From: an uncultured Clostridia bacterium
Lineage (GTDB): Bacteria; Bacillota; Clostridia; Oscillospirales; Acutalibacteraceae
Length of the DNA: 58,865 bases
Reading direction: 5' to 3'
Assembly: GCA_947585965.1 (NCBI GenBank)
Contig: CANPXK010000006.1
Span: forward strand, 1 to 58,865
Shown here in pieces: positions 1 through 58,865 of this stretch (position 1 is the first letter of the stretch; each line of letters starts with the position of its first letter). Position numbers and translations under genes: made by a program. Under the pieces are notes generated by a model. That model searched no databases, had not been told where the DNA came from, and was given only the letters and a program-made list of their open reading frames with translations.

Positions 1-71
1 CCGCAGCCGCCCTTTGCAGCAGACTCCTTAAGATTAGCCTGATTCAAGGTCTTTATGTGCTTCTTCTCCAT
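1..71 (-). CDS. scfA: SCIFF (six-cysteine) ribosomal peptide precursor, N-terminal part, cut by window edge
   Basis: The first 23 codons of a small peptide run off the left edge. They read MEKKHIKTLNQANLKESAAK followed by GGC. This closely matches the leader of SCIFF precursors (MKHIKTLN..., then a Gly-Cys core start), which Clostridia make as a substrate for a radical SAM maturase that forms thioether links. The ATG at 71-69 has a GAAAGGG site 8 bases upstream and a promoter-like pair at 115-143. The neighbours to the right (TIGR04086 membrane protein, YajC, Tgt) are the usual SCIFF neighbourhood. The maturase gene would be expected next to the left, outside the window. Only one of the six expected core cysteines is visible, so the count cannot be confirmed here. 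Confidence 0.88.
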   Translation of the reverse strand, partial: MEKKHIKTLNQANLKESAAKGGC

Positions 72-114
72 TTATATCACCCTTTCCGAAATAACCGTTT
101 TTTGTACGTACTCT

Positions 115-143
115 ATTTTAACATATATCCTGCATAAATTCAA
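115..143 (-). promoter_or_regulatory. Sigma-A-type promoter for the SCIFF gene
   Basis: On the minus strand there is TTGAAT (143-138), a 17-base spacer, and TAAAAT (120-115). The pair lies 44 bases upstream of the SCIFF start codon and downstream of the TIGR04086 stop, so SCIFF can be transcribed apart from the upstream genes. The match is by eye. Confidence 0.6.
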
Positions 144-152
144 GAAAAATAA

Positions 153-545
153 TCAAATCCGACGTCTTCTTTTTCTCTTCCCGTTTACACCGACAACTCC
201 GCCTATCGCTCCCGACAAAACCATAAGTACAAGTCTTAAAAAACTGACGGCCTCGGGCAGTTCCCCCAGAACCGCTCCGGCTCCAAGCAGCAAAATAAAC
301 ATAAATGCACCGCTTACCGCTCCGATAAGCATACCGGCACTCCCGCTTATCCTTGCGGAAACAAATCCGCCCGAAAATGCTCCTATACAGGCTGCGGCTA
401 TCCCAAACGGCATCAAAAGATAATAATTAACGCTCTCGCTTTTAACAATGATAAAAGAAAACAATACTATAATCAACAGCACTGCCACAATCCCGACTAT
501 CGCTCCGACCACAACGGAAATAATCTTTTTTCTCGCCTGCTCCAT
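153..545 (-). CDS. TIGR04086 family membrane protein
   Basis: A 130-residue, very hydrophobic protein with four probable membrane helices (about residues 9-34, 42-62, 68-92 and 98-119) and a basic tail (KRKRRRR). Small four-helix proteins of this kind, rich in Gly and Ala and lying between a SCIFF gene and yajC in Clostridia, form the TIGR04086 family, whose function is unknown. The start follows GGAG with 8-base spacing. The identification rests on size, topology and the conserved neighbourhood more than on any motif. Confidence 0.8.
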   Translation of the reverse strand: MEQARKKIISVVVGAIVGIVAVLLIIVLFSFIIVKSESVNYYLLMPFGIAAACIGAFSGGFVSARISGSAGMLIGAVSGAFMFILLLGAGAVLGELPEAVSFLRLVLMVLSGAIGGVVGVNGKRKRRRRI

Positions 546-610
546 CTGCTCAACTCCAAATATAATTTGTTCTAAATATATTCGCAGTCAGTACGGATAA
601 TGCCAAAGAA

Positions 611-1033
611 TTATTCCTCTGTTTCTTCAACTTCACCGGTTTCCTTATTACCGTTTTTGTCGTTTTTATCCTTCTTTTTATCCTTTTTAGTTTCGACAAC
701 AACCTGCTTATCGGGGGTATCAATAGATCTGATTGCCCATTTCTTGAAACGAATACGAGCCTTATCGCTTCCCGTTTCAATAACAATAGTTTCATCATCA
801 TCACGAACCGCTATAACCTTGCCCACAATTCCTCCGATAGTTGTAATATCGTCCCCAACCTCAACACTGTTGCGGAGAGCATCCTCCTCCTGCTGCTTTT
901 TTCTCTGCGGACGTATCATAACAAAATACAATATTACAAACACCAGCACCCAGAACCCCAACATAATTACGGTGCCCATAGGGTTCTGTTCTGCCTGTCC
1001 GGAAGCCGCCTCAGCCAAAAATAAAAAATCCAT
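611..1033 (-). CDS. yajC: Preprotein translocase accessory subunit YajC
   Basis: A 140-residue protein with one membrane helix (about residues 21-40) followed by the family signature MIRPQRKKQQE, then the conserved small beta domain (VGDDITTIGGIVGKV). YajC associates with SecDF at the Sec translocon and is dispensable in the species tested. The C-terminus is an unusually long charged tail of Lys, Asp and Glu, longer than in the approximately 110-residue E. coli protein. It has a strong GGAAAAGG site and lies 74 bases downstream of tgt, a common pairing. Confidence 0.95.
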   Translation of the reverse strand: MDFLFLAEAASGQAEQNPMGTVIMLGFWVLVFVILYFVMIRPQRKKQQEEDALRNSVEVGDDITTIGGIVGKVIAVRDDDETIVIETGSDKARIRFKKWAIRSIDTPDKQVVVETKKDKKKDKNDKNGNKETGEVEETEE

Positions 1034-1107
1034 GTTCCTTTTCCTTTCTGATTATTCATATAACATATATTATACCAGTCATTAAAAAATACCGCAAGTG
1101 ACATAAT

Positions 1108-2241
<1,134 letters not shown>

Positions 2242-2973
2242 TTACTCCTCCGATTTTTCTTCGGAGTTATCGGAGTTATTATTTTCATCCGTCTGAGCTG
2301 CCCTTTTTTCCTCAATGTATCTTCTTCTGTCCTCTTCGGTTGTAAACTCAAGCGGATTATCATCTTTATCGACAAGTGCGGTCATGGTATTCTCATGGAA
2401 TACGGCAAGAGTTCCAACAGGCATCTGCAAAACTCTCAATGCCTCCGGTCTGAATTTTATCAGATCGCTTGTCTTCAGAGTGACAAGCTCGTCATGCTCA
2501 TGCTCGCCCTCTCTTTCATCATTCAGAAGTCCGAAATACCAGCCCGAATCCCCGTTCCTTGTCGGCTCCGTACGATTAAGATATACATCCTCGGCATTTA
2601 TAGCTTCCTTAAGCACAAGCAGGGTATCGGAATAAAGCGTCGGCTCCGGCTTTTGTACCTTTGCCTTTACGTTTGTATCAACCTGCATATTCTGTACAAC
2701 AAGAGCATCCGAGCAATTATCGGTTCTGAGGCTCATGGGATCATTTCTGTAATCCGCAGTCTGGACAACATAGAAGGAATTGCTCTTTTCCGTCCTCTTA
2801 CTCAGGTAAAATCTTGCCCAGCCGTAATTGAGTGCAAATGTAGGACTGAAAATATTGGTCTTTTCACTTACCATTTTAAGTGTTCTCAAAACGGCGGTTG
2901 CAGCATTTTTCAACGGGTAATTGGAGTAAAGTTTAACCTTCTTGTTATTTATTTCCGCTTCAAATATGTACAT
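2242..2973 (-). CDS. DUF2185-like (Imm33-type) domain protein, function unknown
   Basis: A 243-residue soluble protein with no signal peptide. The segment at about residues 140-195 (SGWYFGLLNDE, then LVTLKTSDLIKF, RPEALRVLQMPVGT and a following acidic stretch) matches the layout of the DUF2185 family: a tryptophan after SG, a later stretch ending in a 'P-x-L-x-x-P-x-G-T/S' turn. Some members of that family are annotated as immunity proteins (Imm33). The N-terminal 135 residues are not recognised. The last 35 residues are low-complexity acidic sequence. It sits directly upstream of tgt. The family call is tentative. Confidence 0.55.
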   Translation of the reverse strand: MYIFEAEINNKKVKLYSNYPLKNAATAVLRTLKMVSEKTNIFSPTFALNYGWARFYLSKRTEKSNSFYVVQTADYRNDPMSLRTDNCSDALVVQNMQVDTNVKAKVQKPEPTLYSDTLLVLKEAINAEDVYLNRTEPTRNGDSGWYFGLLNDEREGEHEHDELVTLKTSDLIKFRPEALRVLQMPVGTLAVFHENTMTALVDKDDNPLEFTTEEDRRRYIEEKRAAQTDENNNSDNSEEKSEE

Positions 2974-3044
2974 AAATCAATCTTCCTTTCAAAATTAAAC
3001 AATAACCTAATTTTATAATATCGTTTACGCATTGTCAACAGAAT

Positions 3045-4121
3045 TTATAATATTATAAGCTCCTTCGGCAAAACAGCAAGATTCATACACCCGTCCGCCG
3101 TCACGACTGCCATATCTTCAATTCTGACACCAAATTCTCCCGGTATATATATTCCAGGTTCGACCGTAACGACCATTCCGCTTTGCAGTATTGTATCGCT
3201 GCTTTGAGAAAGTGCGGGCTGCTCATGTATTTCAAGTCCCACACCATGTCCCGTGGAATGTCCGAAGCAGCCCTCAAAACCTGCCTGATATATAAAATCC
3301 CTTACGGTCTTATCCACCTCTTTACACACTGCTCCGCCCTTAACCGCATCCAGTCCAATTTTCTGAGCCCTGTACACGGTATCATACACCCGTTTCTGCT
3401 TATCGCTTACGTATCCCAATGCATAGGTTCGTGTCATGTCGCTGTGATAACCCTCATAAAGTGCACCTATATCAAAGGTTATGAAATCCCCCGGCTTTAT
3501 TTTATTATTTCCCGGCGTACCATGCGGCATGGATGTCTTTTCCCCTGCTATTACGATCAGATCAAAGGATACCCCGTCGGCACCGAACCGGCGCATTTTA
3601 TATTCAAGCTCCAGTGCTATCTCTTTCTCCGTCACACCCTCCCTGACAAGCCTGAGTGTTTCCGTAAGAGCCTGTTCGGTTATCCGCTGTGCCTTTATTA
3701 TCTTATCCACCTCGGTAGAGGTTTTTGTTATCCTTAGCTTCGTTATGAGTTTGTCAAGCTCATCGCTGTGTATGCTCCTGACCCCGTATTCCGAGAGAAT
3801 CCCATCCGTTTCCGCCGCATTGTTGAGTGTAAATGCGGAGCCCTCAAGCATAACGGAACGGATATTATGCTTTGTTATTATCCGCCCCATATCCTCAGAC
3901 AGTTTTTTGAACGGTACGACAACACAGCCCTTTGCATTTGCTCCGGCAGCCTCGGCATACCGAAAATCAACAAGGAGATAAGCCTCTTCCCTTGTCAGTA
4001 AAAGATATCCGAGAGAAGAAACGAACTGTGTAAAATATCTTCTGTTTTCATTCGATATAATGAGAGCCGCATCAACGTCCTCCGGCAGCATTGAAGCAAG
4101 AAGATCAAGAGAAGTATTCAT
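3045..4121 (-). CDS. M24 family aminopeptidase (Xaa-Pro aminopeptidase-like)
   Basis: A 358-residue two-domain metallopeptidase: a creatinase-type N-terminal domain (about 1-130) and a pita-bread catalytic domain. All five expected metal ligands can be read: Asp in FDIGA, Asp in YHSDMTRTY, His in STGHGVGLEIHE, Glu in VTVEPGIY and Glu in GVRIEDM. Family members remove an N-terminal residue before proline. The protein is cytosolic, with no signal peptide. It starts after AAAGGAG and lies 29 bases upstream of the aroQ stop-proximal side, as is common in Clostridia. The exact substrate cannot be told. Confidence 0.92.
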   Translation of the reverse strand: MNTSLDLLASMLPEDVDAALIISNENRRYFTQFVSSLGYLLLTREEAYLLVDFRYAEAAGANAKGCVVVPFKKLSEDMGRIITKHNIRSVMLEGSAFTLNNAAETDGILSEYGVRSIHSDELDKLITKLRITKTSTEVDKIIKAQRITEQALTETLRLVREGVTEKEIALELEYKMRRFGADGVSFDLIVIAGEKTSMPHGTPGNNKIKPGDFITFDIGALYEGYHSDMTRTYALGYVSDKQKRVYDTVYRAQKIGLDAVKGGAVCKEVDKTVRDFIYQAGFEGCFGHSTGHGVGLEIHEQPALSQSSDTILQSGMVVTVEPGIYIPGEFGVRIEDMAVVTADGCMNLAVLPKELIIL

Positions 4122-4150
4122 TGTACATTTTCTCCTTTCCCGATTAATGT

Positions 4151-4603
4151 TTATTCATTGACGCCGTCCTTTCCGAGATATCCGGAAAACGCCTTAAGTG
4201 CAAGATAGTAGCTGTATTTTCCGAATCCCGCTATCGTTCCGACACAAACGGGAGAAATTACGGATTTTCTGCGAAATTCCTCTCTTGCACCGATATTGGA
4301 CATATGTGTTTCCACAGTGGGTATATGTACCGAGGAAATCGCATCGGCAAGCGAATAGCTGTAATGAGTAAGTGCACCCGCGTTGATGATGATACCGTCC
4401 TTATTTCCATATGCGGAATGTATTTTATCAATGATATCGCCCTCATGGTTGGACTGATATATTTCAATATCAATATCCATTTCCTTTGCCCATTCCGATA
4501 CCTCATTATTTATACTTTCGGCAGTTTCACTTCCGTATGTACCGATATCCCTTATTCCCACCATGTTAAGGTTTGGTCCAAGAATAAAAAGTATTTTTTT
4601 CAT
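4151..4603 (-). CDS. aroQ: Type II 3-dehydroquinate dehydratase
   Basis: A 150-residue dodecameric-type dehydroquinase of the shikimate pathway. Visible motifs are the N-terminal GPNLN, the arginine and tyrosine of the lid (RDIGTYGS), QSNHEGDIIDKIH, IINAGALTHYS, VETHMSNIGAREEFR with the catalytic His, and the terminal GFGKYSY. INAGALTHYS departs from the usual INPGAYTHTS at two positions. I chose the ATG at 4603 because GGGGG lies 8 bases before it and family members begin MKKIL; an ATG two codons upstream is possible. The gene overlaps the DUF6572 gene by 38 bases. Confidence 0.93.
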   Translation of the reverse strand: MKKILFILGPNLNMVGIRDIGTYGSETAESINNEVSEWAKEMDIDIEIYQSNHEGDIIDKIHSAYGNKDGIIINAGALTHYSYSLADAISSVHIPTVETHMSNIGAREEFRRKSVISPVCVGTIAGFGKYSYYLALKAFSGYLGKDGVNE

Positions 4604-4928
4604 CCTCATTTCCCCCGACTCTGTAAGTAATAGTTATATTTTTCTCGTCAAGCCTGTCCCTGACCGACTCTATCATTTTTTCAAATGATTTATCCCACTG
4701 ATATTTGAACACAACATCTATCCTATAGGTTTCAAATTCCATATCACCGAATTTTTCTTTCCAACCCTTATTGTCTATAAATCGAATATATGAATTGAAC
4801 TTCCTTTGGAGATATTTAAGATGCTGTACCTGTTCCACAGCCCATATAAAGTGATCACAAACAAGCATAACCAGCTCGCTGCCTCTTGCCGCCATTGCAT
4901 CAATCACATCAGGTTCACTTATTGACAT
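4566..4928 (-). CDS. DUF6572 domain protein
   Basis: A 120-residue soluble protein beginning MSISEPDVIDAMAA, followed by LVMLVCDHFIW and a YLQRKFNSYIRFID segment. This resembles the DUF6572 family pattern (start 'MSI..P.VIDGI', then a 'L.I.DHL.W' strand and a helix with 'LQ.KIN.YI.FI'). No activity is known. It overlaps yqeG by 14 bases upstream and aroQ by 38 bases downstream, so the three are almost certainly one transcript with translational coupling. Confidence 0.72.
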   Translation of the reverse strand: MSISEPDVIDAMAARGSELVMLVCDHFIWAVEQVQHLKYLQRKFNSYIRFIDNKGWKEKFGDMEFETYRIDVVFKYQWDKSFEKMIESVRDRLDEKNITITYRVGGNEDEKNTFYSWTKP

Positions 4929-5433
4929 ACTTTTCGCCCCTTTTCATTATCCTTAGCTTTTTTCTTATATTCTTTTCCATGCTTCGTCTTATTTTTATAC
5001 TCAGTCCGTGTTCCTCCGACTGAGGAACAAGAAGTATTGATTTCATTCCCGCAAGGTTTGCTCCTAAAACGTCGGTATATATCTGATCGCCTATAACAAC
5101 AACAGACTTAGGTTTTTCCTTGAGCTTTCTTTTTGCCCTGTTAAACCCGAACGGAAACGGTTTAAGGCTCATTGCCACACAATCAAGCCCGACAGAATCG
5201 GAAAACGGCTTTATTCTTGAATTAAAATTGTTTGAGCATATAACGATTGCAAAACCCTCCGCTCTTATTTCATCTATCCATTTAATAACACCCTCATACG
5301 GAGTTTTTTCCGTCGGTGGTGCGAGTGTATTGTCAACATCGAGCAAAACCGCATCTATATCCATCTGTTTAAGGAGTCCGGGTGTTATATCCGTAACCCT
5401 TTCCATCGCTATGGTAGGAGTAAATATTCCCAA
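4915..5433 (-). CDS. yqeG: YqeG family HAD IIIA-type phosphatase
   Basis: A 172-residue HAD-superfamily protein. Motif I reads VLLDVDNTL, motif II is IVICSNN, and the later part has a lysine in SLKPFPFGF and the acidic motif VVIGDQIYTDVLGAN, which together define the YqeG (PGPase-like) family. The frame is open for 41 more codons upstream, but a TTG at 5433 lies 7 bases after a clear GGAGG and gives the normal family length, so I use that start. The upstream part of the frame overlaps the rpsU terminator and is not expected to be translated. Confidence 0.92.
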   Translation of the reverse strand: MGIFTPTIAMERVTDITPGLLKQMDIDAVLLDVDNTLAPPTEKTPYEGVIKWIDEIRAEGFAIVICSNNFNSRIKPFSDSVGLDCVAMSLKPFPFGFNRAKRKLKEKPKSVVVIGDQIYTDVLGANLAGMKSILLVPQSEEHGLSIKIRRSMEKNIRKKLRIMKRGEKYVNK

Positions 5434-5467
5434 TTCATCACCTCCGCAAAGCCATACTGTGTCTATA

Positions 5468-5533
5468 CAAAAAAGGATATCCCCACTCAAGCACAATCTG
5501 CCGAAGCAGACAGCCACTCCTTGGAAATATCCT
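5468..5533 (-). terminator. Intrinsic terminator downstream of rpsU
   Basis: On the minus strand a long imperfect stem runs from AGGATAT (5533-5527) to ATATCCT (5480-5474), with an inner CTGC-TTCG-GCAG cap and a run of six T immediately after. It lies 25 bases past the rpsU stop and before the yqeG start, so rpsU is likely monocistronic. Confidence 0.8.
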
Positions 5534-5557
5534 CCTGATTTCTGTGTACAATTCAAA

Positions 5558-5734
5558 TTATTTGTACTTGCGCTTACGAGCAGCTTCAGATTTCTTCTTA
5601 CGCTTTACGGAAGGCTTCTCGTATGCCTCTCTCTTACGAACCTCAGCGATAACGCCGGCTCTTGCACACTGCTTTTTAAACCTTCTGAGTGCGCTCTCCA
5701 GAGATTCATTATCCTTGATTCTGATTTCTGCCAT
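5558..5734 (-). CDS. rpsU: 30S ribosomal protein S21
   Basis: A 58-residue basic protein starting [20 protein letters not shown] and ending in a lysine/arginine-rich tail (AARKRKYK). This is a full-length S21, including the typical FKKQCARAG and KREAYEKPS segments. S21 binds the 30S platform and affects initiation. It has GGGAGGGAAG as its ribosome binding site, a consensus promoter upstream and its own terminator. The flanking rpoD genes reproduce the rpsU-dnaG-rpoD association, though here rpsU lies downstream of rpoD. Confidence 0.98.
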
Positions 5735-5791
5735 TTATCTTCCCTCCCATCCGCCATAAGGCAGGGGTTTGTGTCATTACGATACCCGATT

Positions 5792-5821
5792 ATTATACAT
5801 TATTCAAGTACCACTTGTCAA
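5792..5821 (-). promoter_or_regulatory. Consensus sigma-A promoter for rpsU
   Basis: On the minus strand TTGACA (5821-5816), an 18-base spacer and TATAAT (5797-5792) lie about 60 bases upstream of the rpsU start. Both boxes are perfect consensus, which fits strong growth-linked expression. Confidence 0.8.
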
Positions 5822-5980
5822 CACAAAAAACCTATAAATTTGCAAAACCATTTATGTGCATATTGTATAAAAAACAAAGCTATTATTGATGTATTCTGCA
5901 AAAAATCCGCAAAATCCCTATTTTTCACTGATAGACCGGATAAAATAGGGTAATTTTATTTTCTCAAAGGCTGCTAATTA

Positions 5981-7084
5981 TCAGGTCAGAAAATCCTTAA
6001 GCTTTTTACTTCTGCTCGGATGTCTGAGCTTACGCAGTGCCTTTGCCTCAATCTGTCGTATACGCTCTCTTGTCACCTTAAATTCCTCACCAACCTCCTC
6101 AAGGGTTCTTGCCCTGCCGTCCTCAAGACCGAATCTGAGGCTGAGTACCTTTGCCTCCCTCGGTGAAAGCGTTTCGAGCACAGAGTTAAGCTGTTCCTTA
6201 AGCAGGGTACTTGATGCCGCATCCTGTGGCGCAGGTGCATCCTCATCAGGGATAAAATCTCCAAGGTGACTGTCCTCCTCCTCACCGATAGGTGTTTCAA
6301 GGGATACCGGCTCCTGTGCCACCTGCATTATCTCCCTTACCTTAACAGGCGACATATTCAGATACTCCGCTATCTCATCCGGGGTCGGCTCATGACCCGT
6401 TTCGTGCAGAAGCTGACTTGATGCCTTTTTTACTTTATTTATGGTCTCCACCATATGTACGGGTATTCTTATCGTCCTTGCCTGATCCGCTATTGCACGG
6501 GTTATGGACTGTCTTATCCACCATGTCGCATATGTAGAAAACTTAAAGCCTTTGGTATGATCAAATTTATCAACTGCCTTGACAAGACCGAGGTTTCCCT
6601 CCTGTATAAGATCAAGGAACTGCATACCTCTTCCGAGATATCTTTTTGCTATGCTGACAACAAGCCTGAGATTAGCCTCGGAAAGCTTTTGCTTTGCCTG
6701 TTCATCACCGTTAAGTATTCTTATAGCAAGATCGGTTTCCTCCTCACTCGTAAGAAGAGGAACACTGCCGATTTCCTTAAGGTACATCCTTATCGGATCA
6801 TCCATCGAAATGCCTTCGGACAGATCTACCGAATTGTCCACATTACCCTCTTCGTCAATATCCGCAAGCTCGCTGTCATCCAGAATAATATCATCAACAT
6901 TTTCAACTATCTCTATACCGTTTGTTTCAAGAGAATCATAAAATTTCTCCATCTGCTCCGCATCTATATCCATCTCGGCTATAGCGTCCAATATCTCTTT
7001 ATTGGTTAAATGTCCTTTGGTCTTTCCAAGCTCCGTAAGCTCCTTAAGCACCGTTTTCTTATCGGGTTGTGTTTCATTCGTCAT
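5981..7084 (-). CDS. rpoD: Primary RNA polymerase sigma factor RpoD (sigma A), copy 1
   Basis: A 367-residue housekeeping sigma-70 factor with every region: 1.1 at about 1-60, 1.2 ([17 protein letters not shown]), region 2 with [20 protein letters not shown] and [15 protein letters not shown], region 3, and region 4 ending [21 protein letters not shown] chose the ATG at 7084 because AGGAGG precedes it by 5 bases; eight further codons upstream are open. It is the third of three tandem sigma genes; 109 bases separate it from the degenerate sigma upstream, enough for its own promoter. Compared with copy 2 it differs mainly in regions 1.1 and 3. Which copy is the essential sigma cannot be told. 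Confidence 0.96.
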
Positions 7085-7193
7085 AATAACCTCCTGAAAT
7101 AATTCCACACTCTCTGCATAATGCAGCAGCGTATTTTATCTTAATTCTCCTATAAATTTATCATCTCTCTCCGAACAATTTAAAACCGTTTAT

Positions 7194-8093
7194 TTACTCC
7201 ATCAGACTGCCTATATCATCAACCGAAAAATTATGACTGTTGTCATCTTCACATTTTCCGCTGTCTTCACCGGTCGGATATGACTGTACCGCTTTATCAA
7301 TACCATTAAAACGTTCCAACACTTCCTTAGCCGCCGTTATTTTTTCAACAGGTATATTAAGTTTTTCCGACAATTCCTCGTCAGTCAATTCTCTGCCGTT
7401 TTCCCTCATGCTTTTCTTATTTTCCTTAAGTATCTCAGCTATACTCCCGGCAAGCTCAGACGGCAGTCTTAGTGTTTCCTTATCCGCATCGCCGACCTCA
7501 ATCAGCTTCCTGTTCACCCTGAAAGCCGCATAGGCAATAAAGCTTATATTCCTGTCATAATCAAATTCCTCAGCCGCAGCCATAAGCTCCATATTGCCCT
7601 CCTGAACAAGATCAAGAAAAAATGCATCTCGTCCTGCATACCGGTATGCCACCTCTACAGGAATAAACATACAGCTTTCGATAAGCGTTTCTTTTTTATC
7701 TTCTTCACCGTCCGCAATATCAAATATCATATCCCTTTCATCATTATGTGACAATATCGGCAGACTCTCAAGTTCCTCAAAATACAGCCATATAGGATCC
7801 TCTCCAATCTTTCCTCCCGACCTCTTTTCCTTCATACGAATCTCCCTGAGCATATTTCTGTAATGCTCCCTGTCAAACGGATAACCCGCATAAGCTATAA
7901 TTTCCGTTCCCATATCTCTGAGTTCGCATAATATTTCACTAAATTTTTCCTCCGTAATTTCCTTATACACAGCAAGCTCCTGAAGCCTGTCTATACATAT
8001 CTGTCCGTCTGCCGAAGCCGCATATATCAGATTATCCGCATATATTCCGGCTTCGGTATTATCTTTATCGTAGAATGTTCCTCTGTCTGTCAT
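7194..8093 (-). CDS. Degenerate sigma-70-like protein lacking region 4
   Basis: A 299-residue protein between two full RpoD genes. It keeps a recognisable region 1.2 (DPIWLYFEELESLPIL), a worn region 2 (FFLDLVQEGNMELMAAAEEFDYD, then FIAYAAFRVNRKLIE) and a region 3-like helix set (ELTDEELSEKLNIPVEKI). The -10 recognition signature TYATWWIRQ is reduced to AYAAFRVNR. After region 3 it ends in about 35 acidic, unstructured residues with no region 4.2 helix-turn-helix, so -35 binding is not expected. It starts 10 bases after copy 2 stops, behind GGAGGAT, and is probably cotranscribed. The frame is fully open with a good ribosome site, so it looks maintained rather than decayed. It could modulate core polymerase; that is inference. 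Confidence 0.85.
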   Translation of the reverse strand: MTDRGTFYDKDNTEAGIYADNLIYAASADGQICIDRLQELAVYKEITEEKFSEILCELRDMGTEIIAYAGYPFDREHYRNMLREIRMKEKRSGGKIGEDPIWLYFEELESLPILSHNDERDMIFDIADGEEDKKETLIESCMFIPVEVAYRYAGRDAFFLDLVQEGNMELMAAAEEFDYDRNISFIAYAAFRVNRKLIEVGDADKETLRLPSELAGSIAEILKENKKSMRENGRELTDEELSEKLNIPVEKITAAKEVLERFNGIDKAVQSYPTGEDSGKCEDDNSHNFSVDDIGSLME

Positions 8094-8103
8094 AAATCCT
8101 CCG

Positions 8104-9195
8104 TCACGCCTTCAGTTTTTTGCTTCTGCTCGGGTGTCTCAGCTTGCGCAGTGCCTTTGCTTCAATCTGTCTTATTCTTTCTCTTGTGACCTTGAATACA
8201 TCCCCGACCTCTTCAAGTGTTCTCGGTCTGCCATCGTCAAGCCCGAACCTCAGACGTATCACCTTTGCTTCCCTGGGTGTAAGCGTTGACAATACATCAT
8301 CAAGCTGCTCCTTAAGTAATGTCTGTGCGGCAGCCTCCTGAGGCGTAAGTGTGGAATCATCAGGGATAAAATCCCCAAGGTGACTGTCCTCCTCCTCACC
8401 GATTGGTGTTTCAAGAGAAACAGGCTCCTGTGAAGCCCTCATTGCCTCGCATATCTTATCCACCGGAATATTCAGATATTCGGATATTTCCTCAACGGTA
8501 GGCTCATGTCCGTTTTCATGGAGAAGCTGACTTGAAGCCTTCTTTATCTTATTGATGGTTTCTCCCATGTGTACGGGTATTCTGATCGTTCTCGCCTGGT
8601 CTGCTATTGCCCGTGTTATAGCCTGTCTTATCCACCATGTTGCATAGGTCGAAAACTTAAAGCCCTTTGTATGGTCGAATTTTTCTACAGCTTTCATAAG
8701 ACCGAGGTTTCCCTCCTGTATAAGGTCAAGAAATTGCATACCCCTGCCGAGATATCTTTTTGCTATACTTACAACAAGTCTGAGGTTAGCCTCGACAAGT
8801 CTCTGGCTCGCCTGCTCGTCGCCTTTGAGTATCCTTTCCGCAATTTCCGCCTCCTCATTCGGCAAAAGCAGAGGAACCCTTCCTATTTCCTTGAGATATA
8901 TCCTGACCGGATCATCCGTCAATACGGAAGTGTCGATTATATCGGCCTCATCCTCCTCTATATCACCCGAGATATCGGTAAGTTCCTCATCATCGAGGAT
9001 CAGATCATCCAGTGTTTCCACAATCTCAACACCGTTCGATTCCAGCATATCGTAAAATTTTTCCATCTGCTCGGGTTCGATATCCATTTCACCCGTCGCA
9101 TCAAAAATCTCCTTATTTGTCAATCTTCCCTTACTCTTACCTATCTCAATAAGATCGTTAAGAACATTTTTCTTGTCCGGCTGCTGTGTACTCAT
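8104..9195 (-). CDS. rpoD: RNA polymerase sigma factor RpoD paralog, copy 2
   Basis: A 363-residue complete sigma-70 factor. Regions 1.1, 1.2 ([16 protein letters not shown]), 2 (identical to copy 1 through the [20 protein letters not shown] and TYATWWIRQ stretches), 3 and 4.2 ([20 protein letters not shown]) are intact. It lies 16 bases downstream of dnaG, the usual position of the primary sigma gene in Firmicutes, and is followed by the degenerate sigma gene. The residues that contact -10 and -35 DNA look the same in both copies, so the two probably read overlapping promoters. Confidence 0.95.
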
Positions 9196-9211
9196 AAAAA
9201 TCCTCCAATCA

Positions 9212-10984
9212 TTACCTTTTGTCCTTCATTTTTTTGAGTTTCTTAATATATTCGTTAAGCTCCTCCGGTTTCGACTGCTTTATCTGTTCCGGAGTAAGAC
9301 GCTCCTTTTCGTTTTCAAGAACACCTATATACTCCTCCGCCGCTGTCATAGGATCATTTTCCCTCGGACGTGAAGCCATAATCTCCGTTATTCTTCCCAT
9401 TTCGTCAACGGAAAAATCTCCGGATATGTCCTCGATCCCTATCTCTCTGCCATTTTTTACCCTCTCCTCCAATACTTCATATATTCTCCGGTTAAAGTTC
9501 GTCAAAAAGAGTCCGGGATCCACTCTATCAACTATCCTTACAGCAGTATCGGGATTTTTCAGCATAACCGCAAGCAACGCTTCCTCCGCCGTTGCCGCCT
9601 TCAGTTTATACTGCTTTTCCTTATTCATCCTGTCGTTTATTGCCGACAACTCCTTTGCCGCCCGTCTTTGTTCCTCATTTTTCTGCCTATTTTTCCTTTT
9701 GCCGAGGTAATCGAGCACAAGTCGTGATACAGCACTTTTTTCAACGCCCAGTTCATCGGCAAGCTTTGTTATATAGACATCTCTTTCAACAGGATTCTGT
9801 ATTTCCGCTATAATCGGTCCTGCTCTGTTAAAAAACTCCACCCTCTGTTCGGTCACATCGGTATTGAATTGTGCCCTGAGCTTATTGATTGCATAATCTA
9901 TATCATTTCCCGTTTTTTCGAGAAGCATACGGAATCTTGTACTCCCCTGTTCCCCATAGGATTTTATGAATTCATCCGGATCCTTACCGTTCGGCACCGT
10001 CAGCACCTTCACCCTCAGTCCTGTGGGTCTGAGTATTCCTATAGCTCTCTGTGTAGCCCTCTGTCCTGCCTCATCGGCATCATAACATATAACCACCTCA
10101 TCACAATAACGTTTTATCAGCAATGCCTGCTCATTTGTCAGGGCTGTTCCGAGTGTCGCCACGGCATTTTCAAATCCCGCCTGATGCAGTGCTATCACAT
10201 CCATATAACCCTCAACCAGAATGAGCTGACCGTCGGCCTTATTTTTTGCAAATTGCAATGCAAAAAGATTTCTGCTCTTATTAAAAACAGGTGTATCGGA
10301 GGTATTCAGATACTTGGGCTTTATATCCGTCATTATTCTTCCCCCGAAGGCTATGACATTTCCCCGAAGATCTATTATCGGAAACATTACCCTGTCCGAA
10401 AACCTGTCGAAAGGATAACCCCTTTGCGACTGATTTGCAAGGTTTGCAGCAATAAGCTCGCTGCCCGAAAATCCCTTTGATTTGAGATGGTTGACAAGTT
10501 CAAACCTTGATGTCGGGGAATAGCCGAGTCCGAAATGGATTATCGTCTTTTCCGTAAGCTGTCTCTTGCGCAGATAATCAAGTGCCTGTTTCCCGGCGGG
10601 TGCATAAAGCTGCTTGTGATAAAATCTTGCAGCTTCACGGTTAGCTTCATATATCCTTGCCTTAAGCTTTCCCATTCCGTCATCCCTGCCATCCTCGGGA
10701 ACCGTCATTCCCACCCGTTTTGCAAGCAGCTTTACGGCTTCAACATAATCAAGATTTTCAATTTTTCTTATGAATGTTATGACATCTCCCCCGGCACCGC
10801 AGCCGAAACAGTGGAAAAATCCGTTTTCGGGCGAAACGCTGAACGAAGGGGTTTTCTCATTATGAAACGGGCAGTTCGCCATATAGCTTCTTCCCGACCT
10901 TTTCAGTGTCACATATTCCGATATGACATCCACTATTTCCGTGCGTGCCTTAAGCTCCTGTATAAATTGATCCGGTATAGGCAA
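9212..10984 (-). CDS. dnaG: DNA primase
   Basis: A 590-residue primase with the N-terminal zinc-binding domain ([11 protein letters not shown], then [10 protein letters not shown]), a TOPRIM core ([18 protein letters not shown] and [12 protein letters not shown]) and a DnaB-interaction C-terminus. It makes RNA primers at the fork. Translation starts at TTG (10984) behind GGAAAG with an A-rich spacer. Length and order are standard. It sits 76 bases after dgt and 16 bases before rpoD copy 2, so dgt-dnaG-rpoD-sigma-like form the macromolecular-synthesis operon. Confidence 0.97.
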
Positions 10985-11060
10985 TTTTTTTACACTTTCC
11001 TTTCATATTCCAATGGCTCCGCACCCATAAGTCTACGGCAATGTATACAATATGCAGCAG

Positions 11061-12062
11061 TTACCGCACCACCCATGAATTCGGTACAAATATCTTTTTG
11101 AATTTTTCGATCGCATACCTGTCCGTCATACCGGCAAGATAATCACATACGGCACGCTCCACTGATTCCGACTCGGCGGTACGTCTGTTTTCTTCGGGCA
11201 TAAAATCCGGATGACTCAAAAAATATCCGTAAAGAAGTGAAACAAAATCAGGCACCTTTTTTTCCTCATGCTTTGCATATTCGTTGCTGTAGACATTTTC
11301 AAACATAAATTCATACAGACTGTCAAATACCTCCTGTACCTCACTGCTCATTCTCAGATTTTCACCATCGGAATTTTCTATCAGTGAGAGGACAAGCGTG
11401 TTTATTCTTTGTGCTGTGGTTCCTCCAAGAATTTCAATCACATCAGCGGGCAGACTGTCCGTTGATATTACTCCCGCCCTGACGGCATCATCTATATCAT
11501 GATTTATATATGCTATCCTGTCGGCTATCCTGACGATCCTGCCCTCAACCGTATCCGCTTCCCTGCCTGTTGTATGGCACAGTATTCCGTTCCTTGTTTC
11601 ATATGTAAGATTAAGACCCTTGCCGTCCTTTTCAAGTAATTCAACTACTCTCAGACTTTGCTCATAATGTCTGAAACCTCCCGGGACAAGGCTGTTCAGT
11701 GCTCTTTCACCCGCATGACCGAACGGTGTATGTCCGAGGTCATGTGCGAGCGAAACAGCCTCGGTGAGATCCTCGTTCAGACGCATCGCCCTTGCAATGG
11801 TACGTGCTATCTGAGAGACCTCAAGCGTATGCGTCAGTCTTGTACGGTAGTGGTCGCCTTCGGGAGAAAGAAAAACCTGAGTCTTGTGTTTTAGTCTGCG
11901 AAATGCCTTACAGTGTATTACCCTGTCACGGTCACGCTGAAATTCCGTTCTTACCGTACACTTCTCTTCCTCACGCTCCCGTCCTCTGCTTTCCGAGGAA
12001 AGGCAGGCATATTCCGATAAAATTCCCCTTTCAAGCTCTTCGCTGCGCTCACGTATATTCAC
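11061..12062 (-). CDS. dgt: Deoxyguanosinetriphosphate triphosphohydrolase-like HD protein
   Basis: A 333-residue HD-domain protein. The metal site is visible as RLTHTLEVSQIAR, HDLGHTPFGHAGE and, further on, RIADRIAYINHDIDD. Such proteins hydrolyse dNTPs to nucleosides and tripolyphosphate, and in Clostridia a short form regularly precedes dnaG, as here. The start is GTG at 12062, 7 bases after GGGAGG. It is shorter than the 500-residue E. coli Dgt, as expected for this subgroup. Substrate preference cannot be read from the sequence. Confidence 0.94.
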   Translation of the reverse strand: MNIRERSEELERGILSEYACLSSESRGREREEEKCTVRTEFQRDRDRVIHCKAFRRLKHKTQVFLSPEGDHYRTRLTHTLEVSQIARTIARAMRLNEDLTEAVSLAHDLGHTPFGHAGERALNSLVPGGFRHYEQSLRVVELLEKDGKGLNLTYETRNGILCHTTGREADTVEGRIVRIADRIAYINHDIDDAVRAGVISTDSLPADVIEILGGTTAQRINTLVLSLIENSDGENLRMSSEVQEVFDSLYEFMFENVYSNEYAKHEEKKVPDFVSLLYGYFLSHPDFMPEENRRTAESESVERAVCDYLAGMTDRYAIEKFKKIFVPNSWVVR

Positions 12063-12429
12063 TCCGACACCTCCCGATTTTCATGCATAAAAACCCTTTT
12101 ATAAGAATATACGCAAAAATACGTCCAGCACCTTTAAATTATTTAAATAAATTTATTGAAATGGAAGATATTTGGATATATAATATGTATTATGAAAGCG
12201 ATTATTAAGAAAAAGAATTATCGGAAATCCCGGTTCGGACGTTTTTTATACATAAAATCCACCGTGAATTGAAAAAACGGGTATCATCGGCAAACAGAGC
12301 AAAAAATATCGGACTGCAACCGATATGCCGCCATACAAGCTGTGTCAAAACAGAAACACTTGAAAACGGACAATCCGTAACAACTGATGATGTATTTTAA
12401 ATTTTTGAGAAAGGAAAAGCAATAATTAT
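12063..12429. other. Divergent intergenic region between dgt and the MutS-like gene
   Basis: These 367 bases hold a promoter pair for the plus-strand gene (12156-12184) and an approximately 240-base leader. Two short open frames in the leader, ATG at 12192 (26 codons) and TTG at 12269 (43 codons), have no ribosome binding site and no recognisable product, so I do not call them genes. Confidence 0.6.
12156..12184 (+). promoter_or_regulatory. Sigma-A-type promoter for the MutS-like gene
   Basis: TTGAAA (12156-12161), a 17-base spacer and TATAAT (12179-12184) lie about 240 bases before the start of the MutS-like gene. The spacing and boxes are near consensus. The leader it implies is long. Confidence 0.6.
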
Positions 12430-14061
12430 TTGTTGCAGAATTATGACATGGACAATTTCAGTCTTCTCTATCCTAAAGACAAAACGCCATCACCTGCGGT
12501 ACTCACGGATGAAGCGTGTAATGATCTGTCGCTCGAGTACATATGTGATCACATAACCGAAAGTGAATATGAACAGAATATTGTCAAAAAAATGATGATT
12601 AAGCTTGAGAGCGACCCCGAAATCATACGTTATCGCTGTGATGTGTTTGAGGATATATTAAAATTCCCCTCACTCCGCAACAGGATAAAGGAACTCCTTG
12701 AGCAGCTTAACTATCTCAAGGATCTTGAAAGATCAGTAAAGGATAATACCGCCGCACCGATATGGCAGCTTATAAACAGACTTCAGGAGCTTGATGTCTA
12801 TGTAAACTGCATTACCGGAATTAACGAAAGTCTTACGGAAAATGATATAAAATCCGAGGGTCTTAAACAGATGAAGGAATATGTCAGTTCCGTATACAGT
12901 GAAAGCGGTTTTGAACATCTTTATGACGATATCAAGGAGCTTATGGGGGAAATAGGACAAATAAGAAGCGTTTCTCTCGGAGTCAATCTGGACAATCATA
13001 TGCGTCCGGTCGAGGTCGGAATAGTTTCGATCAATGATACATCCTTCTCCAGACCCGGCCTGCTCAGTAAATTTCTTGATTTCGCCTCAAAGAAAAATGA
13101 GATCCACGGCGGAACCTCATTTGACGGAATGACAAAAATTCATACCGTGGGAAAAGCGGCGGGCGAAGATCCCCTTATGAACACATTGAGCCGTGCGGTA
13201 ACCGATATGCTCGGCTCAATCGTAAAGCAGTTGAAAACAAAACTTTCAAAATATGTAAATATAAGCGGATACAGCCTTACAAAACTTATACCCGAATTCA
13301 TTTTCTATATACGTTGGGCGGAATACTGCAAAAAACTTATGGATCTCGGTCTGCCTATGTGCAAGCCGGAAATACTTGATCTCGAAAAGCGTGAATTAAG
13401 TGCCAAAGGAATATACAACCTTAAACTTGGCATTCAGCTTGAACAGAATAAAAAGATTGATATAATAAGGAACGATATCGACTTTAATTCCGAACACGGA
13501 ATATATATTATGACAGGTCCGAACAGAGGCGGAAAAACTACATTTACACAGGCTGTCGGAATACTTTTCCTACTTGCACAGCATGGTATTTTTGTTCCGG
13601 CAGAGGCAGTTTCCCTTTCGCCTGCCGATAATATATACACGCATTTCCCTGCGGATGAAAATCAGACGGTCAATCTGGGCAGACTCGGTGAAGAATCAAA
13701 GCGACTGAGCGGGATATTCGCCGTTGCAACAAACAAAAGCCTGCTTCTTTTCAATGAATCGCTTGCAACAACGTCATTTGCAGAGGGATTGTATATAGCC
13801 AAAGATGTTGTAAAGGCACTGCGTTATCTCGGGGCAAGAACCATATTCAATACCCATATGCACGAGCTTGCCATGGAACTTGAAGTAATGAACTCACATG
13901 AGGGCGATATGAATGTTGCAAGTCTTATAACGGGAATACATGACGGGGAGCGTTCATATAAAGTATTTCTTGCACCGCCGGAGGGTGTAAGCTATGCGAA
14001 GGATATCGCCGAAAAGTACGGTGTGACTTTCGAGCAGCTTAAGAAAACAATCAGAAAATAG
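12430..14061 (+). CDS. MutS-related ATPase (MutS domain V type)
   Basis: A 543-residue protein whose C-terminal 200 residues are a MutS-type ATPase: Walker A GPNRGGKTTF (about residues 362-371), the Q-loop region, signature LGRLGEESKRLSG, Walker B LLLFNESLATTSFAEG and a terminal TIFNTHMHELA switch. The helical core before it resembles MutS domain III. There is no mismatch-recognition domain I and no Smr domain, so it is neither MutS1 nor MutS2. Walker B has Asn where MutS1 has Asp, as in other members of this lone-MutS group. The start is uncertain: TTG at 12430 or 12433, or ATG at 12448. It converges on an OGG1-type glycosylase gene, a suggestive repair neighbour. Confidence 0.88.
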   Translation: MLQNYDMDNFSLLYPKDKTPSPAVLTDEACNDLSLEYICDHITESEYEQNIVKKMMIKLESDPEIIRYRCDVFEDILKFPSLRNRIKELLEQLNYLKDLERSVKDNTAAPIWQLINRLQELDVYVNCITGINESLTENDIKSEGLKQMKEYVSSVYSESGFEHLYDDIKELMGEIGQIRSVSLGVNLDNHMRPVEVGIVSINDTSFSRPGLLSKFLDFASKKNEIHGGTSFDGMTKIHTVGKAAGEDPLMNTLSRAVTDMLGSIVKQLKTKLSKYVNISGYSLTKLIPEFIFYIRWAEYCKKLMDLGLPMCKPEILDLEKRELSAKGIYNLKLGIQLEQNKKIDIIRNDIDFNSEHGIYIMTGPNRGGKTTFTQAVGILFLLAQHGIFVPAEAVSLSPADNIYTHFPADENQTVNLGRLGEESKRLSGIFAVATNKSLLLFNESLATTSFAEGLYIAKDVVKALRYLGARTIFNTHMHELAMELEVMNSHEGDMNVASLITGIHDGERSYKVFLAPPEGVSYAKDIAEKYGVTFEQLKKTIRK

Positions 14062-14065
14062 TGCT

Positions 14066-14935
14066 TCACGGCATATGCTGCAAGACGGAGCTTTCGTTCT
14101 CCGTCTTTAATTTTTCACTTTCCAGTCTGCTGTAATGAAAAATATATTGTTGTGCCACCCCTGCATACCTTCCGAGGTCGCTTACGCTTATACCGCTGAA
14201 AAGTGTGGAAAGTGCCCTTTTCATCCATACATCTATCGGAAATGCATCAAGCCTGTGCAGACCGTACAAAAGTGTACATTCCGCAACCTTCGGTCCGACA
14301 CCCTTTATTTTCATAAGCTGTGCTCTGCATTCATCTATAGGCAGTGTATACATATTTTCAAGTACGACCTCGCCGCACGATACCCTCCTTGCGGCATCTG
14401 CTATGTATGCTGCCCTGAAGCCCGACCTCAGAGGTGACAATTCCTCCTCAGTGCACTGTGCTATCCTGTCCGCTGTGGGAAAGGAATATCCGTATTCGCC
14501 CCTTTCACCGAAATTCTCGCACAGTCTTGTAACTATCCCCTTGATTCTGGGTATATTGTTATTCTGAGAAATTATAAAGGAGCATAACGCCTCCCACGGC
14601 TCCTGTGACAGTATACGTATTCCGTCCATACTGTCAAGAGCACATACAAGCTTCGGACAGAGTTCGGATATTTCCCTGCGTATTTCATTATAATCATTTT
14701 CAAGGTCAAAATATCCCTTCCATATGTTCAAAAAATCATCTTCACTGCTGCCCTCGATTATTATAACACCTCCATCGCTTACAACACGGGCATATTTCCC
14801 TCTTACTATTCCCGAATATGAACCGTCGGGATTTTCCGTCCATCTGAAGCATTGACCGCAGTCAAAGGTATTTTTTAAATCGAATCTGTCGCTCAGCTTT
14901 ATTTCTATCCCACGATCTGTAATTTTATATTCCAT
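14066..14935 (-). CDS. OGG1-type DNA glycosylase (8-oxoguanine family)
   Basis: A 289-residue base-excision repair enzyme. Residues 1-105 match the OGG1 N-terminal domain (FDCGQCFRW, later SQEPWEALCSFIISQNN). The helix-hairpin-helix LMKIKGVGPKVAEC carries the catalytic lysine, and the essential aspartate is in FPIDVWMKRAL. Such enzymes excise 8-oxoguanine opposite cytosine. Its last codons overlap a plus-strand terminator hairpin (14082-14115) and end 5 bases from the MutS-like stop, so the two convergent genes share a tightly packed end. The start is the ATG at 14935. Confidence 0.93.
   Translation of the reverse strand: MEYKITDRGIEIKLSDRFDLKNTFDCGQCFRWTENPDGSYSGIVRGKYARVVSDGGVIIIEGSSEDDFLNIWKGYFDLENDYNEIRREISELCPKLVCALDSMDGIRILSQEPWEALCSFIISQNNNIPRIKGIVTRLCENFGERGEYGYSFPTADRIAQCTEEELSPLRSGFRAAYIADAARRVSCGEVVLENMYTLPIDECRAQLMKIKGVGPKVAECTLLYGLHRLDAFPIDVWMKRALSTLFSGISVSDLGRYAGVAQQYIFHYSRLESEKLKTENESSVLQHMP
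14082..14115 (+). terminator. Intrinsic terminator of the MutS-like gene
   Basis: AAGACGGAG (14082-14090) pairs with CTCCGTCTT (14099-14107) across an 8-base loop, followed by TAATTTTT. It lies wholly inside the 3' coding end of the convergent glycosylase gene. There is no T-tract on the minus side. Confidence 0.8.
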
Positions 14936-15067
14936 AACAGCATTACCCCGTCAATTTATTTTGCAATGCTATTATAGCAATTTTCTTCATTTTATTCAAG
15001 ATATCAATATAAACTGACAATAATTACACCATAGTAATACACAGATATGACTGAAACGTCCTTAAGC

Positions 15068-15107
15068 ATCCCTTGTTTGTACTTTTAAGCATAAACAAGG
15101 GATTTTT
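15068..15107 (+). terminator. Hairpin with T-tract, terminator-like
   Basis: ATCCCTTGTTTGT (15068-15080) pairs with ATAAACAAGGGAT (15091-15103 approximately) with one mismatch, followed by six T on the plus strand. No plus-strand gene is seen just upstream, so it may belong to antisense read-through or to a decayed gene. Confidence 0.5.
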
Positions 15108-15210
15108 TCCATTCATCAGGAAAAAACCGACACTTCGGGATGCTCAGATATATTTCTGTCCCGTCAGGTGTCTTTAGTACCCCTGTCACAGCGTCATATC
15201 GGAGCCGCAA
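15085..15210 (-). CDS. Possible 41-residue protein of unknown function
   Basis: An open frame from TTG (15210) to TAA (15085) reads LRLRYDAVTGVLKTPDGTEI, then YLSIPKCRFFPDEWKKSLVYA. The composition is protein-like (balanced, no low complexity) and it begins two codons after the stop of the SLOG-type remnant. There is only a weak GAG before the start and its 3' end overlaps a hairpin, so it may be a second remnant of the same decayed locus. Confidence 0.35.
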   Translation of the reverse strand: MRLRYDAVTGVLKTPDGTEIYLSIPKCRFFPDEWKKSLVYA

Positions 15211-15216
15211 AGTATC

Positions 15217-15399
15217 TCACAGTTTGTCAGCCCGTTCTATATTAATAACCTTTTTCCCCATTTTAAGTGCCATATCCATAAATTCCGCCGCACCGCCCGT
15301 TATTCTCTTTACATAACAAATCAGAATATCAGAATGTTTTATCATCCATTCATTACGCTTTAAAATGGAAAGTTTCCCGGGAACGCTAATATATACACT
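15217..15399 (-). pseudogene. C-terminal remnant of a SLOG/YpsA-type nucleotide-binding protein
   Basis: The minus strand reads KRNEWMIKHSDILICYVKR, then TGGAAEFMDMALKMGKKVIN and IERADKL before a TGA. This is the C-terminal pattern of small SLOG-superfamily proteins (DUF1273/YpsA-like): 'RN.WM...SD.LI.YV....GGA......A...G..VIN'. An in-frame TAA occurs 14 codons before KRNEWM and no start codon or N-terminal half is present, so the gene is truncated. It lies next to two XRE regulators and a tiny frame, consistent with the relics of a former mobile or accessory segment. Confidence 0.55.
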
Positions 15400-15401
15400 T
15401 T

Positions 15402-15426
15402 ACGATATATCCTACACGATATATCC
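15402..15426. promoter_or_regulatory. Direct repeat upstream of XRE regulator 1, possible operator
   Basis: ACGATATATCC occurs twice, at 15402-15412 and 15416-15426, spaced 14 bases, 46 bases before the first XRE gene. Such repeats are plausible autoregulatory sites; this is inference. Confidence 0.4.
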
Positions 15427-15471
15427 CATACTTTTGTAAAATAATATAAAAGTTTTGCGGAGGGATCATAT

Positions 15472-15714
15472 TTGAATACAAAACAGGCAGTATCAGAACG
15501 AATTTTAGCATTATGCCGTGAAAGAAATATCACGATCAATTCTCTTGCCAATATATCAGGTATTCCGCCGTCAACAATATACAGTATACTGAATACCAAA
15601 AGCCGGAATCCCGGAATTATTACAATAAAGGAAATATGTGATGGTCTTGGTATAACCGTAAGGCAGTTTTTCGATTGCGATCTTTTTGACGAAACAGAAC
15701 AGCATATCAAATAA
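15472..15714 (+). CDS. Small XRE-family helix-turn-helix regulator 1
   Basis: An 80-residue protein made almost entirely of one Cro/C1-type DNA-binding domain: helix ERILALCRERNI, recognition pair SLANISGIPPSTIYSILN, then GIITIKEICDGLGITVRQFFD. It starts at TTG (15472) after GGAGGG with 8-base spacing. It most resembles the short XRE proteins of Clostridia with 'TIKEICDGLGITL..FF' endings. Possible operator repeats lie just upstream. Target genes are unknown. Confidence 0.88.
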   Translation: MNTKQAVSERILALCRERNITINSLANISGIPPSTIYSILNTKSRNPGIITIKEICDGLGITVRQFFDCDLFDETEQHIK

Positions 15715-15751
15715 TTTCAGGCTACAACAAAACCCTGTCCGTCCTATGGTG

Positions 15752-15779
15752 TATACTAAAAACGGGCATTTTATACTAA
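15752..15779. promoter_or_regulatory. Direct repeat upstream of XRE regulator 2, possible operator
   Basis: TATACTAA occurs at 15752-15759 and 15772-15779, a 20-base period (two helical turns), about 90 bases before the second XRE gene. The suggestion that it is an operator is inference. Confidence 0.3.
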
Positions 15780-15868
15780 TCTTTTAGCATATTTGCCCCC
15801 GGATAAAATATCAATAGTCTGTGTTTATTATTAAAAAATATTTGCGATATTTATAGACTATATGCAGA

Positions 15869-16219
15869 ATGTTAAACGGTATGAATGAAATATGGAAGGT
15901 ATTGGGAAAGAGAATACGAAATTTCCGTACAAAGCGTGGACTTAGTCAGGAAAAGCTTGCGGAGCTTTCGGGGTGTCACCCGACATATATAGGACAGCTT
16001 GAACGTGGGGAGAAAAATGCCACAATAGAAATCGTCCTGAAAATCACTTCCGCACCGGGTATTTCACTATCCAAGCTTTTTGAAAATACAGATTCAAACG
16101 CAGACAACTCTTCCGGATTACCCTTGAAATGTTATGAGTTGTTATTATCAAAATCCCCGCAGGAACAAAATCAATTATATTCCATTCTGTCGGCAGTGTG
16201 TAAATACAAGGAAATCTGA
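15869..16219 (+). CDS. XRE-family helix-turn-helix regulator 2
   Basis: A 116-residue protein with a Cro/C1 domain at about residues 10-68 (LGKRIRNFRTKRGLSQEKLA, then CHPTYIGQLERGEKNATIE) and a 45-residue C-terminal tail without recognisable fold. No good ribosome binding site is visible before the ATG at 15869; an in-frame ATG at 15881 is equally possible. It is followed by the O-acetyltransferase 77 bases downstream with a poor intervening terminator, so the two may be linked. Confidence 0.85.
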   Translation: MLNGMNEIWKVLGKRIRNFRTKRGLSQEKLAELSGCHPTYIGQLERGEKNATIEIVLKITSAPGISLSKLFENTDSNADNSSGLPLKCYELLLSKSPQEQNQLYSILSAVCKYKEI

Positions 16220-16296
16220 AAACATCTTAAACATTGCAATGATTGCGTAATCCTGATATAATCTTATTAAATCTATAAAAAACGGAGATGATCTTT

Positions 16297-16920
16297 ATGA
16301 CACAAAAGGAAATGATGCTTTCGGGAATGTTATATGATTCAAGAGATAAGGAGCTGCGTGAGGATGCAGCACGTTCACGACGGATAACACGTCTTTTTAA
16401 CAATACAACCGAGGAGCAGAACTCTTACAGAACTCAGCTTCTCAAGGAGCTTTTCGGACGTACCGGCGAAAACATATACATCGAACCGCCGTTTCGCTGT
16501 GATTACGGCAGCAATACATATATCGGAGAAAACTTCTATGCAAATTTTGATTGTATAATTCTTGATGTAGCCGAAGTTCACATAGGAAAAAACTGCCTTT
16601 TGGGACCGAGAGTATGTATATATACACCTGTTCACCCTTATGATGCTGAAATAAGGGCAATGGGAATAGAAAAAGCCAAGCCCGTCACCATAGGGGATAA
16701 TGTGTGGGTAGGAGGAAATGCCGTAATAAATCCCGGAGTAAACATAGGAAATAATGTCATAATCGGGTCAGGCTCGGTTGTAACAAAGGATATCCCCGAC
16801 AATGTCATTGCAGCAGGTAATCCTTGCAGAATTATACGCCCTATAACAGACAATGACAAAGAATACTGGCAGTCCGAGCTTGAAAAATGGCGGCGGCGTG
16901 CCGCCGCTGTCAATCCGTAA
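16297..16920 (+). CDS. Maltose/galactoside O-acetyltransferase-like hexapeptide enzyme with repeat-derived C-terminus
   Basis: A 207-residue left-handed beta-helix acetyltransferase: N-terminal Mac domain (MTQKEMMLSGMLYDSRDKEL), hexapeptide repeats with the catalytic His in YTPVHPYDAE, GDNVWVGGNAVINPGVNIG and SGSVVTKDIPDNVIAAGNPC. It transfers acetyl from acetyl-CoA to a sugar or related acceptor. The ATG at 16297 sits 9 bases after GGAG. The last nine residues (RRRAAAVNP) and the stop are encoded by repeat module alpha of block A, so the native C-terminus has been replaced or extended. Confidence 0.9.
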   Translation: MTQKEMMLSGMLYDSRDKELREDAARSRRITRLFNNTTEEQNSYRTQLLKELFGRTGENIYIEPPFRCDYGSNTYIGENFYANFDCIILDVAEVHIGKNCLLGPRVCIYTPVHPYDAEIRAMGIEKAKPVTIGDNVWVGGNAVINPGVNIGNNVIIGSGSVVTKDIPDNVIAAGNPCRIIRPITDNDKEYWQSELEKWRRRAAAVNP

Positions 16921-18114
16921 CTAATTTACTCAGGTCAACTATTTTATGGCTCGACCATAAATTCACTCTATGAACAAGAGATGAGTTTGTCATTTGCGGC
17001 GTGCCGCCGGTGCCGTGCCGGCACTGTCAATCCGTAATTAATTTACTCAGGTCAATTAATTTATGGCTCGACCATAAATTCACTCTATGAACGAGAGATG
17101 AGTTTGTCATTTGTAGATACGGAGCGGCTCCGGGGAACCGCTCTCGACACTTTCTTACGCATTCCGACAGGCAAATTAATTATCGCGGAAACAGACTTAC
17201 CGCCAAAACAGACAAAGCGAACGCAGTGAGCGAAAACGCGATCATGACAGCGGCGGCACGCTGCCCGCCGCTGTCAATCCGTAACTAATTTACTCAGGTC
17301 AATTAATCTATGGCTCGACCATTAATTTACTTGATGAACAAGAGATGAGTTTGTCATTTGTAGATACGGAGCGGCTCGGCGAGCCGCTCTCGACACTTTC
17401 TGCCCCACACCGACAGGCAAACTACCTATCGCGGAAACAGACTGCCCTCCACTATAAACAAAGCGAACGCAAGTGAGCGAAAACGCGAATTGCCTGCGGG
17501 GGCATCCCCGCCCGCCGCTGTCAATTCGTAACTAATTTACTCAAGCAAATCAGTCTTTGGCTCGACCATTAATTTACTCGATGAACGAGAGATGAGTATG
17601 TCATTTGTAGTTGCGGAGCGGCTCGCAAGAGCCGCTCTCGACACTTTCTGCCGCACACCGACAGGTAAACTAATTATCGCGGAAATAGACTTACCTCCAC
17701 TATAAACAAAGCGAACGCAAGTGAGCGAAACCGCGAATTGCCTGCGGGGGTTCCCCCGCCCGCCGCTGTCAATCCGTAACTAATTTACTCAGGTCAATTA
17801 ATCTATGGCTCGACCATATATTTACTCGATGAACAAGAGATGAGTTTGTCATTTGTAGATACGGAGCGGCTCGGCGAGCCGCTCTCGACACTTTCTTACG
17901 CATTCCGACAGGCAAATTAATTATCGCGGAAATAGACTACCCTCCACTATAAACAAAGCGAACGCAAGTGAGCGAAACCGCGATCATGACAGCGGCGGCA
18001 CGCCGCCGACAGGCAAACTACCTATCGCGGAAATAGACTTACCTCCACTATAAACAAAGCGAACGTAGTGAGCGAAACCGCGAATTGCCCGCGGGGGTTC
18101 CCCCGCCTGCATAA
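16889..18114 (+). repeat. Repeat block A: alternating alpha and beta modules
   Basis: About 1.2 kb of tandem and interspersed units. Alpha (about 97-110 bp) carries a GCGGCGTGCCGC hairpin, CTGTCAATCCGTAACTAATT, ATGGCTCGACCAT and GATGAGTTTGTCATTTG. Alpha copies begin near 16889, 16997, 17247, 17506 and 17755. Beta (about 125 bp) carries a GAGCGG...CCGCTC hairpin, CTCGACACTTTC, ATCGCGGAAA and AAAGCGAACGC-AGTGAGCGAAA. Beta copies begin near 17116, 17363, 17612 and 17858, with a partial copy at 18007. G+C-rich stems separated by A+T-rich arms suggest folded elements. No open frame or transposase is present. The first alpha overlaps the 3' end of the acetyltransferase gene. Confidence 0.92.
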
Positions 18115-18161
18115 TATTTTGCGGTTTTTGCGGTGGTTAAATAAAATGTTCACAAATCCGC

Positions 18162-18190
18162 TTGTATTTTTATACAAATTAATATATAAT
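18162..18190 (+). promoter_or_regulatory. Sigma-A-type promoter for the 1337-residue repeat protein and pyr genes
   Basis: TTGTAT (18162-18167), a 17-base spacer and TATAAT (18185-18190) lie 57 bases before the ATG at 18247. It sits just outside repeat block A. Confidence 0.65.
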
Positions 18191-18246
18191 TAAATATATA
18201 TGCCGATTTTACGATAATTACCTACAATGCGGAAGGAGATATATTA

Positions 18247-21200
18247 ATGAAACGACTAACCGCCGTACTTGCCGCAGCACTTATCACACTGACAATTTCC
18301 ACAACAGCTTTCGCTGTTCCGGAAAATTCGGATAAGGCTGAACAATCAAGTACATCATCCGGAACAGAGCAAAAGGAAAATTCCGAAAGCTCCAAAAATA
18401 ATACCGATAAAACAGAAAGCAGCACTGATAAAACAGAAAGCAGCGTTCTTGATCCCAACAATATCACCTATAAGGAATATAAACCTGACAATACGAAGAT
18501 GACTATCAGCCTGCCGTCTGAAATGTATATCCTTACACCCGATATTGATGAGGATGACCCGGCTCTTGCCGCCGCCAACCTTACAAAAGAAAAAGTAAAG
18601 AAAAGCTTTAAGGAAAACGGCACACTCATAAAGGCTTTTGCAAAGGACTTTTCGTTTGATATAACACTGACAATGACTCAGAACGAAAGAACTCAGACAA
18701 TAGATAACCTTTCCTACCTTTCAGAAGAGGAAATTACGCAGATAACAAATGCCCTTCTTGAAAACAATCTCGCCGTAGGATGCTCTAAGAACACATATAA
18801 CGGAACACTCTTTCTGAGCTTCGATACGGAATATGAAACGGCAGATGCAAAAATTTACGGCGTTCAGGAATATACGGTCGTAAACGGGAAAAATATCATT
18901 ATAACCTTTCAGTCACATACAGGCAAGCTGTCGGAAAATCAACAGGCTCTTATAAGGAATATCATGTCCGAAACAGTCTTTGAGGGCAGGGCTGAGGAAT
19001 CTGCCGAGATATCGGATGCATCATCAACAGATGTAACCAATCTTGATCCGAGGTACATTGTTATCCTTATTTCCTCTGTAGTGGCTCTTGTTGCACTTGC
19101 GTCAATGATTATAGTGGGGACAAAATATCGTGAATCCCATCGTTCTTTCAAGGGAAAAGATGATGATAAGTTCATTATAAATACCCCTAAAACCCGTTTA
19201 CAGGTGGATGACGAAGTAAAAGAAGAGATAAAACCGAAAAAGACGGAAAAACCGTATGATACCTCGATTTTTGAAGCATCTGATGAAAATGTGCTTTTCA
19301 CAAACACGAAACTCGAAGAGGAGAAAAAGCAAAAGGAAAAAAACAAAAATATTCCCCGACTTGACTCGACAATGGAACTTTCCATACCGAAAAATCCTTA
19401 TACACCGGTAGGAAAGGCTGAAGCTGTCGAACAGCCTGCAATGTCCGTAACCTCAGAGATAGCCAAGCTGTCCAATATAAGTGCGGAGGAAGCCAGAAAA
19501 GCAAAAGAAGTAAATGCGGAAAATGAGTCCGCTGCACAGGGAAATACCGATTCTGTTGTATTTGCCGAAAGCACTCCCAAAGCAAAAACGGAAATAAAAC
19601 AAATCGGCGAAGAGGTATTTAATACCGATGAAAATACGGATATTTCCGAAGAGAACAGCGAAGAAACCGATAAGCACAATGAGCCCTTTAATGAGCCCTC
19701 TATAGATACCACTGAGAATAAACGAGAAGAGATTTTCTCCGATGTTGAAAAGGCAATCATTACAAACGGTATAGCAGAGGAAGGCAGTGAACAGCATCCC
19801 GATGAGGAGCTTTCCGAATATGAAAAAAGATTCGGAAGAGGAAGAAAGAATTTCCTGTCAAATTCACCCGTAACGGGAGAAGAGGAAGAAAAACCGGTAT
19901 CAAAATTCGAGAAGCATTTCGGCAGGCTTCAGCCTGCAGCAGCAAAGAAAGAAATACAAAATGATACGGTGGCCGCTGTGGATGCCATGATAAAGCAAGA
20001 AAATACCGTTGTTGATGTTAAGAAAAAGGAAAAATCCGATAACACGCATAAAGATGATCCGGCTATAACAATAACAAAGGCACCTCCGAAAATATCCGAA
20101 CCGGTCGTAACGGAGCAGCCTGTTGTAAGGATTACAAAAACGACTCCTATGCCGGCAGAGATTAAAGAGGAAATCATCAAAGCCGAAGAAACAGTTCCGG
20201 AAACTAAAGAAGATACTACAAAAAACAATAATACAAAAGCATCCGATACACAGACGACCAAGGAAAAACCTGTAAATACAAATACGAATGATGAGCAGTC
20301 GGAAAAGAGAAATATCCTTCAAAAGTTTACCGAAAAGCTTTTTGCCTCCGATGAGCCTGACGAATTAACGGAACACACTGTCGAAACAAACAAGGAGAGT
20401 ACTAATAAGTTTATAAACAGTATAAAGGATAAACTTCAGTACCGTGCTCCGGAGTATGAAGATGAGCCAACAGCGGAACAGGCACCGAAAACGAGCAATG
20501 AAGGAACCGAAATATACCACTCACCCGAAGCCGTTAAACCGAACCGGATAGAGCTTGCCGTGAAAAAGAATGAGGACGGAAGTATTGTAATAGACTCAAT
20601 CAGTGATGAAACAGGTAAACCTGTTCAGATTGCTGTAAAGGACGGGGAGGCCGAGTTAAAGAAGAAACCCGTAACAAAAGGGAAAAAGAAGAATAGGAAG
20701 TCCGACAAGAAGAACAAGAGGGATAAGAAAAATACCGAATCTTCCGGTACTGCTGCTTTAAAAGAAACTGCCGTCACGGTTGCCGGGGCAGCTGTGACTG
20801 CTGCGGGTATAGCCGCAGAATCCGCTGCCGAATCCGTTAAGAATGTGTCCGATAAGGCAGAAGCAGCAGGTGCTGTGGTGTCGGCTGTATCCGGCACTTC
20901 AGCAAAGACAGAGCGTTCTGTCAAGACGGAGGAAAACAAGGATAACGCTGTTGCAAAAGTCAAGACTGAGAAAACGGAAGATAAGGCTGTGGCAAAGGTC
21001 AGGACTGAGGAAACAGAAGATAAGGCTGTTGCTGAGGTAAAGACTGAGGGAACAGAAGATAAGACCGTTGCAGAGGTCAGGACTGAGGAAACAGAAGATA
21101 AGAATGTTGCTGAGGTCAGGACTGAGGAAACAGAAGATAAGAATGTTGCTGAGGTAAAGACTGAGGAAACAGAAGATAAGGCTGTTGCTGAGATCAATAC

Positions 21201-22260
21201 TGAGAAAACGGAAGATAAGGCTGTTGCTGAGGTCAATACTGAGAAAACGGAAGATAAGGCTGTTGCTGAGGTCAGGACTGAGGAAACAGAAGATAAGACC
21301 GTTGCAGAGGTCAGGACTGAGGAAACAGAAGATAAGGCTGTTGCTGAGGTAAAGACTGAGGAAACAGAAGATAAGGCTGTTGCTGAGGTCAGGACTGAGG
21401 GAACAGAAGATAAGGCTGTTGCTGAGGTAAAGACTGAGGAAACAGAAGATAAGGCTGTTGCTGAGGTAAAAACTGAGGAAACAGAAGATAAGACCGTTGC
21501 AGAGGTAAAAACTGAGGAAACAGAAGATAAGACCGTTGCAGAGGTCAGAACTGAGGAAACTAAAGATAAGACTGTTGACAAAGAAGTACAAGCGGAAGCT
21601 GCCGAGGACGAGACTGTTGACGGAAAAATAACAGAAGAAACTATAGAAAATACTCATTCTGATGAGAAAACCGGACATGAGGAAAATGATAATGTTTCCG
21701 AGAATATTAATCATACATCAGAAGATAAAACAGAGGCGGTCGTTATGTCAGAATTCGGAAAAACGGATACCGAAACGGAAAGAACCTCAACAATAAATAC
21801 AGTGGAAAAAGAAAATATAAATAACGGAAAAGGTACGGAAACAGAAGCTGAACCGTCTGCACCTGAGTTTGTATTCGAGCGTGATACCGGTATTATATTT
21901 GAAAAGGCAATTTCACCCGCAAATACTTTTACCGCAAACATCACTCCCCTTACCTCCATTCCCAAGCTTGAAAGCGTTAATGCAAATGATTACAACAAAC
22001 AGGCAGAGGAACTGCGTAAGCAATCGGTTGTAAGTTTCAACCGTCAGCCGGAGCCGCAGCCCGAACCCATCCAAACTCCCGCGGCTGAAGAACCGGACTC
22101 ATACTACCCGGACAATGAAGATGATACACTCGATCCGTTCGCTCCCGGAAGCGGAGAGATGACCCTTAAGGAAATAGACAAAAAAACCGCCCCCAAGTTA
22201 AGGGACAGGATAAAAAAATCCTTCGGCAAAATATTCTCTGCCGGGGAAGATGAAAAGTAA
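18247..22260 (+). CDS. Large secreted-N/cytoplasmic-C membrane protein with acidic 13-residue repeats, function unknown
   Basis: A 1337-residue protein. Residues 1-23 are a signal peptide (AALITLTISTTAFA). A Ser/Thr-rich linker follows, then a folded-looking extracytoplasmic domain at about 70-245 (with FDITLTMTQNERTQTIDNLS). One membrane helix lies at about 269-292 (YIVILISSVVALVALASMII). The remaining approximately 1040 residues would be cytoplasmic, strongly charged and mostly disordered, with an Ala/Val-rich stretch at about 835-880 and sixteen 13-residue repeats at 901-1108. Two EKRFGR/EKHFGR motifs occur near 525-560. It starts behind GGAAGGAG. pyrC begins 9 bases after its stop, so it leads the pyr run. 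I do not recognise the family. Confidence 0.85.
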   Translation: MKRLTAVLAAALITLTISTTAFAVPENSDKAEQSSTSSGTEQKENSESSKNNTDKTESSTDKTESSVLDPNNITYKEYKPDNTKMTISLPSEMYILTPDIDEDDPALAAANLTKEKVKKSFKENGTLIKAFAKDFSFDITLTMTQNERTQTIDNLSYLSEEEITQITNALLENNLAVGCSKNTYNGTLFLSFDTEYETADAKIYGVQEYTVVNGKNIIITFQSHTGKLSENQQALIRNIMSETVFEGRAEESAEISDASSTDVTNLDPRYIVILISSVVALVALASMIIVGTKYRESHRSFKGKDDDKFIINTPKTRLQVDDEVKEEIKPKKTEKPYDTSIFEASDENVLFTNTKLEEEKKQKEKNKNIPRLDSTMELSIPKNPYTPVGKAEAVEQPAMSVTSEIAKLSNISAEEARKAKEVNAENESAAQGNTDSVVFAESTPKAKTEIKQIGEEVFNTDENTDISEENSEETDKHNEPFNEPSIDTTENKREEIFSDVEKAIITNGIAEEGSEQHPDEELSEYEKRFGRGRKNFLSNSPVTGEEEEKPVSKFEKHFGRLQPAAAKKEIQNDTVAAVDAMIKQENTVVDVKKKEKSDNTHKDDPAITITKAPPKISEPVVTEQPVVRITKTTPMPAEIKEEIIKAEETVPETKEDTTKNNNTKASDTQTTKEKPVNTNTNDEQSEKRNILQKFTEKLFASDEPDELTEHTVETNKESTNKFINSIKDKLQYRAPEYEDEPTAEQAPKTSNEGTEIYHSPEAVKPNRIELAVKKNEDGSIVIDSISDETGKPVQIAVKDGEAELKKKPVTKGKKKNRKSDKKNKRDKKNTESSGTAALKETAVTVAGAAVTAAGIAAESAAESVKNVSDKAEAAGAVVSAVSGTSAKTERSVKTEENKDNAVAKVKTEKTEDKAVAKVRTEETEDKAVAEVKTEGTEDKTVAEVRTEETEDKNVAEVRTEETEDKNVAEVKTEETEDKAVAEINTEKTEDKAVAEVNTEKTEDKAVAEVRTEETEDKTVAEVRTEETEDKAVAEVKTEETEDKAVAEVRTEGTEDKAVAEVKTEETEDKAVAEVKTEETEDKTVAEVKTEETEDKTVAEVRTEETKDKTVDKEVQAEAAEDETVDGKITEETIENTHSDEKTGHEENDNVSENINHTSEDKTEAVVMSEFGKTDTETERTSTINTVEKENINNGKGTETEAEPSAPEFVFERDTGIIFEKAISPANTFTANITPLTSIPKLESVNANDYNKQAEELRKQSVVSFNRQPEPQPEPIQTPAAEEPDSYYPDNEDDTLDPFAPGSGEMTLKEIDKKTAPKLRDRIKKSFGKIFSAGEDEK
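20947..21570 (+). repeat. Sixteen in-frame 39-bp tandem repeats
   Basis: Sixteen consecutive units of 13 residues, consensus AVAEVKTEETEDK, vary only at a few positions (A/T/N at 1, K/R/N at 6, E/K/G at 8-9). The DNA units are close to identical, which predicts slippage or recombination and length variation between strains. Confidence 0.97.
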
Positions 22261-22269
22261 GGTGATAAA

Positions 22270-23532
22270 ATGAGTGATATTCTTATAAAGAACGCACATA
22301 TCATTGATCCCGAAAATTCCGTAAATGAAATAGGGGATATATTTATAAAGAACGGTAAATTTGCCCCGCCGGAGTCTGCGGATGATAATACACAGATTAT
22401 TGACGCTTCAGGTCTTATCGCCGCTCCGGGACTTGTAGATCTTCATGTGCATCTGCGTGATCCCGGTCAGACGGATAAAGAGGATATATTAACCGGTTGC
22501 AGAGCTGCCGCAGCAGGCGGTGTTACAAGTCTTCTTGCCATGCCAAATACCGCACCGGCTGTAGATACACCCGAAACGGTAAGATATATTCTTGACAAGG
22601 CGGGCAGTGCCGATGCACACGTTTATGTTGTCGGTGCGATCACAAAAGGTCTTGAAAGCCATGAGCCTACCGATATTGACGGTCTTTACCGTGCGGGTAT
22701 ATCTGCACTTTCCGATGACGGCAGACCTGTGGAAAATACCGTAATGATGGCGGATGCAATGAAGAAAGCCGCAAAACTGGGTATACCCGTAACCGCACAC
22801 TGCGAAGACCCCTACCTTGCCGGAGGTAAGATAAACGAAGGTGAAATATCGGAAAAACTCGGAGTCAGAGGTATGCCGCGTGCCGCCGAAGATACAGGCA
22901 CAGCAAGAGAGCTTGCTCTTGCCGCCGCGTATGACGTACCGATACATATATGCCATGTCAGCACATATACGTCCGCAAATATGATAAGGGATGCCAAACG
23001 TGCAGGAGTAAAGGTAACGGCGGAAACCGCTCCGCATTATATTATGCTTACCGAAAATGAACTGTTGAAAAAAGATGCGGATTACCGTATGAATCCGCCG
23101 CTGCGTACCGAGCGTGACAGACTTGCCATGATTGAAGCACTCTGTGACGGTACAATAGATGCGATCGCAACCGATCATGCTCCGCATACACCTGCGGAAA
23201 AATCGGATTTTATTTCAGCACCCAACGGTTCAATCGGAATGGAAACATCCTTTGCAGCAGCATATACCGTGCTTGTTAAGGGCGGCTTCATGAGCGAGGA
23301 GGAACTCATAGGGAAAATGTCCTGCAGCCCCGCAAGGATACTCGGAATAGAAGCCGGCTCAATTACTGTGGGCAAAACCGCTGATCTTATGCTGTATAAA
23401 CATGAAGAATGGACTGTGGATCCCGATAAACTCCACGGAAAATCCAAAAATACCCCCTTCAAGGGACTCACACTTTCCGCAAGAGTAAAGCTTACTGTCT
23501 GCGGAGGGAAAATTGTGTTCAGCGAAATTTAA
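22270..23532 (+). CDS. pyrC: Dihydroorotase
   Basis: A 420-residue amidohydrolase of pyrimidine biosynthesis (carbamoyl aspartate to dihydroorotate). Metal-site motifs are DLHVHLRDPGQTDKEDI (HxH), the mid-chain Asp in SDDGRPV, PVTAHCED, HICHVST and the terminal Asp of ATDHAPHTPAEK, which is the Bacillus-type class I pattern. Length is normal. The ATG follows AAGGTGATAAA. It lies between the large repeat protein and pyrF with tight spacing, so pyrC and pyrF are cotranscribed. The rest of the pyr pathway is not in the window. Confidence 0.97.
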   Translation: MSDILIKNAHIIDPENSVNEIGDIFIKNGKFAPPESADDNTQIIDASGLIAAPGLVDLHVHLRDPGQTDKEDILTGCRAAAAGGVTSLLAMPNTAPAVDTPETVRYILDKAGSADAHVYVVGAITKGLESHEPTDIDGLYRAGISALSDDGRPVENTVMMADAMKKAAKLGIPVTAHCEDPYLAGGKINEGEISEKLGVRGMPRAAEDTGTARELALAAAYDVPIHICHVSTYTSANMIRDAKRAGVKVTAETAPHYIMLTENELLKKDADYRMNPPLRTERDRLAMIEALCDGTIDAIATDHAPHTPAEKSDFISAPNGSIGMETSFAAAYTVLVKGGFMSEEELIGKMSCSPARILGIEAGSITVGKTADLMLYKHEEWTVDPDKLHGKSKNTPFKGLTLSARVKLTVCGGKIVFSEI

Positions 23533-23555
23533 CATACATAATGGAGGAAAACAAA

Positions 23556-24476
23556 ATGTCATTTGACAGACTTATTCTGAAAATAAAAGAAAAAAATAAT
23601 CCCACTGTGGCAGGACTTGATCCGAAGCTCGATTATATACCCGGATATATCAAAGAGGAAGCATACAGGCAGTACGGAAAAACACTTGAGGGTGCCGCCG
23701 AAGCATTGCTGCAGTTCAATAAAGGACTTATAGACGCACTATGCGATATAGTTCCGGCAGTAAAGCCTCAGGCTGCCTATTACGAGATGTACGGCTGGCA
23801 GGGTGTGCGTACACTTACTGAAACAATAGCATATGCAAAAGAAAAGGGTATGTTTGTAATAACGGACGGCAAGCGTAATGATATAGGAGCGACCATGCAG
23901 GCATATTCCGCCGCTCATATCGGACAAACAGATATTGAAAATGTAAAAGCAGAAGCCTTCGGTGCAGATGCTCTTACCGTAAACGGATACCTCGGAACGG
24001 ACGGTATAAAACCTCTGCTTGAAATATGCAAGGCAGAAGACAAAGGAATTTTCGTGCTTGTTAAAACCTCTAACCCGTCTTCGGGGGAATTGCAGGACAG
24101 AAAGCTTGATGATGGTCTGACCGTATATCACACAATGGGGAATATGTGTGAAAACTGGGGCAGGGACACCGAAGGAAAAACGGGCTATTCAGCTGTAGGT
24201 GCCGTTGTGGGTGCAACATATCCCGAGCAGCTCGGCGAACTCAGAAAGGCTCTCCCACACACATTCTTCCTTGTTCCCGGTTACGGTGCACAGGGAGGCG
24301 GAGCAAAAGATGTTGCTCCTGCATTTGATAAAAACGGCACAGGTGCAATAATAAACTCCTCAAGGGGTATTATGTGTGCATGGAAAAAAGAAAACTGTGA
24401 CCCGAAAGAATACGCTCATGCCGCAAGAAGAGAGGCTATCCGAATGAGGGATGAAATTATTTCCTGTATAGACTGA
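23556..24476 (+). CDS. pyrF: Orotidine 5'-phosphate decarboxylase, type 2
   Basis: A 306-residue enzyme that turns OMP into UMP. The longer subfamily-2 layout is clear: TVAGLDPKLDYIP at the N-terminus, the catalytic lysine in ITDGKRNDIGATMQ, LTVNGYLGTDG, and a phosphate-binding end with PGYGAQGGGAKD and INSSRGI. I start at the ATG at 23556 because GGAGG lies 8 bases before it; the ATG at 23541 encodes that GGAGG itself. It follows pyrC by 23 bases. Confidence 0.96.
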   Translation: MSFDRLILKIKEKNNPTVAGLDPKLDYIPGYIKEEAYRQYGKTLEGAAEALLQFNKGLIDALCDIVPAVKPQAAYYEMYGWQGVRTLTETIAYAKEKGMFVITDGKRNDIGATMQAYSAAHIGQTDIENVKAEAFGADALTVNGYLGTDGIKPLLEICKAEDKGIFVLVKTSNPSSGELQDRKLDDGLTVYHTMGNMCENWGRDTEGKTGYSAVGAVVGATYPEQLGELRKALPHTFFLVPGYGAQGGGAKDVAPAFDKNGTGAIINSSRGIMCAWKKENCDPKEYAHAARREAIRMRDEIISCID

Positions 24477-24508
24477 CTCTGACACACTGGTGCAAGGAGG
24501 TATAAGGT

Positions 24509-25378
24509 ATGCCGAGAACAGCGATAGCCACGGATACCAACAGCGGTATAACAAAGGAAGAGGCAGATTCACTCGGAATATTTCTCCTCCCTATGTCCTT
24601 TACGGTTAATGATAAGGATTATAAGGAAGGGATTGATATTTCTCAAGAGGATTTTTATAATATGATAGAACGTCCGAATGTAAAGGTTTCAACAACCCAG
24701 CCGGCTCCGGGGGAAATATCCCTGCTTTGGGATGAGGCTCTTGAAAACTATGATGAGGTAGTTTATATCCCCATGTCATCGGGGCTAAGCAGTTCTTGTC
24801 AGACTGCTGTCACGCTTTCCAATACCGATAAATATAACAGCAGGGTATTCACTGTAGATAACAGAAGAATATCGGTTACACAATATCAGTCCGTAATTGA
24901 TGCCAAGGATATGGCTGATAACGGAATGAGTGCAAGATACATACACGAAAAGGATGCGGCTGAATCAAGTATCTATATAATGGTAAATGACCTGACCTTT
25001 CTAAAAAGAGGGGGAAGGATAACCGCGGCGGGTGCGCTTATCGCAAGTGTTATGAACCTTAAGCCTGTTTTGCAGATACAGGGGGATAAGCTTGACGCAT
25101 ATTCAAAATGCCGTGGGACAGTCGCTGCAAAAAAATCAATGATAAATGCTATGGAAAATGACCTTTCCGGAAGATTTGCAAAATATTGTAAGCATAAACT
25201 CATGACTCTGCATATTGCTTATTCCGATATGACGTTTTCCGAGGTGGAAAGCTGGAAAAATGAGGTGATTGAAGCTTTTCCGGGATATAATATACATATT
25301 GCCCCTCTTTCACTAAGCATAGGCTGTCATATAGGTCCCGGGTCACTTGCGTTAGCGTGTTCAAAAATCACGCACTGA
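24509..25378 (+). CDS. DegV family fatty-acid-binding protein
   Basis: A 289-residue DegV protein. The N-terminus TAIATDTNSGITKEEADSLG, the STTQPAPGE loop, IPMSSGLSSSCQTA and the late CHIGPGSLAL are family hallmarks. DegV (FakB-type) proteins hold a fatty acid for phosphorylation by the FakA kinase; no fakA is nearby. It starts 32 bases after pyrF behind AAGGAGG. It probably ends the plus-strand run that began at 18247. Confidence 0.94.
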   Translation: MPRTAIATDTNSGITKEEADSLGIFLLPMSFTVNDKDYKEGIDISQEDFYNMIERPNVKVSTTQPAPGEISLLWDEALENYDEVVYIPMSSGLSSSCQTAVTLSNTDKYNSRVFTVDNRRISVTQYQSVIDAKDMADNGMSARYIHEKDAAESSIYIMVNDLTFLKRGGRITAAGALIASVMNLKPVLQIQGDKLDAYSKCRGTVAAKKSMINAMENDLSGRFAKYCKHKLMTLHIAYSDMTFSEVESWKNEVIEAFPGYNIHIAPLSLSIGCHIGPGSLALACSKITH

Positions 25379-25814
25379 AGCGGAAGTGAGATATTGAGAA
25401 TTATCAGAACAGGCATAAGCAGCGGAACACATAACATTGCCATATCAACATGAACGAATACGCCTCGGGCGAACGAAGCCAATGATTAAAGGGGATATCC
25501 GGAAAGAAAATAAAAAAAATCAAAACATCAAGGGACTGTCCGATAAACATACAAAGCTTATCGGACAGTCCCTGAATTATATCAGTTATCTGACTGAGAT
25601 TACTCATTCTTTATTTTTTCAATACTATACCCTGATTTTATAATCAGCTTCAGCGTTTTTAGTGCCGCGTCGAGGTCACAACATTTTTACTTTTGAGCAG
25701 ACGTTATACATCAAGAGCATAGGAGTTATTTTCATCCCGCTGTTTTTTTACGGCACCTTATGTCCGGACATCGTCAAATCTTTACGCTTGTACATTATGA
25801 ATATCCCGGTTATT
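25379..25814. other. Intergenic region with a long inverted repeat and a gene relic
   Basis: This 436-base gap holds the 16-bp inverted repeat at 25531-25573. On the minus strand at 25600-25686 there is a 28-codon open stretch with no start codon (CCDLDAALKTLKLIIKSGYS, then IEKIKNE) that reads like the end of a decayed gene. Nothing else is recognised. Confidence 0.45.
25531..25573. repeat. Perfect 16-bp inverted repeat
   Basis: AGGGACTGTCCGATAA (25531-25546) and its exact complement (25558-25573) flank an 11-base spacer. On the minus strand a T-rich stretch follows within about 10 bases, so it may act as a terminator for the VanY-like gene. It also resembles the end of a lost insertion element. 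Confidence 0.75.
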
Positions 25815-26654
25815 TTATGCTCTCGAATCAAGATATACGAGATACTCATCAAGCGTCATATTCATTGAACGCATACGTACTGCATTTTCCTTTCCGACAT
25901 ACCGAAAATGCGTCGGGTCAAATTCAAACCCCGTACTGCTTTCCTTATCCTGCGGATACCTTAATATAAACCCATACTTAATGCAATTCTTATAAAGCCA
26001 AAGATATTCATCACTTTCGGAAAAAGCCTCATCATCCGACGAACCGAATTTTACACAAAGACCGCTCTGGGATTCCGAGTGTTCCTCCATCGGTACAGTC
26101 TTTTCGGCTTCGTCCATTGCTCTTGCTTCCCCATAGCCTTCGCGTGCCATAAGGCGTCTTACCTCATCCATATATAATTCGTGCTGAACCTCGGGGGATA
26201 CATATCCTCCGCTTATTTTAAGTGTTATTCCATCCTCGCTTGCCGCACCAATCATTTCTTTGAGAGAGGGCACAATACACTTGTCAAATTGAAATTCGTC
26301 ATATGAAACAAGATTCATCTTAAAATCGGACGGAAGCGGGTTATCGGGAGAGATCAGAAGCAGGAGCTTACTTTCATCGTCATCATCATACGTCTTACTG
26401 ACATTCTGAAAGGAATCTTCTCCGGAAACATTCCCAAACATGGATTGGTAGCGGTTAATTCCTATAATAAGCACGACAACAATTATTCCTATTATAAGTA
26501 TCGGCAATATAACCATTGCCCTCTTAAGCCCGGTAAGATCCTTTTCATTCATAGAAAAATCATAGTTCTGTTTTTTACCCTGTCTTTTTGTATTTCCTCT
26601 TTTTTTCTTTTTCCCCAAGGTAGATTTAACTGTAATAATCTCATCCTTCTTCAT
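25815..26654 (-). CDS. VanY-like (M15B) D-Ala-D-Ala carboxypeptidase homolog, probably inactive
   Basis: A 279-residue membrane-anchored protein: basic cytoplasmic start (KKKRGNTKRQGKK), one helix at about 49-68, then an M15B-type domain. Family sequence is evident in SGGYVSPEVQHELY, YGFILRYPQDKESSTGFEF and HFRYVG. The zinc and catalytic residues are altered: the usual SEHQTGLAVD is SESQSGLCVK (His to Ser, Asp to Lys) and the usual EPWH is DPTH (Glu to Asp), leaving only one zinc ligand. It would sit outside the membrane and could bind, but probably not cut, peptidoglycan. It is followed by a region with a long inverted repeat and preceded by repeat block B. Confidence 0.85.
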   Translation of the reverse strand: MKKDEIITVKSTLGKKKKRGNTKRQGKKQNYDFSMNEKDLTGLKRAMVILPILIIGIIVVVLIIGINRYQSMFGNVSGEDSFQNVSKTYDDDDESKLLLLISPDNPLPSDFKMNLVSYDEFQFDKCIVPSLKEMIGAASEDGITLKISGGYVSPEVQHELYMDEVRRLMAREGYGEARAMDEAEKTVPMEEHSESQSGLCVKFGSSDDEAFSESDEYLWLYKNCIKYGFILRYPQDKESSTGFEFDPTHFRYVGKENAVRMRSMNMTLDEYLVYLDSRA

Positions 26655-26757
26655 TCACTCACCGCCTTATACCGAGCCGCAAACCACTAACCTGAACAAC
26701 GGCAGCTTCAATTTAAGAAGCAAAATGACAATTCTATAACTACCCGCCAAAAGACAA

Positions 26758-27210
26758 TTCACGGTCGAGCCATACATTTAATTATCCAACCTTAACTAAA
26801 ATGACAAACTCATATATTGATTATCGAGTAGGTTAATGGTCGAGCCAAAGATTTTTTGACCTGCGTAAATTAGTTACGGATTGACAGCGGCGGCACGCCG
26901 CCGGCACGGCACCATACTCATCTGTTGTTCATCAAGTAAATTCACGGTCGAGCCATAGAATAACTGACTTTGGTAAACTAATTACGGATTGACAGCGGCG
27001 GCACGCCGCCATACTCATCTGTTGATTATCGAGTAAATTAATGGTCGAGCCATAGATTTTTTGACCTGCGTAAATTAGTTACGGATTGACAGCGGCGGCA
27101 CGCCGCCATACTCATATATTGATTATCGAGTAAATTAATGGTCGAGCCATAGATTTTTTGACCTGTGTAAATTAGTTACGGATTGACAGCGGCGGCACGC
27201 CGCCGGCGCC
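26758..27210 (-). repeat. Repeat block B: four tandem alpha modules, reverse orientation
   Basis: Four alpha units run on the minus strand; the conserved GGATTGACAG (plus-strand reading) recurs at 26878, 26986, 27083 and 27180, giving periods of 108, 97 and 97 bases. The last two units are nearly identical. Each carries the GCGGCGGCACGCCGCC hairpin and GGTCGAGCC. There is no beta or gamma module. The right-hand unit overlaps the nadA 3' end and supplies its last codons and stop. Confidence 0.92.
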
Positions 27211-28125
27211 GCTGCCAAGTTGAATCATTTTGTTTATGCATTTAAGGGCTTCCGCTATGGTTTTGTCATCAAGGAAAATTTCCTCTCCTCCGTCACCTTT
27301 GACACAATTCAGGACGTCAATGAGAGTTGTCGATTTCATGTTTTTGCAAATGAGCCCCTGTGAAAGCGGATAAAATCTTTTATCAGGACATTCATACTGC
27401 AAATGCTCCGAAATGCTGTTTTCCGTTCCTATTATAAATTCCTTCTTATCGGAATTTTTGGCATAATTCATAATGCCCGAGGTCGAACCGACATAATCAG
27501 CCATGGAAACAACAGCAGGTATACACTCCGGGTGTACAAGCATTTCCGCATCCGGATGCTGCTTCCTCGCAAGCTCGGCATCCCTCTTAGTAACAGCCGC
27601 ATGAACCGGACAACCACCCTGTAAAAGCTTTATATTCTTATCGGGAAGCTTCTGTGCAACATATGCACCAAGATTGCAATCGGGAATGAAAAGAATGTTC
27701 TTATTCTCCAACTCCCCTACTATCTTTACCGCACTTGATGATGTAACGCATACATCACATATAGTTTTAAGCTCCGCCGTTGTATTTATGTATGCAACAA
27801 CCGTATAATCGGGGTATTTTTCCTTTATCCCCTCAATAAGCTCCTTATCCATCTGCTCCGCCATCGGACAGCCCGCAACCGGACTTGAAAGAATTACCCT
27901 CTTTTCGGGAGAAAGAATTTTTACCGTTTCCGCCATGAACCTTACTCCGCACATCAGTACATTCTTATTCGGAACAGTTGCAGCAAATTTGCTCAGTGCA
28001 AAGGAATCTCCCGTAAAATCCGCAACCTCAATTATATCCTGAGATTGATAGCTGTGAGCAAGTATACATATGTCGTTTTCCTTTTTTAATCTGACTATCT
28101 CGTCCTGAACTTCCCTTACTGTCAT
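27172..28125 (-). CDS. nadA: Quinolinate synthase, with repeat-derived C-terminus
   Basis: A 317-residue NadA, which condenses iminoaspartate with dihydroxyacetone phosphate at a 4Fe-4S cluster in NAD synthesis. The cluster cysteines appear in LMCGVRFMAE, in LQGGCPVHAA/VHPEC and near the end. Other motifs are HSYQSQDIIEVADFTGDS, VTSSSAVKI and GSTSGIMN. nadB and nadC are not nearby. After the last conserved helix (INKMIQL) the sequence GSGAGGVPPLSIRN is encoded by the alpha repeat of block B. The start follows GGAGAG. A spaced direct repeat upstream may regulate it. Confidence 0.94.
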   Translation of the reverse strand: MTVREVQDEIVRLKKENDICILAHSYQSQDIIEVADFTGDSFALSKFAATVPNKNVLMCGVRFMAETVKILSPEKRVILSSPVAGCPMAEQMDKELIEGIKEKYPDYTVVAYINTTAELKTICDVCVTSSSAVKIVGELENKNILFIPDCNLGAYVAQKLPDKNIKLLQGGCPVHAAVTKRDAELARKQHPDAEMLVHPECIPAVVSMADYVGSTSGIMNYAKNSDKKEFIIGTENSISEHLQYECPDKRFYPLSQGLICKNMKSTTLIDVLNCVKGDGGEEIFLDDKTIAEALKCINKMIQLGSGAGGVPPLSIRN

Positions 28126-28160
28126 TGCAATCTCTCCACATCTCTTGTATTATAATAAAA

Positions 28161-28192
28161 ATGACAAGTTTAAAATGAAATTTGACAAGTTT
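28161..28192. promoter_or_regulatory. Direct repeat at the nadA promoter, possible operator
   Basis: TGACAAGTTT occurs at 28162-28171 and 28183-28192, spaced 21 bases, with another TTGACA at 28195-28200. A TATAAT on the minus strand (28154-28149) adjoins the first copy, so a protein bound there would cover the nadA promoter. The regulator is unknown; NAD-responsive repressors exist in Firmicutes. Confidence 0.4.
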
Positions 28193-28238
28193 CCTTGACA
28201 TTTTCTTTGCTTTATGATAAACTTAATGAGGAATAAAA

Positions 28239-28883
28239 TCATTCCTTTTCAAATACGGATTTCGGCGCTCCGCATATCGGACAAACCCAATCATCCGGCA
28301 GCTCGTCAAACGGAACAAGCTCGTCACTGTATTCGTATTTGCAGATGCTGCAAATATACTTATCCGCTTTTTCGACTTCCTCCTCAATGTAGGTAGGAGC
28401 ATATTTCGGGGATTTCCCCTTGATAACATTGCGGTAATAATCATATGTCATAGGCTTGCCGTTAATTTTCTCGCTTCCGGCTCTCGGCTCGGCTATAAAA
28501 ATAGTATGTGTCACGGTTTCCACGACATTTACTACCTTACACAAAAACCAGCAGCAGATGTTTTCCTGAATAACAGGCGCACCCTCCCTGAGAATTTTAT
28601 ATCTGACGTTTGCGAGCTTATCGGTATCTCTGCCCGATGTATATCCAAGCGCCCCGATAGCAGTACCTGTAGTTTCCTCCGAAAGTACGCTGACCGTAAA
28701 TTCCCCGTACTTCTTTATACATTCGTTAGTATAGTTGTTATGATTTATACTTACCGCTATTGTCATAGGCAAGGATGAAATCTGCATTACGGTATTGACT
28801 ATGCAGGCATTTGGTGCCTTGTCGCCGCGTACACCGACAGCAAACATACCGTAAGAGAGCGAAGAAAGTATCTTATCATACAT
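28239..28883 (-). CDS. Flavin reductase-rubredoxin fusion (high-molecular-weight rubredoxin type)
   Basis: A 214-residue two-domain redox protein. Residues 1-150 match FMN-binding flavin reductases ([27 protein letters not shown] region, later [12 protein letters not shown]). Residues 172-212 are a rubredoxin with CSIC and CPICGAPK iron ligands. The loop between the two ligand pairs is much shorter than in standard rubredoxins but keeps the '[10 protein letters not shown]' core. In Clostridia such fusions pass electrons from NAD(P)H to oxygen- or NO-reducing flavodiiron proteins. It is monocistronic and starts behind GGAAGGGG. Confidence 0.9.
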
Positions 28884-29009
28884 TTTAATGACCCCTTCCC
28901 AAAAGAATTACTCTTTCGTATAAATCTTAGCTATATAATACCATAATTAGATTAAATTTACAAGAAAAATTTGTATAATACATTAGATTTATCCCAAAAT
29001 TCAAAGTGC

Positions 29010-29046
29010 GGGCAGCGGATAATTCATACCATACCCGCCGCTGCCC
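29010..29046 (-). terminator. Probable terminator of spoVAC
   Basis: GGGCAGCGG (29010-29018) and CCGCTGCCC (29038-29046) form a 9-bp G+C-rich stem 24 bases past the spoVAC stop. Only a weak T-rich stretch follows on the minus strand. Confidence 0.55.
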
Positions 29047-29069
29047 GACGGCTTCTCTGTTTCCGGGGT

Positions 29070-29513
29070 TTATACCGATTTTATTATAAGGAGAATCAGC
29101 CCGTACAATACCGAAGCGACAGTACCGTATACTATTACGGGTCCCGCGATAATAAACATCTTAGCTCCGAGTCCCGGAATATAGCCCTCGCTTTTGAATT
29201 CCATTGCGGGGGATGCAACAGCATTCGAAAAGCCCGTTATCGGAACGAGTGTTCCCGCTCCTCCGAGCTTTGCTATATTGTCATACCAGCCAAAAGCGGT
29301 GAATAATGCCCCGAGAAATACAAGAGTCACACTCGTAAGACAACGGGCATCCTTTATATCATAACCGATAAGGCTGTAGCTGTCTGTCATTGCCTGACCT
29401 ATTATGCATATAATACCTCCGATAAAGAAGGCACCCAGACAATCCCTGAGTATGCGGCTGTTCGGAGAAGCTTTTTTTACCATTGAGGAATATTCTTCAA
29501 TTGTTACATTCAT
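29070..29513 (-). CDS. spoVAC: Stage V sporulation protein AC
   Basis: A 147-residue membrane protein of the SpoVAC/SpoVAEb family: an N-terminal YSSMVKKASPNSRILRDCLGAF segment leading into helix FIGGIICIIGQAM, then three more helices and the GGAGTLVPITGFSNAV loop that marks the family. SpoVA proteins form the inner-spore-membrane channel for dipicolinic acid. spoVAD and spoVAE, which normally follow in one operon, are absent: a terminator-like hairpin follows directly. The start is the ATG at 29513 behind AAAGGA. Confidence 0.93.
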   Translation of the reverse strand: MNVTIEEYSSMVKKASPNSRILRDCLGAFFIGGIICIIGQAMTDSYSLIGYDIKDARCLTSVTLVFLGALFTAFGWYDNIAKLGGAGTLVPITGFSNAVASPAMEFKSEGYIPGLGAKMFIIAGPVIVYGTVASVLYGLILLIIKSV

Positions 29514-29647
29514 ATCTGTTCAGTCCTTTTATGTGGTTTTTATTATTTTTCCATACAAAAGAATTTTTTATTCATAGTATCCGTACAAATACGGAAAACA
29601 AATAAATTTTTAAAATTGCAATTTTCAATTTCAAAGGTCGTGTTTTT

Positions 29648-30790
29648 TTGAGGGAAATATATCTTGATAACAGTGCAACAACAAGGGTATGTCATGCAGC
29701 AGCAGAAAAAGCCTTGGAAATGATGACAAAAATATACGGGAACCCCTCATCACTCCATTCAAAGGGTCTTGAGGCGGAGCATGAAATGCAGAAAGCAAGA
29801 CAGAGCATCGCCGATGCACTCGGTGCGGAAAAGGAAGAAATATATTTCACCTCCGGGGGTACGGAGGGAAATAATCTTGCAATTCTCGGTGCTGCCAAAG
29901 CTCTGAAAAGAAGAGGGAACAGGATAGTTACTACAGCTATAGAACATTCTTCGGTCATGGAAACCATGAGTGAGCTTGAAAAAGAGGGTTTTGAGGTGAT
30001 ATACCTCACACCTGATAAAAACGGGGTAATCAGCAGGGATGATATAGCTTCCGCAATAACTCAGGATACTATCCTCGTCAGCATTATGACTGTAAATAAC
30101 GAAACAGGCTCCATCCAGCCGATAGAATGTGTACACCGTGCGATACAGGCGGCAAATTCACCCGCACTGTTTCATACGGATGCGGTTCAGGCATTTATGA
30201 AAATGCAGATAAAACCCCAAAAAAACGGCATAGACCTTTTGACCGTGAGCGGTCATAAAATATATGCCCCAAAGGGTGCTGGTGCCCTTTATATAAGGAA
30301 AGGCGTACGTATACTTCCGATCCATTTCGGCGGTCTTCAGGAAAAAAAGATACGCCCCGGAACGGAACCTTGCCCGTCAATATGTGCCCTCGGAGCAGCC
30401 GTAGAGGAACTTAACAACAAAAAGGAACTAAAAAAACATATAAATGATCTGAATACATATTGTCGGGAAAGACTCAGGCGGATTGATGATATAGTAATTA
30501 ATTCCGACGAAAGCTGTCTGCCGTATATACTCAATATTTCCGCTGTGGGGCTGAGATCGGAAACACTTCTGCATTTTCTTGAGGAAAGAGGTATTTATGT
30601 ATCAAGCGGCTCCGCCTGTGCAAAAGGGCAGAAAAGTCATGTACTCAGAGCTATGGGTCTGTCCGATAATTTAACGGATTCGGCAATAAGAATAAGCTTT
30701 TCGGGGGAAAACACCGAGGAAGATATTGATATTCTTATAAAATCCTTGGAAGAAGCTCTTTTTACACTTGCAAGAAGAAGCAGGATGTGA
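29648..30790 (+). CDS. Cysteine desulfurase (NifS/IscS family)
   Basis: A 380-residue PLP enzyme. It starts YLDNSATTRV, has the PLP lysine in SGHKIYAPKGAGALY and the catalytic cysteine in SSGSACAKG within the long flexible loop of class I desulfurases. It takes sulfur from cysteine as a persulfide. thiI follows 43 bases downstream, as in many Firmicutes, so the sulfur is probably passed to ThiI for 4-thiouridine in tRNA (and possibly thiamine). The start is TTG (29648). Any ribosome site is weak. Confidence 0.93.
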   Translation: MREIYLDNSATTRVCHAAAEKALEMMTKIYGNPSSLHSKGLEAEHEMQKARQSIADALGAEKEEIYFTSGGTEGNNLAILGAAKALKRRGNRIVTTAIEHSSVMETMSELEKEGFEVIYLTPDKNGVISRDDIASAITQDTILVSIMTVNNETGSIQPIECVHRAIQAANSPALFHTDAVQAFMKMQIKPQKNGIDLLTVSGHKIYAPKGAGALYIRKGVRILPIHFGGLQEKKIRPGTEPCPSICALGAAVEELNNKKELKKHINDLNTYCRERLRRIDDIVINSDESCLPYILNISAVGLRSETLLHFLEERGIYVSSGSACAKGQKSHVLRAMGLSDNLTDSAIRISFSGENTEEDIDILIKSLEEALFTLARRSRM

Positions 30791-30833
30791 TAAAATCAAT
30801 TGTGTATCAGTGTAAAGGGTGATAAGAAAAAAT

Positions 30834-32000
30834 ATGAAAGAGGTAATATTAATAAAGCTTGGAGAGATAGTCCTGAAAGGACTTAACCGGAAAAATTTCG
30901 AGGACCGTCTGGTAAAGAATATCAAGCACAGGCTTCATCCAATAGGAGCCTTCAGGGTTAAAAATTCGCAGTCGATCGTAACCGTAATGCCGGTATTCGA
31001 CGATATTGATATGGACGAGGCTGCCGAATGTATTTCAAAAATATTCGGCATAGCTGCATTTTCCCGTGCCTGCGTCTGCGATAAGGATATTGATAAAATC
31101 AAGGAAACAGCAGGAAAATATCTTGAAGAGCATTTTTCAAGAATAAAAAGCTTTAAGGTTGAGGCAAAACGCTCGGATAAGAAATTCCCCCTGACCTCCC
31201 CTCAGATTTCCTCAGAGGTCGGAGGTTATCTGGCAGAGCTTTACCCCGAGGTTGCCGTTGATGTTCATAACCCGGATGCCGTTGTTACCGTAGAAATCAG
31301 GGATGAGGCGGCATATATACATTCCGAAATTCATAAGGGAGCCGGGGGGATTCCCGTGGGAACCGGAGGCAGAGCTGCAATACTTATTTCAGGCGGTATA
31401 GACAGTCCCGTTGCCGCATATATGATGGCTAAAAGGGGAATAGAGCTTACGGCAGTACATTTTGCAAGCCCTCCGTATACAAGTCGGCGTGCCGAAGAAA
31501 AGGTTGAGGAGCTTCTGAAAAGGGTATCAAAATACAGTGGTCGAATGACTATGTATACTGTTCCATTCACAAAGCTTCAGGAGGAAATACGTGATAAATG
31601 CCACGAGGAATATTTCACCATAATAATGCGTCGGTTCATGATGATTATCGCAGAAAGGCTTGCCCGGAAAAATGAATGTCAGGCACTTATAACAGGCGAA
31701 AGTCTTGGACAGGTCGCAAGTCAGACAATAGGAGCGATAGCCTGCACGGATAATGTGTGTACAATGCCTGTTTTCCGTCCGCTTATCGGTATGGATAAGG
31801 AAGAAATAATAGAGATATCAAGAAGAATAGATACATTTGACATATCCATACAGCCGTATGAGGACTGCTGCACGGTATTTACACCGAAGCATCCGAGAAC
31901 CCGACCGGTACTTGAAAATGTATTGACCGAACAAAACAAGATTGATTTTGAACCGCTTATAAATGAAGCGATTGAAAATGTTAAAATCACGGAAATTTAA
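30834..32000 (+). CDS. thiI: tRNA 4-thiouridine synthase ThiI
   Basis: A 388-residue enzyme with an N-terminal ferredoxin-like/THUMP part (EVILIKLGEIVLKGLNRKNF) and a PP-loop ATPase (AAILISGGIDSPVAAYMMAKRG, later ALITGESLGQVASQT). It lacks the rhodanese domain, as do Bacillus ThiI proteins, which rely on a dedicated desulfurase such as the gene upstream. I use the ATG at 30834; a GTG five codons upstream is open but has no ribosome site. The end YEDCCTVFTPKHPRTRP is typical. Confidence 0.95.
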   Translation: MKEVILIKLGEIVLKGLNRKNFEDRLVKNIKHRLHPIGAFRVKNSQSIVTVMPVFDDIDMDEAAECISKIFGIAAFSRACVCDKDIDKIKETAGKYLEEHFSRIKSFKVEAKRSDKKFPLTSPQISSEVGGYLAELYPEVAVDVHNPDAVVTVEIRDEAAYIHSEIHKGAGGIPVGTGGRAAILISGGIDSPVAAYMMAKRGIELTAVHFASPPYTSRRAEEKVEELLKRVSKYSGRMTMYTVPFTKLQEEIRDKCHEEYFTIIMRRFMMIIAERLARKNECQALITGESLGQVASQTIGAIACTDNVCTMPVFRPLIGMDKEEIIEISRRIDTFDISIQPYEDCCTVFTPKHPRTRPVLENVLTEQNKIDFEPLINEAIENVKITEI

Positions 32001-32028
32001 GTATTTCAACTGTCAGGAGTGATAATTT

Positions 32029-34719
32029 ATGAATGCTGAATTATATTTGCCTAAAGACGGAAAGGTCTTTGCAAAAACATCCGATGATGCTTTTGAAGAA
32101 AGTGTAAAGCTTCTCAGCGACATAGATATAAATATTATATACAAGACAGAAATAAACATGACAAAAGCAAGCGTTACGGAGGCTCTCCGGGAAACCAAAT
32201 CCGGAGAGGATAAGATTGACCTCGTTATAATTGCCGACGCATTGAATTCCGACAGCAGCGAAGATGCCGCAAAGCTGTTTGAGAAGCTTGGAATAAACGA
32301 GAAAATCAAAACCATAGAGGCACGTACCGTTTCCTCAAAGGATGATATTTCAAAAAATAAGAAAAACATTGCAAAGGAGCAGGAAGATGATATAATAATC
32401 GAATCCTCGCCCGCACTGATAATTGATGAAGATGAAAAAGAGGTTACACTGAACATCAATGAAACCGTTGATAAAACCGATGTCGTATCAGAAGATAACA
32501 AAGATACCGACAAAGGTAAAGTGAATTTGAAAAGCGATGGACATTCAGAGGAAACAGCATTTAATGAAAATAAAGAAAACGGTCGGGGGGAGAATAAAAA
32601 ATCCGATACCATATATGCTTTTTCAGCCGAGCATGACGGTATTCTGATAATGCTGCTTCCGACGGAGGAAGCTGCGGGAAAGGATTTTGAAACAATACTC
32701 TACAGCGTATGCAGTTCGGCACTGAATCCGAAGAAGAAGAAAAATGCATTCTGGAGACGCATAATCCCATGTTCCGGTGATACACCTTTTGACGTTATAA
32801 GAAAGGTAATATTAATGGTTGCCGTCATTACCTTTATTGTTTCGTCAAGTATGCTTGTAAATATACTTGTGATACGACCCGCAATAAATGATAATACAAC
32901 GGGAAGCATAAGAGAACTGCTTGTTTCAAGCACGGAAACAGATGAAGAAGGAAATGAGATAACCAAAAAACCGACGGACGGTTCGCAGGGTACTCTTGTG
33001 GATTTCAGCAAGCTTCTGGACGAAAATAAGGACACGGTCGGTTGGATAAAGATACCGAATACAAGAATTGACTATGTTGTCGTTCAGCCTCCCGAGACAG
33101 AAGACCCCGAATATTATCTGTACAAAGATTTCTATGGAAATTATGACGCATACGGAACAGTTTTCATGGATTACCGCAGTAAGCTCGATTCAAAAAACAT
33201 GATTCTTCACGGTCACCATATGCAGGACGGACGAATGTTTGCAAACCTTTTGAACTATGAGGATTACAGCTTCTATAAGAAAACTCCTTCGTTTACGTTC
33301 AATACTATCTACGAAAAAAGCGAGTGGAAAATAATATCCGTACTCAAAACGAATACGCTTGAAGAACATGGAAGATTTTTCAATTATCTCAGGGGAGATT
33401 TCGATAATGATTACGATTTCCTCAATTTCGTATATCAGGTCCGTGAAAGATCCCTGTATGACTGCCCTGTTGATGTAAACGAAAATGACACGCTCGTAAC
33501 GCTCTCCACGTGTACGTATGACTTTTCCGAATTCAGGTTTGTCGTTGTTGCAAGAAAGGTACGTGACGGAGAAAGCTCAAAGGTGGATGTGTCAAAAGCA
33601 AGGGTTAATCCCGACACACTTTATCCCGATGTATGGTATAACGTCAGAGGCGGAGTGAAGCCGGATGTCACAACATTCCAGGATGCCTTCAACAATGGCA
33701 AGATTGACTGGTATGACGGCAAGAATTCAAAATGGTCCGAAAAGGACGATAAAAATCTCGAAAAGACACTTAACGAGGGTAAGAAAAATGCCCTGAAGGA
33801 GCTTGACGAGTATCTTGCAAGCAGGAATTACCTTAGTGCCGAAAAGAAGAAAATCGACCAAATAATGGCAAAATACAAAGATCTTATCAATGATGCTGCA
33901 AGCGGCAAGGAAATTAATAAATTGTATGCCGAAGCATACAAAGAGCTTGCTAAAGTAAAAACCAAGGAGCAGATTTCCAAGGAACAGGAAGAATCCGACA
34001 AGGAAACATCCGCAAAGGAATTACAAAGCAGCAAGGTCAGTGCAAAAGCTTCCGTTAAGGACTCAATCGCCGGAAATAAGTACTACAGAGCAGAGAGAAC
34101 GAAAGTTGAGGATCTGCTGAGGGAATATTATAATAAAATCGACTCTGCAAAAACCATTGAGGCTGTTGAACAGTTCAAAAAAGATGGTATAGCTGAGATT
34201 GCTAAGATTAAGACATCCGATGAGAAGGACGAGGAATCCGAAGCATCACGGAATTCAAGCAGTAAACCGGAGCAGTCAAGCAAACCTGCACAGTCAAGCA
34301 AACCCGAGCAGACAAAACCAAGCGAACCCGAGCGCGAACCCGAGCAAACAAAACCAAACGAACCCGAGCGCGAACCCGAGCAAACAAAACCAAGCGAACC
34401 CGAGCAAACAAAACCAAGCGAGCCTGAAGTCGTCGAATCGTCAGTAGATACGGATGCCGAAAGACTGGAGGAAGAGAAGGGCAATGCAATCAATACAATC
34501 TATAACTATCTCGACATAGATATGTATTATGAAAATCAGCAGGTTGAGATATATACCATTTACCAAAAGTATGAAGATCTTATAAACGGTTCGGCAAGCT
34601 CAGAGGAGATAAACGGATATGTTGACAGTGCCCTGAGAGAGCTTGATACAATCCTCACATCAGCGGAAATTGATGCCCAATCCTCTACAGAAGAGCAGAC
34701 ATCAGACGAAGGAGAGTAA
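32029..34719 (+). CDS. Class B sortase domain in an 896-residue protein with CinA/MoCF-like cytoplasmic domain and FIVAR-like repeats
   Basis: Domains in order: a cytoplasmic domain (about 1-95, resuming at about 205-240) resembling the MoaB/CinA N-terminal fold (LSDIDINIIYKTEINMTKAS, DLVIIADALNSDSSEDAAKL), split by an acidic insert; one membrane helix (about 258-282); a class B sortase domain (about 325-515) with GWIKIPNTRIDYVVVQ, His396 in HGHHM, Cys495 in LSTCTYDF and Arg503; then three approximately 60-residue three-helix repeats, the last two split by a PEQTKPSEPE-type proline-rich linker. Ordinary class B sortases have about 250 residues. The catalytic triad is intact. No LPXTG-type substrate is next to it. 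It begins 28 bases after thiI, behind AGGAGTG. Confidence 0.88.
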   Translation: MNAELYLPKDGKVFAKTSDDAFEESVKLLSDIDINIIYKTEINMTKASVTEALRETKSGEDKIDLVIIADALNSDSSEDAAKLFEKLGINEKIKTIEARTVSSKDDISKNKKNIAKEQEDDIIIESSPALIIDEDEKEVTLNINETVDKTDVVSEDNKDTDKGKVNLKSDGHSEETAFNENKENGRGENKKSDTIYAFSAEHDGILIMLLPTEEAAGKDFETILYSVCSSALNPKKKKNAFWRRIIPCSGDTPFDVIRKVILMVAVITFIVSSSMLVNILVIRPAINDNTTGSIRELLVSSTETDEEGNEITKKPTDGSQGTLVDFSKLLDENKDTVGWIKIPNTRIDYVVVQPPETEDPEYYLYKDFYGNYDAYGTVFMDYRSKLDSKNMILHGHHMQDGRMFANLLNYEDYSFYKKTPSFTFNTIYEKSEWKIISVLKTNTLEEHGRFFNYLRGDFDNDYDFLNFVYQVRERSLYDCPVDVNENDTLVTLSTCTYDFSEFRFVVVARKVRDGESSKVDVSKARVNPDTLYPDVWYNVRGGVKPDVTTFQDAFNNGKIDWYDGKNSKWSEKDDKNLEKTLNEGKKNALKELDEYLASRNYLSAEKKKIDQIMAKYKDLINDAASGKEINKLYAEAYKELAKVKTKEQISKEQEESDKETSAKELQSSKVSAKASVKDSIAGNKYYRAERTKVEDLLREYYNKIDSAKTIEAVEQFKKDGIAEIAKIKTSDEKDEESEASRNSSSKPEQSSKPAQSSKPEQTKPSEPEREPEQTKPNEPEREPEQTKPSEPEQTKPSEPEVVESSVDTDAERLEEEKGNAINTIYNYLDIDMYYENQQVEIYTIYQKYEDLINGSASSEEINGYVDSALRELDTILTSAEIDAQSSTEEQTSDEGE

Positions 34720-34725
34720 TGATCA

Positions 34726-35349
34726 TTGAATTACGAAATAATATTTTACAGGTCGGGAAAAACATCCGAAATTCAGAATTTACTTTCCGAGAGGCTCGGT
34801 GAAATATCTCTTTCACTAAACGAAGCTTGTGCTGCCGTTTCCCCAAAAGAACTAACCGAAATGCTCGGCCGTGCAGTCAAGCGCGACAAGCTTATATTGA
34901 TTGTTGGCGGTGACACAGGCAAGCAAGGAACCGAAGGTATTTTGAACAAGGTACTGAAATCCGATAAAGCGGAAATTTTCTCAAAGGAGCTAAGTAACAA
35001 TGGTGATGTTGTCTGTTGTATAAAGCGTGCCGAGGATCAGACCATTGTTACACTTCCCGATGACACGGACAGGATATCAGCAATTTTACCTGACCTGAAA
35101 AAGATTCTCACGGATACATACAAGCTTAATGAGAGAGTGGATAAAGTTGACGGTTTCGACGATATTGCAGAAGACATTGACAGGCAGATGGCGCGGACAA
35201 AGCGTGTGCGTGTTGCACCTGCCGGAAGCACCGCAGAGAAGCGAGCAGAAAGTCGTCTTAGTGCCCTGAAAGCAACAATAGTGATACTTTTGTTACTTGC
35301 CGCCCTACAAATTGGCGCCGCATCATACCTATTCATAACTCAATCCTAA
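34726..35349 (+). CDS. CinA/MoCF-like domain protein with C-terminal membrane helix
   Basis: A 207-residue protein. Residues 1-125 resemble the molybdopterin-binding (MoaB/CinA-N) fold: a helix ending LGEISLSLNEACAAVSPKEL, the strand LILIVGGDTGKQGTEGIL, and VVCCIKRAEDQTIVTLPDDT. The last part matches the sortase's cytoplasmic IYAFSAEHDGILIMLLPTEE segment in spacing, so the two are probably paralogous domains. A coiled stretch and one helix (about 184-203) end the chain. The start is TTG at 34726, six bases after the sortase stop, behind GAAGGAGAG. A role as partner of the sortase is inference; the molybdopterin ligand is not assured. Confidence 0.7.
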   Translation: MNYEIIFYRSGKTSEIQNLLSERLGEISLSLNEACAAVSPKELTEMLGRAVKRDKLILIVGGDTGKQGTEGILNKVLKSDKAEIFSKELSNNGDVVCCIKRAEDQTIVTLPDDTDRISAILPDLKKILTDTYKLNERVDKVDGFDDIAEDIDRQMARTKRVRVAPAGSTAEKRAESRLSALKATIVILLLLAALQIGAASYLFITQS

Positions 35350-35572
35350 GCGGGGGAGCCCCCGGTGCCGTGCCGGCACTGTCATGTTCGCGGCGGCGTG
35401 CCGCCGCTGTCATGTTCGCGGGTTCGCTCACTACGTTCGCTTTGTTTATAGTGGAGGGCAGTCTGTTTCCGCGATAATCAGTTTGCCTGTCGGAATGCGG
35501 TAGAGGGTGTCGAGAGCGGCTCTCCGAGCCGCTCCGCCATAAGAAAGTTACGGTATGCAGACAAGAAAAATT

Positions 35573-35611
35573 ATAGGTCAAGTCTTTTTGAGGACTTGAC
35601 CTATGTTTTTT
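35573..35611 (+). terminator. Gamma-module bidirectional terminator, copy 1
   Basis: ATAGGTCAAGTC (35573-35584) pairs perfectly with its complement (35593-35604) around an 8-base loop; GTTTTTTAAT follows on plus and ATTTTTC on minus. It can stop transcription from both flanking gene runs. Confidence 0.85.
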
Positions 35612-35928
35612 AATATATTTCTAAGCGGGGTGCCCCCGCTGTCATGTTCGCGGGTTCGCTCACTACGTTCGCTTTGTTTATAGTGGAGGGCAGTCTGTTT
35701 CCGCGATAATTAATTTGCCTGTCGGTGTGCGTAAGTGAATGTCGAGAAAGCCTCTTGCGAGGCTTTCCGCAACTACAAATGACATACTTATCACTTGTTT
35801 ATCAAGTAAATTAACGGTCGAGCCATAGCTTAATTGACCCGAAAAAACTAATTACGGATTGACTGCGGCGGCACGCCGCCGGAACGCCGCCGCCATGAGA
35901 AAGTTACAGTATACAGACAAGAAAAATT

Positions 35929-35967
35929 ATAGGTCAAGTCTTTTTGAGGACTTGACCTATGTTTTTT
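35929..35967 (+). terminator. Gamma-module bidirectional terminator, copy 2
   Basis: The same 12-bp stem and 8-base loop as copy 1 (35929-35940 with 35949-35960), with GTTTTTTAAT on plus and ATTTTTC on minus. It lies about 90 bases past the DUF3592 stop on the minus strand. Confidence 0.85.
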
Positions 35968-36054
35968 AATATATTGCTAATATGACAAACTTATCACTTG
36001 TTTATCAAGTAAATTAACGGTCGAGCCATAGATTAATTGACCTGAGAAAACTAA

Positions 36055-36741
36055 TTACGGATTGACTGCGGCGGCACGCCGCCGTCTGTGTTTGATTATG
36101 AAATAAACGACAATGGAACGTATACCTACTGCAACTGCACATACTCCAAGAATGAAAAACAAAAGAGCAGGTATCGGACTGTGCTCAAGGTAACTCAATA
36201 TTACCGAAATCATACAACACGGTATTCCTCCGGCAAGGGGAATAACAATTGATGAAACCTTATATTTTAGTTTACCGGCAGTGGTGCGCTCCTCGTCCTC
36301 CGCTATCTCCTCCGGTGTTTTGGCAGAACGCCTCCGTACACTCAAAATGGTGTATATCCCTATTATAAGAAACGGCAAAGACATAATTATTACAATCCAT
36401 CCGCCATAGGTAATTGTTTTTGTCGTTATATCCATGGGATTATTGGTAAGATAATATATGACAATCTTGTCCCCTACCTTCCATGAGCTTTCATACTGTC
36501 CAAGCTCAATATCCGTATATTGCTTTCTTCCAACCTTATAGGTTACGAGCGTACCGGTATTATCACCCATTACGGTATTTGTATCTTCCGTTTTGAATCC
36601 CGTTATTGTAGCCTCACATTCAACAGCATTATCGGGATTTTTGTTCTCTATTGTTAAATATATTCCGATGCAAAGAAGAATAATACCCACAACAATTAAT
36701 AATACCCTTCCGAACCTGCCCAAATTTGATACCGGTTCCAT
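36055..36741 (-). CDS. DUF3592 membrane protein with repeat-derived C-terminus
   Basis: A 228-residue protein with helices at about 11-28, 112-131, 164-185 and 188-212. The loop between helices 1 and 2 has the DUF3592 pattern: ECEATITGF, TYKVGRKQYTD, WKVGDKIVIYYLTNNP (the last being the family's most conserved turn). Function is unknown. The final RRRRAAAVNP is encoded by the alpha repeat at the edge of block C, almost the same ending as the acetyltransferase at 16297-16920. It begins 4 bases after the transglutaminase stop, so the two are coupled. Confidence 0.85.
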   Translation of the reverse strand: MEPVSNLGRFGRVLLIVVGIILLCIGIYLTIENKNPDNAVECEATITGFKTEDTNTVMGDNTGTLVTYKVGRKQYTDIELGQYESSWKVGDKIVIYYLTNNPMDITTKTITYGGWIVIIMSLPFLIIGIYTILSVRRRSAKTPEEIAEDEERTTAGKLKYKVSSIVIPLAGGIPCCMISVILSYLEHSPIPALLFFILGVCAVAVGIRSIVVYFIIKHRRRRAAAVNP

Positions 36742-36745
36742 TTGC

Positions 36746-38035
36746 TCACTCCCCCTCCAACGTATCTTTCTTTTTCAGGTTTATAATAATCGTCTTTGAC
36801 AGCTTATTATAATGTGTATTATATTCAAATATATCCTCTGAATTACCCACGAGAAACTCAGTTATGAATCCTTCCATGTTGCCCAATATTCTGTTATAAT
36901 CGTCACTGCTCTCAAATCTTACACTCAGATTATCTATGCCCGATTCATCAAAATGCTCAAGCATGATACTCTTAAGCTTCTCCTCGGCATTTCCCGACGT
37001 GACAAACAAATTATTCATTTTATGGTAATTCAGCTTGAAAGATGAACATTTTGGAATACCAAGCCTTAAATAAAAATCGCTGATTTCATGACTTTCGTTT
37101 ATATATGAATCATCCGCATTGAAAAATCCGTAATTCGGCGGATTGTCGGCTCCCGAACCGAGCCGGACATTGTCAACCGTAATGTCCACATGATACCAAT
37201 CGCCGTCAATCTTTACAATATTCCATGAATGTTCGGAAAACATGGAATCCGAATCCCAATTCTGAACCCCGGAAACACACAGACATTCTATTCCGAGCTT
37301 TCGCATACACCACATAAAAGCTTTACAATATGCCTCACATCTGCCAAATCCCTCAAAAAGAGCACCATATGCGGAACCCGAAATATCGGTCAGCTCATCG
37401 TAATTGCAGGTCGTAAAAATATAATCATATACATATTTCTCTTTTTCATATTCACTCTTTCCCTCCAAATCGGAAACAAGCTCCTCAAAAAACATGTCAA
37501 GCTCATTCAAAGCATCAGCATATTGCTCCTCCGTCATACAATATGAGAACGTCACCCTATTGACATACTCAGCCTTATCTCCGGTTTTATTGGAAAAATA
37601 TTCACCGTTAAGATGGATAAGCTCGGGACAGTCATAATTAAGAATATGCATAAGAACCGAAAGCTCATCCTCATTAACAGGTATATCAAATTCAACCGAT
37701 TCTTTATGCTCTGATGCAGCCCTGTAAAGCTCACAGAAATAATACTTATTTTCCTCACTAAGCTTTTTTACAAAATATTTATCCTCGTAATCTTTTATGA
37801 CCGATAAATCCGCCTTTAACTCCTTTGGCTCTGTGCTTTCGACCCCTGATGACTCCACGTAATCCAACGATTCATCCCCCGATGCATCAACAGATAAGAT
37901 TGAGTCTTCTTCGGAGCTTTGCCCCGACATGGATTTACTTTGCGGAACAACATTAAACAATACGTATATAATCCCCATGGATATAATCAATACAGCCATT
38001 ATAGCCGCCGCTGCTTTTAACGGTTTTTTACCCAT
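36746..38035 (-). CDS. Membrane-anchored transglutaminase-like protein
   Basis: A 429-residue protein with an N-terminal helix (about 8-29), a Ser/Glu/Asp linker (to about 75), and a transglutaminase/protease-like core. The catalytic triad can be read as Cys in GFGRCEAYCKAFMW, His in SEHSWNIVKIDGDWYH and Asp in HVDITVDN. The domain faces outside. Bacterial members act as peptidases or cross-linkers; the activity cannot be told. The C-terminal 100 residues are not recognised. It sits in a run of five minus-strand envelope-type genes (36055-41183). Confidence 0.86.
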   Translation of the reverse strand: MGKKPLKAAAAIMAVLIISMGIIYVLFNVVPQSKSMSGQSSEEDSILSVDASGDESLDYVESSGVESTEPKELKADLSVIKDYEDKYFVKKLSEENKYYFCELYRAASEHKESVEFDIPVNEDELSVLMHILNYDCPELIHLNGEYFSNKTGDKAEYVNRVTFSYCMTEEQYADALNELDMFFEELVSDLEGKSEYEKEKYVYDYIFTTCNYDELTDISGSAYGALFEGFGRCEAYCKAFMWCMRKLGIECLCVSGVQNWDSDSMFSEHSWNIVKIDGDWYHVDITVDNVRLGSGADNPPNYGFFNADDSYINESHEISDFYLRLGIPKCSSFKLNYHKMNNLFVTSGNAEEKLKSIMLEHFDESGIDNLSVRFESSDDYNRILGNMEGFITEFLVGNSEDIFEYNTHYNKLSKTIIINLKKKDTLEGE

Positions 38036-38067
38036 GACACACCACCTTAAGCGACAGATATATAATC

Positions 38068-38838
38068 CTATTCCCCGTTATATTCATCCTCTTCCTCAGA
38101 ATGATCATCAAGTCCGGACAGCGGACTGTTCTCGGAACCGTTTCTTATAAGTGCCGCAAGCATAGGATCAACTTCATAGTCATCCGTACCCGAATGGAAG
38201 GGATCGTCCGAGCCTTTTCTTACAAGTACCTCAAGGTCATGGTCACTTTCATAATCGTCTGTCTTCATATTGAACGGATCGTCACTGCCTGCTTTTATAA
38301 GTGCCTCAAGATCGTGGTCACTTTCATAATCCTCCGCTTTCATATTGAAAGGATCATCATTGCCTGTTTTCACAAGTGCTTCAAGAGCATGGTCACTTTC
38401 ATAATCCTCCGCTTTCATATTGAAAGGATCATCATTGCCTGTTTTCACAAGTGCTTCAAGAGCATGGTCACTTTCATAATCCTCCGCTTTCATATTGAAA
38501 GGATCATCATTGCCTGTTTTCACAAGTGCTTCAAGATCATAGTTACTTTCAGAATCCTCTGTCGTAAAGTCCTGAGAAACGTCATTATCCGTTTCTGTCA
38601 TTTCCGCAGACGTTTCATGCGCATTGGCTTCTTCATCGTTTATTTTCTCATCATTTCTCGTCTTAGCGGAACCAAATGGTTTTGTAAAAGCCGGAACATC
38701 GCCGGATTCCTCCGCCGAAATATCATACATGGACGCTATCTCTTTCGCAAAAATCATCTGATCTGCTGCGGTAAAGGTATCGCTGTCCCGCTTTTCTTCA
38801 TCAGGATTAACGAATGTATTTTTCCTGCTTTCAAACAT
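38068..38838 (-). CDS. Acidic protein with 25-residue tandem repeats, function unknown
   Basis: A 256-residue soluble, very acidic protein. The first 100 residues are Glu/Asp/Thr-rich without a clear domain (it contains AADQMIFAKEIASMYDISAE). Residues 101-245 are nearly six repeats of 25 residues, consensus ALEALVKTGNDDPFNMKAED plus YESDH. The LEALVKTGNDDPF core looks like a short helix with a capped turn, and so may be a binding motif displayed many times. There is no signal peptide or membrane segment. It starts behind AAGGAAGTG, 32 bases after its stop lies the transglutaminase. I do not recognise the family. Confidence 0.8.
   Translation of the reverse strand: MFESRKNTFVNPDEEKRDSDTFTAADQMIFAKEIASMYDISAEESGDVPAFTKPFGSAKTRNDEKINDEEANAHETSAEMTETDNDVSQDFTTEDSESNYDLEALVKTGNDDPFNMKAEDYESDHALEALVKTGNDDPFNMKAEDYESDHALEALVKTGNDDPFNMKAEDYESDHDLEALIKAGSDDPFNMKTDDYESDHDLEVLVRKGSDDPFHSGTDDYEVDPMLAALIRNGSENSPLSGLDDHSEEEDEYNGE
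38104..38538 (-). repeat. In-frame 75-bp tandem repeats
   Basis: Nearly six units of 75 bp within the acidic protein gene. The first three are almost identical in DNA and the later ones diverge progressively toward the 3' end, a pattern of recent local duplication at one side. Confidence 0.95.
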
Positions 38839-38873
38839 TTTTAATCACTTCCTTATTAACACAACACTAATTT

Positions 38874-39812
38874 TCAATCTTCCGTGGAAGGTGCGGCGCC
38901 GAATGAACCGTCCCCGTATATGGAAAGTGGATTATTGTACGATTCTTCATTCCGTTCATTTGGCTGATAGCTTCCCATGTTATAAGGATTATCAGGGTCT
39001 GAATTTACGTTTGTGATGAACGGATTATTTATATCAACGTCATGCGGTACATAGGAATTATCGTCAAAGCCTTGATTACCGCTGCATTTTGAATTAGGAT
39101 CATAATACTCCCCCTGCGGAATTCCGGGATTTCCGTTTTCTCCACCCCCATAACCCGAATATGAAGCAAACGGATCAACATAACTTTCCATAAGCTTATC
39201 GCTGAAAACATCCGCAGCATTATAGTCAACACTGCTGTCACCAAGACCGTTCTCCGCCGAACCGTCACCCATAACTCCTATTTCCTCGGGCTTTGTATAT
39301 ACCGGAGTATATCCGTGTATATTTCTCAGCAGCGTATTAATATTTATTCCCGCAAGGATAACAGCCGCAAATATAACAATTCCGAGAACAACATAGATAG
39401 CCGTTGGGTCACTGTATAAAACCGTGGGATGACATATCGTCGGATTTTCCTTATCATAGTATATCGGTATTGTATCCCCTATGGAAATATTCCCGAAATA
39501 TTCATCAGTTTCATTAAGAACCACCTGATATGGCTCTTCGTCTTTATTTTCATCGGTATTAAACTCGATTATCATGACATAATGAACTTCAGTATCGTCA
39601 CCCGTCCCTTCGTCAAAAACCGTTTTTTCTGTGCAGACGGCATCAACCGTTCCCGCTTCGTTTTTGAAGCTTTCATCCTCATAATAACTTGAATAAACAG
39701 AGCAAATACCTATAACACAGCCAAGAATTATAACAGCAGCAGCTATAATAAAAGCTATCGGAGGTATATTGAATTTTCTGCCCCGCTCCGTAATATTATT
39801 GTTATTTTGCAC
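38874..39812 (-). CDS. DUF3592-like membrane protein with Gly/Asn/Pro-rich tail
   Basis: A 312-residue protein with helices at about 18-40 and 138-160. The loop between them has EAGTVDAVCTEK, an acidic strand pair and ISIGDTIPIYYDKENPTICH, the 'GD...IYYDP.NP' turn of DUF3592. The 150-residue cytoplasmic tail is rich in Gly, Asn, Asp and Pro (NPFITNVNSDPDNPYNMG). I use the GTG at 39812, 8 bases after GGAGG; the reading frame is open five codons further. It is related in its core to the protein at 36055-36741. Confidence 0.75.
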   Translation of the reverse strand: MQNNNNITERGRKFNIPPIAFIIAAAVIILGCVIGICSVYSSYYEDESFKNEAGTVDAVCTEKTVFDEGTGDDTEVHYVMIIEFNTDENKDEEPYQVVLNETDEYFGNISIGDTIPIYYDKENPTICHPTVLYSDPTAIYVVLGIVIFAAVILAGININTLLRNIHGYTPVYTKPEEIGVMGDGSAENGLGDSSVDYNAADVFSDKLMESYVDPFASYSGYGGGENGNPGIPQGEYYDPNSKCSGNQGFDDNSYVPHDVDINNPFITNVNSDPDNPYNMGSYQPNERNEESYNNPLSIYGDGSFGAAPSTED

Positions 39813-39947
39813 CGTGCACACCTCCACTCTTATGTTAAATACCGATATTTAACTTTATTCTTCAAAAGTGTATCATTATTTTAAATTATACCACCCGACA
39901 GTATAAATTGCAACGATTTTTAATCCGAAGCCGGTCATTACAATTTG

Positions 39948-39989
39948 CAAAATAATAAATCCGGAATTGCACAGATACTCAATTCCGGA
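39948..39989 (-). terminator. Intrinsic terminator of the zinc-ribbon gene
   Basis: On the minus strand TCCGGAATTG (39989-39980) pairs perfectly with CAATTCCGGA (39969-39960) around a 10-base loop, followed by TTTATTATTTTG. It lies 7 bases past the stop of the gene ending at 39996. Confidence 0.85.
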
Positions 39990-39995
39990 TCTCGG

Positions 39996-41183
39996 TTAGT
40001 CTGTTATTTTCTCTTCCTGTACGGGGACAGCGTTCCAATTTACATATGCACATATATTAAAATAACAATCAAACAAATCCGGATCTTCGGAACATATAAA
40101 AGAGTCCGATACAGCAATAGTACATAAACTGCTTTCTATATTTGCAAGCCCGTTTTTTTCTTCCGTATAACCGTTACTTCCAATGCTTTTTAATGAATAA
40201 TTATAAAGAAGCACTCCCTGTTCCTTGTCAGACATCGAAACTTTTCCGTATATATCATAGCTGACATACTTGTCTTCAAAATCATAGTAATTCCGGAAGT
40301 TTGTTTCAAAAGATTGTTCGATTTTATAATCCTGCTCCTCAAGCTCCGAGGCGGGTATAAAATACAACGGTCTGAATTCCGGCTCTGTACTTCTGATTCC
40401 ATAGGGCAATTTATCAAGAATACAGCTTCCCATGCCTACACCGTCAATCACAACCATACTCTTATTCAATTCAGATTCATGCTCACTCTCACATAATACA
40501 TCATAAAATAAAATACCGCTTATTTTACTGCTGAGTGTAACTTCATAATCAACCGTACAGGCTGTATATGTTCCGTTGGAATAATCATAGTAGTGATAAT
40601 CATCAATAACATTATCTATGTCCTCTTTCGATAATGAATATCCTGAAAAATAGCCTACAACATCTGAAGTTCCTCTGATACCTGCTTCATTTTCAATATA
40701 ATCATAGTCCACTTCCCCTCTTCCGTCATTCATATACACATAATTGTATATACCATTTGCCCTGTCTTTTACAACAGAAACAAACGGACGCTTTTCATTG
40801 GAGGTCAGTATCATTACATATTTTCCGTTTATCTTCATAAATCTTCCCGCACTGATATTCTGTATATCCAACACATCCGCTTCGTGAGCTGTGTTGATAT
40901 TGAATCTGTACATAAATATGACGGCAACGGCTGCAATCACGGCAACAATAAGCGCAATCCCGCCGTATCTGAGTATTTTCCTGTTCAGTATGTTCCTTCT
41001 GACTTCCGAATATGTAAGCTCAGGGCGAAAGCTGACAAAGGAATTACCACTGAAATCATAATCTGTTTCATCGGGAACATATTCCGGATTAGCAAATTTT
41101 TCTATGGGGAACTTGCATTTCGGACATTTTTTTATGTTATCCGAAATAGGGGCTCCACATTCGGGACAATTAATTTTAGACAT
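39996..41183 (-). CDS. Zinc-ribbon membrane protein, function unknown
   Basis: A 395-residue protein. It starts MSKINCPECGAPISDNIKKC and completes a four-cysteine zinc ribbon (CPEC/CPKC). A membrane helix lies at about 89-109 (YGGIALIVAVIAAVAVIFMY). The outer approximately 285 residues include FMKINGKYVMILTSNEKRPF and alternating strands, with no catalytic motif I know. An ATG at 41183 behind AGAGGTG gives this start; 50 more codons upstream are open but would overlap the promoter. It has its own promoter (41218-41246) and terminator, so it is probably monocistronic. Confidence 0.8.
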   Translation of the reverse strand: MSKINCPECGAPISDNIKKCPKCKFPIEKFANPEYVPDETDYDFSGNSFVSFRPELTYSEVRRNILNRKILRYGGIALIVAVIAAVAVIFMYRFNINTAHEADVLDIQNISAGRFMKINGKYVMILTSNEKRPFVSVVKDRANGIYNYVYMNDGRGEVDYDYIENEAGIRGTSDVVGYFSGYSLSKEDIDNVIDDYHYYDYSNGTYTACTVDYEVTLSSKISGILFYDVLCESEHESELNKSMVVIDGVGMGSCILDKLPYGIRSTEPEFRPLYFIPASELEEQDYKIEQSFETNFRNYYDFEDKYVSYDIYGKVSMSDKEQGVLLYNYSLKSIGSNGYTEEKNGLANIESSLCTIAVSDSFICSEDPDLFDCYFNICAYVNWNAVPVQEEKITD

Positions 41184-41217
41184 ATATTCACCTCTGTAAT
41201 CATCAGCATACAATTTC

Positions 41218-41246
41218 ATTTTAAACAGAATTATTATCTTTGTCAA
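41218..41246 (-). promoter_or_regulatory. Sigma-A-type promoter for the zinc-ribbon gene
   Basis: On the minus strand TTGACA (41246-41241), a 17-base spacer and TAAAAT (41223-41218), 34 bases before the ATG. Near-perfect consensus. Confidence 0.75.
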
Positions 41247-41325
41247 TAGTATCTCGTCAAACACTTTCAAGAACTTATTTATTTTATTGGCATAAAATAT
41301 TAATAAAAAGAGAGAGGTGATACAA

Positions 41326-41559
41326 TTGGGCATACCTGCTATAATGGTGTCGTCTGTTACCTATGCTCTCAGGGGACAAAAAATACTGAGGTCATTCGGA
41401 ATAAAATCGGAAATTGAAAGAACGGCAAGGCGTGCCGGTGAGAAAAGCTGCAGCTACAGCATAGTAGTAGCTCAAAATGAAGCAGACGAGGCTGAAAAAA
41501 TTCTTATAAAGCACGGTATCAAGGTTATCGGGCGTACAGAAAGGCTCGGTGAAAAATGA
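41326..41559 (+). CDS. DUF3343 (putative Se/S carrier-like) protein
   Basis: A 77-residue protein with the DUF3343 layout: VSSVTYALRGQKILRSFGI at the start, RRAGEKSCSYSIVV with the family's central cysteine, then a helix and GIKVIGRTER. Such proteins are annotated as selenium/sulfur carrier-like because they occur with class V aminotransferases and selenium genes. The TTG at 41326 lies 8 bases after GAGAGAGG. It overlaps the next gene by 4 bases (ATGA), a sign of translational coupling. Confidence 0.85.
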   Translation: MGIPAIMVSSVTYALRGQKILRSFGIKSEIERTARRAGEKSCSYSIVVAQNEADEAEKILIKHGIKVIGRTERLGEK

Positions 41560-42686
41560 TATATTTAGATAACTCTGCCACCACCTGCCCCAAGCCGCAA
41601 ACGGTATTGACTTCAACTATGTCAGCATTACGAACCTCGGCAAATCCGGGTAGGAGCGGTCACAATATGTCGCTTGCCGCTGCGGAAAAAATATATTCCG
41701 CACGTAGGACAGCGGCTAATTTTTTCGGAGTGGAAAATGAGGAAAATGTTATTTTCACTCCAAGCTGCACAACATCGCTTAATATGGCAATAAAGGGACT
41801 TCTTCAGAGCGGAGATCATGTTGTCGTATCTTCTATGGAGCATAATGCTGTTATGCGTCCTCTTGAAAGACTGAAAAGCAAAGGGATAACCTATACAAAG
41901 GCAGATGTTTTTATCGGTGATGATGATAGAACGACCGACAGCTTCCGTCATGCGATAAATGCAAAAACCAGACTGATTATATGCACACAGGCATCAAACG
42001 TATGGGGAATACGACTTCCTGTTGAGAGATTATGCGCATTGGCTCATGCCTACGGATTGTTATTTGTCGTTGATGCAGCACAAAGTGCAGGTGTAATACC
42101 GATAGATATGCACGAGGGCTATGATGTATTATGCACGGCAGGTCACAAAGGGCTTTACGGTCCTATGGGTATAGGATTAATGATTTTATCGGGGAACAAT
42201 ATCATGCAGACAATTATCGAGGGAGGAACAGGAAGCAATTCATATTCACTCGAACAGCCCGGTGAGCTACCCGATCGTTTTGAAAGCGGAACGCCGAATT
42301 TTCCCGGCATCATGGGACTCAAAAGCGGAATTGAGTTTGTAGGCTCCCGCAAGGTTGAAAAAATAGCGGAACATGAATTTAAGCTTATCAGATATCTGTA
42401 TAATAAATTGGAAAAAATGCACGGAATCAAACTGTACACTCCTATGCCTGATGAGAGATATTTCGTTCCCGTCTTATCATTTAATGCGGACGGATATGAC
42501 AGTGAGGAAGTTGCCGCAATTCTGAACAAAAATAATATTGCCGTACGTGCAGGGCTTCACTGTGCGCCATGTGCTCATGAGATGATGGATACGCTCGACT
42601 GCGGGGCGGTAAGAATATCCCCCTCTGTATTTACAAAGCCAAATGATATTGACAGGCTGATTTATGTCCTGTCAAAATTATACTGA
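41556..42686 (+). CDS. Class V aminotransferase / cysteine desulfurase-like protein (EF2568 type)
   Basis: A 376-residue PLP protein: MIYLDNSATTCPKP at the start, PLP lysine in CTAGHKGLYGPMG, and a conserved cysteine pair in RAGLHCAPCAHE. This subgroup (TIGR01977 type) is separate from IscS and SufS and is typically fused to or coupled with DUF3343, as here. It probably moves sulfur or selenium from Cys or Sec. The true substrate is unknown. It is the window's second desulfurase-type gene after 29648-30790. Confidence 0.9.
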   Translation: MIYLDNSATTCPKPQTVLTSTMSALRTSANPGRSGHNMSLAAAEKIYSARRTAANFFGVENEENVIFTPSCTTSLNMAIKGLLQSGDHVVVSSMEHNAVMRPLERLKSKGITYTKADVFIGDDDRTTDSFRHAINAKTRLIICTQASNVWGIRLPVERLCALAHAYGLLFVVDAAQSAGVIPIDMHEGYDVLCTAGHKGLYGPMGIGLMILSGNNIMQTIIEGGTGSNSYSLEQPGELPDRFESGTPNFPGIMGLKSGIEFVGSRKVEKIAEHEFKLIRYLYNKLEKMHGIKLYTPMPDERYFVPVLSFNADGYDSEEVAAILNKNNIAVRAGLHCAPCAHEMMDTLDCGAVRISPSVFTKPNDIDRLIYVLSKLY

Positions 42687-42693
42687 TTGACAC

Positions 42694-42720
42694 ACTCCCC
42701 CACCGAAAAGATGGGGGAGT
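42694..42720. terminator. Bidirectional hairpin between convergent genes
   Basis: ACTCCCCCA (42694-42702) pairs perfectly with TGGGGGAGT (42712-42720), 8 bases past the aminotransferase stop. The stem is strong but there is no T-tract on either side. It could terminate poorly or protect the 3' ends of both the aminotransferase and Ter operon transcripts. Confidence 0.5.
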
Positions 42721-42791
42721 CGTCATATCAAATACAAAATAAAATTACCCAAACGAATGACAGGGGGCAGTATCGGATTTTATATTCAATC

Positions 42792-43841
42792 CTATACATC
42801 CGACAGTTGTTTTATAAGTCCGCAGCATTTATAATTATTCAATTTCACATATTCTATTTCAACATTTTTTTCCCTTGCAAGCTGCCTTATATGCTCAAGC
42901 TCCGGACTTGTGCCGTATCTCCCGTCAATTATAATCTTCCACGGAACACGCCTGAGTAAAACTCTTGTGGTTTCCCCTATCCCCGGTTTAATAAAATTCA
43001 CATTACCGATTCCATACATATCCGAAATCATTTCAACATCCTTCATCCCGATATTTCCTGTCGCACCCTTTTCAGCCTGTAAATCAAAACGGAACCTGTC
43101 CGTAATATAGTCAATAAATTCATAGGTTCTGTCCTCCGGCGATAATTCCTTATAGAATGCCGCACCGTGGAAATCATTCCCGCCTATGATATCATTCCTG
43201 AGAAATGTCCTGCTTATAAGTCCGCAGACGGTACTGTTAAGACAGGAGCTGGGTATCATGATATCATCATGTGTTCCGCACAAATCCGTCAGATATGCCG
43301 GATCCGCAAGAACCGCAAGATTATCGGAAACTCCGTCAAAATTTGCTATTTCCCTCTTAAGTTCCCTGTAAATAACCCCCTTTCCTGTCCAGCCGTCAAC
43401 AAATTGCAGGCTTTCCGCATTATGCCTTTGCAGAATATAATTAATTGCATTTCTGTCAATACCGCGATCCCTGATTATGGAAACGGAATAATGCGGACAT
43501 TCATAACCGTATTTTTTTCTGATATAGCGTCTTATGAGTATTCCCACAGGTGTACCCGCTCTTGCAAGCGATACAATAACCGCCTTTTCTCCCTTTTTTT
43601 TAACTATTTTATCAGATACCCTCGCAACCGCATCGGCTGTATTCTGTCCGAATACCTCTAAGGACCTTTCATATATTCTTATATAATCATCGGTCGGTCG
43701 GTATTCAAGCGGAAGCATTTCGGAATAATGTGTTCCGCACTGTATTCTCTTTTCTCTTTCCCTTGCAGGCAAAGGCTCAACCAAGCCCGTTATATCCTTT
43801 AACAGAAGAATTACATCATCCTTCAAAAAACTGCTCTCCAT
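42792..43841 (-). CDS. StiP-type / PRTase_1-PELOTA protein of Ter biosynthetic module
   Basis: A 349-residue protein, the last gene of the Ter operon. The core (ESSFLKDDVILLLKDI, CGTHYSEMLPLEYRPTDDY, VSLARAGTPVGILIRRY, FVDGWTGKG) matches the phosphoribosyltransferase-like family annotated as 'cysteine protease StiP' (PF11202). The C-terminal 80 residues (WKIIIDGRYGTSPELEHI, LNNYKCCGLIKQL) resemble a PELOTA RNA-binding domain. In Ter systems it is paired with a second PRTase and predicted to help make a nucleoside-like metabolite. The ATG at 43841 has AAGG 8 bases before it; a longer frame would overlap the upstream gene. Confidence 0.85.
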   Translation of the reverse strand: MESSFLKDDVILLLKDITGLVEPLPAREREKRIQCGTHYSEMLPLEYRPTDDYIRIYERSLEVFGQNTADAVARVSDKIVKKKGEKAVIVSLARAGTPVGILIRRYIRKKYGYECPHYSVSIIRDRGIDRNAINYILQRHNAESLQFVDGWTGKGVIYRELKREIANFDGVSDNLAVLADPAYLTDLCGTHDDIMIPSSCLNSTVCGLISRTFLRNDIIGGNDFHGAAFYKELSPEDRTYEFIDYITDRFRFDLQAEKGATGNIGMKDVEMISDMYGIGNVNFIKPGIGETTRVLLRRVPWKIIIDGRYGTSPELEHIRQLAREKNVEIEYVKLNNYKCCGLIKQLSDV

Positions 43842-43857
43842 AAACAATACCTTCAAA

Positions 43858-44985
43858 TCATTCTTTATATATCCATCCGGCAACCGTGATATCCTTATTT
43901 CCTACAATTTTAAGTGCATTGCAAAGATCCTGCAATCCACAGGTATATTTTTGCGTATCGGTAAGTATAATAACCTTATCATACCTTTTGAGATTATATA
44001 TAAATGTCGTTCTTCCTTCATCATACATACTTCTCATCTGATAACGGCAATACAGGGGATAATCGGCTATACCCGAGGCTACAACAGGACTTCTTGTTGT
44101 TGAATGAATTTTGACATTTCCTGCCGTCCCCGATTCAATCAGCATATGACCGACAACAAGGGTAGGATACATAAATTCCTCCGTTCCTAAAACCAATACA
44201 TTTTCAAAATGCTCATGCCGGAAAAAATCAATTATCTCATTCGCATAGCCTGTTACATCCCTTTCATAATCGGAAAACATTATAATGTTCCTCGGATCGC
44301 TCCTGCCTTTAAATATTATTTCCGTAAAATCTTCCTCGGATCCGGATTGTACAATAATATGTCTTTCCTTGTCAAACGGAATACCCATAATGCTGTCCTT
44401 TTTATATTCATGCGGTATTTGCGAAATGAAAAGACATTCTATACCATCCTCTTTCAGTTCATTCATTCGCTCGTCTGTCATGCTGTTTAGGATAGACGCA
44501 ATACCGTATCCGATATCGCAGGCTCCGTATTTTCCCCTGATCACATCAATCAGCTTGCATATCGTACTTCCCGTTGTCACCTCATCATCAATAAAAACAA
44601 TTCTGTCAATATTTCCGATACATTTATCAATTCCGTACGAACGCAGCATCTGCTCTGTCGCATGGCTGTGTGATTCCGTAAAATAAAGATATTCCTCACC
44701 TTCACGGTATTCCCTCGTGGTATTCTGATAATATACCGCATTGTTCAGATAGGAGCATATGCCCGCCGCTATTCCCGTTGCGGTTTCCGCAAAGCCTATA
44801 ACATACAGTCTGTCACTCCCGTATTTATCATTAATAATATCGGCAAGTGCCTTACACATTCTGAGAGTACACTCCGGTGCTGTCGGAATATGCTTTCCCT
44901 GTATCGGATTTACATACAGATACGGGCGTTTTGAATTATTATCCCGTCTTGCCGTTCTAACTAAATCATCAACCGAATATTGCAA
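43858..44985 (-). CDS. Phosphoribosyltransferase with TRSP domain, Ter biosynthetic module
   Basis: A 375-residue protein. Residues 1-210 are a type I phosphoribosyltransferase-like domain with the PRPP loop RIVFIDDEVTTGSTICKLID and YVIGFAETATGIAAGI. Residues 225-375 fit the TRSP domain that accompanies it in Ter clusters (VLGTEEFMYPTLVVGHMLIE, HSTTRSPVVASGI, then the TRSP-like region YDKVIILTDT). It is predicted to attach ribose phosphate to a base. The start is TTG (44985), 8 bases after GGGAGGG. Gaps of 16-19 bases to both neighbours show one operon. Confidence 0.85.
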   Translation of the reverse strand: MQYSVDDLVRTARRDNNSKRPYLYVNPIQGKHIPTAPECTLRMCKALADIINDKYGSDRLYVIGFAETATGIAAGICSYLNNAVYYQNTTREYREGEEYLYFTESHSHATEQMLRSYGIDKCIGNIDRIVFIDDEVTTGSTICKLIDVIRGKYGACDIGYGIASILNSMTDERMNELKEDGIECLFISQIPHEYKKDSIMGIPFDKERHIIVQSGSEEDFTEIIFKGRSDPRNIIMFSDYERDVTGYANEIIDFFRHEHFENVLVLGTEEFMYPTLVVGHMLIESGTAGNVKIHSTTRSPVVASGIADYPLYCRYQMRSMYDEGRTTFIYNLKRYDKVIILTDTQKYTCGLQDLCNALKIVGNKDITVAGWIYKE

Positions 44986-45004
44986 TCCGAACTCCCTCCC
45001 GTAT

Positions 45005-45970
45005 TCATTTAATTCCGTATATTTCCGAAAGAATTATTGTTTTATATGCCCAGTTAATATTGGTCTTTATTTCGTTCATTCTTTCTCCGCCAAAGCTTTT
45101 CCCCACCTGAAGTCCGCTTTTATCCCAATTCAATATGTCCCTTGCATCCTCATAATCCTTCCGAGATACCATTAAGGATTCGTTTACGACATCAATCTGT
45201 TTTGGATGTATAACCGTCTTTCCGACAAATCCGTTCAATTTATCAAGCTTCAGTTCCCTCAGCATACCTGTTTTCCATTCATCATTTTCGCTTGAAAAAT
45301 ATTCCCATACTGCTCCGGAAACAACATATTCCCTTGAAAAAACAGTGAGAATATCCCCAAAAAGCTGTGCTATGGGCAGAATATCATAAATGGTTTCATC
45401 ATAATGTCTGCGTGTGGAAAACTGATTTGAAAAATCATTTCCGCCGACTCTTATATTAAGTACATAATTTCTTACTGAATCTATTTTTTCCTTAATCCCC
45501 GTAAGAACCTCATGACGTGCGGAATAATCTATAATATCGCTGCTTTCAAGAATGGGCATCATATATATTATCCTATCCGAAAGCTCATTGATTTTTCTTA
45601 CGGCATCATTATAACCGTCAGCATTGGAAAGTGTATATTTAGGAAATATGAATCCTGTTATAATACCGGAATATTCATGTAGGCGATCATACAACCGAAT
45701 CATCTGCTCACTGCTGCGCACCCTTATAAATATCTTAGGAAGATAAAACAGTTTTTTTGTGTACTCTTCAAAAATCAGACGGAGCGTAATGCAAAGCTGC
45801 TCCTCCGCCGCTTCTACGCTGTCGTCCGATATCGTATCCTCAAGACATATCGCCAAGGAATAGGGACGGCTGTATTTTTCCTCCGTAACTGCCTGTGCAA
45901 TACCTGTATTGAGTGCCGGTGAATACAAAAGTGCCCCGATACTGTATTTTTCTCTTATATTTTCAATCAT
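45005..45970 (-). CDS. CitE/HpcH-like aldolase-lyase of Ter biosynthetic module
   Basis: A 321-residue TIM-barrel protein of the citrate lyase beta/HpcH superfamily, in the form found with Ter genes. Metal- and CoA-site-like elements are ICLEDTISDDSVEAAE, IFIRVRSSEQMIRLYD, NIRVGGNDFSN (in place of the usual 'GTNDL') and GKTVIHPKQID. It would make or break a C-C bond in the Ter metabolite. The ATG follows AGGAG. The carrier or acceptor is not known. Confidence 0.86.
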   Translation of the reverse strand: MIENIREKYSIGALLYSPALNTGIAQAVTEEKYSRPYSLAICLEDTISDDSVEAAEEQLCITLRLIFEEYTKKLFYLPKIFIRVRSSEQMIRLYDRLHEYSGIITGFIFPKYTLSNADGYNDAVRKINELSDRIIYMMPILESSDIIDYSARHEVLTGIKEKIDSVRNYVLNIRVGGNDFSNQFSTRRHYDETIYDILPIAQLFGDILTVFSREYVVSGAVWEYFSSENDEWKTGMLRELKLDKLNGFVGKTVIHPKQIDVVNESLMVSRKDYEDARDILNWDKSGLQVGKSFGGERMNEIKTNINWAYKTIILSEIYGIK

Positions 45971-45986
45971 TTTTATATTACTCCTA

Positions 45987-46748
45987 TTATTTTAATACTC
46001 CCGATCTATGTATAATCTCAAGATTCATACAAATCTTATCAGAGATCACTTCCCCGCAAAGCCGCTGTTTTTCCGATATTTTAATACTGTCGAAAATCTT
46101 ATCCGCCGCCAGGGCATAATCTACCTCGTTAAGCATAGGAATATCCATTATATCATCCCCTGCGGCAACGGCTCTTCCTACGTTCACAATCTGTCGGAAC
46201 CGTCTTACCGCATTTCCCTTATTTACAACGGAAGCGAACAAATATACTTTTCTGCGGTCATATTCTGCACGTACATTTTTACCTTTTATCATTTTCCTCA
46301 GTTCATCACACAATCTCTGCGGTTCTTCCGCTCCCACATAACTCATATATACCTCCGGTCTGTGTATTTCTGATTTTCCGCATAATCTCTCCAATAACCG
46401 TGTTGATTCTTCAAGCTCATCAATCTGACCCACAGTAAGCCTCAGTGTTTCTTCAGTCCAGTTCTTATCCTCGGTTCCGTCAATAAGCAGCTTTCCCCCG
46501 TTACAGATAATGGCATACCTTATATTAAAAACATCAATGCAATTAATTCTCCTGTACTGAGCTTCCGTCCTCGTTGTAACGGGAACCATATTCAACCAGT
46601 GTGCCTGTGCCAGAAAATCATATGTTTTCCTTGTCATATAGCTTTGTTCCCTGCCGTTAAGATACTCCGCCGCTACCTTCTCTCCGTCAATTTTCCTGTT
46701 ATGGGAATAAATAAGCGTATTATCCAAATCCGAAAAAAATATATCCAC
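45987..46748 (-). CDS. HAD-superfamily phosphatase of Ter biosynthetic module
   Basis: A 254-residue HAD hydrolase with nucleophile motif FFSDLDNTLIYS, motif II VPVTTRT, a cap region, a lysine in NKGNAVRRF and motif IV AAGDDIMDIPML, like Cof-type sugar- or nucleotide-phosphatases. I start at the GTG at 46748: it leaves a 13-base gap after the AIM24-like gene, and GAGG precedes it by about 11 bases. An alternative start 18 codons upstream would overlap that gene. Confidence 0.86.
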   Translation of the reverse strand: MDIFFSDLDNTLIYSHNRKIDGEKVAAEYLNGREQSYMTRKTYDFLAQAHWLNMVPVTTRTEAQYRRINCIDVFNIRYAIICNGGKLLIDGTEDKNWTEETLRLTVGQIDELEESTRLLERLCGKSEIHRPEVYMSYVGAEEPQRLCDELRKMIKGKNVRAEYDRRKVYLFASVVNKGNAVRRFRQIVNVGRAVAAGDDIMDIPMLNEVDYALAADKIFDSIKISEKQRLCGEVISDKICMNLEIIHRSGVLK

Positions 46749-46761
46749 TACCGCACCATCC

Positions 46762-47448
46762 TCAATTATTCCTTGGCAGCATACCGGAAAGACTATTTGC
46801 AAAATCCCTTATATTCTGTGTCTGTAAAATCACCTTTCCCGGTCCGGTAAGTCTTGTCAGAAACAAACCCTCTCCGCCGAAAAATATATTCTTAAATCCT
46901 CGGACGGTTTCAATTTCATACGGTATTCCGCTCTGAAATGCAACAACATTTCCCGTATCGACCTTTATCACTTCGCCTGCCGCAAGCTCCTTTTCAACAA
47001 CATCACCGTCCACCTCAAGAAAGGCAGACCCCTGACCGCTCAGCTTTTCAAGAATAAATCCCTCTCCTCCGAAAAATCCGGACGACAGCCTTCTTGTAAA
47101 CTCAATCTTAAGCTGTACGGATGACTGCGAGCATAAAAAGGATCCCTTCTGGCATATAAGCCCGTTCGGATGCTCTCTGAGTCTTATCGGTACTACCTTC
47201 CCGGGAACCGTAGAAGCAAATGCAATCGTGGCTCCGGGTCTTTCCGCCCTGTAGTGAGCCATAAACAGACTTTCGCCTGCGAACATTCTTCCGAGTCCCG
47301 AAAGTGCTCCGCCGTTTGTATCGGTAGTCATGGATATACCGTCGGACATCCATGCCATACCTCCCGACTGTGTTATCATTTCCTCGCCTGCCTGTTCAAA
47401 CAGTACCTCAACAGCGGGGACAACATTACCTATAATTCTGAATTTCAT
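46762..47448 (-). CDS. AIM24/TIGR00266 family protein
   Basis: A 228-residue all-beta protein. The pattern GGMAWMSDGISMTTDT, FMAHYRAERPGATIAFAS and RGFKNIFFGGEGLFLTRLTG, including an internal repeat of 'FFGGEG' (residues ~125 and ~190), marks the family. Its biochemical role is unknown; some homologs occur with TerD genes. The ATG at 47448 follows GAGGTG. It lies between the ATP-grasp and HAD genes in the biosynthetic part of the Ter operon. Confidence 0.88.
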   Translation of the reverse strand: MKFRIIGNVVPAVEVLFEQAGEEMITQSGGMAWMSDGISMTTDTNGGALSGLGRMFAGESLFMAHYRAERPGATIAFASTVPGKVVPIRLREHPNGLICQKGSFLCSQSSVQLKIEFTRRLSSGFFGGEGFILEKLSGQGSAFLEVDGDVVEKELAAGEVIKVDTGNVVAFQSGIPYEIETVRGFKNIFFGGEGLFLTRLTGPGKVILQTQNIRDFANSLSGMLPRNN

Positions 47449-47459
47449 CCTATAACACC

Positions 47460-48461
47460 TCATTCGATAATCAGCGGCTGTAATATCTGAGATATGATTT
47501 TTTCTTCATAATTATTTTCCCATTCACAATCCTCTCCCAACAGCTTTTTCAATGCTATCTGCGGAATATTTACTCCGCTTGCATAACAAGCCATCTGTAT
47601 CCCGCCTGACATCCTTGTATTTACCTCAAGAAAATAAGGTATTCCGTCGAGGTATTTGAACTGTATATTATACGGACAGCTTAAACCGGCCTTTTTCTGA
47701 AATTTTCTGCACATATCTGTAATTTCATCATCATAACGAATTATCTCGTATTTGCTGCTGCCCTTGACACGGGGAAGTGCTATAAGTCCCCTGGCGGTAT
47801 CAAGGCAATCAACACTGATTTCATCATCAGGCAAAAACGGCATTATCATTATCGGTGAAAATTCATCCTTTTCCGAAAGAGCTGCCATAGCATCATCAAG
47901 GGTCATTCGTGTATTCTGTTTCTTAAAAAGTGAATTATATCCCTTTCTTTGGTTATCTATGAGCCTGAAGCTTTTTCCGCCCTCGTCCTTTGCAAATTTA
48001 AAACATACCTGTTTATATTTTCCGCTAAGCTCATTATATGCTGAAATAAAATCCTGCGGTGTCGTTACAATATGATAATCAGGCACGGCTGCTATTTCAT
48101 TCTCTTTGAAAAATTTATATGCCCGCTCCTTATGATTGAGTATTGATACAATGTCATAATTATCAAGCATAACCTTAACGCCGATTTCCTCAAATCTGTG
48201 TTTTTGCTCACTTATTTTCAGCATACCCCTGCGTGGAATGAATACCTCAACTCCATGCTCCCTGCAAAATTGCAGACAGAAGTCAACATATTCTTCACTG
48301 CTCAGAACCGGCTCACGGTACCATTGGTCGCATACGGTTCTTATTACCGAATATTCATTTTCATTTGTTCCGATTATGCAAAGTCCGGGATTATTTTCCC
48401 TCAGAAGTCCTATTATATTCCATGCTGTGCTGAACCAGTGATTTAACCATACCGTTACCAT
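47460..48461 (-). CDS. ATP-grasp enzyme of Ter biosynthetic module
   Basis: A 333-residue ATP-grasp protein: a Rossmann-like start (VTVWLNHWFSTAWNIIGLLR), the nucleotide-binding lysines in KQVCFKFAKDEGGKSFRL, MIMPFLPDDEISVDCL and the metal-site FLEVNTRMSGGIQ. It fits the ATP-grasp_Ter group, thought to join a carboxylate to an amine or thiol in a Ter-linked metabolite. The ATG follows GGAG with 8-base spacing. Gaps of 45 and 11 bases separate it from its neighbours. Confidence 0.88.
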   Translation of the reverse strand: MVTVWLNHWFSTAWNIIGLLRENNPGLCIIGTNENEYSVIRTVCDQWYREPVLSSEEYVDFCLQFCREHGVEVFIPRRGMLKISEQKHRFEEIGVKVMLDNYDIVSILNHKERAYKFFKENEIAAVPDYHIVTTPQDFISAYNELSGKYKQVCFKFAKDEGGKSFRLIDNQRKGYNSLFKKQNTRMTLDDAMAALSEKDEFSPIMIMPFLPDDEISVDCLDTARGLIALPRVKGSSKYEIIRYDDEITDMCRKFQKKAGLSCPYNIQFKYLDGIPYFLEVNTRMSGGIQMACYASGVNIPQIALKKLLGEDCEWENNYEEKIISQILQPLIIE

Positions 48462-48506
48462 CTCTGTTACTCCATTCGTTAATAGTTAATATTACATAAA
48501 CCTTTT

Positions 48507-49526
48507 TCATACCTGAGGCATAAAGAATATTTTTCCGATATTATGCATTTTATTGAATACCAATGCAAAAGCTCTTGTATCGTATTTCCCCGCCATAGCC
48601 TTAGCCAATGCACTACAGGTCTTTCTCTCCAATTCTTCAAGGCTCATAAACTCACCCTTGTTCTTCAGCGCTTTAAAAATAATCTGCTTTGATGCAAGCC
48701 TGTCATTTATCAGCTTCTCTAATTCCCCATAGGTGCTTACAAAGCTTTTTGTACAGTAAAAATAATTAAGACGTGTTGATGTACATTCGGGAAGATCGCC
48801 TATAGGCTGATGATCAAGCATAATATCCTTGGTCGTCACATTGAAATAATCATAGCTTATATGACGCAGATCGCCGTCATACATATTATCCCATGTCACA
48901 TCAACATAATATGATTCGTCCCTTATTTTAACGAGGTTCCATGCATGATAATCGTCATTATCAAAATTACCGTTTTCATTTGCCTTTCCGAGAACTACAA
49001 TACACTTTATCCCAAATTCATTGCAAAGCAGCTTAAATGCCTTTGCTATCCCCTCACATACGGCACGCTTATCAAGAAATGCTCCCACAATCGAATGTGC
49101 ATTGAACGAGTCCTGCTTTTTTAACGAATCATAATCATATGCAACACTCTTTACGACACTGTCATGCAGACATTTCTCAAGACGGAATTCGTCGTTTCCG
49201 AAACTCTCCGCCTTTGCCCTTACACGGTTGATAATAGTTCTGATATCCGTATTTATTATGCTTATTTCCCTGTTTGTATAAAGATATTCGGGAAGCAGCA
49301 CCCAGTATCCGAACATTCCCTGCATTTTTATTATTGTCTGATTTACATAATAAAACAGGGGATTATCATACAATACCCTGAGATATATCTCCTGGATCTC
49401 AACCTGCGACAGCGGTAAGGCTATCACAATATTAAAAGACCGCATCTTTAACCCATCATAAATAATTCTGTATGCTTTTCGCTCATCCGGTGGCATAATG
49501 CTGTAATAATATCTTTCATTCTTCAT
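48507..49526 (-). CDS. Cytosolic transglutaminase-like protein in Ter operon
   Basis: A 339-residue protein without a signal peptide. The N-terminal 130 residues (PPDERKAYRIIYDGLKMRSF and following) resemble the helical part before bacterial transglutaminase cores. The triad is Cys in KRAVCEGIAKAFKLLC, His in DYHAWNLVKIRDE and Asp in YYVDVTWDN. It could cleave or cross-link Ter partners or the LRR protein encoded next door, from which 15 bases separate it. It is distantly like the membrane-bound protein at 36746-38035. Its ribosome site is weak. Confidence 0.82.
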   Translation of the reverse strand: MKNERYYYSIMPPDERKAYRIIYDGLKMRSFNIVIALPLSQVEIQEIYLRVLYDNPLFYYVNQTIIKMQGMFGYWVLLPEYLYTNREISIINTDIRTIINRVRAKAESFGNDEFRLEKCLHDSVVKSVAYDYDSLKKQDSFNAHSIVGAFLDKRAVCEGIAKAFKLLCNEFGIKCIVVLGKANENGNFDNDDYHAWNLVKIRDESYYVDVTWDNMYDGDLRHISYDYFNVTTKDIMLDHQPIGDLPECTSTRLNYFYCTKSFVSTYGELEKLINDRLASKQIIFKALKNKGEFMSLEELERKTCSALAKAMAGKYDTRAFALVFNKMHNIGKIFFMPQV

Positions 49527-49541
49527 TTTATTTACCGTTTG

Positions 49542-51044
49542 TCAAATAGCCGTATACTTTATTCTGTGAGCTTTACAATACATAACGGCATATTCATTAT
49601 TCTTTACCGCAACTTCAATATCAGGACAGCCGATAAATGCCCCATCGCCTATAAATGAAACATTTTCCTGTATAACTGCTTTTTTCAGCGAAGTACACCC
49701 GATAAATGCCATATTCCCTATTTCACGCACACTTTTTGGCACACTAATGCTCCTCAGATTACGACATCCCTGAAATGCACAATCTCCTATTCTTACAATA
49801 CCCTGCGGCAGTATAACACTCGCCACATTCTCACAATGACGGAAAGCCCTTTCTCCTATAAGCTTAACGCTTTTTGGCAGAATAATGCTCTCCAGCCCGA
49901 TACAGTTTTCAAAAGCACTTTCACCTATCTCCATTAACGTATCCGTAAATGTAACCGAGGTCAGATACATCACATCTCTGAATGATTTTTTGCCTATTTT
50001 TACTGTACCGTATTCAAGACAACAGGCTGCATCCTGTTTTCCCTGCGGATAGCGCAGCAATTCCTTTCCGTCACGACTGTACAATACACCATCAAAGCTT
50101 CTGAAAAAAGCGTTATTCTCATCTGCAATTATCCGTTTCAGATTCATTGTATGGCAGAAGGCATCCTCTTCGATTTTTTCCACACTCCCGGAAATTCTTA
50201 CATTCTCCGCTTCGCAAAAATCAAACGACCTCCTGCCGATAGTTTTTATACCGTCTACTACGGATATGTTCCTTTTTTTGCTGTATATATACCGCATAAG
50301 TACTCTGTTTTTCTTATCAATAAAAAAACCGTTATCCGCAGTATAATAAGGGTTGCTTTCGATTATTATATTTTCAAGGTCTGTGCAGCCGTCAAATATA
50401 TTTCTGCCTATTTCTTCCGTTCCCCTTGTTATTCTTACGGTTTTTAATGCCCTGCACCCCTTAAAGGCTTTCGGATAAATCCTTTTAATATTCTGCGGTA
50501 TATCAATCTCTGTAAGCTGCCGATTGAATGCAAATGCCTTATATCCGATACTGCTGTATGCATACAAATCGCTTTTCCTGACAAGTGCATCAAAGGTTCT
50601 TTCTCCCTTTATCAGCTGCTTTTCTCCCAACGTGCCGACAGAAGATTTTTCGTATGTCGAAATATCCGGTATCATTGATTCCGCAATTACATCAACAACA
50701 TATTGTGCTGCTTCCTCTGTAATGAACATTTCGGAAACAAGTAATGCCTTACATCTTTGCATAATCTCTCCGATTGGCTCATTTTCGTCAATTCCTCTCC
50801 TGAACTGTGTCAGAATGCCCTCCTTGAGTGCATTTATAATCAGCTTCCGCTCTCTTACCATTCCCGGAGCATAATCCATAAGAAATGCATTGAACCTGAA
50901 GGTATCATATACAATATCACCGCCGTATTCCTGCCTTATCCCGAAAATAATATCCTCTAAATTTCTTTTGGTTTTCTCATATTCACCGTCGGGTTTAAAA
51001 TAATTTGAACTCATACAGGCACTGCTCATATCTTTATCTGTCAC
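49542..51044 (-). CDS. Cytosolic BspA-type leucine-rich repeat protein in Ter operon
   Basis: A 500-residue protein without signal peptide or anchor. Residues 1-150 are a helical domain I do not recognise (RNLEDIIFGIRQEYGGDIVY and on). Residues 175-490 are about eleven BspA-type (LRR_5) repeats such as MEIGESAFENCIGLESIILP and RIGDCAFQGCRNLRSISVP. Such repeats mediate binding and are mostly known from surface proteins; here the protein would stay inside. The start is GTG at 51044 behind GGGGGA. An apparent terminator lies between it and the PP2C gene. Confidence 0.88.
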   Translation of the reverse strand: MTDKDMSSACMSSNYFKPDGEYEKTKRNLEDIIFGIRQEYGGDIVYDTFRFNAFLMDYAPGMVRERKLIINALKEGILTQFRRGIDENEPIGEIMQRCKALLVSEMFITEEAAQYVVDVIAESMIPDISTYEKSSVGTLGEKQLIKGERTFDALVRKSDLYAYSSIGYKAFAFNRQLTEIDIPQNIKRIYPKAFKGCRALKTVRITRGTEEIGRNIFDGCTDLENIIIESNPYYTADNGFFIDKKNRVLMRYIYSKKRNISVVDGIKTIGRRSFDFCEAENVRISGSVEKIEEDAFCHTMNLKRIIADENNAFFRSFDGVLYSRDGKELLRYPQGKQDAACCLEYGTVKIGKKSFRDVMYLTSVTFTDTLMEIGESAFENCIGLESIILPKSVKLIGERAFRHCENVASVILPQGIVRIGDCAFQGCRNLRSISVPKSVREIGNMAFIGCTSLKKAVIQENVSFIGDGAFIGCPDIEVAVKNNEYAVMYCKAHRIKYTAI

Positions 51045-51079
51045 AGCTTACAGTCCCCCACATTCAGAATACCATAACA

Positions 51080-51124
51080 AAAATTAAAAATGCAGACATA
51101 CCACCAAGACGCGATATATCTGCA
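51080..51124 (-). terminator. Apparent internal terminator/attenuator in the Ter operon
   Basis: On the minus strand TGCAGA (51124-51119) extends as an imperfect stem of about 10 bp to TCTGCA (51096-51091), followed by TTTTTAATTTTTG. It lies in the 89-base gap between the PP2C and LRR genes, the largest gap of the operon. It could reduce expression of the eight downstream genes relative to the five before it plus the leader. Confidence 0.6.
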
Positions 51125-51133
51125 TCACATTTA

Positions 51134-52411
51134 CTATATATCCGTTTCTTGCTCGACATTCTCACCGTTTTCCGTATCGGTACATCCGCAATTATTATCT
51201 TCACCTTCCGACTCCTGTACATCCGCCGCCACATCTGTTTTCCCGTCAACAGTCGACAAAGACCTCACATGTATATCCGTATCAGCCTTAACAGCTTGTA
51301 CGGAAACATTCTGTGGTTTTATATGGACAGACTTTACTTTCATACCGCAGTTGGTACAGAACTTATCACCCATTTTCAGTCTTTCACCGCAGCCTTCACA
51401 GAAAGAAAGCTCCTCAGACTGTCCCTTATTTTCCGTATCTGACATCTTACGGCTGAGAAACTTTTCATGCTCTTCCTCAATACGTCTTTTTTCTGCTTCC
51501 TTTTTTTCGGCTTCCCTACGGGCATTTTCTTCAATGCGTGCTTTTTCTTTATCTCTATCAAATTCCTTCACAACCGGCAATTCCGGAATAAGCTCCATAT
51601 CAAGAATTGCAGCAACTGATACATCATCACCGCTGCCCTTTGCCGATAATCTCGGAAGATAATCCGCAAATCCGTCCAAAGCCTCCCGGAACCGTGTCGT
51701 TGCAAAGGAATACAAAACCGTCTTATACAGATTATTCAACTGTTGATTATTACTGAAACAATCATCTATTCCGTCAGAACCGACAAACACCGCCGCCGGC
51801 AATCTTTCCGAATAGAAATGACGAAATTCGCCTATGGCATCCGAGTCACATATCGAAGTGGTTACATTCAGAAAGCATTTCTTATCCCACGGAATCGGCT
51901 GTTTAAACTCACCCTTTGAATTTACCGCAACACACTTTCCGTCACCTATATGGATACCAAACCAAAAATCATGTGTCATGGCAACGGCTATCATCGTTGT
52001 TCCGTATGCACTCTCTATTTTTTCCTCATCAACATATTTCCTGCGCGCCTTTTCGGAAACCGTATTCAATTCATCCTCTGTAAAAGGATTCTGCCTGTGA
52101 TAAGCTGCAATTTCTTCGTTCCAACTGTTTATTATGCTTGCCTCCAGATTTTTGATGTGCTTTTCCGGAGCCGAGAAAAATCTGTCCTTATCCGTACCTA
52201 TGATAAAATTCCTTATATTTTTCTCCGCAACTGCACACCCGATTTTAGAACCCACGGCACTCCTGACATAATCATCGCCGCCGTGTCCGTCACAAACTAC
52301 GGCAATCGCACCATCATCATCAAAGAAGCTTGTGCAGGCATCCTGACATTCCTTATTTTTTCTTATATGACTTGCACCGCGGGCAGATAAATGAAAGACT
52401 CTTGCATTCAT
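51134..52411 (-). CDS. PP2C-type Ser/Thr phosphatase with C-terminal zinc ribbon
   Basis: A 425-residue phosphatase of the TerY phospho-switch. The PP2C metal-site aspartates are visible in AVVCDGHGGDDYV, FVGSDGIDD and AKGSGDDVSVAA. The catalytic part covers about 1-265. Then comes a charged coiled segment (EENARREAEKKEAEKRR), a CEGC/CTNC zinc ribbon at about 340-365 and a disordered acidic tail. The ATG at 52411 is 8 bases after AGGAGG; an upstream ATG would overlap the VWA gene. It is expected to oppose the kinase encoded at 53219-54520. Confidence 0.9.
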   Translation of the reverse strand: MNARVFHLSARGASHIRKNKECQDACTSFFDDDGAIAVVCDGHGGDDYVRSAVGSKIGCAVAEKNIRNFIIGTDKDRFFSAPEKHIKNLEASIINSWNEEIAAYHRQNPFTEDELNTVSEKARRKYVDEEKIESAYGTTMIAVAMTHDFWFGIHIGDGKCVAVNSKGEFKQPIPWDKKCFLNVTTSICDSDAIGEFRHFYSERLPAAVFVGSDGIDDCFSNNQQLNNLYKTVLYSFATTRFREALDGFADYLPRLSAKGSGDDVSVAAILDMELIPELPVVKEFDRDKEKARIEENARREAEKKEAEKRRIEEEHEKFLSRKMSDTENKGQSEELSFCEGCGERLKMGDKFCTNCGMKVKSVHIKPQNVSVQAVKADTDIHVRSLSTVDGKTDVAADVQESEGEDNNCGCTDTENGENVEQETDI

Positions 52412-52428
52412 AGTAATGCCCTCCTGTT

Positions 52429-53193
52429 TCACCACTGTACACCGTCATCATCAAAGGAATCCCAATCCGCCGCTTCCACCGTCTGTGCCTGAATCTCCTT
52501 TACAAACTCATCCTGCTTGCTCACTATTTCGGCACCTGTTTCTTTATTGCTTCCCGAACCCCCCCCGATACCTGTGTTGGAGCTTTTGCTTCCTATTTCG
52601 GATGCACGGACACTGACAAACTGAATCCATTTCTTCAAAGCCTCCGGCGTATGAGCTGTGATCACCGCTTCTGTATTTCCGGTAAAATCCGCAAGCACAT
52701 TCTTATTTGCATCATCTCCGATCGCAACGGCCACCTTTATCGCCTTTTTGAACCAGTTATTCTGTTTGAGCTTCTCAAGACCGTGCTTATAATTATCCGT
52801 AGGCGCACCATCGGACATAAGAAATATTGCCGGGGCAAAGGAGCCCGTCGCATCACTCATATATGCATTTCTTGAAAGCTTCTCGTTAAGCTGATTACAC
52901 GCTTCTCCCAGATCCGTAACACCGCCGGCGTCAAGATAATTCCACCTGAAATTTTCAGCGGCAACAGGGGCGCTTTCCATCCAGTGTGCACCTGTTGAAA
53001 ATGCAAGCGTTGCAACCTTGATCTGTGCATCCGCATTACTTTCGGAAATATCCTTAAGCTCGGGTACTATCTCCTCTATGGCCGAATTAACAGTACCGAT
53101 TTTTGACCCGCTCATACTCCCGGACGTGTCTATAACAAAAAACAGAACCATTGTTCTTCTCGGCACTTCTACTACGTCATCATATAATCCCAT
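52429..53193 (-). CDS. terY: TerY-like von Willebrand factor A domain protein
   Basis: A 254-residue protein beginning MGLYDDVVEVPRRTMVLFFV, close to known TerY starts. The MIDAS metal site is DTSGSMSGSKI with the later threonine and aspartate (GGVTDLGEA, MSDGAPTDNY). The domain fills residues 14-205; a Gly/Ser-rich link and an acidic end follow. TerY, PP2C and kinase form the 'TerY-P triad' known from Ter systems. The start at 53193 has GGGGA 8 bases upstream; the frame is open 15 codons further. Confidence 0.92.
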   Translation of the reverse strand: MGLYDDVVEVPRRTMVLFFVIDTSGSMSGSKIGTVNSAIEEIVPELKDISESNADAQIKVATLAFSTGAHWMESAPVAAENFRWNYLDAGGVTDLGEACNQLNEKLSRNAYMSDATGSFAPAIFLMSDGAPTDNYKHGLEKLKQNNWFKKAIKVAVAIGDDANKNVLADFTGNTEAVITAHTPEALKKWIQFVSVRASEIGSKSSNTGIGGGSGSNKETGAEIVSKQDEFVKEIQAQTVEAADWDSFDDDGVQW

Positions 53194-53218
53194 TTGCAAT
53201 TCCCCGCTTTCCTGATAT

Positions 53219-54520
53219 TCAGATAATTTCACCCTCATTACCGTTTCCGAAATTTATCTTGAGTCCTCTGCCAAGCCTTATGACCTGATCCCTGTCGTAT
53301 GGCTTCGTTGTTCCGTTTGGAAGTATTGCTGTCCATACATTATCGGACATATTCCTTAAACCGAGTATCGACGGGTCACTGCGGCTTGTTATAAAACCTC
53401 CTGTGACAGACCTGAAGTCGTCACTGTCGTAAACCGTATGACAGGCAAAAAGCTCCTTACCCGGTGCGGCAGCAACCCTGTATTTTTTCACTCTGAGCAG
53501 CGGCGGTCTTTTTATACTCTGACCGCAATTGATACATCTGCACGACCCTGCCTCTATATCCGCAAACGTTTCACCCTTGCATACAGGACACGAAATCAGT
53601 ACATCTCTCAGGGCGGTAAAAATCTCCTGCCATTTTTTCTCCTGAACTCTATGCTCCGTATCGGCACCTGTCATTGATTCCATGCTAAACGCCTCGGTGA
53701 ATGTTTCCCTTATAAATTCGGGATATACAGGCCAGAATTTTATTTCATTGACATGAACGCCCCTGACCGGTCTGTTTATATCATTCCCCGGATCCCATAC
53801 AAAAACAGGCTCTGTTCCGTAAAATTTACGCTCATGTTCTTCCGTAAGACAAGGACACATGGTCTTCTTTCCCTCAAGCGGATGATTCAAAAACAGAAGC
53901 ATATACAACACAACCGCAAGCGAAAAACGGTCGGTATGTATATCGGGTCTTTTTTTGCCCACAACTACCTCGGGCGCCATATATCTGCATTTTCCCGCAA
54001 TTCCTAAATTCTCTCCGTATGGTGCGACATTATCATTATCGCATATGAGAACATCGCCTGTCTTGGGATTTACAAAGAAATTTCCGTCATTAAGATCCTG
54101 ATAGCTGAAGCCTCTGCGGTGAAGTTCACGGAATCCGTTGGTTATACATAAAGCAGCATTAATAACCGCATCAATGCTTAAAAATCTTACTTTTGCAAGA
54201 AGAAAGAGGGAGAAATCCTTATACTCAGGCGGTCTCAGTTCCATAAGATATCCGAAGCTGCCATCGAATTGTTCCGTTATCTCAATAGGCCACAGAAACG
54301 CACCCGTGGGAGCACCCTGCTTAATATTATTCTGAATATTCCTATAAAACTTATCGGGATCACTGAGCTTATTTCTAAAATACCATTTCAAAGCAAGCTG
54401 TCTTCCGTTATAGCTTACTCTATAAACCAAACCCTGTCCGCCCTCTCCGAGCTTCTGCAATATTTCAAGTTCTCCCCCGGATGCTGTTCTTATTCTCTGA
54501 CCTCTCTGAAATTCCTTCAA
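53219..54520 (-). CDS. Ser/Thr protein kinase with zinc ribbon and FHA-like tail
   Basis: A 433-residue kinase. Motifs: Gly-loop GEGGQGLVYRV (about 25-35), lysine 45 in LALKWYF, catalytic loop SYQDLNDGNF (usual HRD replaced by YQD, Asp kept) and metal motif CDNDNVAP in place of DFG. The kinase part ends near 300. A CPVC/CINC zinc ribbon follows, then about 90 residues (RVAAAPGKELFACHTV...VIRLGRGLKINFG) that look FHA-like. The TTG at 54520 has GAGG 8 bases before it. It is expected to phosphorylate Ter partners and be reversed by the PP2C protein. Confidence 0.9.
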   Translation of the reverse strand: MKEFQRGQRIRTASGGELEILQKLGEGGQGLVYRVSYNGRQLALKWYFRNKLSDPDKFYRNIQNNIKQGAPTGAFLWPIEITEQFDGSFGYLMELRPPEYKDFSLFLLAKVRFLSIDAVINAALCITNGFRELHRRGFSYQDLNDGNFFVNPKTGDVLICDNDNVAPYGENLGIAGKCRYMAPEVVVGKKRPDIHTDRFSLAVVLYMLLFLNHPLEGKKTMCPCLTEEHERKFYGTEPVFVWDPGNDINRPVRGVHVNEIKFWPVYPEFIRETFTEAFSMESMTGADTEHRVQEKKWQEIFTALRDVLISCPVCKGETFADIEAGSCRCINCGQSIKRPPLLRVKKYRVAAAPGKELFACHTVYDSDDFRSVTGGFITSRSDPSILGLRNMSDNVWTAILPNGTTKPYDRDQVIRLGRGLKINFGNGNEGEII

Positions 54521-54550
54521 GCACCCCACCTCTTTTCCGCATAAAGCCGT

Positions 54551-55135
54551 TTACACATTACCGCCAAAGGAACGGACAATAGCCTCCAGACCGCCCTGAT
54601 ATCCGCCTGCAATCGCATTAAATCTCCACTGACCGTTCTTATTGTATATTTCGGCAACTACCAATGCCGTTTCAATCGAAAACTCTTCCTCAAGATCAAA
54701 TTTGAGGACAGTTTCTCCTACCGTATCAAATTCATCCGCAAGCTTCGCAATTCTTATATATGCATTGGAAACCTGTCCGAAATTCTGTCCGCGTTCCGCA
54801 GCTTCATAAATCGTTACACATATCGCAATTCTCTTTATATCATCCGGTATCTTTGTGAAATCAATCATTATGACCTCATCATCTCCCTCGCCCTCACCGG
54901 TGAGGTTATCTCCCGTATGAATAACGGCATCGTTCCTGCTCCTGAGATTATTATAAAAAATAAAATCCTCATCTCTCTGAAGCTTTCCGTTTTCTCCGAG
55001 AAGAAATACCGAAGCGTCAAGGTCGAAATCATATCCGCCGTCATAGCGGTTCGTATCCCATCCGAGACCTACCAAAGCGTGTGTCAGATTATTATCCAAA
55101 GATACCTTTTGTCCCTTTACCAAACTGATTGCCAT
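54551..55135 (-). CDS. terD: TerD-family calcium-binding stress protein 1
   Basis: A 194-residue TerD/TerE-type protein: SLVKGQKVSLDNNL, ALVGLGWDTNRYDG, the acidic sites DFDLDASVFLL and DNLTGEGEGDDEVIMID, and NKNGQWRFNAIAGGYQGGL at the end. TerD proteins bind calcium and are linked to resistance to tellurite, phage and other stress. Normal length; ATG behind AAGGAGG. The sequence is closer to classical TerD/TerE than the second copy. Confidence 0.96.
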   Translation of the reverse strand: MAISLVKGQKVSLDNNLTHALVGLGWDTNRYDGGYDFDLDASVFLLGENGKLQRDEDFIFYNNLRSRNDAVIHTGDNLTGEGEGDDEVIMIDFTKIPDDIKRIAICVTIYEAAERGQNFGQVSNAYIRIAKLADEFDTVGETVLKFDLEEEFSIETALVVAEIYNKNGQWRFNAIAGGYQGGLEAIVRSFGGNV

Positions 55136-55186
55136 TTTATTGTCCTCCTTATATTTTATATTGGGTTTATAATGCTGCAGCTTTAT

Positions 55187-55792
55187 TTATCTGTACAGCT
55201 GAACCATGTTTTCCAGTCGGCTTGCCTCACGTACGGGCTGACCTATGGCATTAAATTTCCATTCGCCGTTTTTTCTGTATATCTCTCCGACAACAAGACC
55301 TGTCATATTATCATAGTTGCTTGACAGATCATAGCGGCAGATCTCAACATTATTATCCATATTAACAAGACGTATGAATGCGTTTCTTATCATCCCGAAA
55401 TGCTGATGTCTGACAGTTGCATCATATATATTTACAACAAAGACTATTTTGTCAATATTCTGAGGCACCTGACTGAGATTCACCATAATCTGCTCATCGT
55501 CACCCTCGCCCGCACCTGTCAGGTTATCTCCCTGATGCACAATAGCTCCGCTGCTGTGTCTGAGACTTCCGAAGAAAACGCAATAGTCTTCAAACCTGCC
55601 TCCGATAACCTTGCCGTTTGCTCCGCATAGGATAGCTGATGCATCACAGTCGATATCCTCCTGCTTTTTTGCAAAAAATCCACCCCTTTGCTGTACCTCA
55701 TCCCAGCCGAGTCCGACCATAACCCTTCTCAGACCCTGTCCGCCGCCTTTTGTAAGGTCAATTTTCTGACCCTTTTGTAAACTTATACTCAT
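55187..55792 (-). CDS. TerD-family calcium-binding stress protein 2
   Basis: A 201-residue TerD-family protein with an insert after the first strand pair (QRGGFFAKKQEDIDCDASA) and the conserved DNLTGAGEGDDEQIMVNL site. It differs from copy 1 in having a Gly-rich GGGQGLRRV start and the end VREASRLENMVQLYR. The layout resembles TerD-family forms sometimes called TerA/TerF-like in Clostridia. It follows the small membrane protein by 24 bases and precedes TerD 1 by 51 bases. Confidence 0.94.
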   Translation of the reverse strand: MSISLQKGQKIDLTKGGGQGLRRVMVGLGWDEVQQRGGFFAKKQEDIDCDASAILCGANGKVIGGRFEDYCVFFGSLRHSSGAIVHQGDNLTGAGEGDDEQIMVNLSQVPQNIDKIVFVVNIYDATVRHQHFGMIRNAFIRLVNMDNNVEICRYDLSSNYDNMTGLVVGEIYRKNGEWKFNAIGQPVREASRLENMVQLYR

Positions 55793-55816
55793 TATTATCT
55801 CCTCCCGACATATTTT

Positions 55817-56044
55817 CTACTCATTTTCCTCAGTATCAAATGTGTTATCTTTGCTGAAATAACAACACCAACATATCGTATCATAGATAGTAAGGATAAT
55901 CGACAAGATAAACAGAAACAGCAGCCGGTCATATCTCTCACTTAAAATATCCAAAACTGTCCAACCGACCGGATCTAATGATATTATAAGACCTAAAAGC
56001 GGCACTGCAAGAGAGTACGGTTTCTTTTCATTGCTAACTATCAT
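55817..56044 (-). CDS. Small membrane protein leading the Ter operon
   Basis: A 75-residue protein with two hydrophobic segments (PYSLAVPLLGLIISLDP, about 8-24, and LLFLFILSIILTIYDTICWC, about 41-60) and an acidic end (DNTFDTEENE). I do not recognise it. An AGGAGAAG site lies 6 bases before the ATG. It is the first gene after the operon promoter and ends 24 bases before terD-family copy 2, so it is cotranscribed. It might place the Ter proteins at the membrane; that is inference. Confidence 0.7.
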   Translation of the reverse strand: MIVSNEKKPYSLAVPLLGLIISLDPVGWTVLDILSERYDRLLFLFILSIILTIYDTICWCCYFSKDNTFDTEENE

Positions 56045-56168
56045 TTTTTACTTCTCCTTTTTTTCAACATACCGTAGACACAAAAATTAAACATTAGTAT
56101 TGATTAATTATTATCCACCTTACTGCATAAGCGCATCATTTAAAAATCATATTTCAAGTAACAAATAC

Positions 56169-56197
56169 ATTTTACACCTTGCATTATAATTTGTCAA
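56169..56197 (-). promoter_or_regulatory. Sigma-A-type promoter of the Ter operon
   Basis: On the minus strand TTGACA (56197-56192), a 17-base spacer and TAAAAT (56174-56169). The first gene starts 125 bases downstream. This is the only strong promoter seen before the 14-gene run ending at 42792. Confidence 0.75.
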
Positions 56198-56303
56198 TAT
56201 GTACCAAAACATTTTACGAATGATTGGCAGATTATATCGTTTTCGACACTTTACAATATAAAAAGATGCCCCATATTAATAGGGACACCTCCTTAAGATT
56301 ATA

Positions 56304-56954
56304 TCAATCTTTCACTTTACCATGCTTATTACGTACTTCGGCGAATATATCTCCGCTTTTCCTTATAAGAATAAGTGCCATAAGATATACTGCCGTAAGC
56401 AGGAGTGTAAAATTATACTTTGACCTGAACAAAACGAGAAAACCAAGACAGCCTGTCGGAATAAGTATTATAAATGAAATAACATCAAGCACTGCCATTG
56501 CCATTTTTATATCCATTTTTTCACACAAAAGCAGAAATACCGCCTGACCCCCATCAAGCGAATCAACAGGCAGACTGTTAAATACTGCCAATGTCATATT
56601 TGCCGCAAGCAGGTTCTCAAAAAAAGCACATGGAAAAAGCTTATTCAGCACATAGGACAAAATCGCGGCTGCAATATTGACCGTCACCCCGGCAAGAATA
56701 ACCGCAAGTTCCTTTTTCAGACTTCTGAGCGGTTTATTTCTGTCTATTATTGCAATATCAAAGAGAGTAAGCTTTATTTTTTTCGGAAAAGAACCATATC
56801 TCCACAGTGCAATAAGATGACCCGCTTCATGCATAATTGCGGCAATGAAGCATATTGTAACAGACATCGAGCTGTCGCATATTATAACTGCCGTCATTGC
56901 CGCAACAAGAGGAAAACTTAATTCTATTGTGAGTGTTCCTATTTTTATATGCAT
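56304..56954 (-). CDS. M50 site-2 protease (SpoIVFB-like)
   Basis: A 216-residue membrane metalloprotease. The active site motif is IMHEAGHLIAL (HExxH in the second helix) and the second is NSLPVDSLDGGQ with the zinc aspartate. About six helices can be drawn. Size and arrangement match SpoIVFB, which cleaves pro-sigma-K in sporulating Firmicutes; other site-2 proteases of this size exist. It lies 6 bases after an M23 membrane peptidase gene, the SpoIVFA-SpoIVFB gene order. A SpoIVFB role is likely but not proved. Confidence 0.86.
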   Translation of the reverse strand: MHIKIGTLTIELSFPLVAAMTAVIICDSSMSVTICFIAAIMHEAGHLIALWRYGSFPKKIKLTLFDIAIIDRNKPLRSLKKELAVILAGVTVNIAAAILSYVLNKLFPCAFFENLLAANMTLAVFNSLPVDSLDGGQAVFLLLCEKMDIKMAMAVLDVISFIILIPTGCLGFLVLFRSKYNFTLLLTAVYLMALILIRKSGDIFAEVRNKHGKVKD

Positions 56955-56960
56955 GGGACA

Positions 56961-57713
56961 TCACTCAACTCCTGCTTTCGGATAGCTGAGAAGCTTTGAC
57001 GGATCAATATTTTTTCCGTCTATAAGCACCTCAAAATGAAGATGATTGCCTTCCGCATCCCCTGTTGCCCCGACAAGTGCTATTTTATCTCCCGCTTTAA
57101 TCTTAGCTCCCTTTTTCACAAGAAGCTTTGAACAGTGGGCATATAGTGTTTTAACCTTATCGGCATGGGAAATCACTATATAGTTGCCATAGGAGGGATC
57201 CTCTTTGGAAATCGTAACCGTTCCGTCAAATGCGGCATAAATTTCCGTTCCCTTATCCGCTCCGAGGTCTATACCCTTATGGTTTTGCTCCTCACCGTTA
57301 AGATCTCTTGAACCGAAGCCCGAAGTAATTACCGATTCCTTGAGCGGCTCAGTTATATTTTTCCTGAGCTTTTGCGTTATATCCTCATTCTCCTTTATTT
57401 CAATATCGGGCGTTGGTGTACTGGTTTCCTTAAGCTTTATATTATCGTTATAAGGAATTGTACCGTCCGCCGTATTTATAAAAACAGAATTATTGTAGTT
57501 ATCATAAAACCATGTTGCTGCCTGACTGTGTACCGTTCCGCCGATAAGCTTTATTACAAGAGCCGCAATCACTATAATGGCACTGGCAATAAGCTGAATT
57601 ATAATCAGCAGCATACTATTGCCCCGAACAACCGGTTTTTTTACTTCCTCTCCGTTGTATTCCTCACTCTCATTTTCCTCCGTATCCTGCATTTCATCAT
57701 CGGCATATCCCAT
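56961..57713 (-). CDS. Membrane-anchored M23 (LytM) peptidase, SpoIVFA-like
   Basis: A 250-residue protein: acidic cytoplasmic start, a helix at about 33-56 (MLLIIIQLIASAIIVIAALV), a linker to residue 125, and a LytM domain with ITSGFGSRD, the zinc His/Asp of NHKGIDLGAD and the HLHFEV motif. All zinc ligands are in place, so it may be active, unlike strictly regulatory SpoIVFA forms. It heads a two-gene operon with the M50 protease. It probably belongs to sporulation or to cell-wall work at the membrane. Confidence 0.88.
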   Translation of the reverse strand: MGYADDEMQDTEENESEEYNGEEVKKPVVRGNSMLLIIIQLIASAIIVIAALVIKLIGGTVHSQAATWFYDNYNNSVFINTADGTIPYNDNIKLKETSTPTPDIEIKENEDITQKLRKNITEPLKESVITSGFGSRDLNGEEQNHKGIDLGADKGTEIYAAFDGTVTISKEDPSYGNYIVISHADKVKTLYAHCSKLLVKKGAKIKAGDKIALVGATGDAEGNHLHFEVLIDGKNIDPSKLLSYPKAGVE

Positions 57714-57775
57714 TACAATTCCCCCATTCCGTTTTGTAATGTATATGCCGTATTATATAAAAAATATCCCCTTAC

Positions 57776-57810
57776 AAAAACAGATATGACCCCGAAGCAT
57801 CACCGGAGTC
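57776..57810 (-). terminator. Weak terminator downstream of the histidine kinase
   Basis: On the minus strand GACTCCG (57810-57804) pairs with CGGGGTC (57794-57788) with one G-T pair, followed after seven bases by five T. Confidence 0.4.
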
Positions 57811-57820
57811 ATTCTTGGAT

Positions 57821-57958
57821 TTATGCATATAAATTATAGCCCTGATTATATTCACCACATATTTTACATCCGAAACAGGATAACAATGAATTACATTTTC
57901 TACACCGAGGGAACCCGCATTTTACAGGATCCTCTGCATTATATAATAGGTTATCAGC
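57821..57958 (-). other. Cysteine-rich open frame without start codon
   Basis: Directly after the histidine kinase gene an open stretch encodes a block with six cysteines in 22 residues: CGFPRCRKCNSLLSCFGCKI plus C, and ends GEYNQGYNLYA. The spacing is C-x4-C-x2-C-x5-C-x2-C-x2-C. An in-frame stop just upstream and the absence of ATG, GTG or TTG before the cysteines argue against translation as it stands. It may be a relic of a zinc-binding domain, or be read by a frameshift from the kinase gene. Confidence 0.35.
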
Positions 57959-57962
57959 TTAA

Positions 57963-58862
57963 TCAAGGGATAGGAAAAATTACATGAATACTCAGCTTTC
58001 CGTTTTGGTAATCCGCCGATATTGTTCCTCCCATCTGTCCGACCAATGCTCTCGCAATGGAAAGTCCGAGTCCTGTGGAATTTCTTGCCGCCTCAACGGT
58101 ATAAAATCTGTCAAACAGCCTTCCGACCTGTACCTCACTTATGTCGGCGGCTGTATTGGTAAAAATAACCTCACCGGCTTCCGTTAGGCGGATTTCAAGA
58201 TCTCCGTCACTGTATTTTATTGCATTGTTAATCAGATTGGAAAATATCCGTGTTAGTGATGAACGATTAAGATTTCTCACTACCTTTTGTTCGGGAATGT
58301 AAATATCAGGTACTATTCCTTTTTCGCTCAGGGAAGTATAAAATGCCGCTATGCTTTCTTCGAGTATATCTCCGATTGATAAATCCTCCCTATCCTTTGC
58401 AGCCTCATTTTCAGATGTCAGAATTACAGAATATCTGAAAAGCTCCTCCGTAAGCTCAATGAGGATATTTGACCTGTTTCTGATTATCATAAGATATCTT
58501 TCGGCATTTTCGCTTTTATCCTCCTGCTCAAGCAAATCAAGATATCCGCATATTGCGGTCAGAGGGGTTCTGAGGTCATGGGAAATGTTGGTAACAGCAT
58601 TTTTCAGTTCGTTGTCGCCGAGTCTATAATGATTGCGCAGTGTACGCAGCCTGCGAAGCTCAAGATTAATACTACTCGCAAGCTTTCGCATATATTTATC
58701 TCTGCCGGAAATATCAATAAGTGTATTGGTATCGGTCGTGAGCCTGTCGGAAAAGGCAATGCATATTTCCTTGCAGGATATGTGCATAATGTGTATCTTT
58801 ACAAGAAGGATTATAATTATTACAGCCATTATACAGACTGATACCCATAACCATATTTCCAT
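57963..58862 (-). CDS. Sensor histidine kinase
   Basis: A 299-residue kinase with one N-terminal helix (about 5-24), a HAMP-like linker, a dimerisation/phosphoacceptor helix with His95 in NISHDLRTPLTAICGYLDLL and an ATP-binding domain (NLINNAIKYSDGD, FDRFYT, STGLGLSIARALV). It has almost no extracellular loop, so it would sense a membrane or cytoplasmic signal or a partner. It begins 3 bases from the window edge; its response regulator is probably just outside. The ATG at 58862 has no visible ribosome site because the sequence ends there. Confidence 0.92.
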   Translation of the reverse strand: MEIWLWVSVCIMAVIIIILLVKIHIMHISCKEICIAFSDRLTTDTNTLIDISGRDKYMRKLASSINLELRRLRTLRNHYRLGDNELKNAVTNISHDLRTPLTAICGYLDLLEQEDKSENAERYLMIIRNRSNILIELTEELFRYSVILTSENEAAKDREDLSIGDILEESIAAFYTSLSEKGIVPDIYIPEQKVVRNLNRSSLTRIFSNLINNAIKYSDGDLEIRLTEAGEVIFTNTAADISEVQVGRLFDRFYTVEAARNSTGLGLSIARALVGQMGGTISADYQNGKLSIHVIFPIP

Positions 58863-58865
58863 AAA

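What the first reader, a model, noticed from the sequence alone, without database searches (positions are those of the whole stretch)
42792..56197. Fourteen-gene Ter stress operon joining phospho-switch, LRR, transglutaminase and biosynthetic module
One promoter, small gaps and a single strand link two TerD proteins, the TerY/kinase/PP2C triad, and the ATP-grasp, HAD, CitE-like and two PRTase-type enzymes predicted in known Ter systems to make a nucleoside-like metabolite. Added to these are parts I cannot place in described systems: a leader membrane protein, a cytosolic BspA-type LRR protein, a cytosolic transglutaminase and an AIM24-like protein in the middle of the enzyme set. The whole looks like a signal-to-metabolite stress or defence unit.
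Basis: partly seen in the sequence, partly recalled or inferred. Interest (0 to 1): 0.85.

Follow-up and report, generated by a model that had tools for sequence, protein, structure and literature searches.

The report
Modular Ter phospho-switch operon with LRR–transglutaminase
A bacterium carries a run of stress-response (Ter) genes in which a known protein phospho-switch is followed by two extra genes, a leucine-rich-repeat protein and a transglutaminase-like enzyme, and then by a known enzyme set thought to make a nucleoside-like compound; the extra pair looks like a new variant of a known system whose function is untested here.

Summary
All 14 minus-strand genes are there. Most are catalogued Ter families: TerD, kinase–TerY–PP2C (TerY-P triad), enzyme set, AIM24. 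An IncHI2 plasmid holds a similar mix. LRR and transglutaminase (TGase) are the new part. They follow the close triad in 9 of 9 loci (window plus 8; two near-identical and chosen by TGase), but not the more distant triads of L072, L087, L091. The TGase Cys-His-Asp is invariant in 10 of 10. Two loci lack the enzyme set, and its lyase was not found in their genomes; 74 of 80 lyase-found loci show no such TGase. So these are separable modules, not one fixed pathway. The leader gene was found only here; AIM24 and ATP-grasp come and go; AIM24–TerD linkage is in print. A terminator-like hairpin lies between PP2C and LRR in 9 of 9, so "one promoter, one unit" is too simple. New variant of a known kind; function inferred, not shown.

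The parts
55817..56044 (-). 75-aa hydrophobic (membrane) leader ORF; not a conserved part
   Evidence: No Pfam family; no relative in the loci searched; max hydropathy 2.2 over 19 residues
55187..55792 (-). TerD family protein a
   Evidence: PF02342 E 5.5e-71
54551..55135 (-). TerD family protein b
   Evidence: PF02342 E 6.3e-73
53219..54529 (-). Ser/Thr kinase with C-terminal zinc ribbon (TerY-P kinase)
   Evidence: PF00069 E 1e-15; K48, D145, D164 invariant in 8 of 8 aligned kinases; C314/C317/C332/C335 in the window sequence (motif meaning recalled)
52429..53238 (-). TerY-like VWA protein with MIDAS motif
   Evidence: PF00092 E 1.5e-07, over cut-off; D37-S39-S41, T108, D143 invariant in 6 of 6
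51134..52435 (-). PP2C phosphatase with C-terminal zinc ribbon
   Evidence: PF13672 E 5.6e-33; zinc-ribbon models below their cut-offs; D49, D221, D270 and C346/C349/C360/C363 invariant in 6 of 6
51089..51126 (-). Conserved hairpin plus U-run (terminator- or attenuator-like) between PP2C and LRR
49542..51044 (-). Cytosolic BspA-type LRR protein with a ~150-aa N-terminal region; an N-terminal zinc ribbon is seen in 6 of 9 copies (L071, L078, L093, L166, L190, L191) and not here
   Evidence: PF13306 E 8.5e-60
48507..49526 (-). Cytosolic transglutaminase-fold enzyme, Cys157-His194-Asp209
   Evidence: PF01841 E 5.6e-11; residues invariant in 7 of 7 and in L190, L191, L192
47460..48461 (-). ATP-grasp of the Ter biosynthetic set
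   Evidence: PF15632 E 2.9e-34; missing in 3 of 7 full operons
46762..47463 (-). AIM24 family protein
   Evidence: PF01987 E 5.2e-69; in 5 of 7 full operons, at a different place in L093
45987..46802 (-). HAD hydrolase (Cof/HAD-IIB like)
   Evidence: PF08282 E 4.9e-05, over cut-off; weak NCBIfam Cof match
45005..45970 (-). CitE-like C-C bond lyase of the Ter set
   Evidence: PF15617 E 1.5e-96
43858..44985 (-). Phosphoribosyltransferase with TRSP domain
   Evidence: PF15609 E 4.9e-40, PF12500 E 4e-21
42792..43883 (-). StiP domain (Pfam: cysteine protease) with PELOTA RNA-binding domain
   Evidence: PF11202 E 2e-101, PF15608 E 1.8e-30
56169..56197 (-). Sigma-70-like promoter candidate
   Evidence: 11 of 12 consensus bases; not tested

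Best explanation
A composite Ter stress operon made of two separable modules. Module 1 (TerD, TerD, kinase, TerY, PP2C, LRR, TGase) is a signalling-and-effector cassette. TerD and the TerY VWA/MIDAS protein sense a metal-linked or envelope-linked state and steer a kinase/phosphatase pair. The most likely targets of that switch are the two proteins encoded right behind it: a cytosolic LRR scaffold that picks partners, and a cytosolic TGase-fold enzyme that cleaves or cross-links a protein. Module 2 (ATP-grasp, HAD, lyase, PRTase, StiP/PELOTA, with or without AIM24) is the known Ter biosynthetic set, predicted by others to make a nucleoside-like metabolite. A conserved hairpin after PP2C probably ends part of the transcripts, so that switch proteins are made in excess over effector and enzyme proteins. 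Shown here: gene content, intact catalytic residues, co-occurrence of LRR+TGase with the close triad, separability from the enzyme set, the conserved hairpin. Inferred: each step of signalling, the enzyme's activity and substrate, attenuation, and benefit to the cell.
For: Family assignments. Same cassette in window, L068, L069, L071 (Eubacterium yurii), L078, L093, L100/L166, L190, L191; LRR and TGase downstream of PP2C in 9 of 9. Active-site residues invariant. L190/L191 were found by TGase, not by lyase, have no enzyme set in the locus and no lyase hit in the genome. Tails without cassette are common, and the cassette-bearing tails are not one clade (AU p 3e-8 for six rows; 3e-17 with L100). 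Hairpin: 9 of 9 by motif; 6 of 9 by a strict stem scan against 0 of 45 other junctions of 15 nt or more in these operons and 18 of 1399 background windows; z -2.9 to -5.9 in the six folded; one copy in the own genome; L166, L190 and L191 were examined after the motif was set. The same stem stands 14 nt behind a TPP riboswitch in L070, a place where a terminator is expected. No operon protein but the leader ORF has a membrane-like stretch.
Against: No expression or biochemical data. More distant kinase-TerY-PP2C sets lie upstream of the lyase in L072, L087 and L091 with no LRR or TGase (kinase 43% identical in L072, L087), so the triad does not need them. L190/L191 have TGase by choice of query. 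Gene trees within the seven full operons do not discriminate: triad, LRR+TGase and tail trees are compatible, and LRR distances correlate with the tail (0.84-0.90) as well as with PP2C (0.81). The hairpin shows wobble changes but no two-sided compensation (0 of 14 pairs), its stem is A+T-rich for a terminator, and in L069 the LRR frame stays open through it, so the gap there rests on my choice of start. The lax motif also matched 15 other places, of which only L070's looks like a comparable hairpin (by eye). A TGase relative (41% identity) ends a FtsK/WXG-like module with no TerD or kinase (L192). The lyase search had no positive control in the call. Only 9 loci: L190/L191 near-identical, window/L068/L069 close.
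Confidence: 0.5

Rival explanations
1. LRR and TGase are remnants of a T7SS-like FtsK/WXG module that once sat in the operon. In L100/L166 a block with FtsK, EspC/WXG-like and ADP-ribosylglycohydrolase genes lies between LRR and TGase, and L192 has FtsK...TGase alone; the window would be a reduced form in which TGase keeps a residual role.
For: L192 and the L100/L166 block share FtsK (997 bits), x269, EspC-like and x91 genes, with TGase last in both. TerY-P with WXG/FtsK is a published association (PMC4978471 and PMC11090510, passages).
Against: The other 8 cassette loci hold no relative of the FtsK, WXG-like, x269 or ADP-ribosylglycohydrolase genes in the stretches held. TGase stays 63-82% identical to the window's with its catalytic residues intact, which is not decay.
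Confidence: 0.2
2. The operon is the published Ter stress system with lineage-specific neighbours; LRR and TGase were picked up once and inherited, with no role in the switch.
For: TGase-like genes are common in the class: ten other hits at E 1e-30 to 1e-41, whose stretches hold no relative of operon genes. LRR evolves fast (38-68% identity to the window's). Distant triads do without the pair (L072, L087, L091).
Against: Place behind PP2C held in 9 of 9 loci with the close triad, recovery by a TGase search, no signal or membrane stretch, same hairpin in front.
Confidence: 0.2
3. One obligate signal-to-metabolite pathway of 14 genes.
For: Single strand, short gaps; 7 of 9 cassette loci carry the enzyme set.
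Against: Stand-alone cassette in L190/L191; leader gene only here; AIM24 missing in 2 of 7 and ATP-grasp in 3 of 7 full operons.
Confidence: 0.1

Closest known systems
TerY-P triad (TerY VWA, PP2C, Ser/Thr kinase with zinc ribbon)
   Same: Three adjacent genes, MIDAS motif, zinc ribbon behind the kinase, link to TerD; a TerY_C-type gene in 5 of 9 loci, not in the window
   Different: Followed by LRR and TGase genes; published examples are tied to restriction and DNA-processing genes (PMC11090510 passages; compare Prevotella plasmid)
Ter biosynthetic module (ATP-grasp, PRTase_2/TRSP, C-C lyase, HAD, StiP/PELOTA)
   Same: All families present and over Pfam cut-offs
   Different: AIM24 inserted; ATP-grasp missing in 3 of 7 related operons
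ter locus of an IncHI2 plasmid, E. coli p14EC029b (the one plasmid looked at)
   Same: TerD-type genes; ATP-grasp, PRTase, StiP and lyase with a hypothetical gene among them; VWA, TerY-C, PP2C and kinase genes, all within 20 kb
   Different: Has TerB, TerC, TerZ, TerW and runs in two directions; no LRR or TGase annotated (gene table may be incomplete)
FtsK/WXG100 (T7SS-like) modules linked to TerY-P
   Same: A TGase relative ends such a module in L192; such a block sits inside the L100/L166 operon
   Different: None of its genes found in the window operon
TerY-P antiphage system of Gao et al. 2020 (seen only through passages of PMC7699616 and PMC11090510)
   Same: Kinase, phosphatase, VWA
   Different: Said to carry an OB-fold on the kinase; here a zinc ribbon; no phage test exists for this operon

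Membership tests
TerY-P triad | TerY-like VWA domain with MIDAS motif | tested here: met
   VWA over cut-off; D37-S39-S41, T108, D143 invariant in 6 of 6
TerY-P triad | PP2C-like phosphatase in the same operon | tested here: met
   PF13672 E 5.6e-33
TerY-P triad | Ser/Thr kinase fused at the C-terminus to a zinc ribbon | tested here: met
   PF00069; CxxC...CxxC at 314-335 read in the window sequence; no Pfam zinc-ribbon hit on this protein
Ter biosynthetic module | ATPgrasp_Ter, PRTase_2/TRSP, C-C lyase, HAD, StiP/PELOTA encoded together | tested here: met
Ter biosynthetic module | Product is a nucleoside-like metabolite | not testable with these tools
   Prediction of others; the 2012 paper is not held
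Canonical tellurite-resistance ter operon | TerC, TerB or TelA encoded with TerD | tested here: not met
   None among the 14 genes; a second locus on contig C29 holds further TerD genes and was not scanned for TerC, TerB or TelA
TerY-P antiphage defence | Protection against phage | not testable with these tools
   10 of 14 proteins scanned against PADLOC: kinase hits (mad6, PD-T4-6, C3a189) and one marginal PRTase hit; no TerY-P call
Transglutaminase-like enzymes | Cys-His-Asp triad | tested here: met
   C157, H194, D209 invariant in 10 of 10 aligned sequences

The most novel reading that the evidence does not exclude
TerD-triad-LRR-TGase is a self-contained, undescribed effector system: a metal-gated phospho-switch arms a cytosolic TGase-fold protease that an LRR protein directs to its target, in the manner of sensor-protease immune pairs. 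It can stand alone (L190/L191), be coupled to a metabolite pathway (window) or to a T7SS-like FtsK/WXG block (L100/L166), with a conserved attenuator setting the switch-to-effector ratio.
Probability: 0.3. Interest if true: 0.72.

Novelty: new variant of a known kind. Interest (0 to 1): 0.47.

Why it matters
Ter systems are found on plasmids and chromosomes and are linked to phage and metal stress, yet what their phospho-switch acts on is, as far as I know, open. A cassette in which two likely effectors sit right behind the triad, and which occurs both with and without the metabolite genes, gives a natural experiment for separating what the switch controls from what the metabolite does.

Tried and rejected
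Gene-tree congruence as proof that LRR+TGase travel with the triad: a six-locus analysis looked favourable, but the seven-locus trees are all compatible and distances do not discriminate; a test against L078+L093 tails being sisters also failed (p 0.25). I dropped that argument. The tail tree used 39 of the 68 loci (window counted) that had all three tail genes.

Promoter call: weak excess over shuffles. Covariation of the hairpin: none two-sided. Rfam on 41000-58000: nothing over gathering scores. Viral contigs: no TGase relative confirmed. Plasmids: 2 weak TGase matches. The ATP-grasp family search at order level rang in 352 of 394 genomes; many listed hits lie in ORFs of about 1070 or 1350 aa, probably carbamoyl-phosphate synthase and its like (by length and recall); not used for counts.

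Structure: the LRR job was never accepted. The TGase model finished late and is poor (mean pLDDT 43.3, pTM 0.32, 7 sequences), so no fold search was made with it. PDB by sequence gave one TGase relative at E<=0.01, 9crn.

Genus neighbours: the flanking aminotransferase rang in 21 of 21 genomes; stretches of 7 were read: one (G1134) has StiP in the same place at a contig end, six have no operon gene at E<=1e-5 in the stretch held.

Print: no described LRR or TGase partner of TerY-P in the listings and passages of searches; the key 2012 paper is not held, so absence from print is not shown. Papers were seen as passages only: PMC5822837, PMC3710099, PMC11090510, PMC7824862, PMC12054061, PMC1779556, PMC7699616, PMC4978471.

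Full report
What is there. Fourteen minus-strand ORFs run from 56044 to 42792 with overlaps or short gaps. Pfam assigns 13 of 14. In order of transcription: a 75-aa hydrophobic ORF, TerD, TerD, Ser/Thr kinase, TerY-like VWA, PP2C, BspA-type LRR, TGase, ATPgrasp_Ter, AIM24, HAD, C-C lyase, PRTase_2/TRSP, StiP/PELOTA. The last gene is not a second PRTase: Pfam calls it a cysteine protease family with an RNA-binding PELOTA domain. None of the proteins but the first has a membrane-like stretch. The window's genome is a 2.87-Mb, 196-contig assembly with further TerD genes on contig C29.

What is known already. The kinase-TerY-PP2C set meets the published description of the TerY-P triad (VWA, PP2C, kinase with zinc ribbon; PMC11090510, passages). 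Several enzymes have Pfam families named after Ter. The lyase has relatives on 2,515 plasmid records; on the one I looked at, E. coli p14EC029b (IncHI2), TerD-type genes, ATP-grasp, PRTase, StiP, lyase, a hypothetical gene among them, and VWA, TerY-C, PP2C and kinase genes lie within 20 kb. AIM24 near TerD is stated in PMC5822837 (passages) with reference to Anantharaman et al. 2012, which I could not read. So the core of the finding is a known kind.

What is new. A scan of one genome for each of 84,980 species with a lyase alignment kept the best 80 of 378 relatives. Six of these 80 carry the operon-type TGase (L068, L069, L071, L078, L093, L100). In five of the six, TerD-kinase-TerY-PP2C-LRR-TGase precede the lyase in the locus. 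In L100 the cassette looked absent; a search of its genome found TerY, and the stretch L166, which overlaps L100, shows TerD genes, kinase, TerY, PP2C and LRR, then a block with FtsK, EspC-like (below cut-off), HD, ADP-ribosylglycohydrolase and Lgt-like genes, then a TerY_C-type gene, TGase and the enzyme set. In L093 AIM24 lies between LRR and TGase. Against this, L072, L087 and L091 have more distant kinase, TerY and PP2C genes before the lyase and no LRR or TGase (kinase 43% identical in L072 and L087). The statement "always with LRR and TGase" therefore holds only for the close triad (kinase 76-87% identical to the window's).

Recovery by another query. A TGase profile found only the own genome at E<=1e-60 in 391 class genomes (the ten weaker hits lie in stretches with no relative of operon genes) and in 398 family genomes. 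In 397 genomes of the family of L078 it found five: those of L078 and L093 again, G1163 and G1488, and a weaker one in G1176. G1163 and G1488 (L190, L191) have TerD-kinase-TerY-PP2C-LRR-TerY_C-TGase and then unrelated genes: no enzyme set. The lyase profile finds nothing in these genomes (no positive control in that call, and their completeness is not told). G1176 (L192) has FtsK, WXG-like genes and TGase with no TerD or kinase in the stretch. Hence the cassette can stand without the enzyme set, and the enzyme set often stands without the cassette.

Parts that come and go. The leader ORF has no relative in 99 loci nor in L166, L190, L191, L192. ATP-grasp is missing in 3 of 7 full operons (L068 with a remnant, L069, L078), and the profile finds none in those three genomes at E<=1e-10. 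AIM24 is missing in 2 of 7 (L071, L078). A TerY_C-type gene lies between LRR and TGase in L071, L100, L190 and L191 and downstream of StiP in L093: 5 of 9. The LRR N-terminal zinc ribbon is seen in 6 of 9 (L071, L078, L093, L166, L190, L191) and not in window, L068 or L069.

Catalytic integrity. TGase C157, H194 and D209 are invariant in 7 of 7 and in L190, L191 and L192. Kinase, PP2C and TerY keep their motif residues (motif meanings recalled).

The hairpin. Between PP2C and LRR the window has a 16-pair stem with a U-run. The same stem sits at the same place in L068, L069, L071, L078 and L093, and, looked at after the motif had been set, in L166 and in L190 and L191: 9 of 9. In L069 the LRR frame is open through the hairpin, so the gap rests on my choice of start. 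The lax motif also matched 15 other places; only the one in L070 looks like a comparable hairpin (by eye). Of the six folded, z-scores are -2.9 to -5.9. A strict scanner sees it in 6 of 9 (by eye one of the others has a mismatch and two have a long loop) and in 0 of 45 other junctions of 15 nt or more in these operons; background is 18 of 1399 windows. Changes are mostly G-U wobbles without two-sided compensation, which suits an RNA hairpin better than a DNA operator but is not proof. The own genome has one copy. In L070 the same stem follows a TPP riboswitch (RF00059) by 14 nt. A terminator or attenuator is the simplest reading.

History. In a tree of lyase, PRTase and StiP from 39 loci the cassette-bearing operons are not one clade (AU p 3e-8), with loci that lack the close cassette, such as L070 and L075, among them. 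That fits gain or loss of the cassette. Trees among the seven full operons cannot say more. In the window's genus, one relative (G1134) has StiP in the same place, six others read have no operon gene there, and five genus members had no operon-type TGase. A P-type cation ATPase gene lies directly upstream of TerD in L078, L166 and L191, in line with a role near metal or calcium handling.

How it may work. Sensing by TerD/TerY, a kinase-PP2C switch, and LRR plus TGase as output is inferred from gene order and intact active sites. The enzyme set would add a metabolite arm in 7 of 9 loci. Rivals: TGase as a leftover of a FtsK/WXG module; passive neighbours; one obligate pathway.

Noticed in passing
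L166:8785-14501 and L100:1-5916: A block with FtsK (1106 aa), EspC/WXG-like, HD, ADP-ribosylglycohydrolase and Lgt-like genes sits between LRR and TGase of a full operon; FtsK, x269, EspC-like and x91 relatives with a TGase stand alone in L192.
   Followed up: partly
L058 (own genome contig C29) 944-12553: Second Ter locus in the same genome: two TerD-like ORFs, 387-aa and 761-aa ORFs of the size of TelA and YceG (size only, recalled), and an 836-aa LRR-like ORF on the same strand.
   Followed up: no
L078:2-1513, L166:3-767, L191:1334-4021: P-type cation-transporting ATPase gene directly upstream of the TerD genes.
   Followed up: partly
L070:16712-16862: TPP riboswitch followed by the same GCAGATATATC hairpin stem as in the Ter operons.
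   Followed up: yes
L073, L077, L080, L083, L085: Succinivibrionaceae/Aeromonadales (Pseudomonadota) loci with TerD-TerD-ATP-grasp-HAD-lyase-PRTase-StiP nested among Bacillota in the tail tree, which suggests horizontal transfer.
   Followed up: no
window 42690-42721: G+C-rich inverted repeat between StiP and the convergent aminotransferase gene, a possible shared terminator (read by eye).
   Followed up: no
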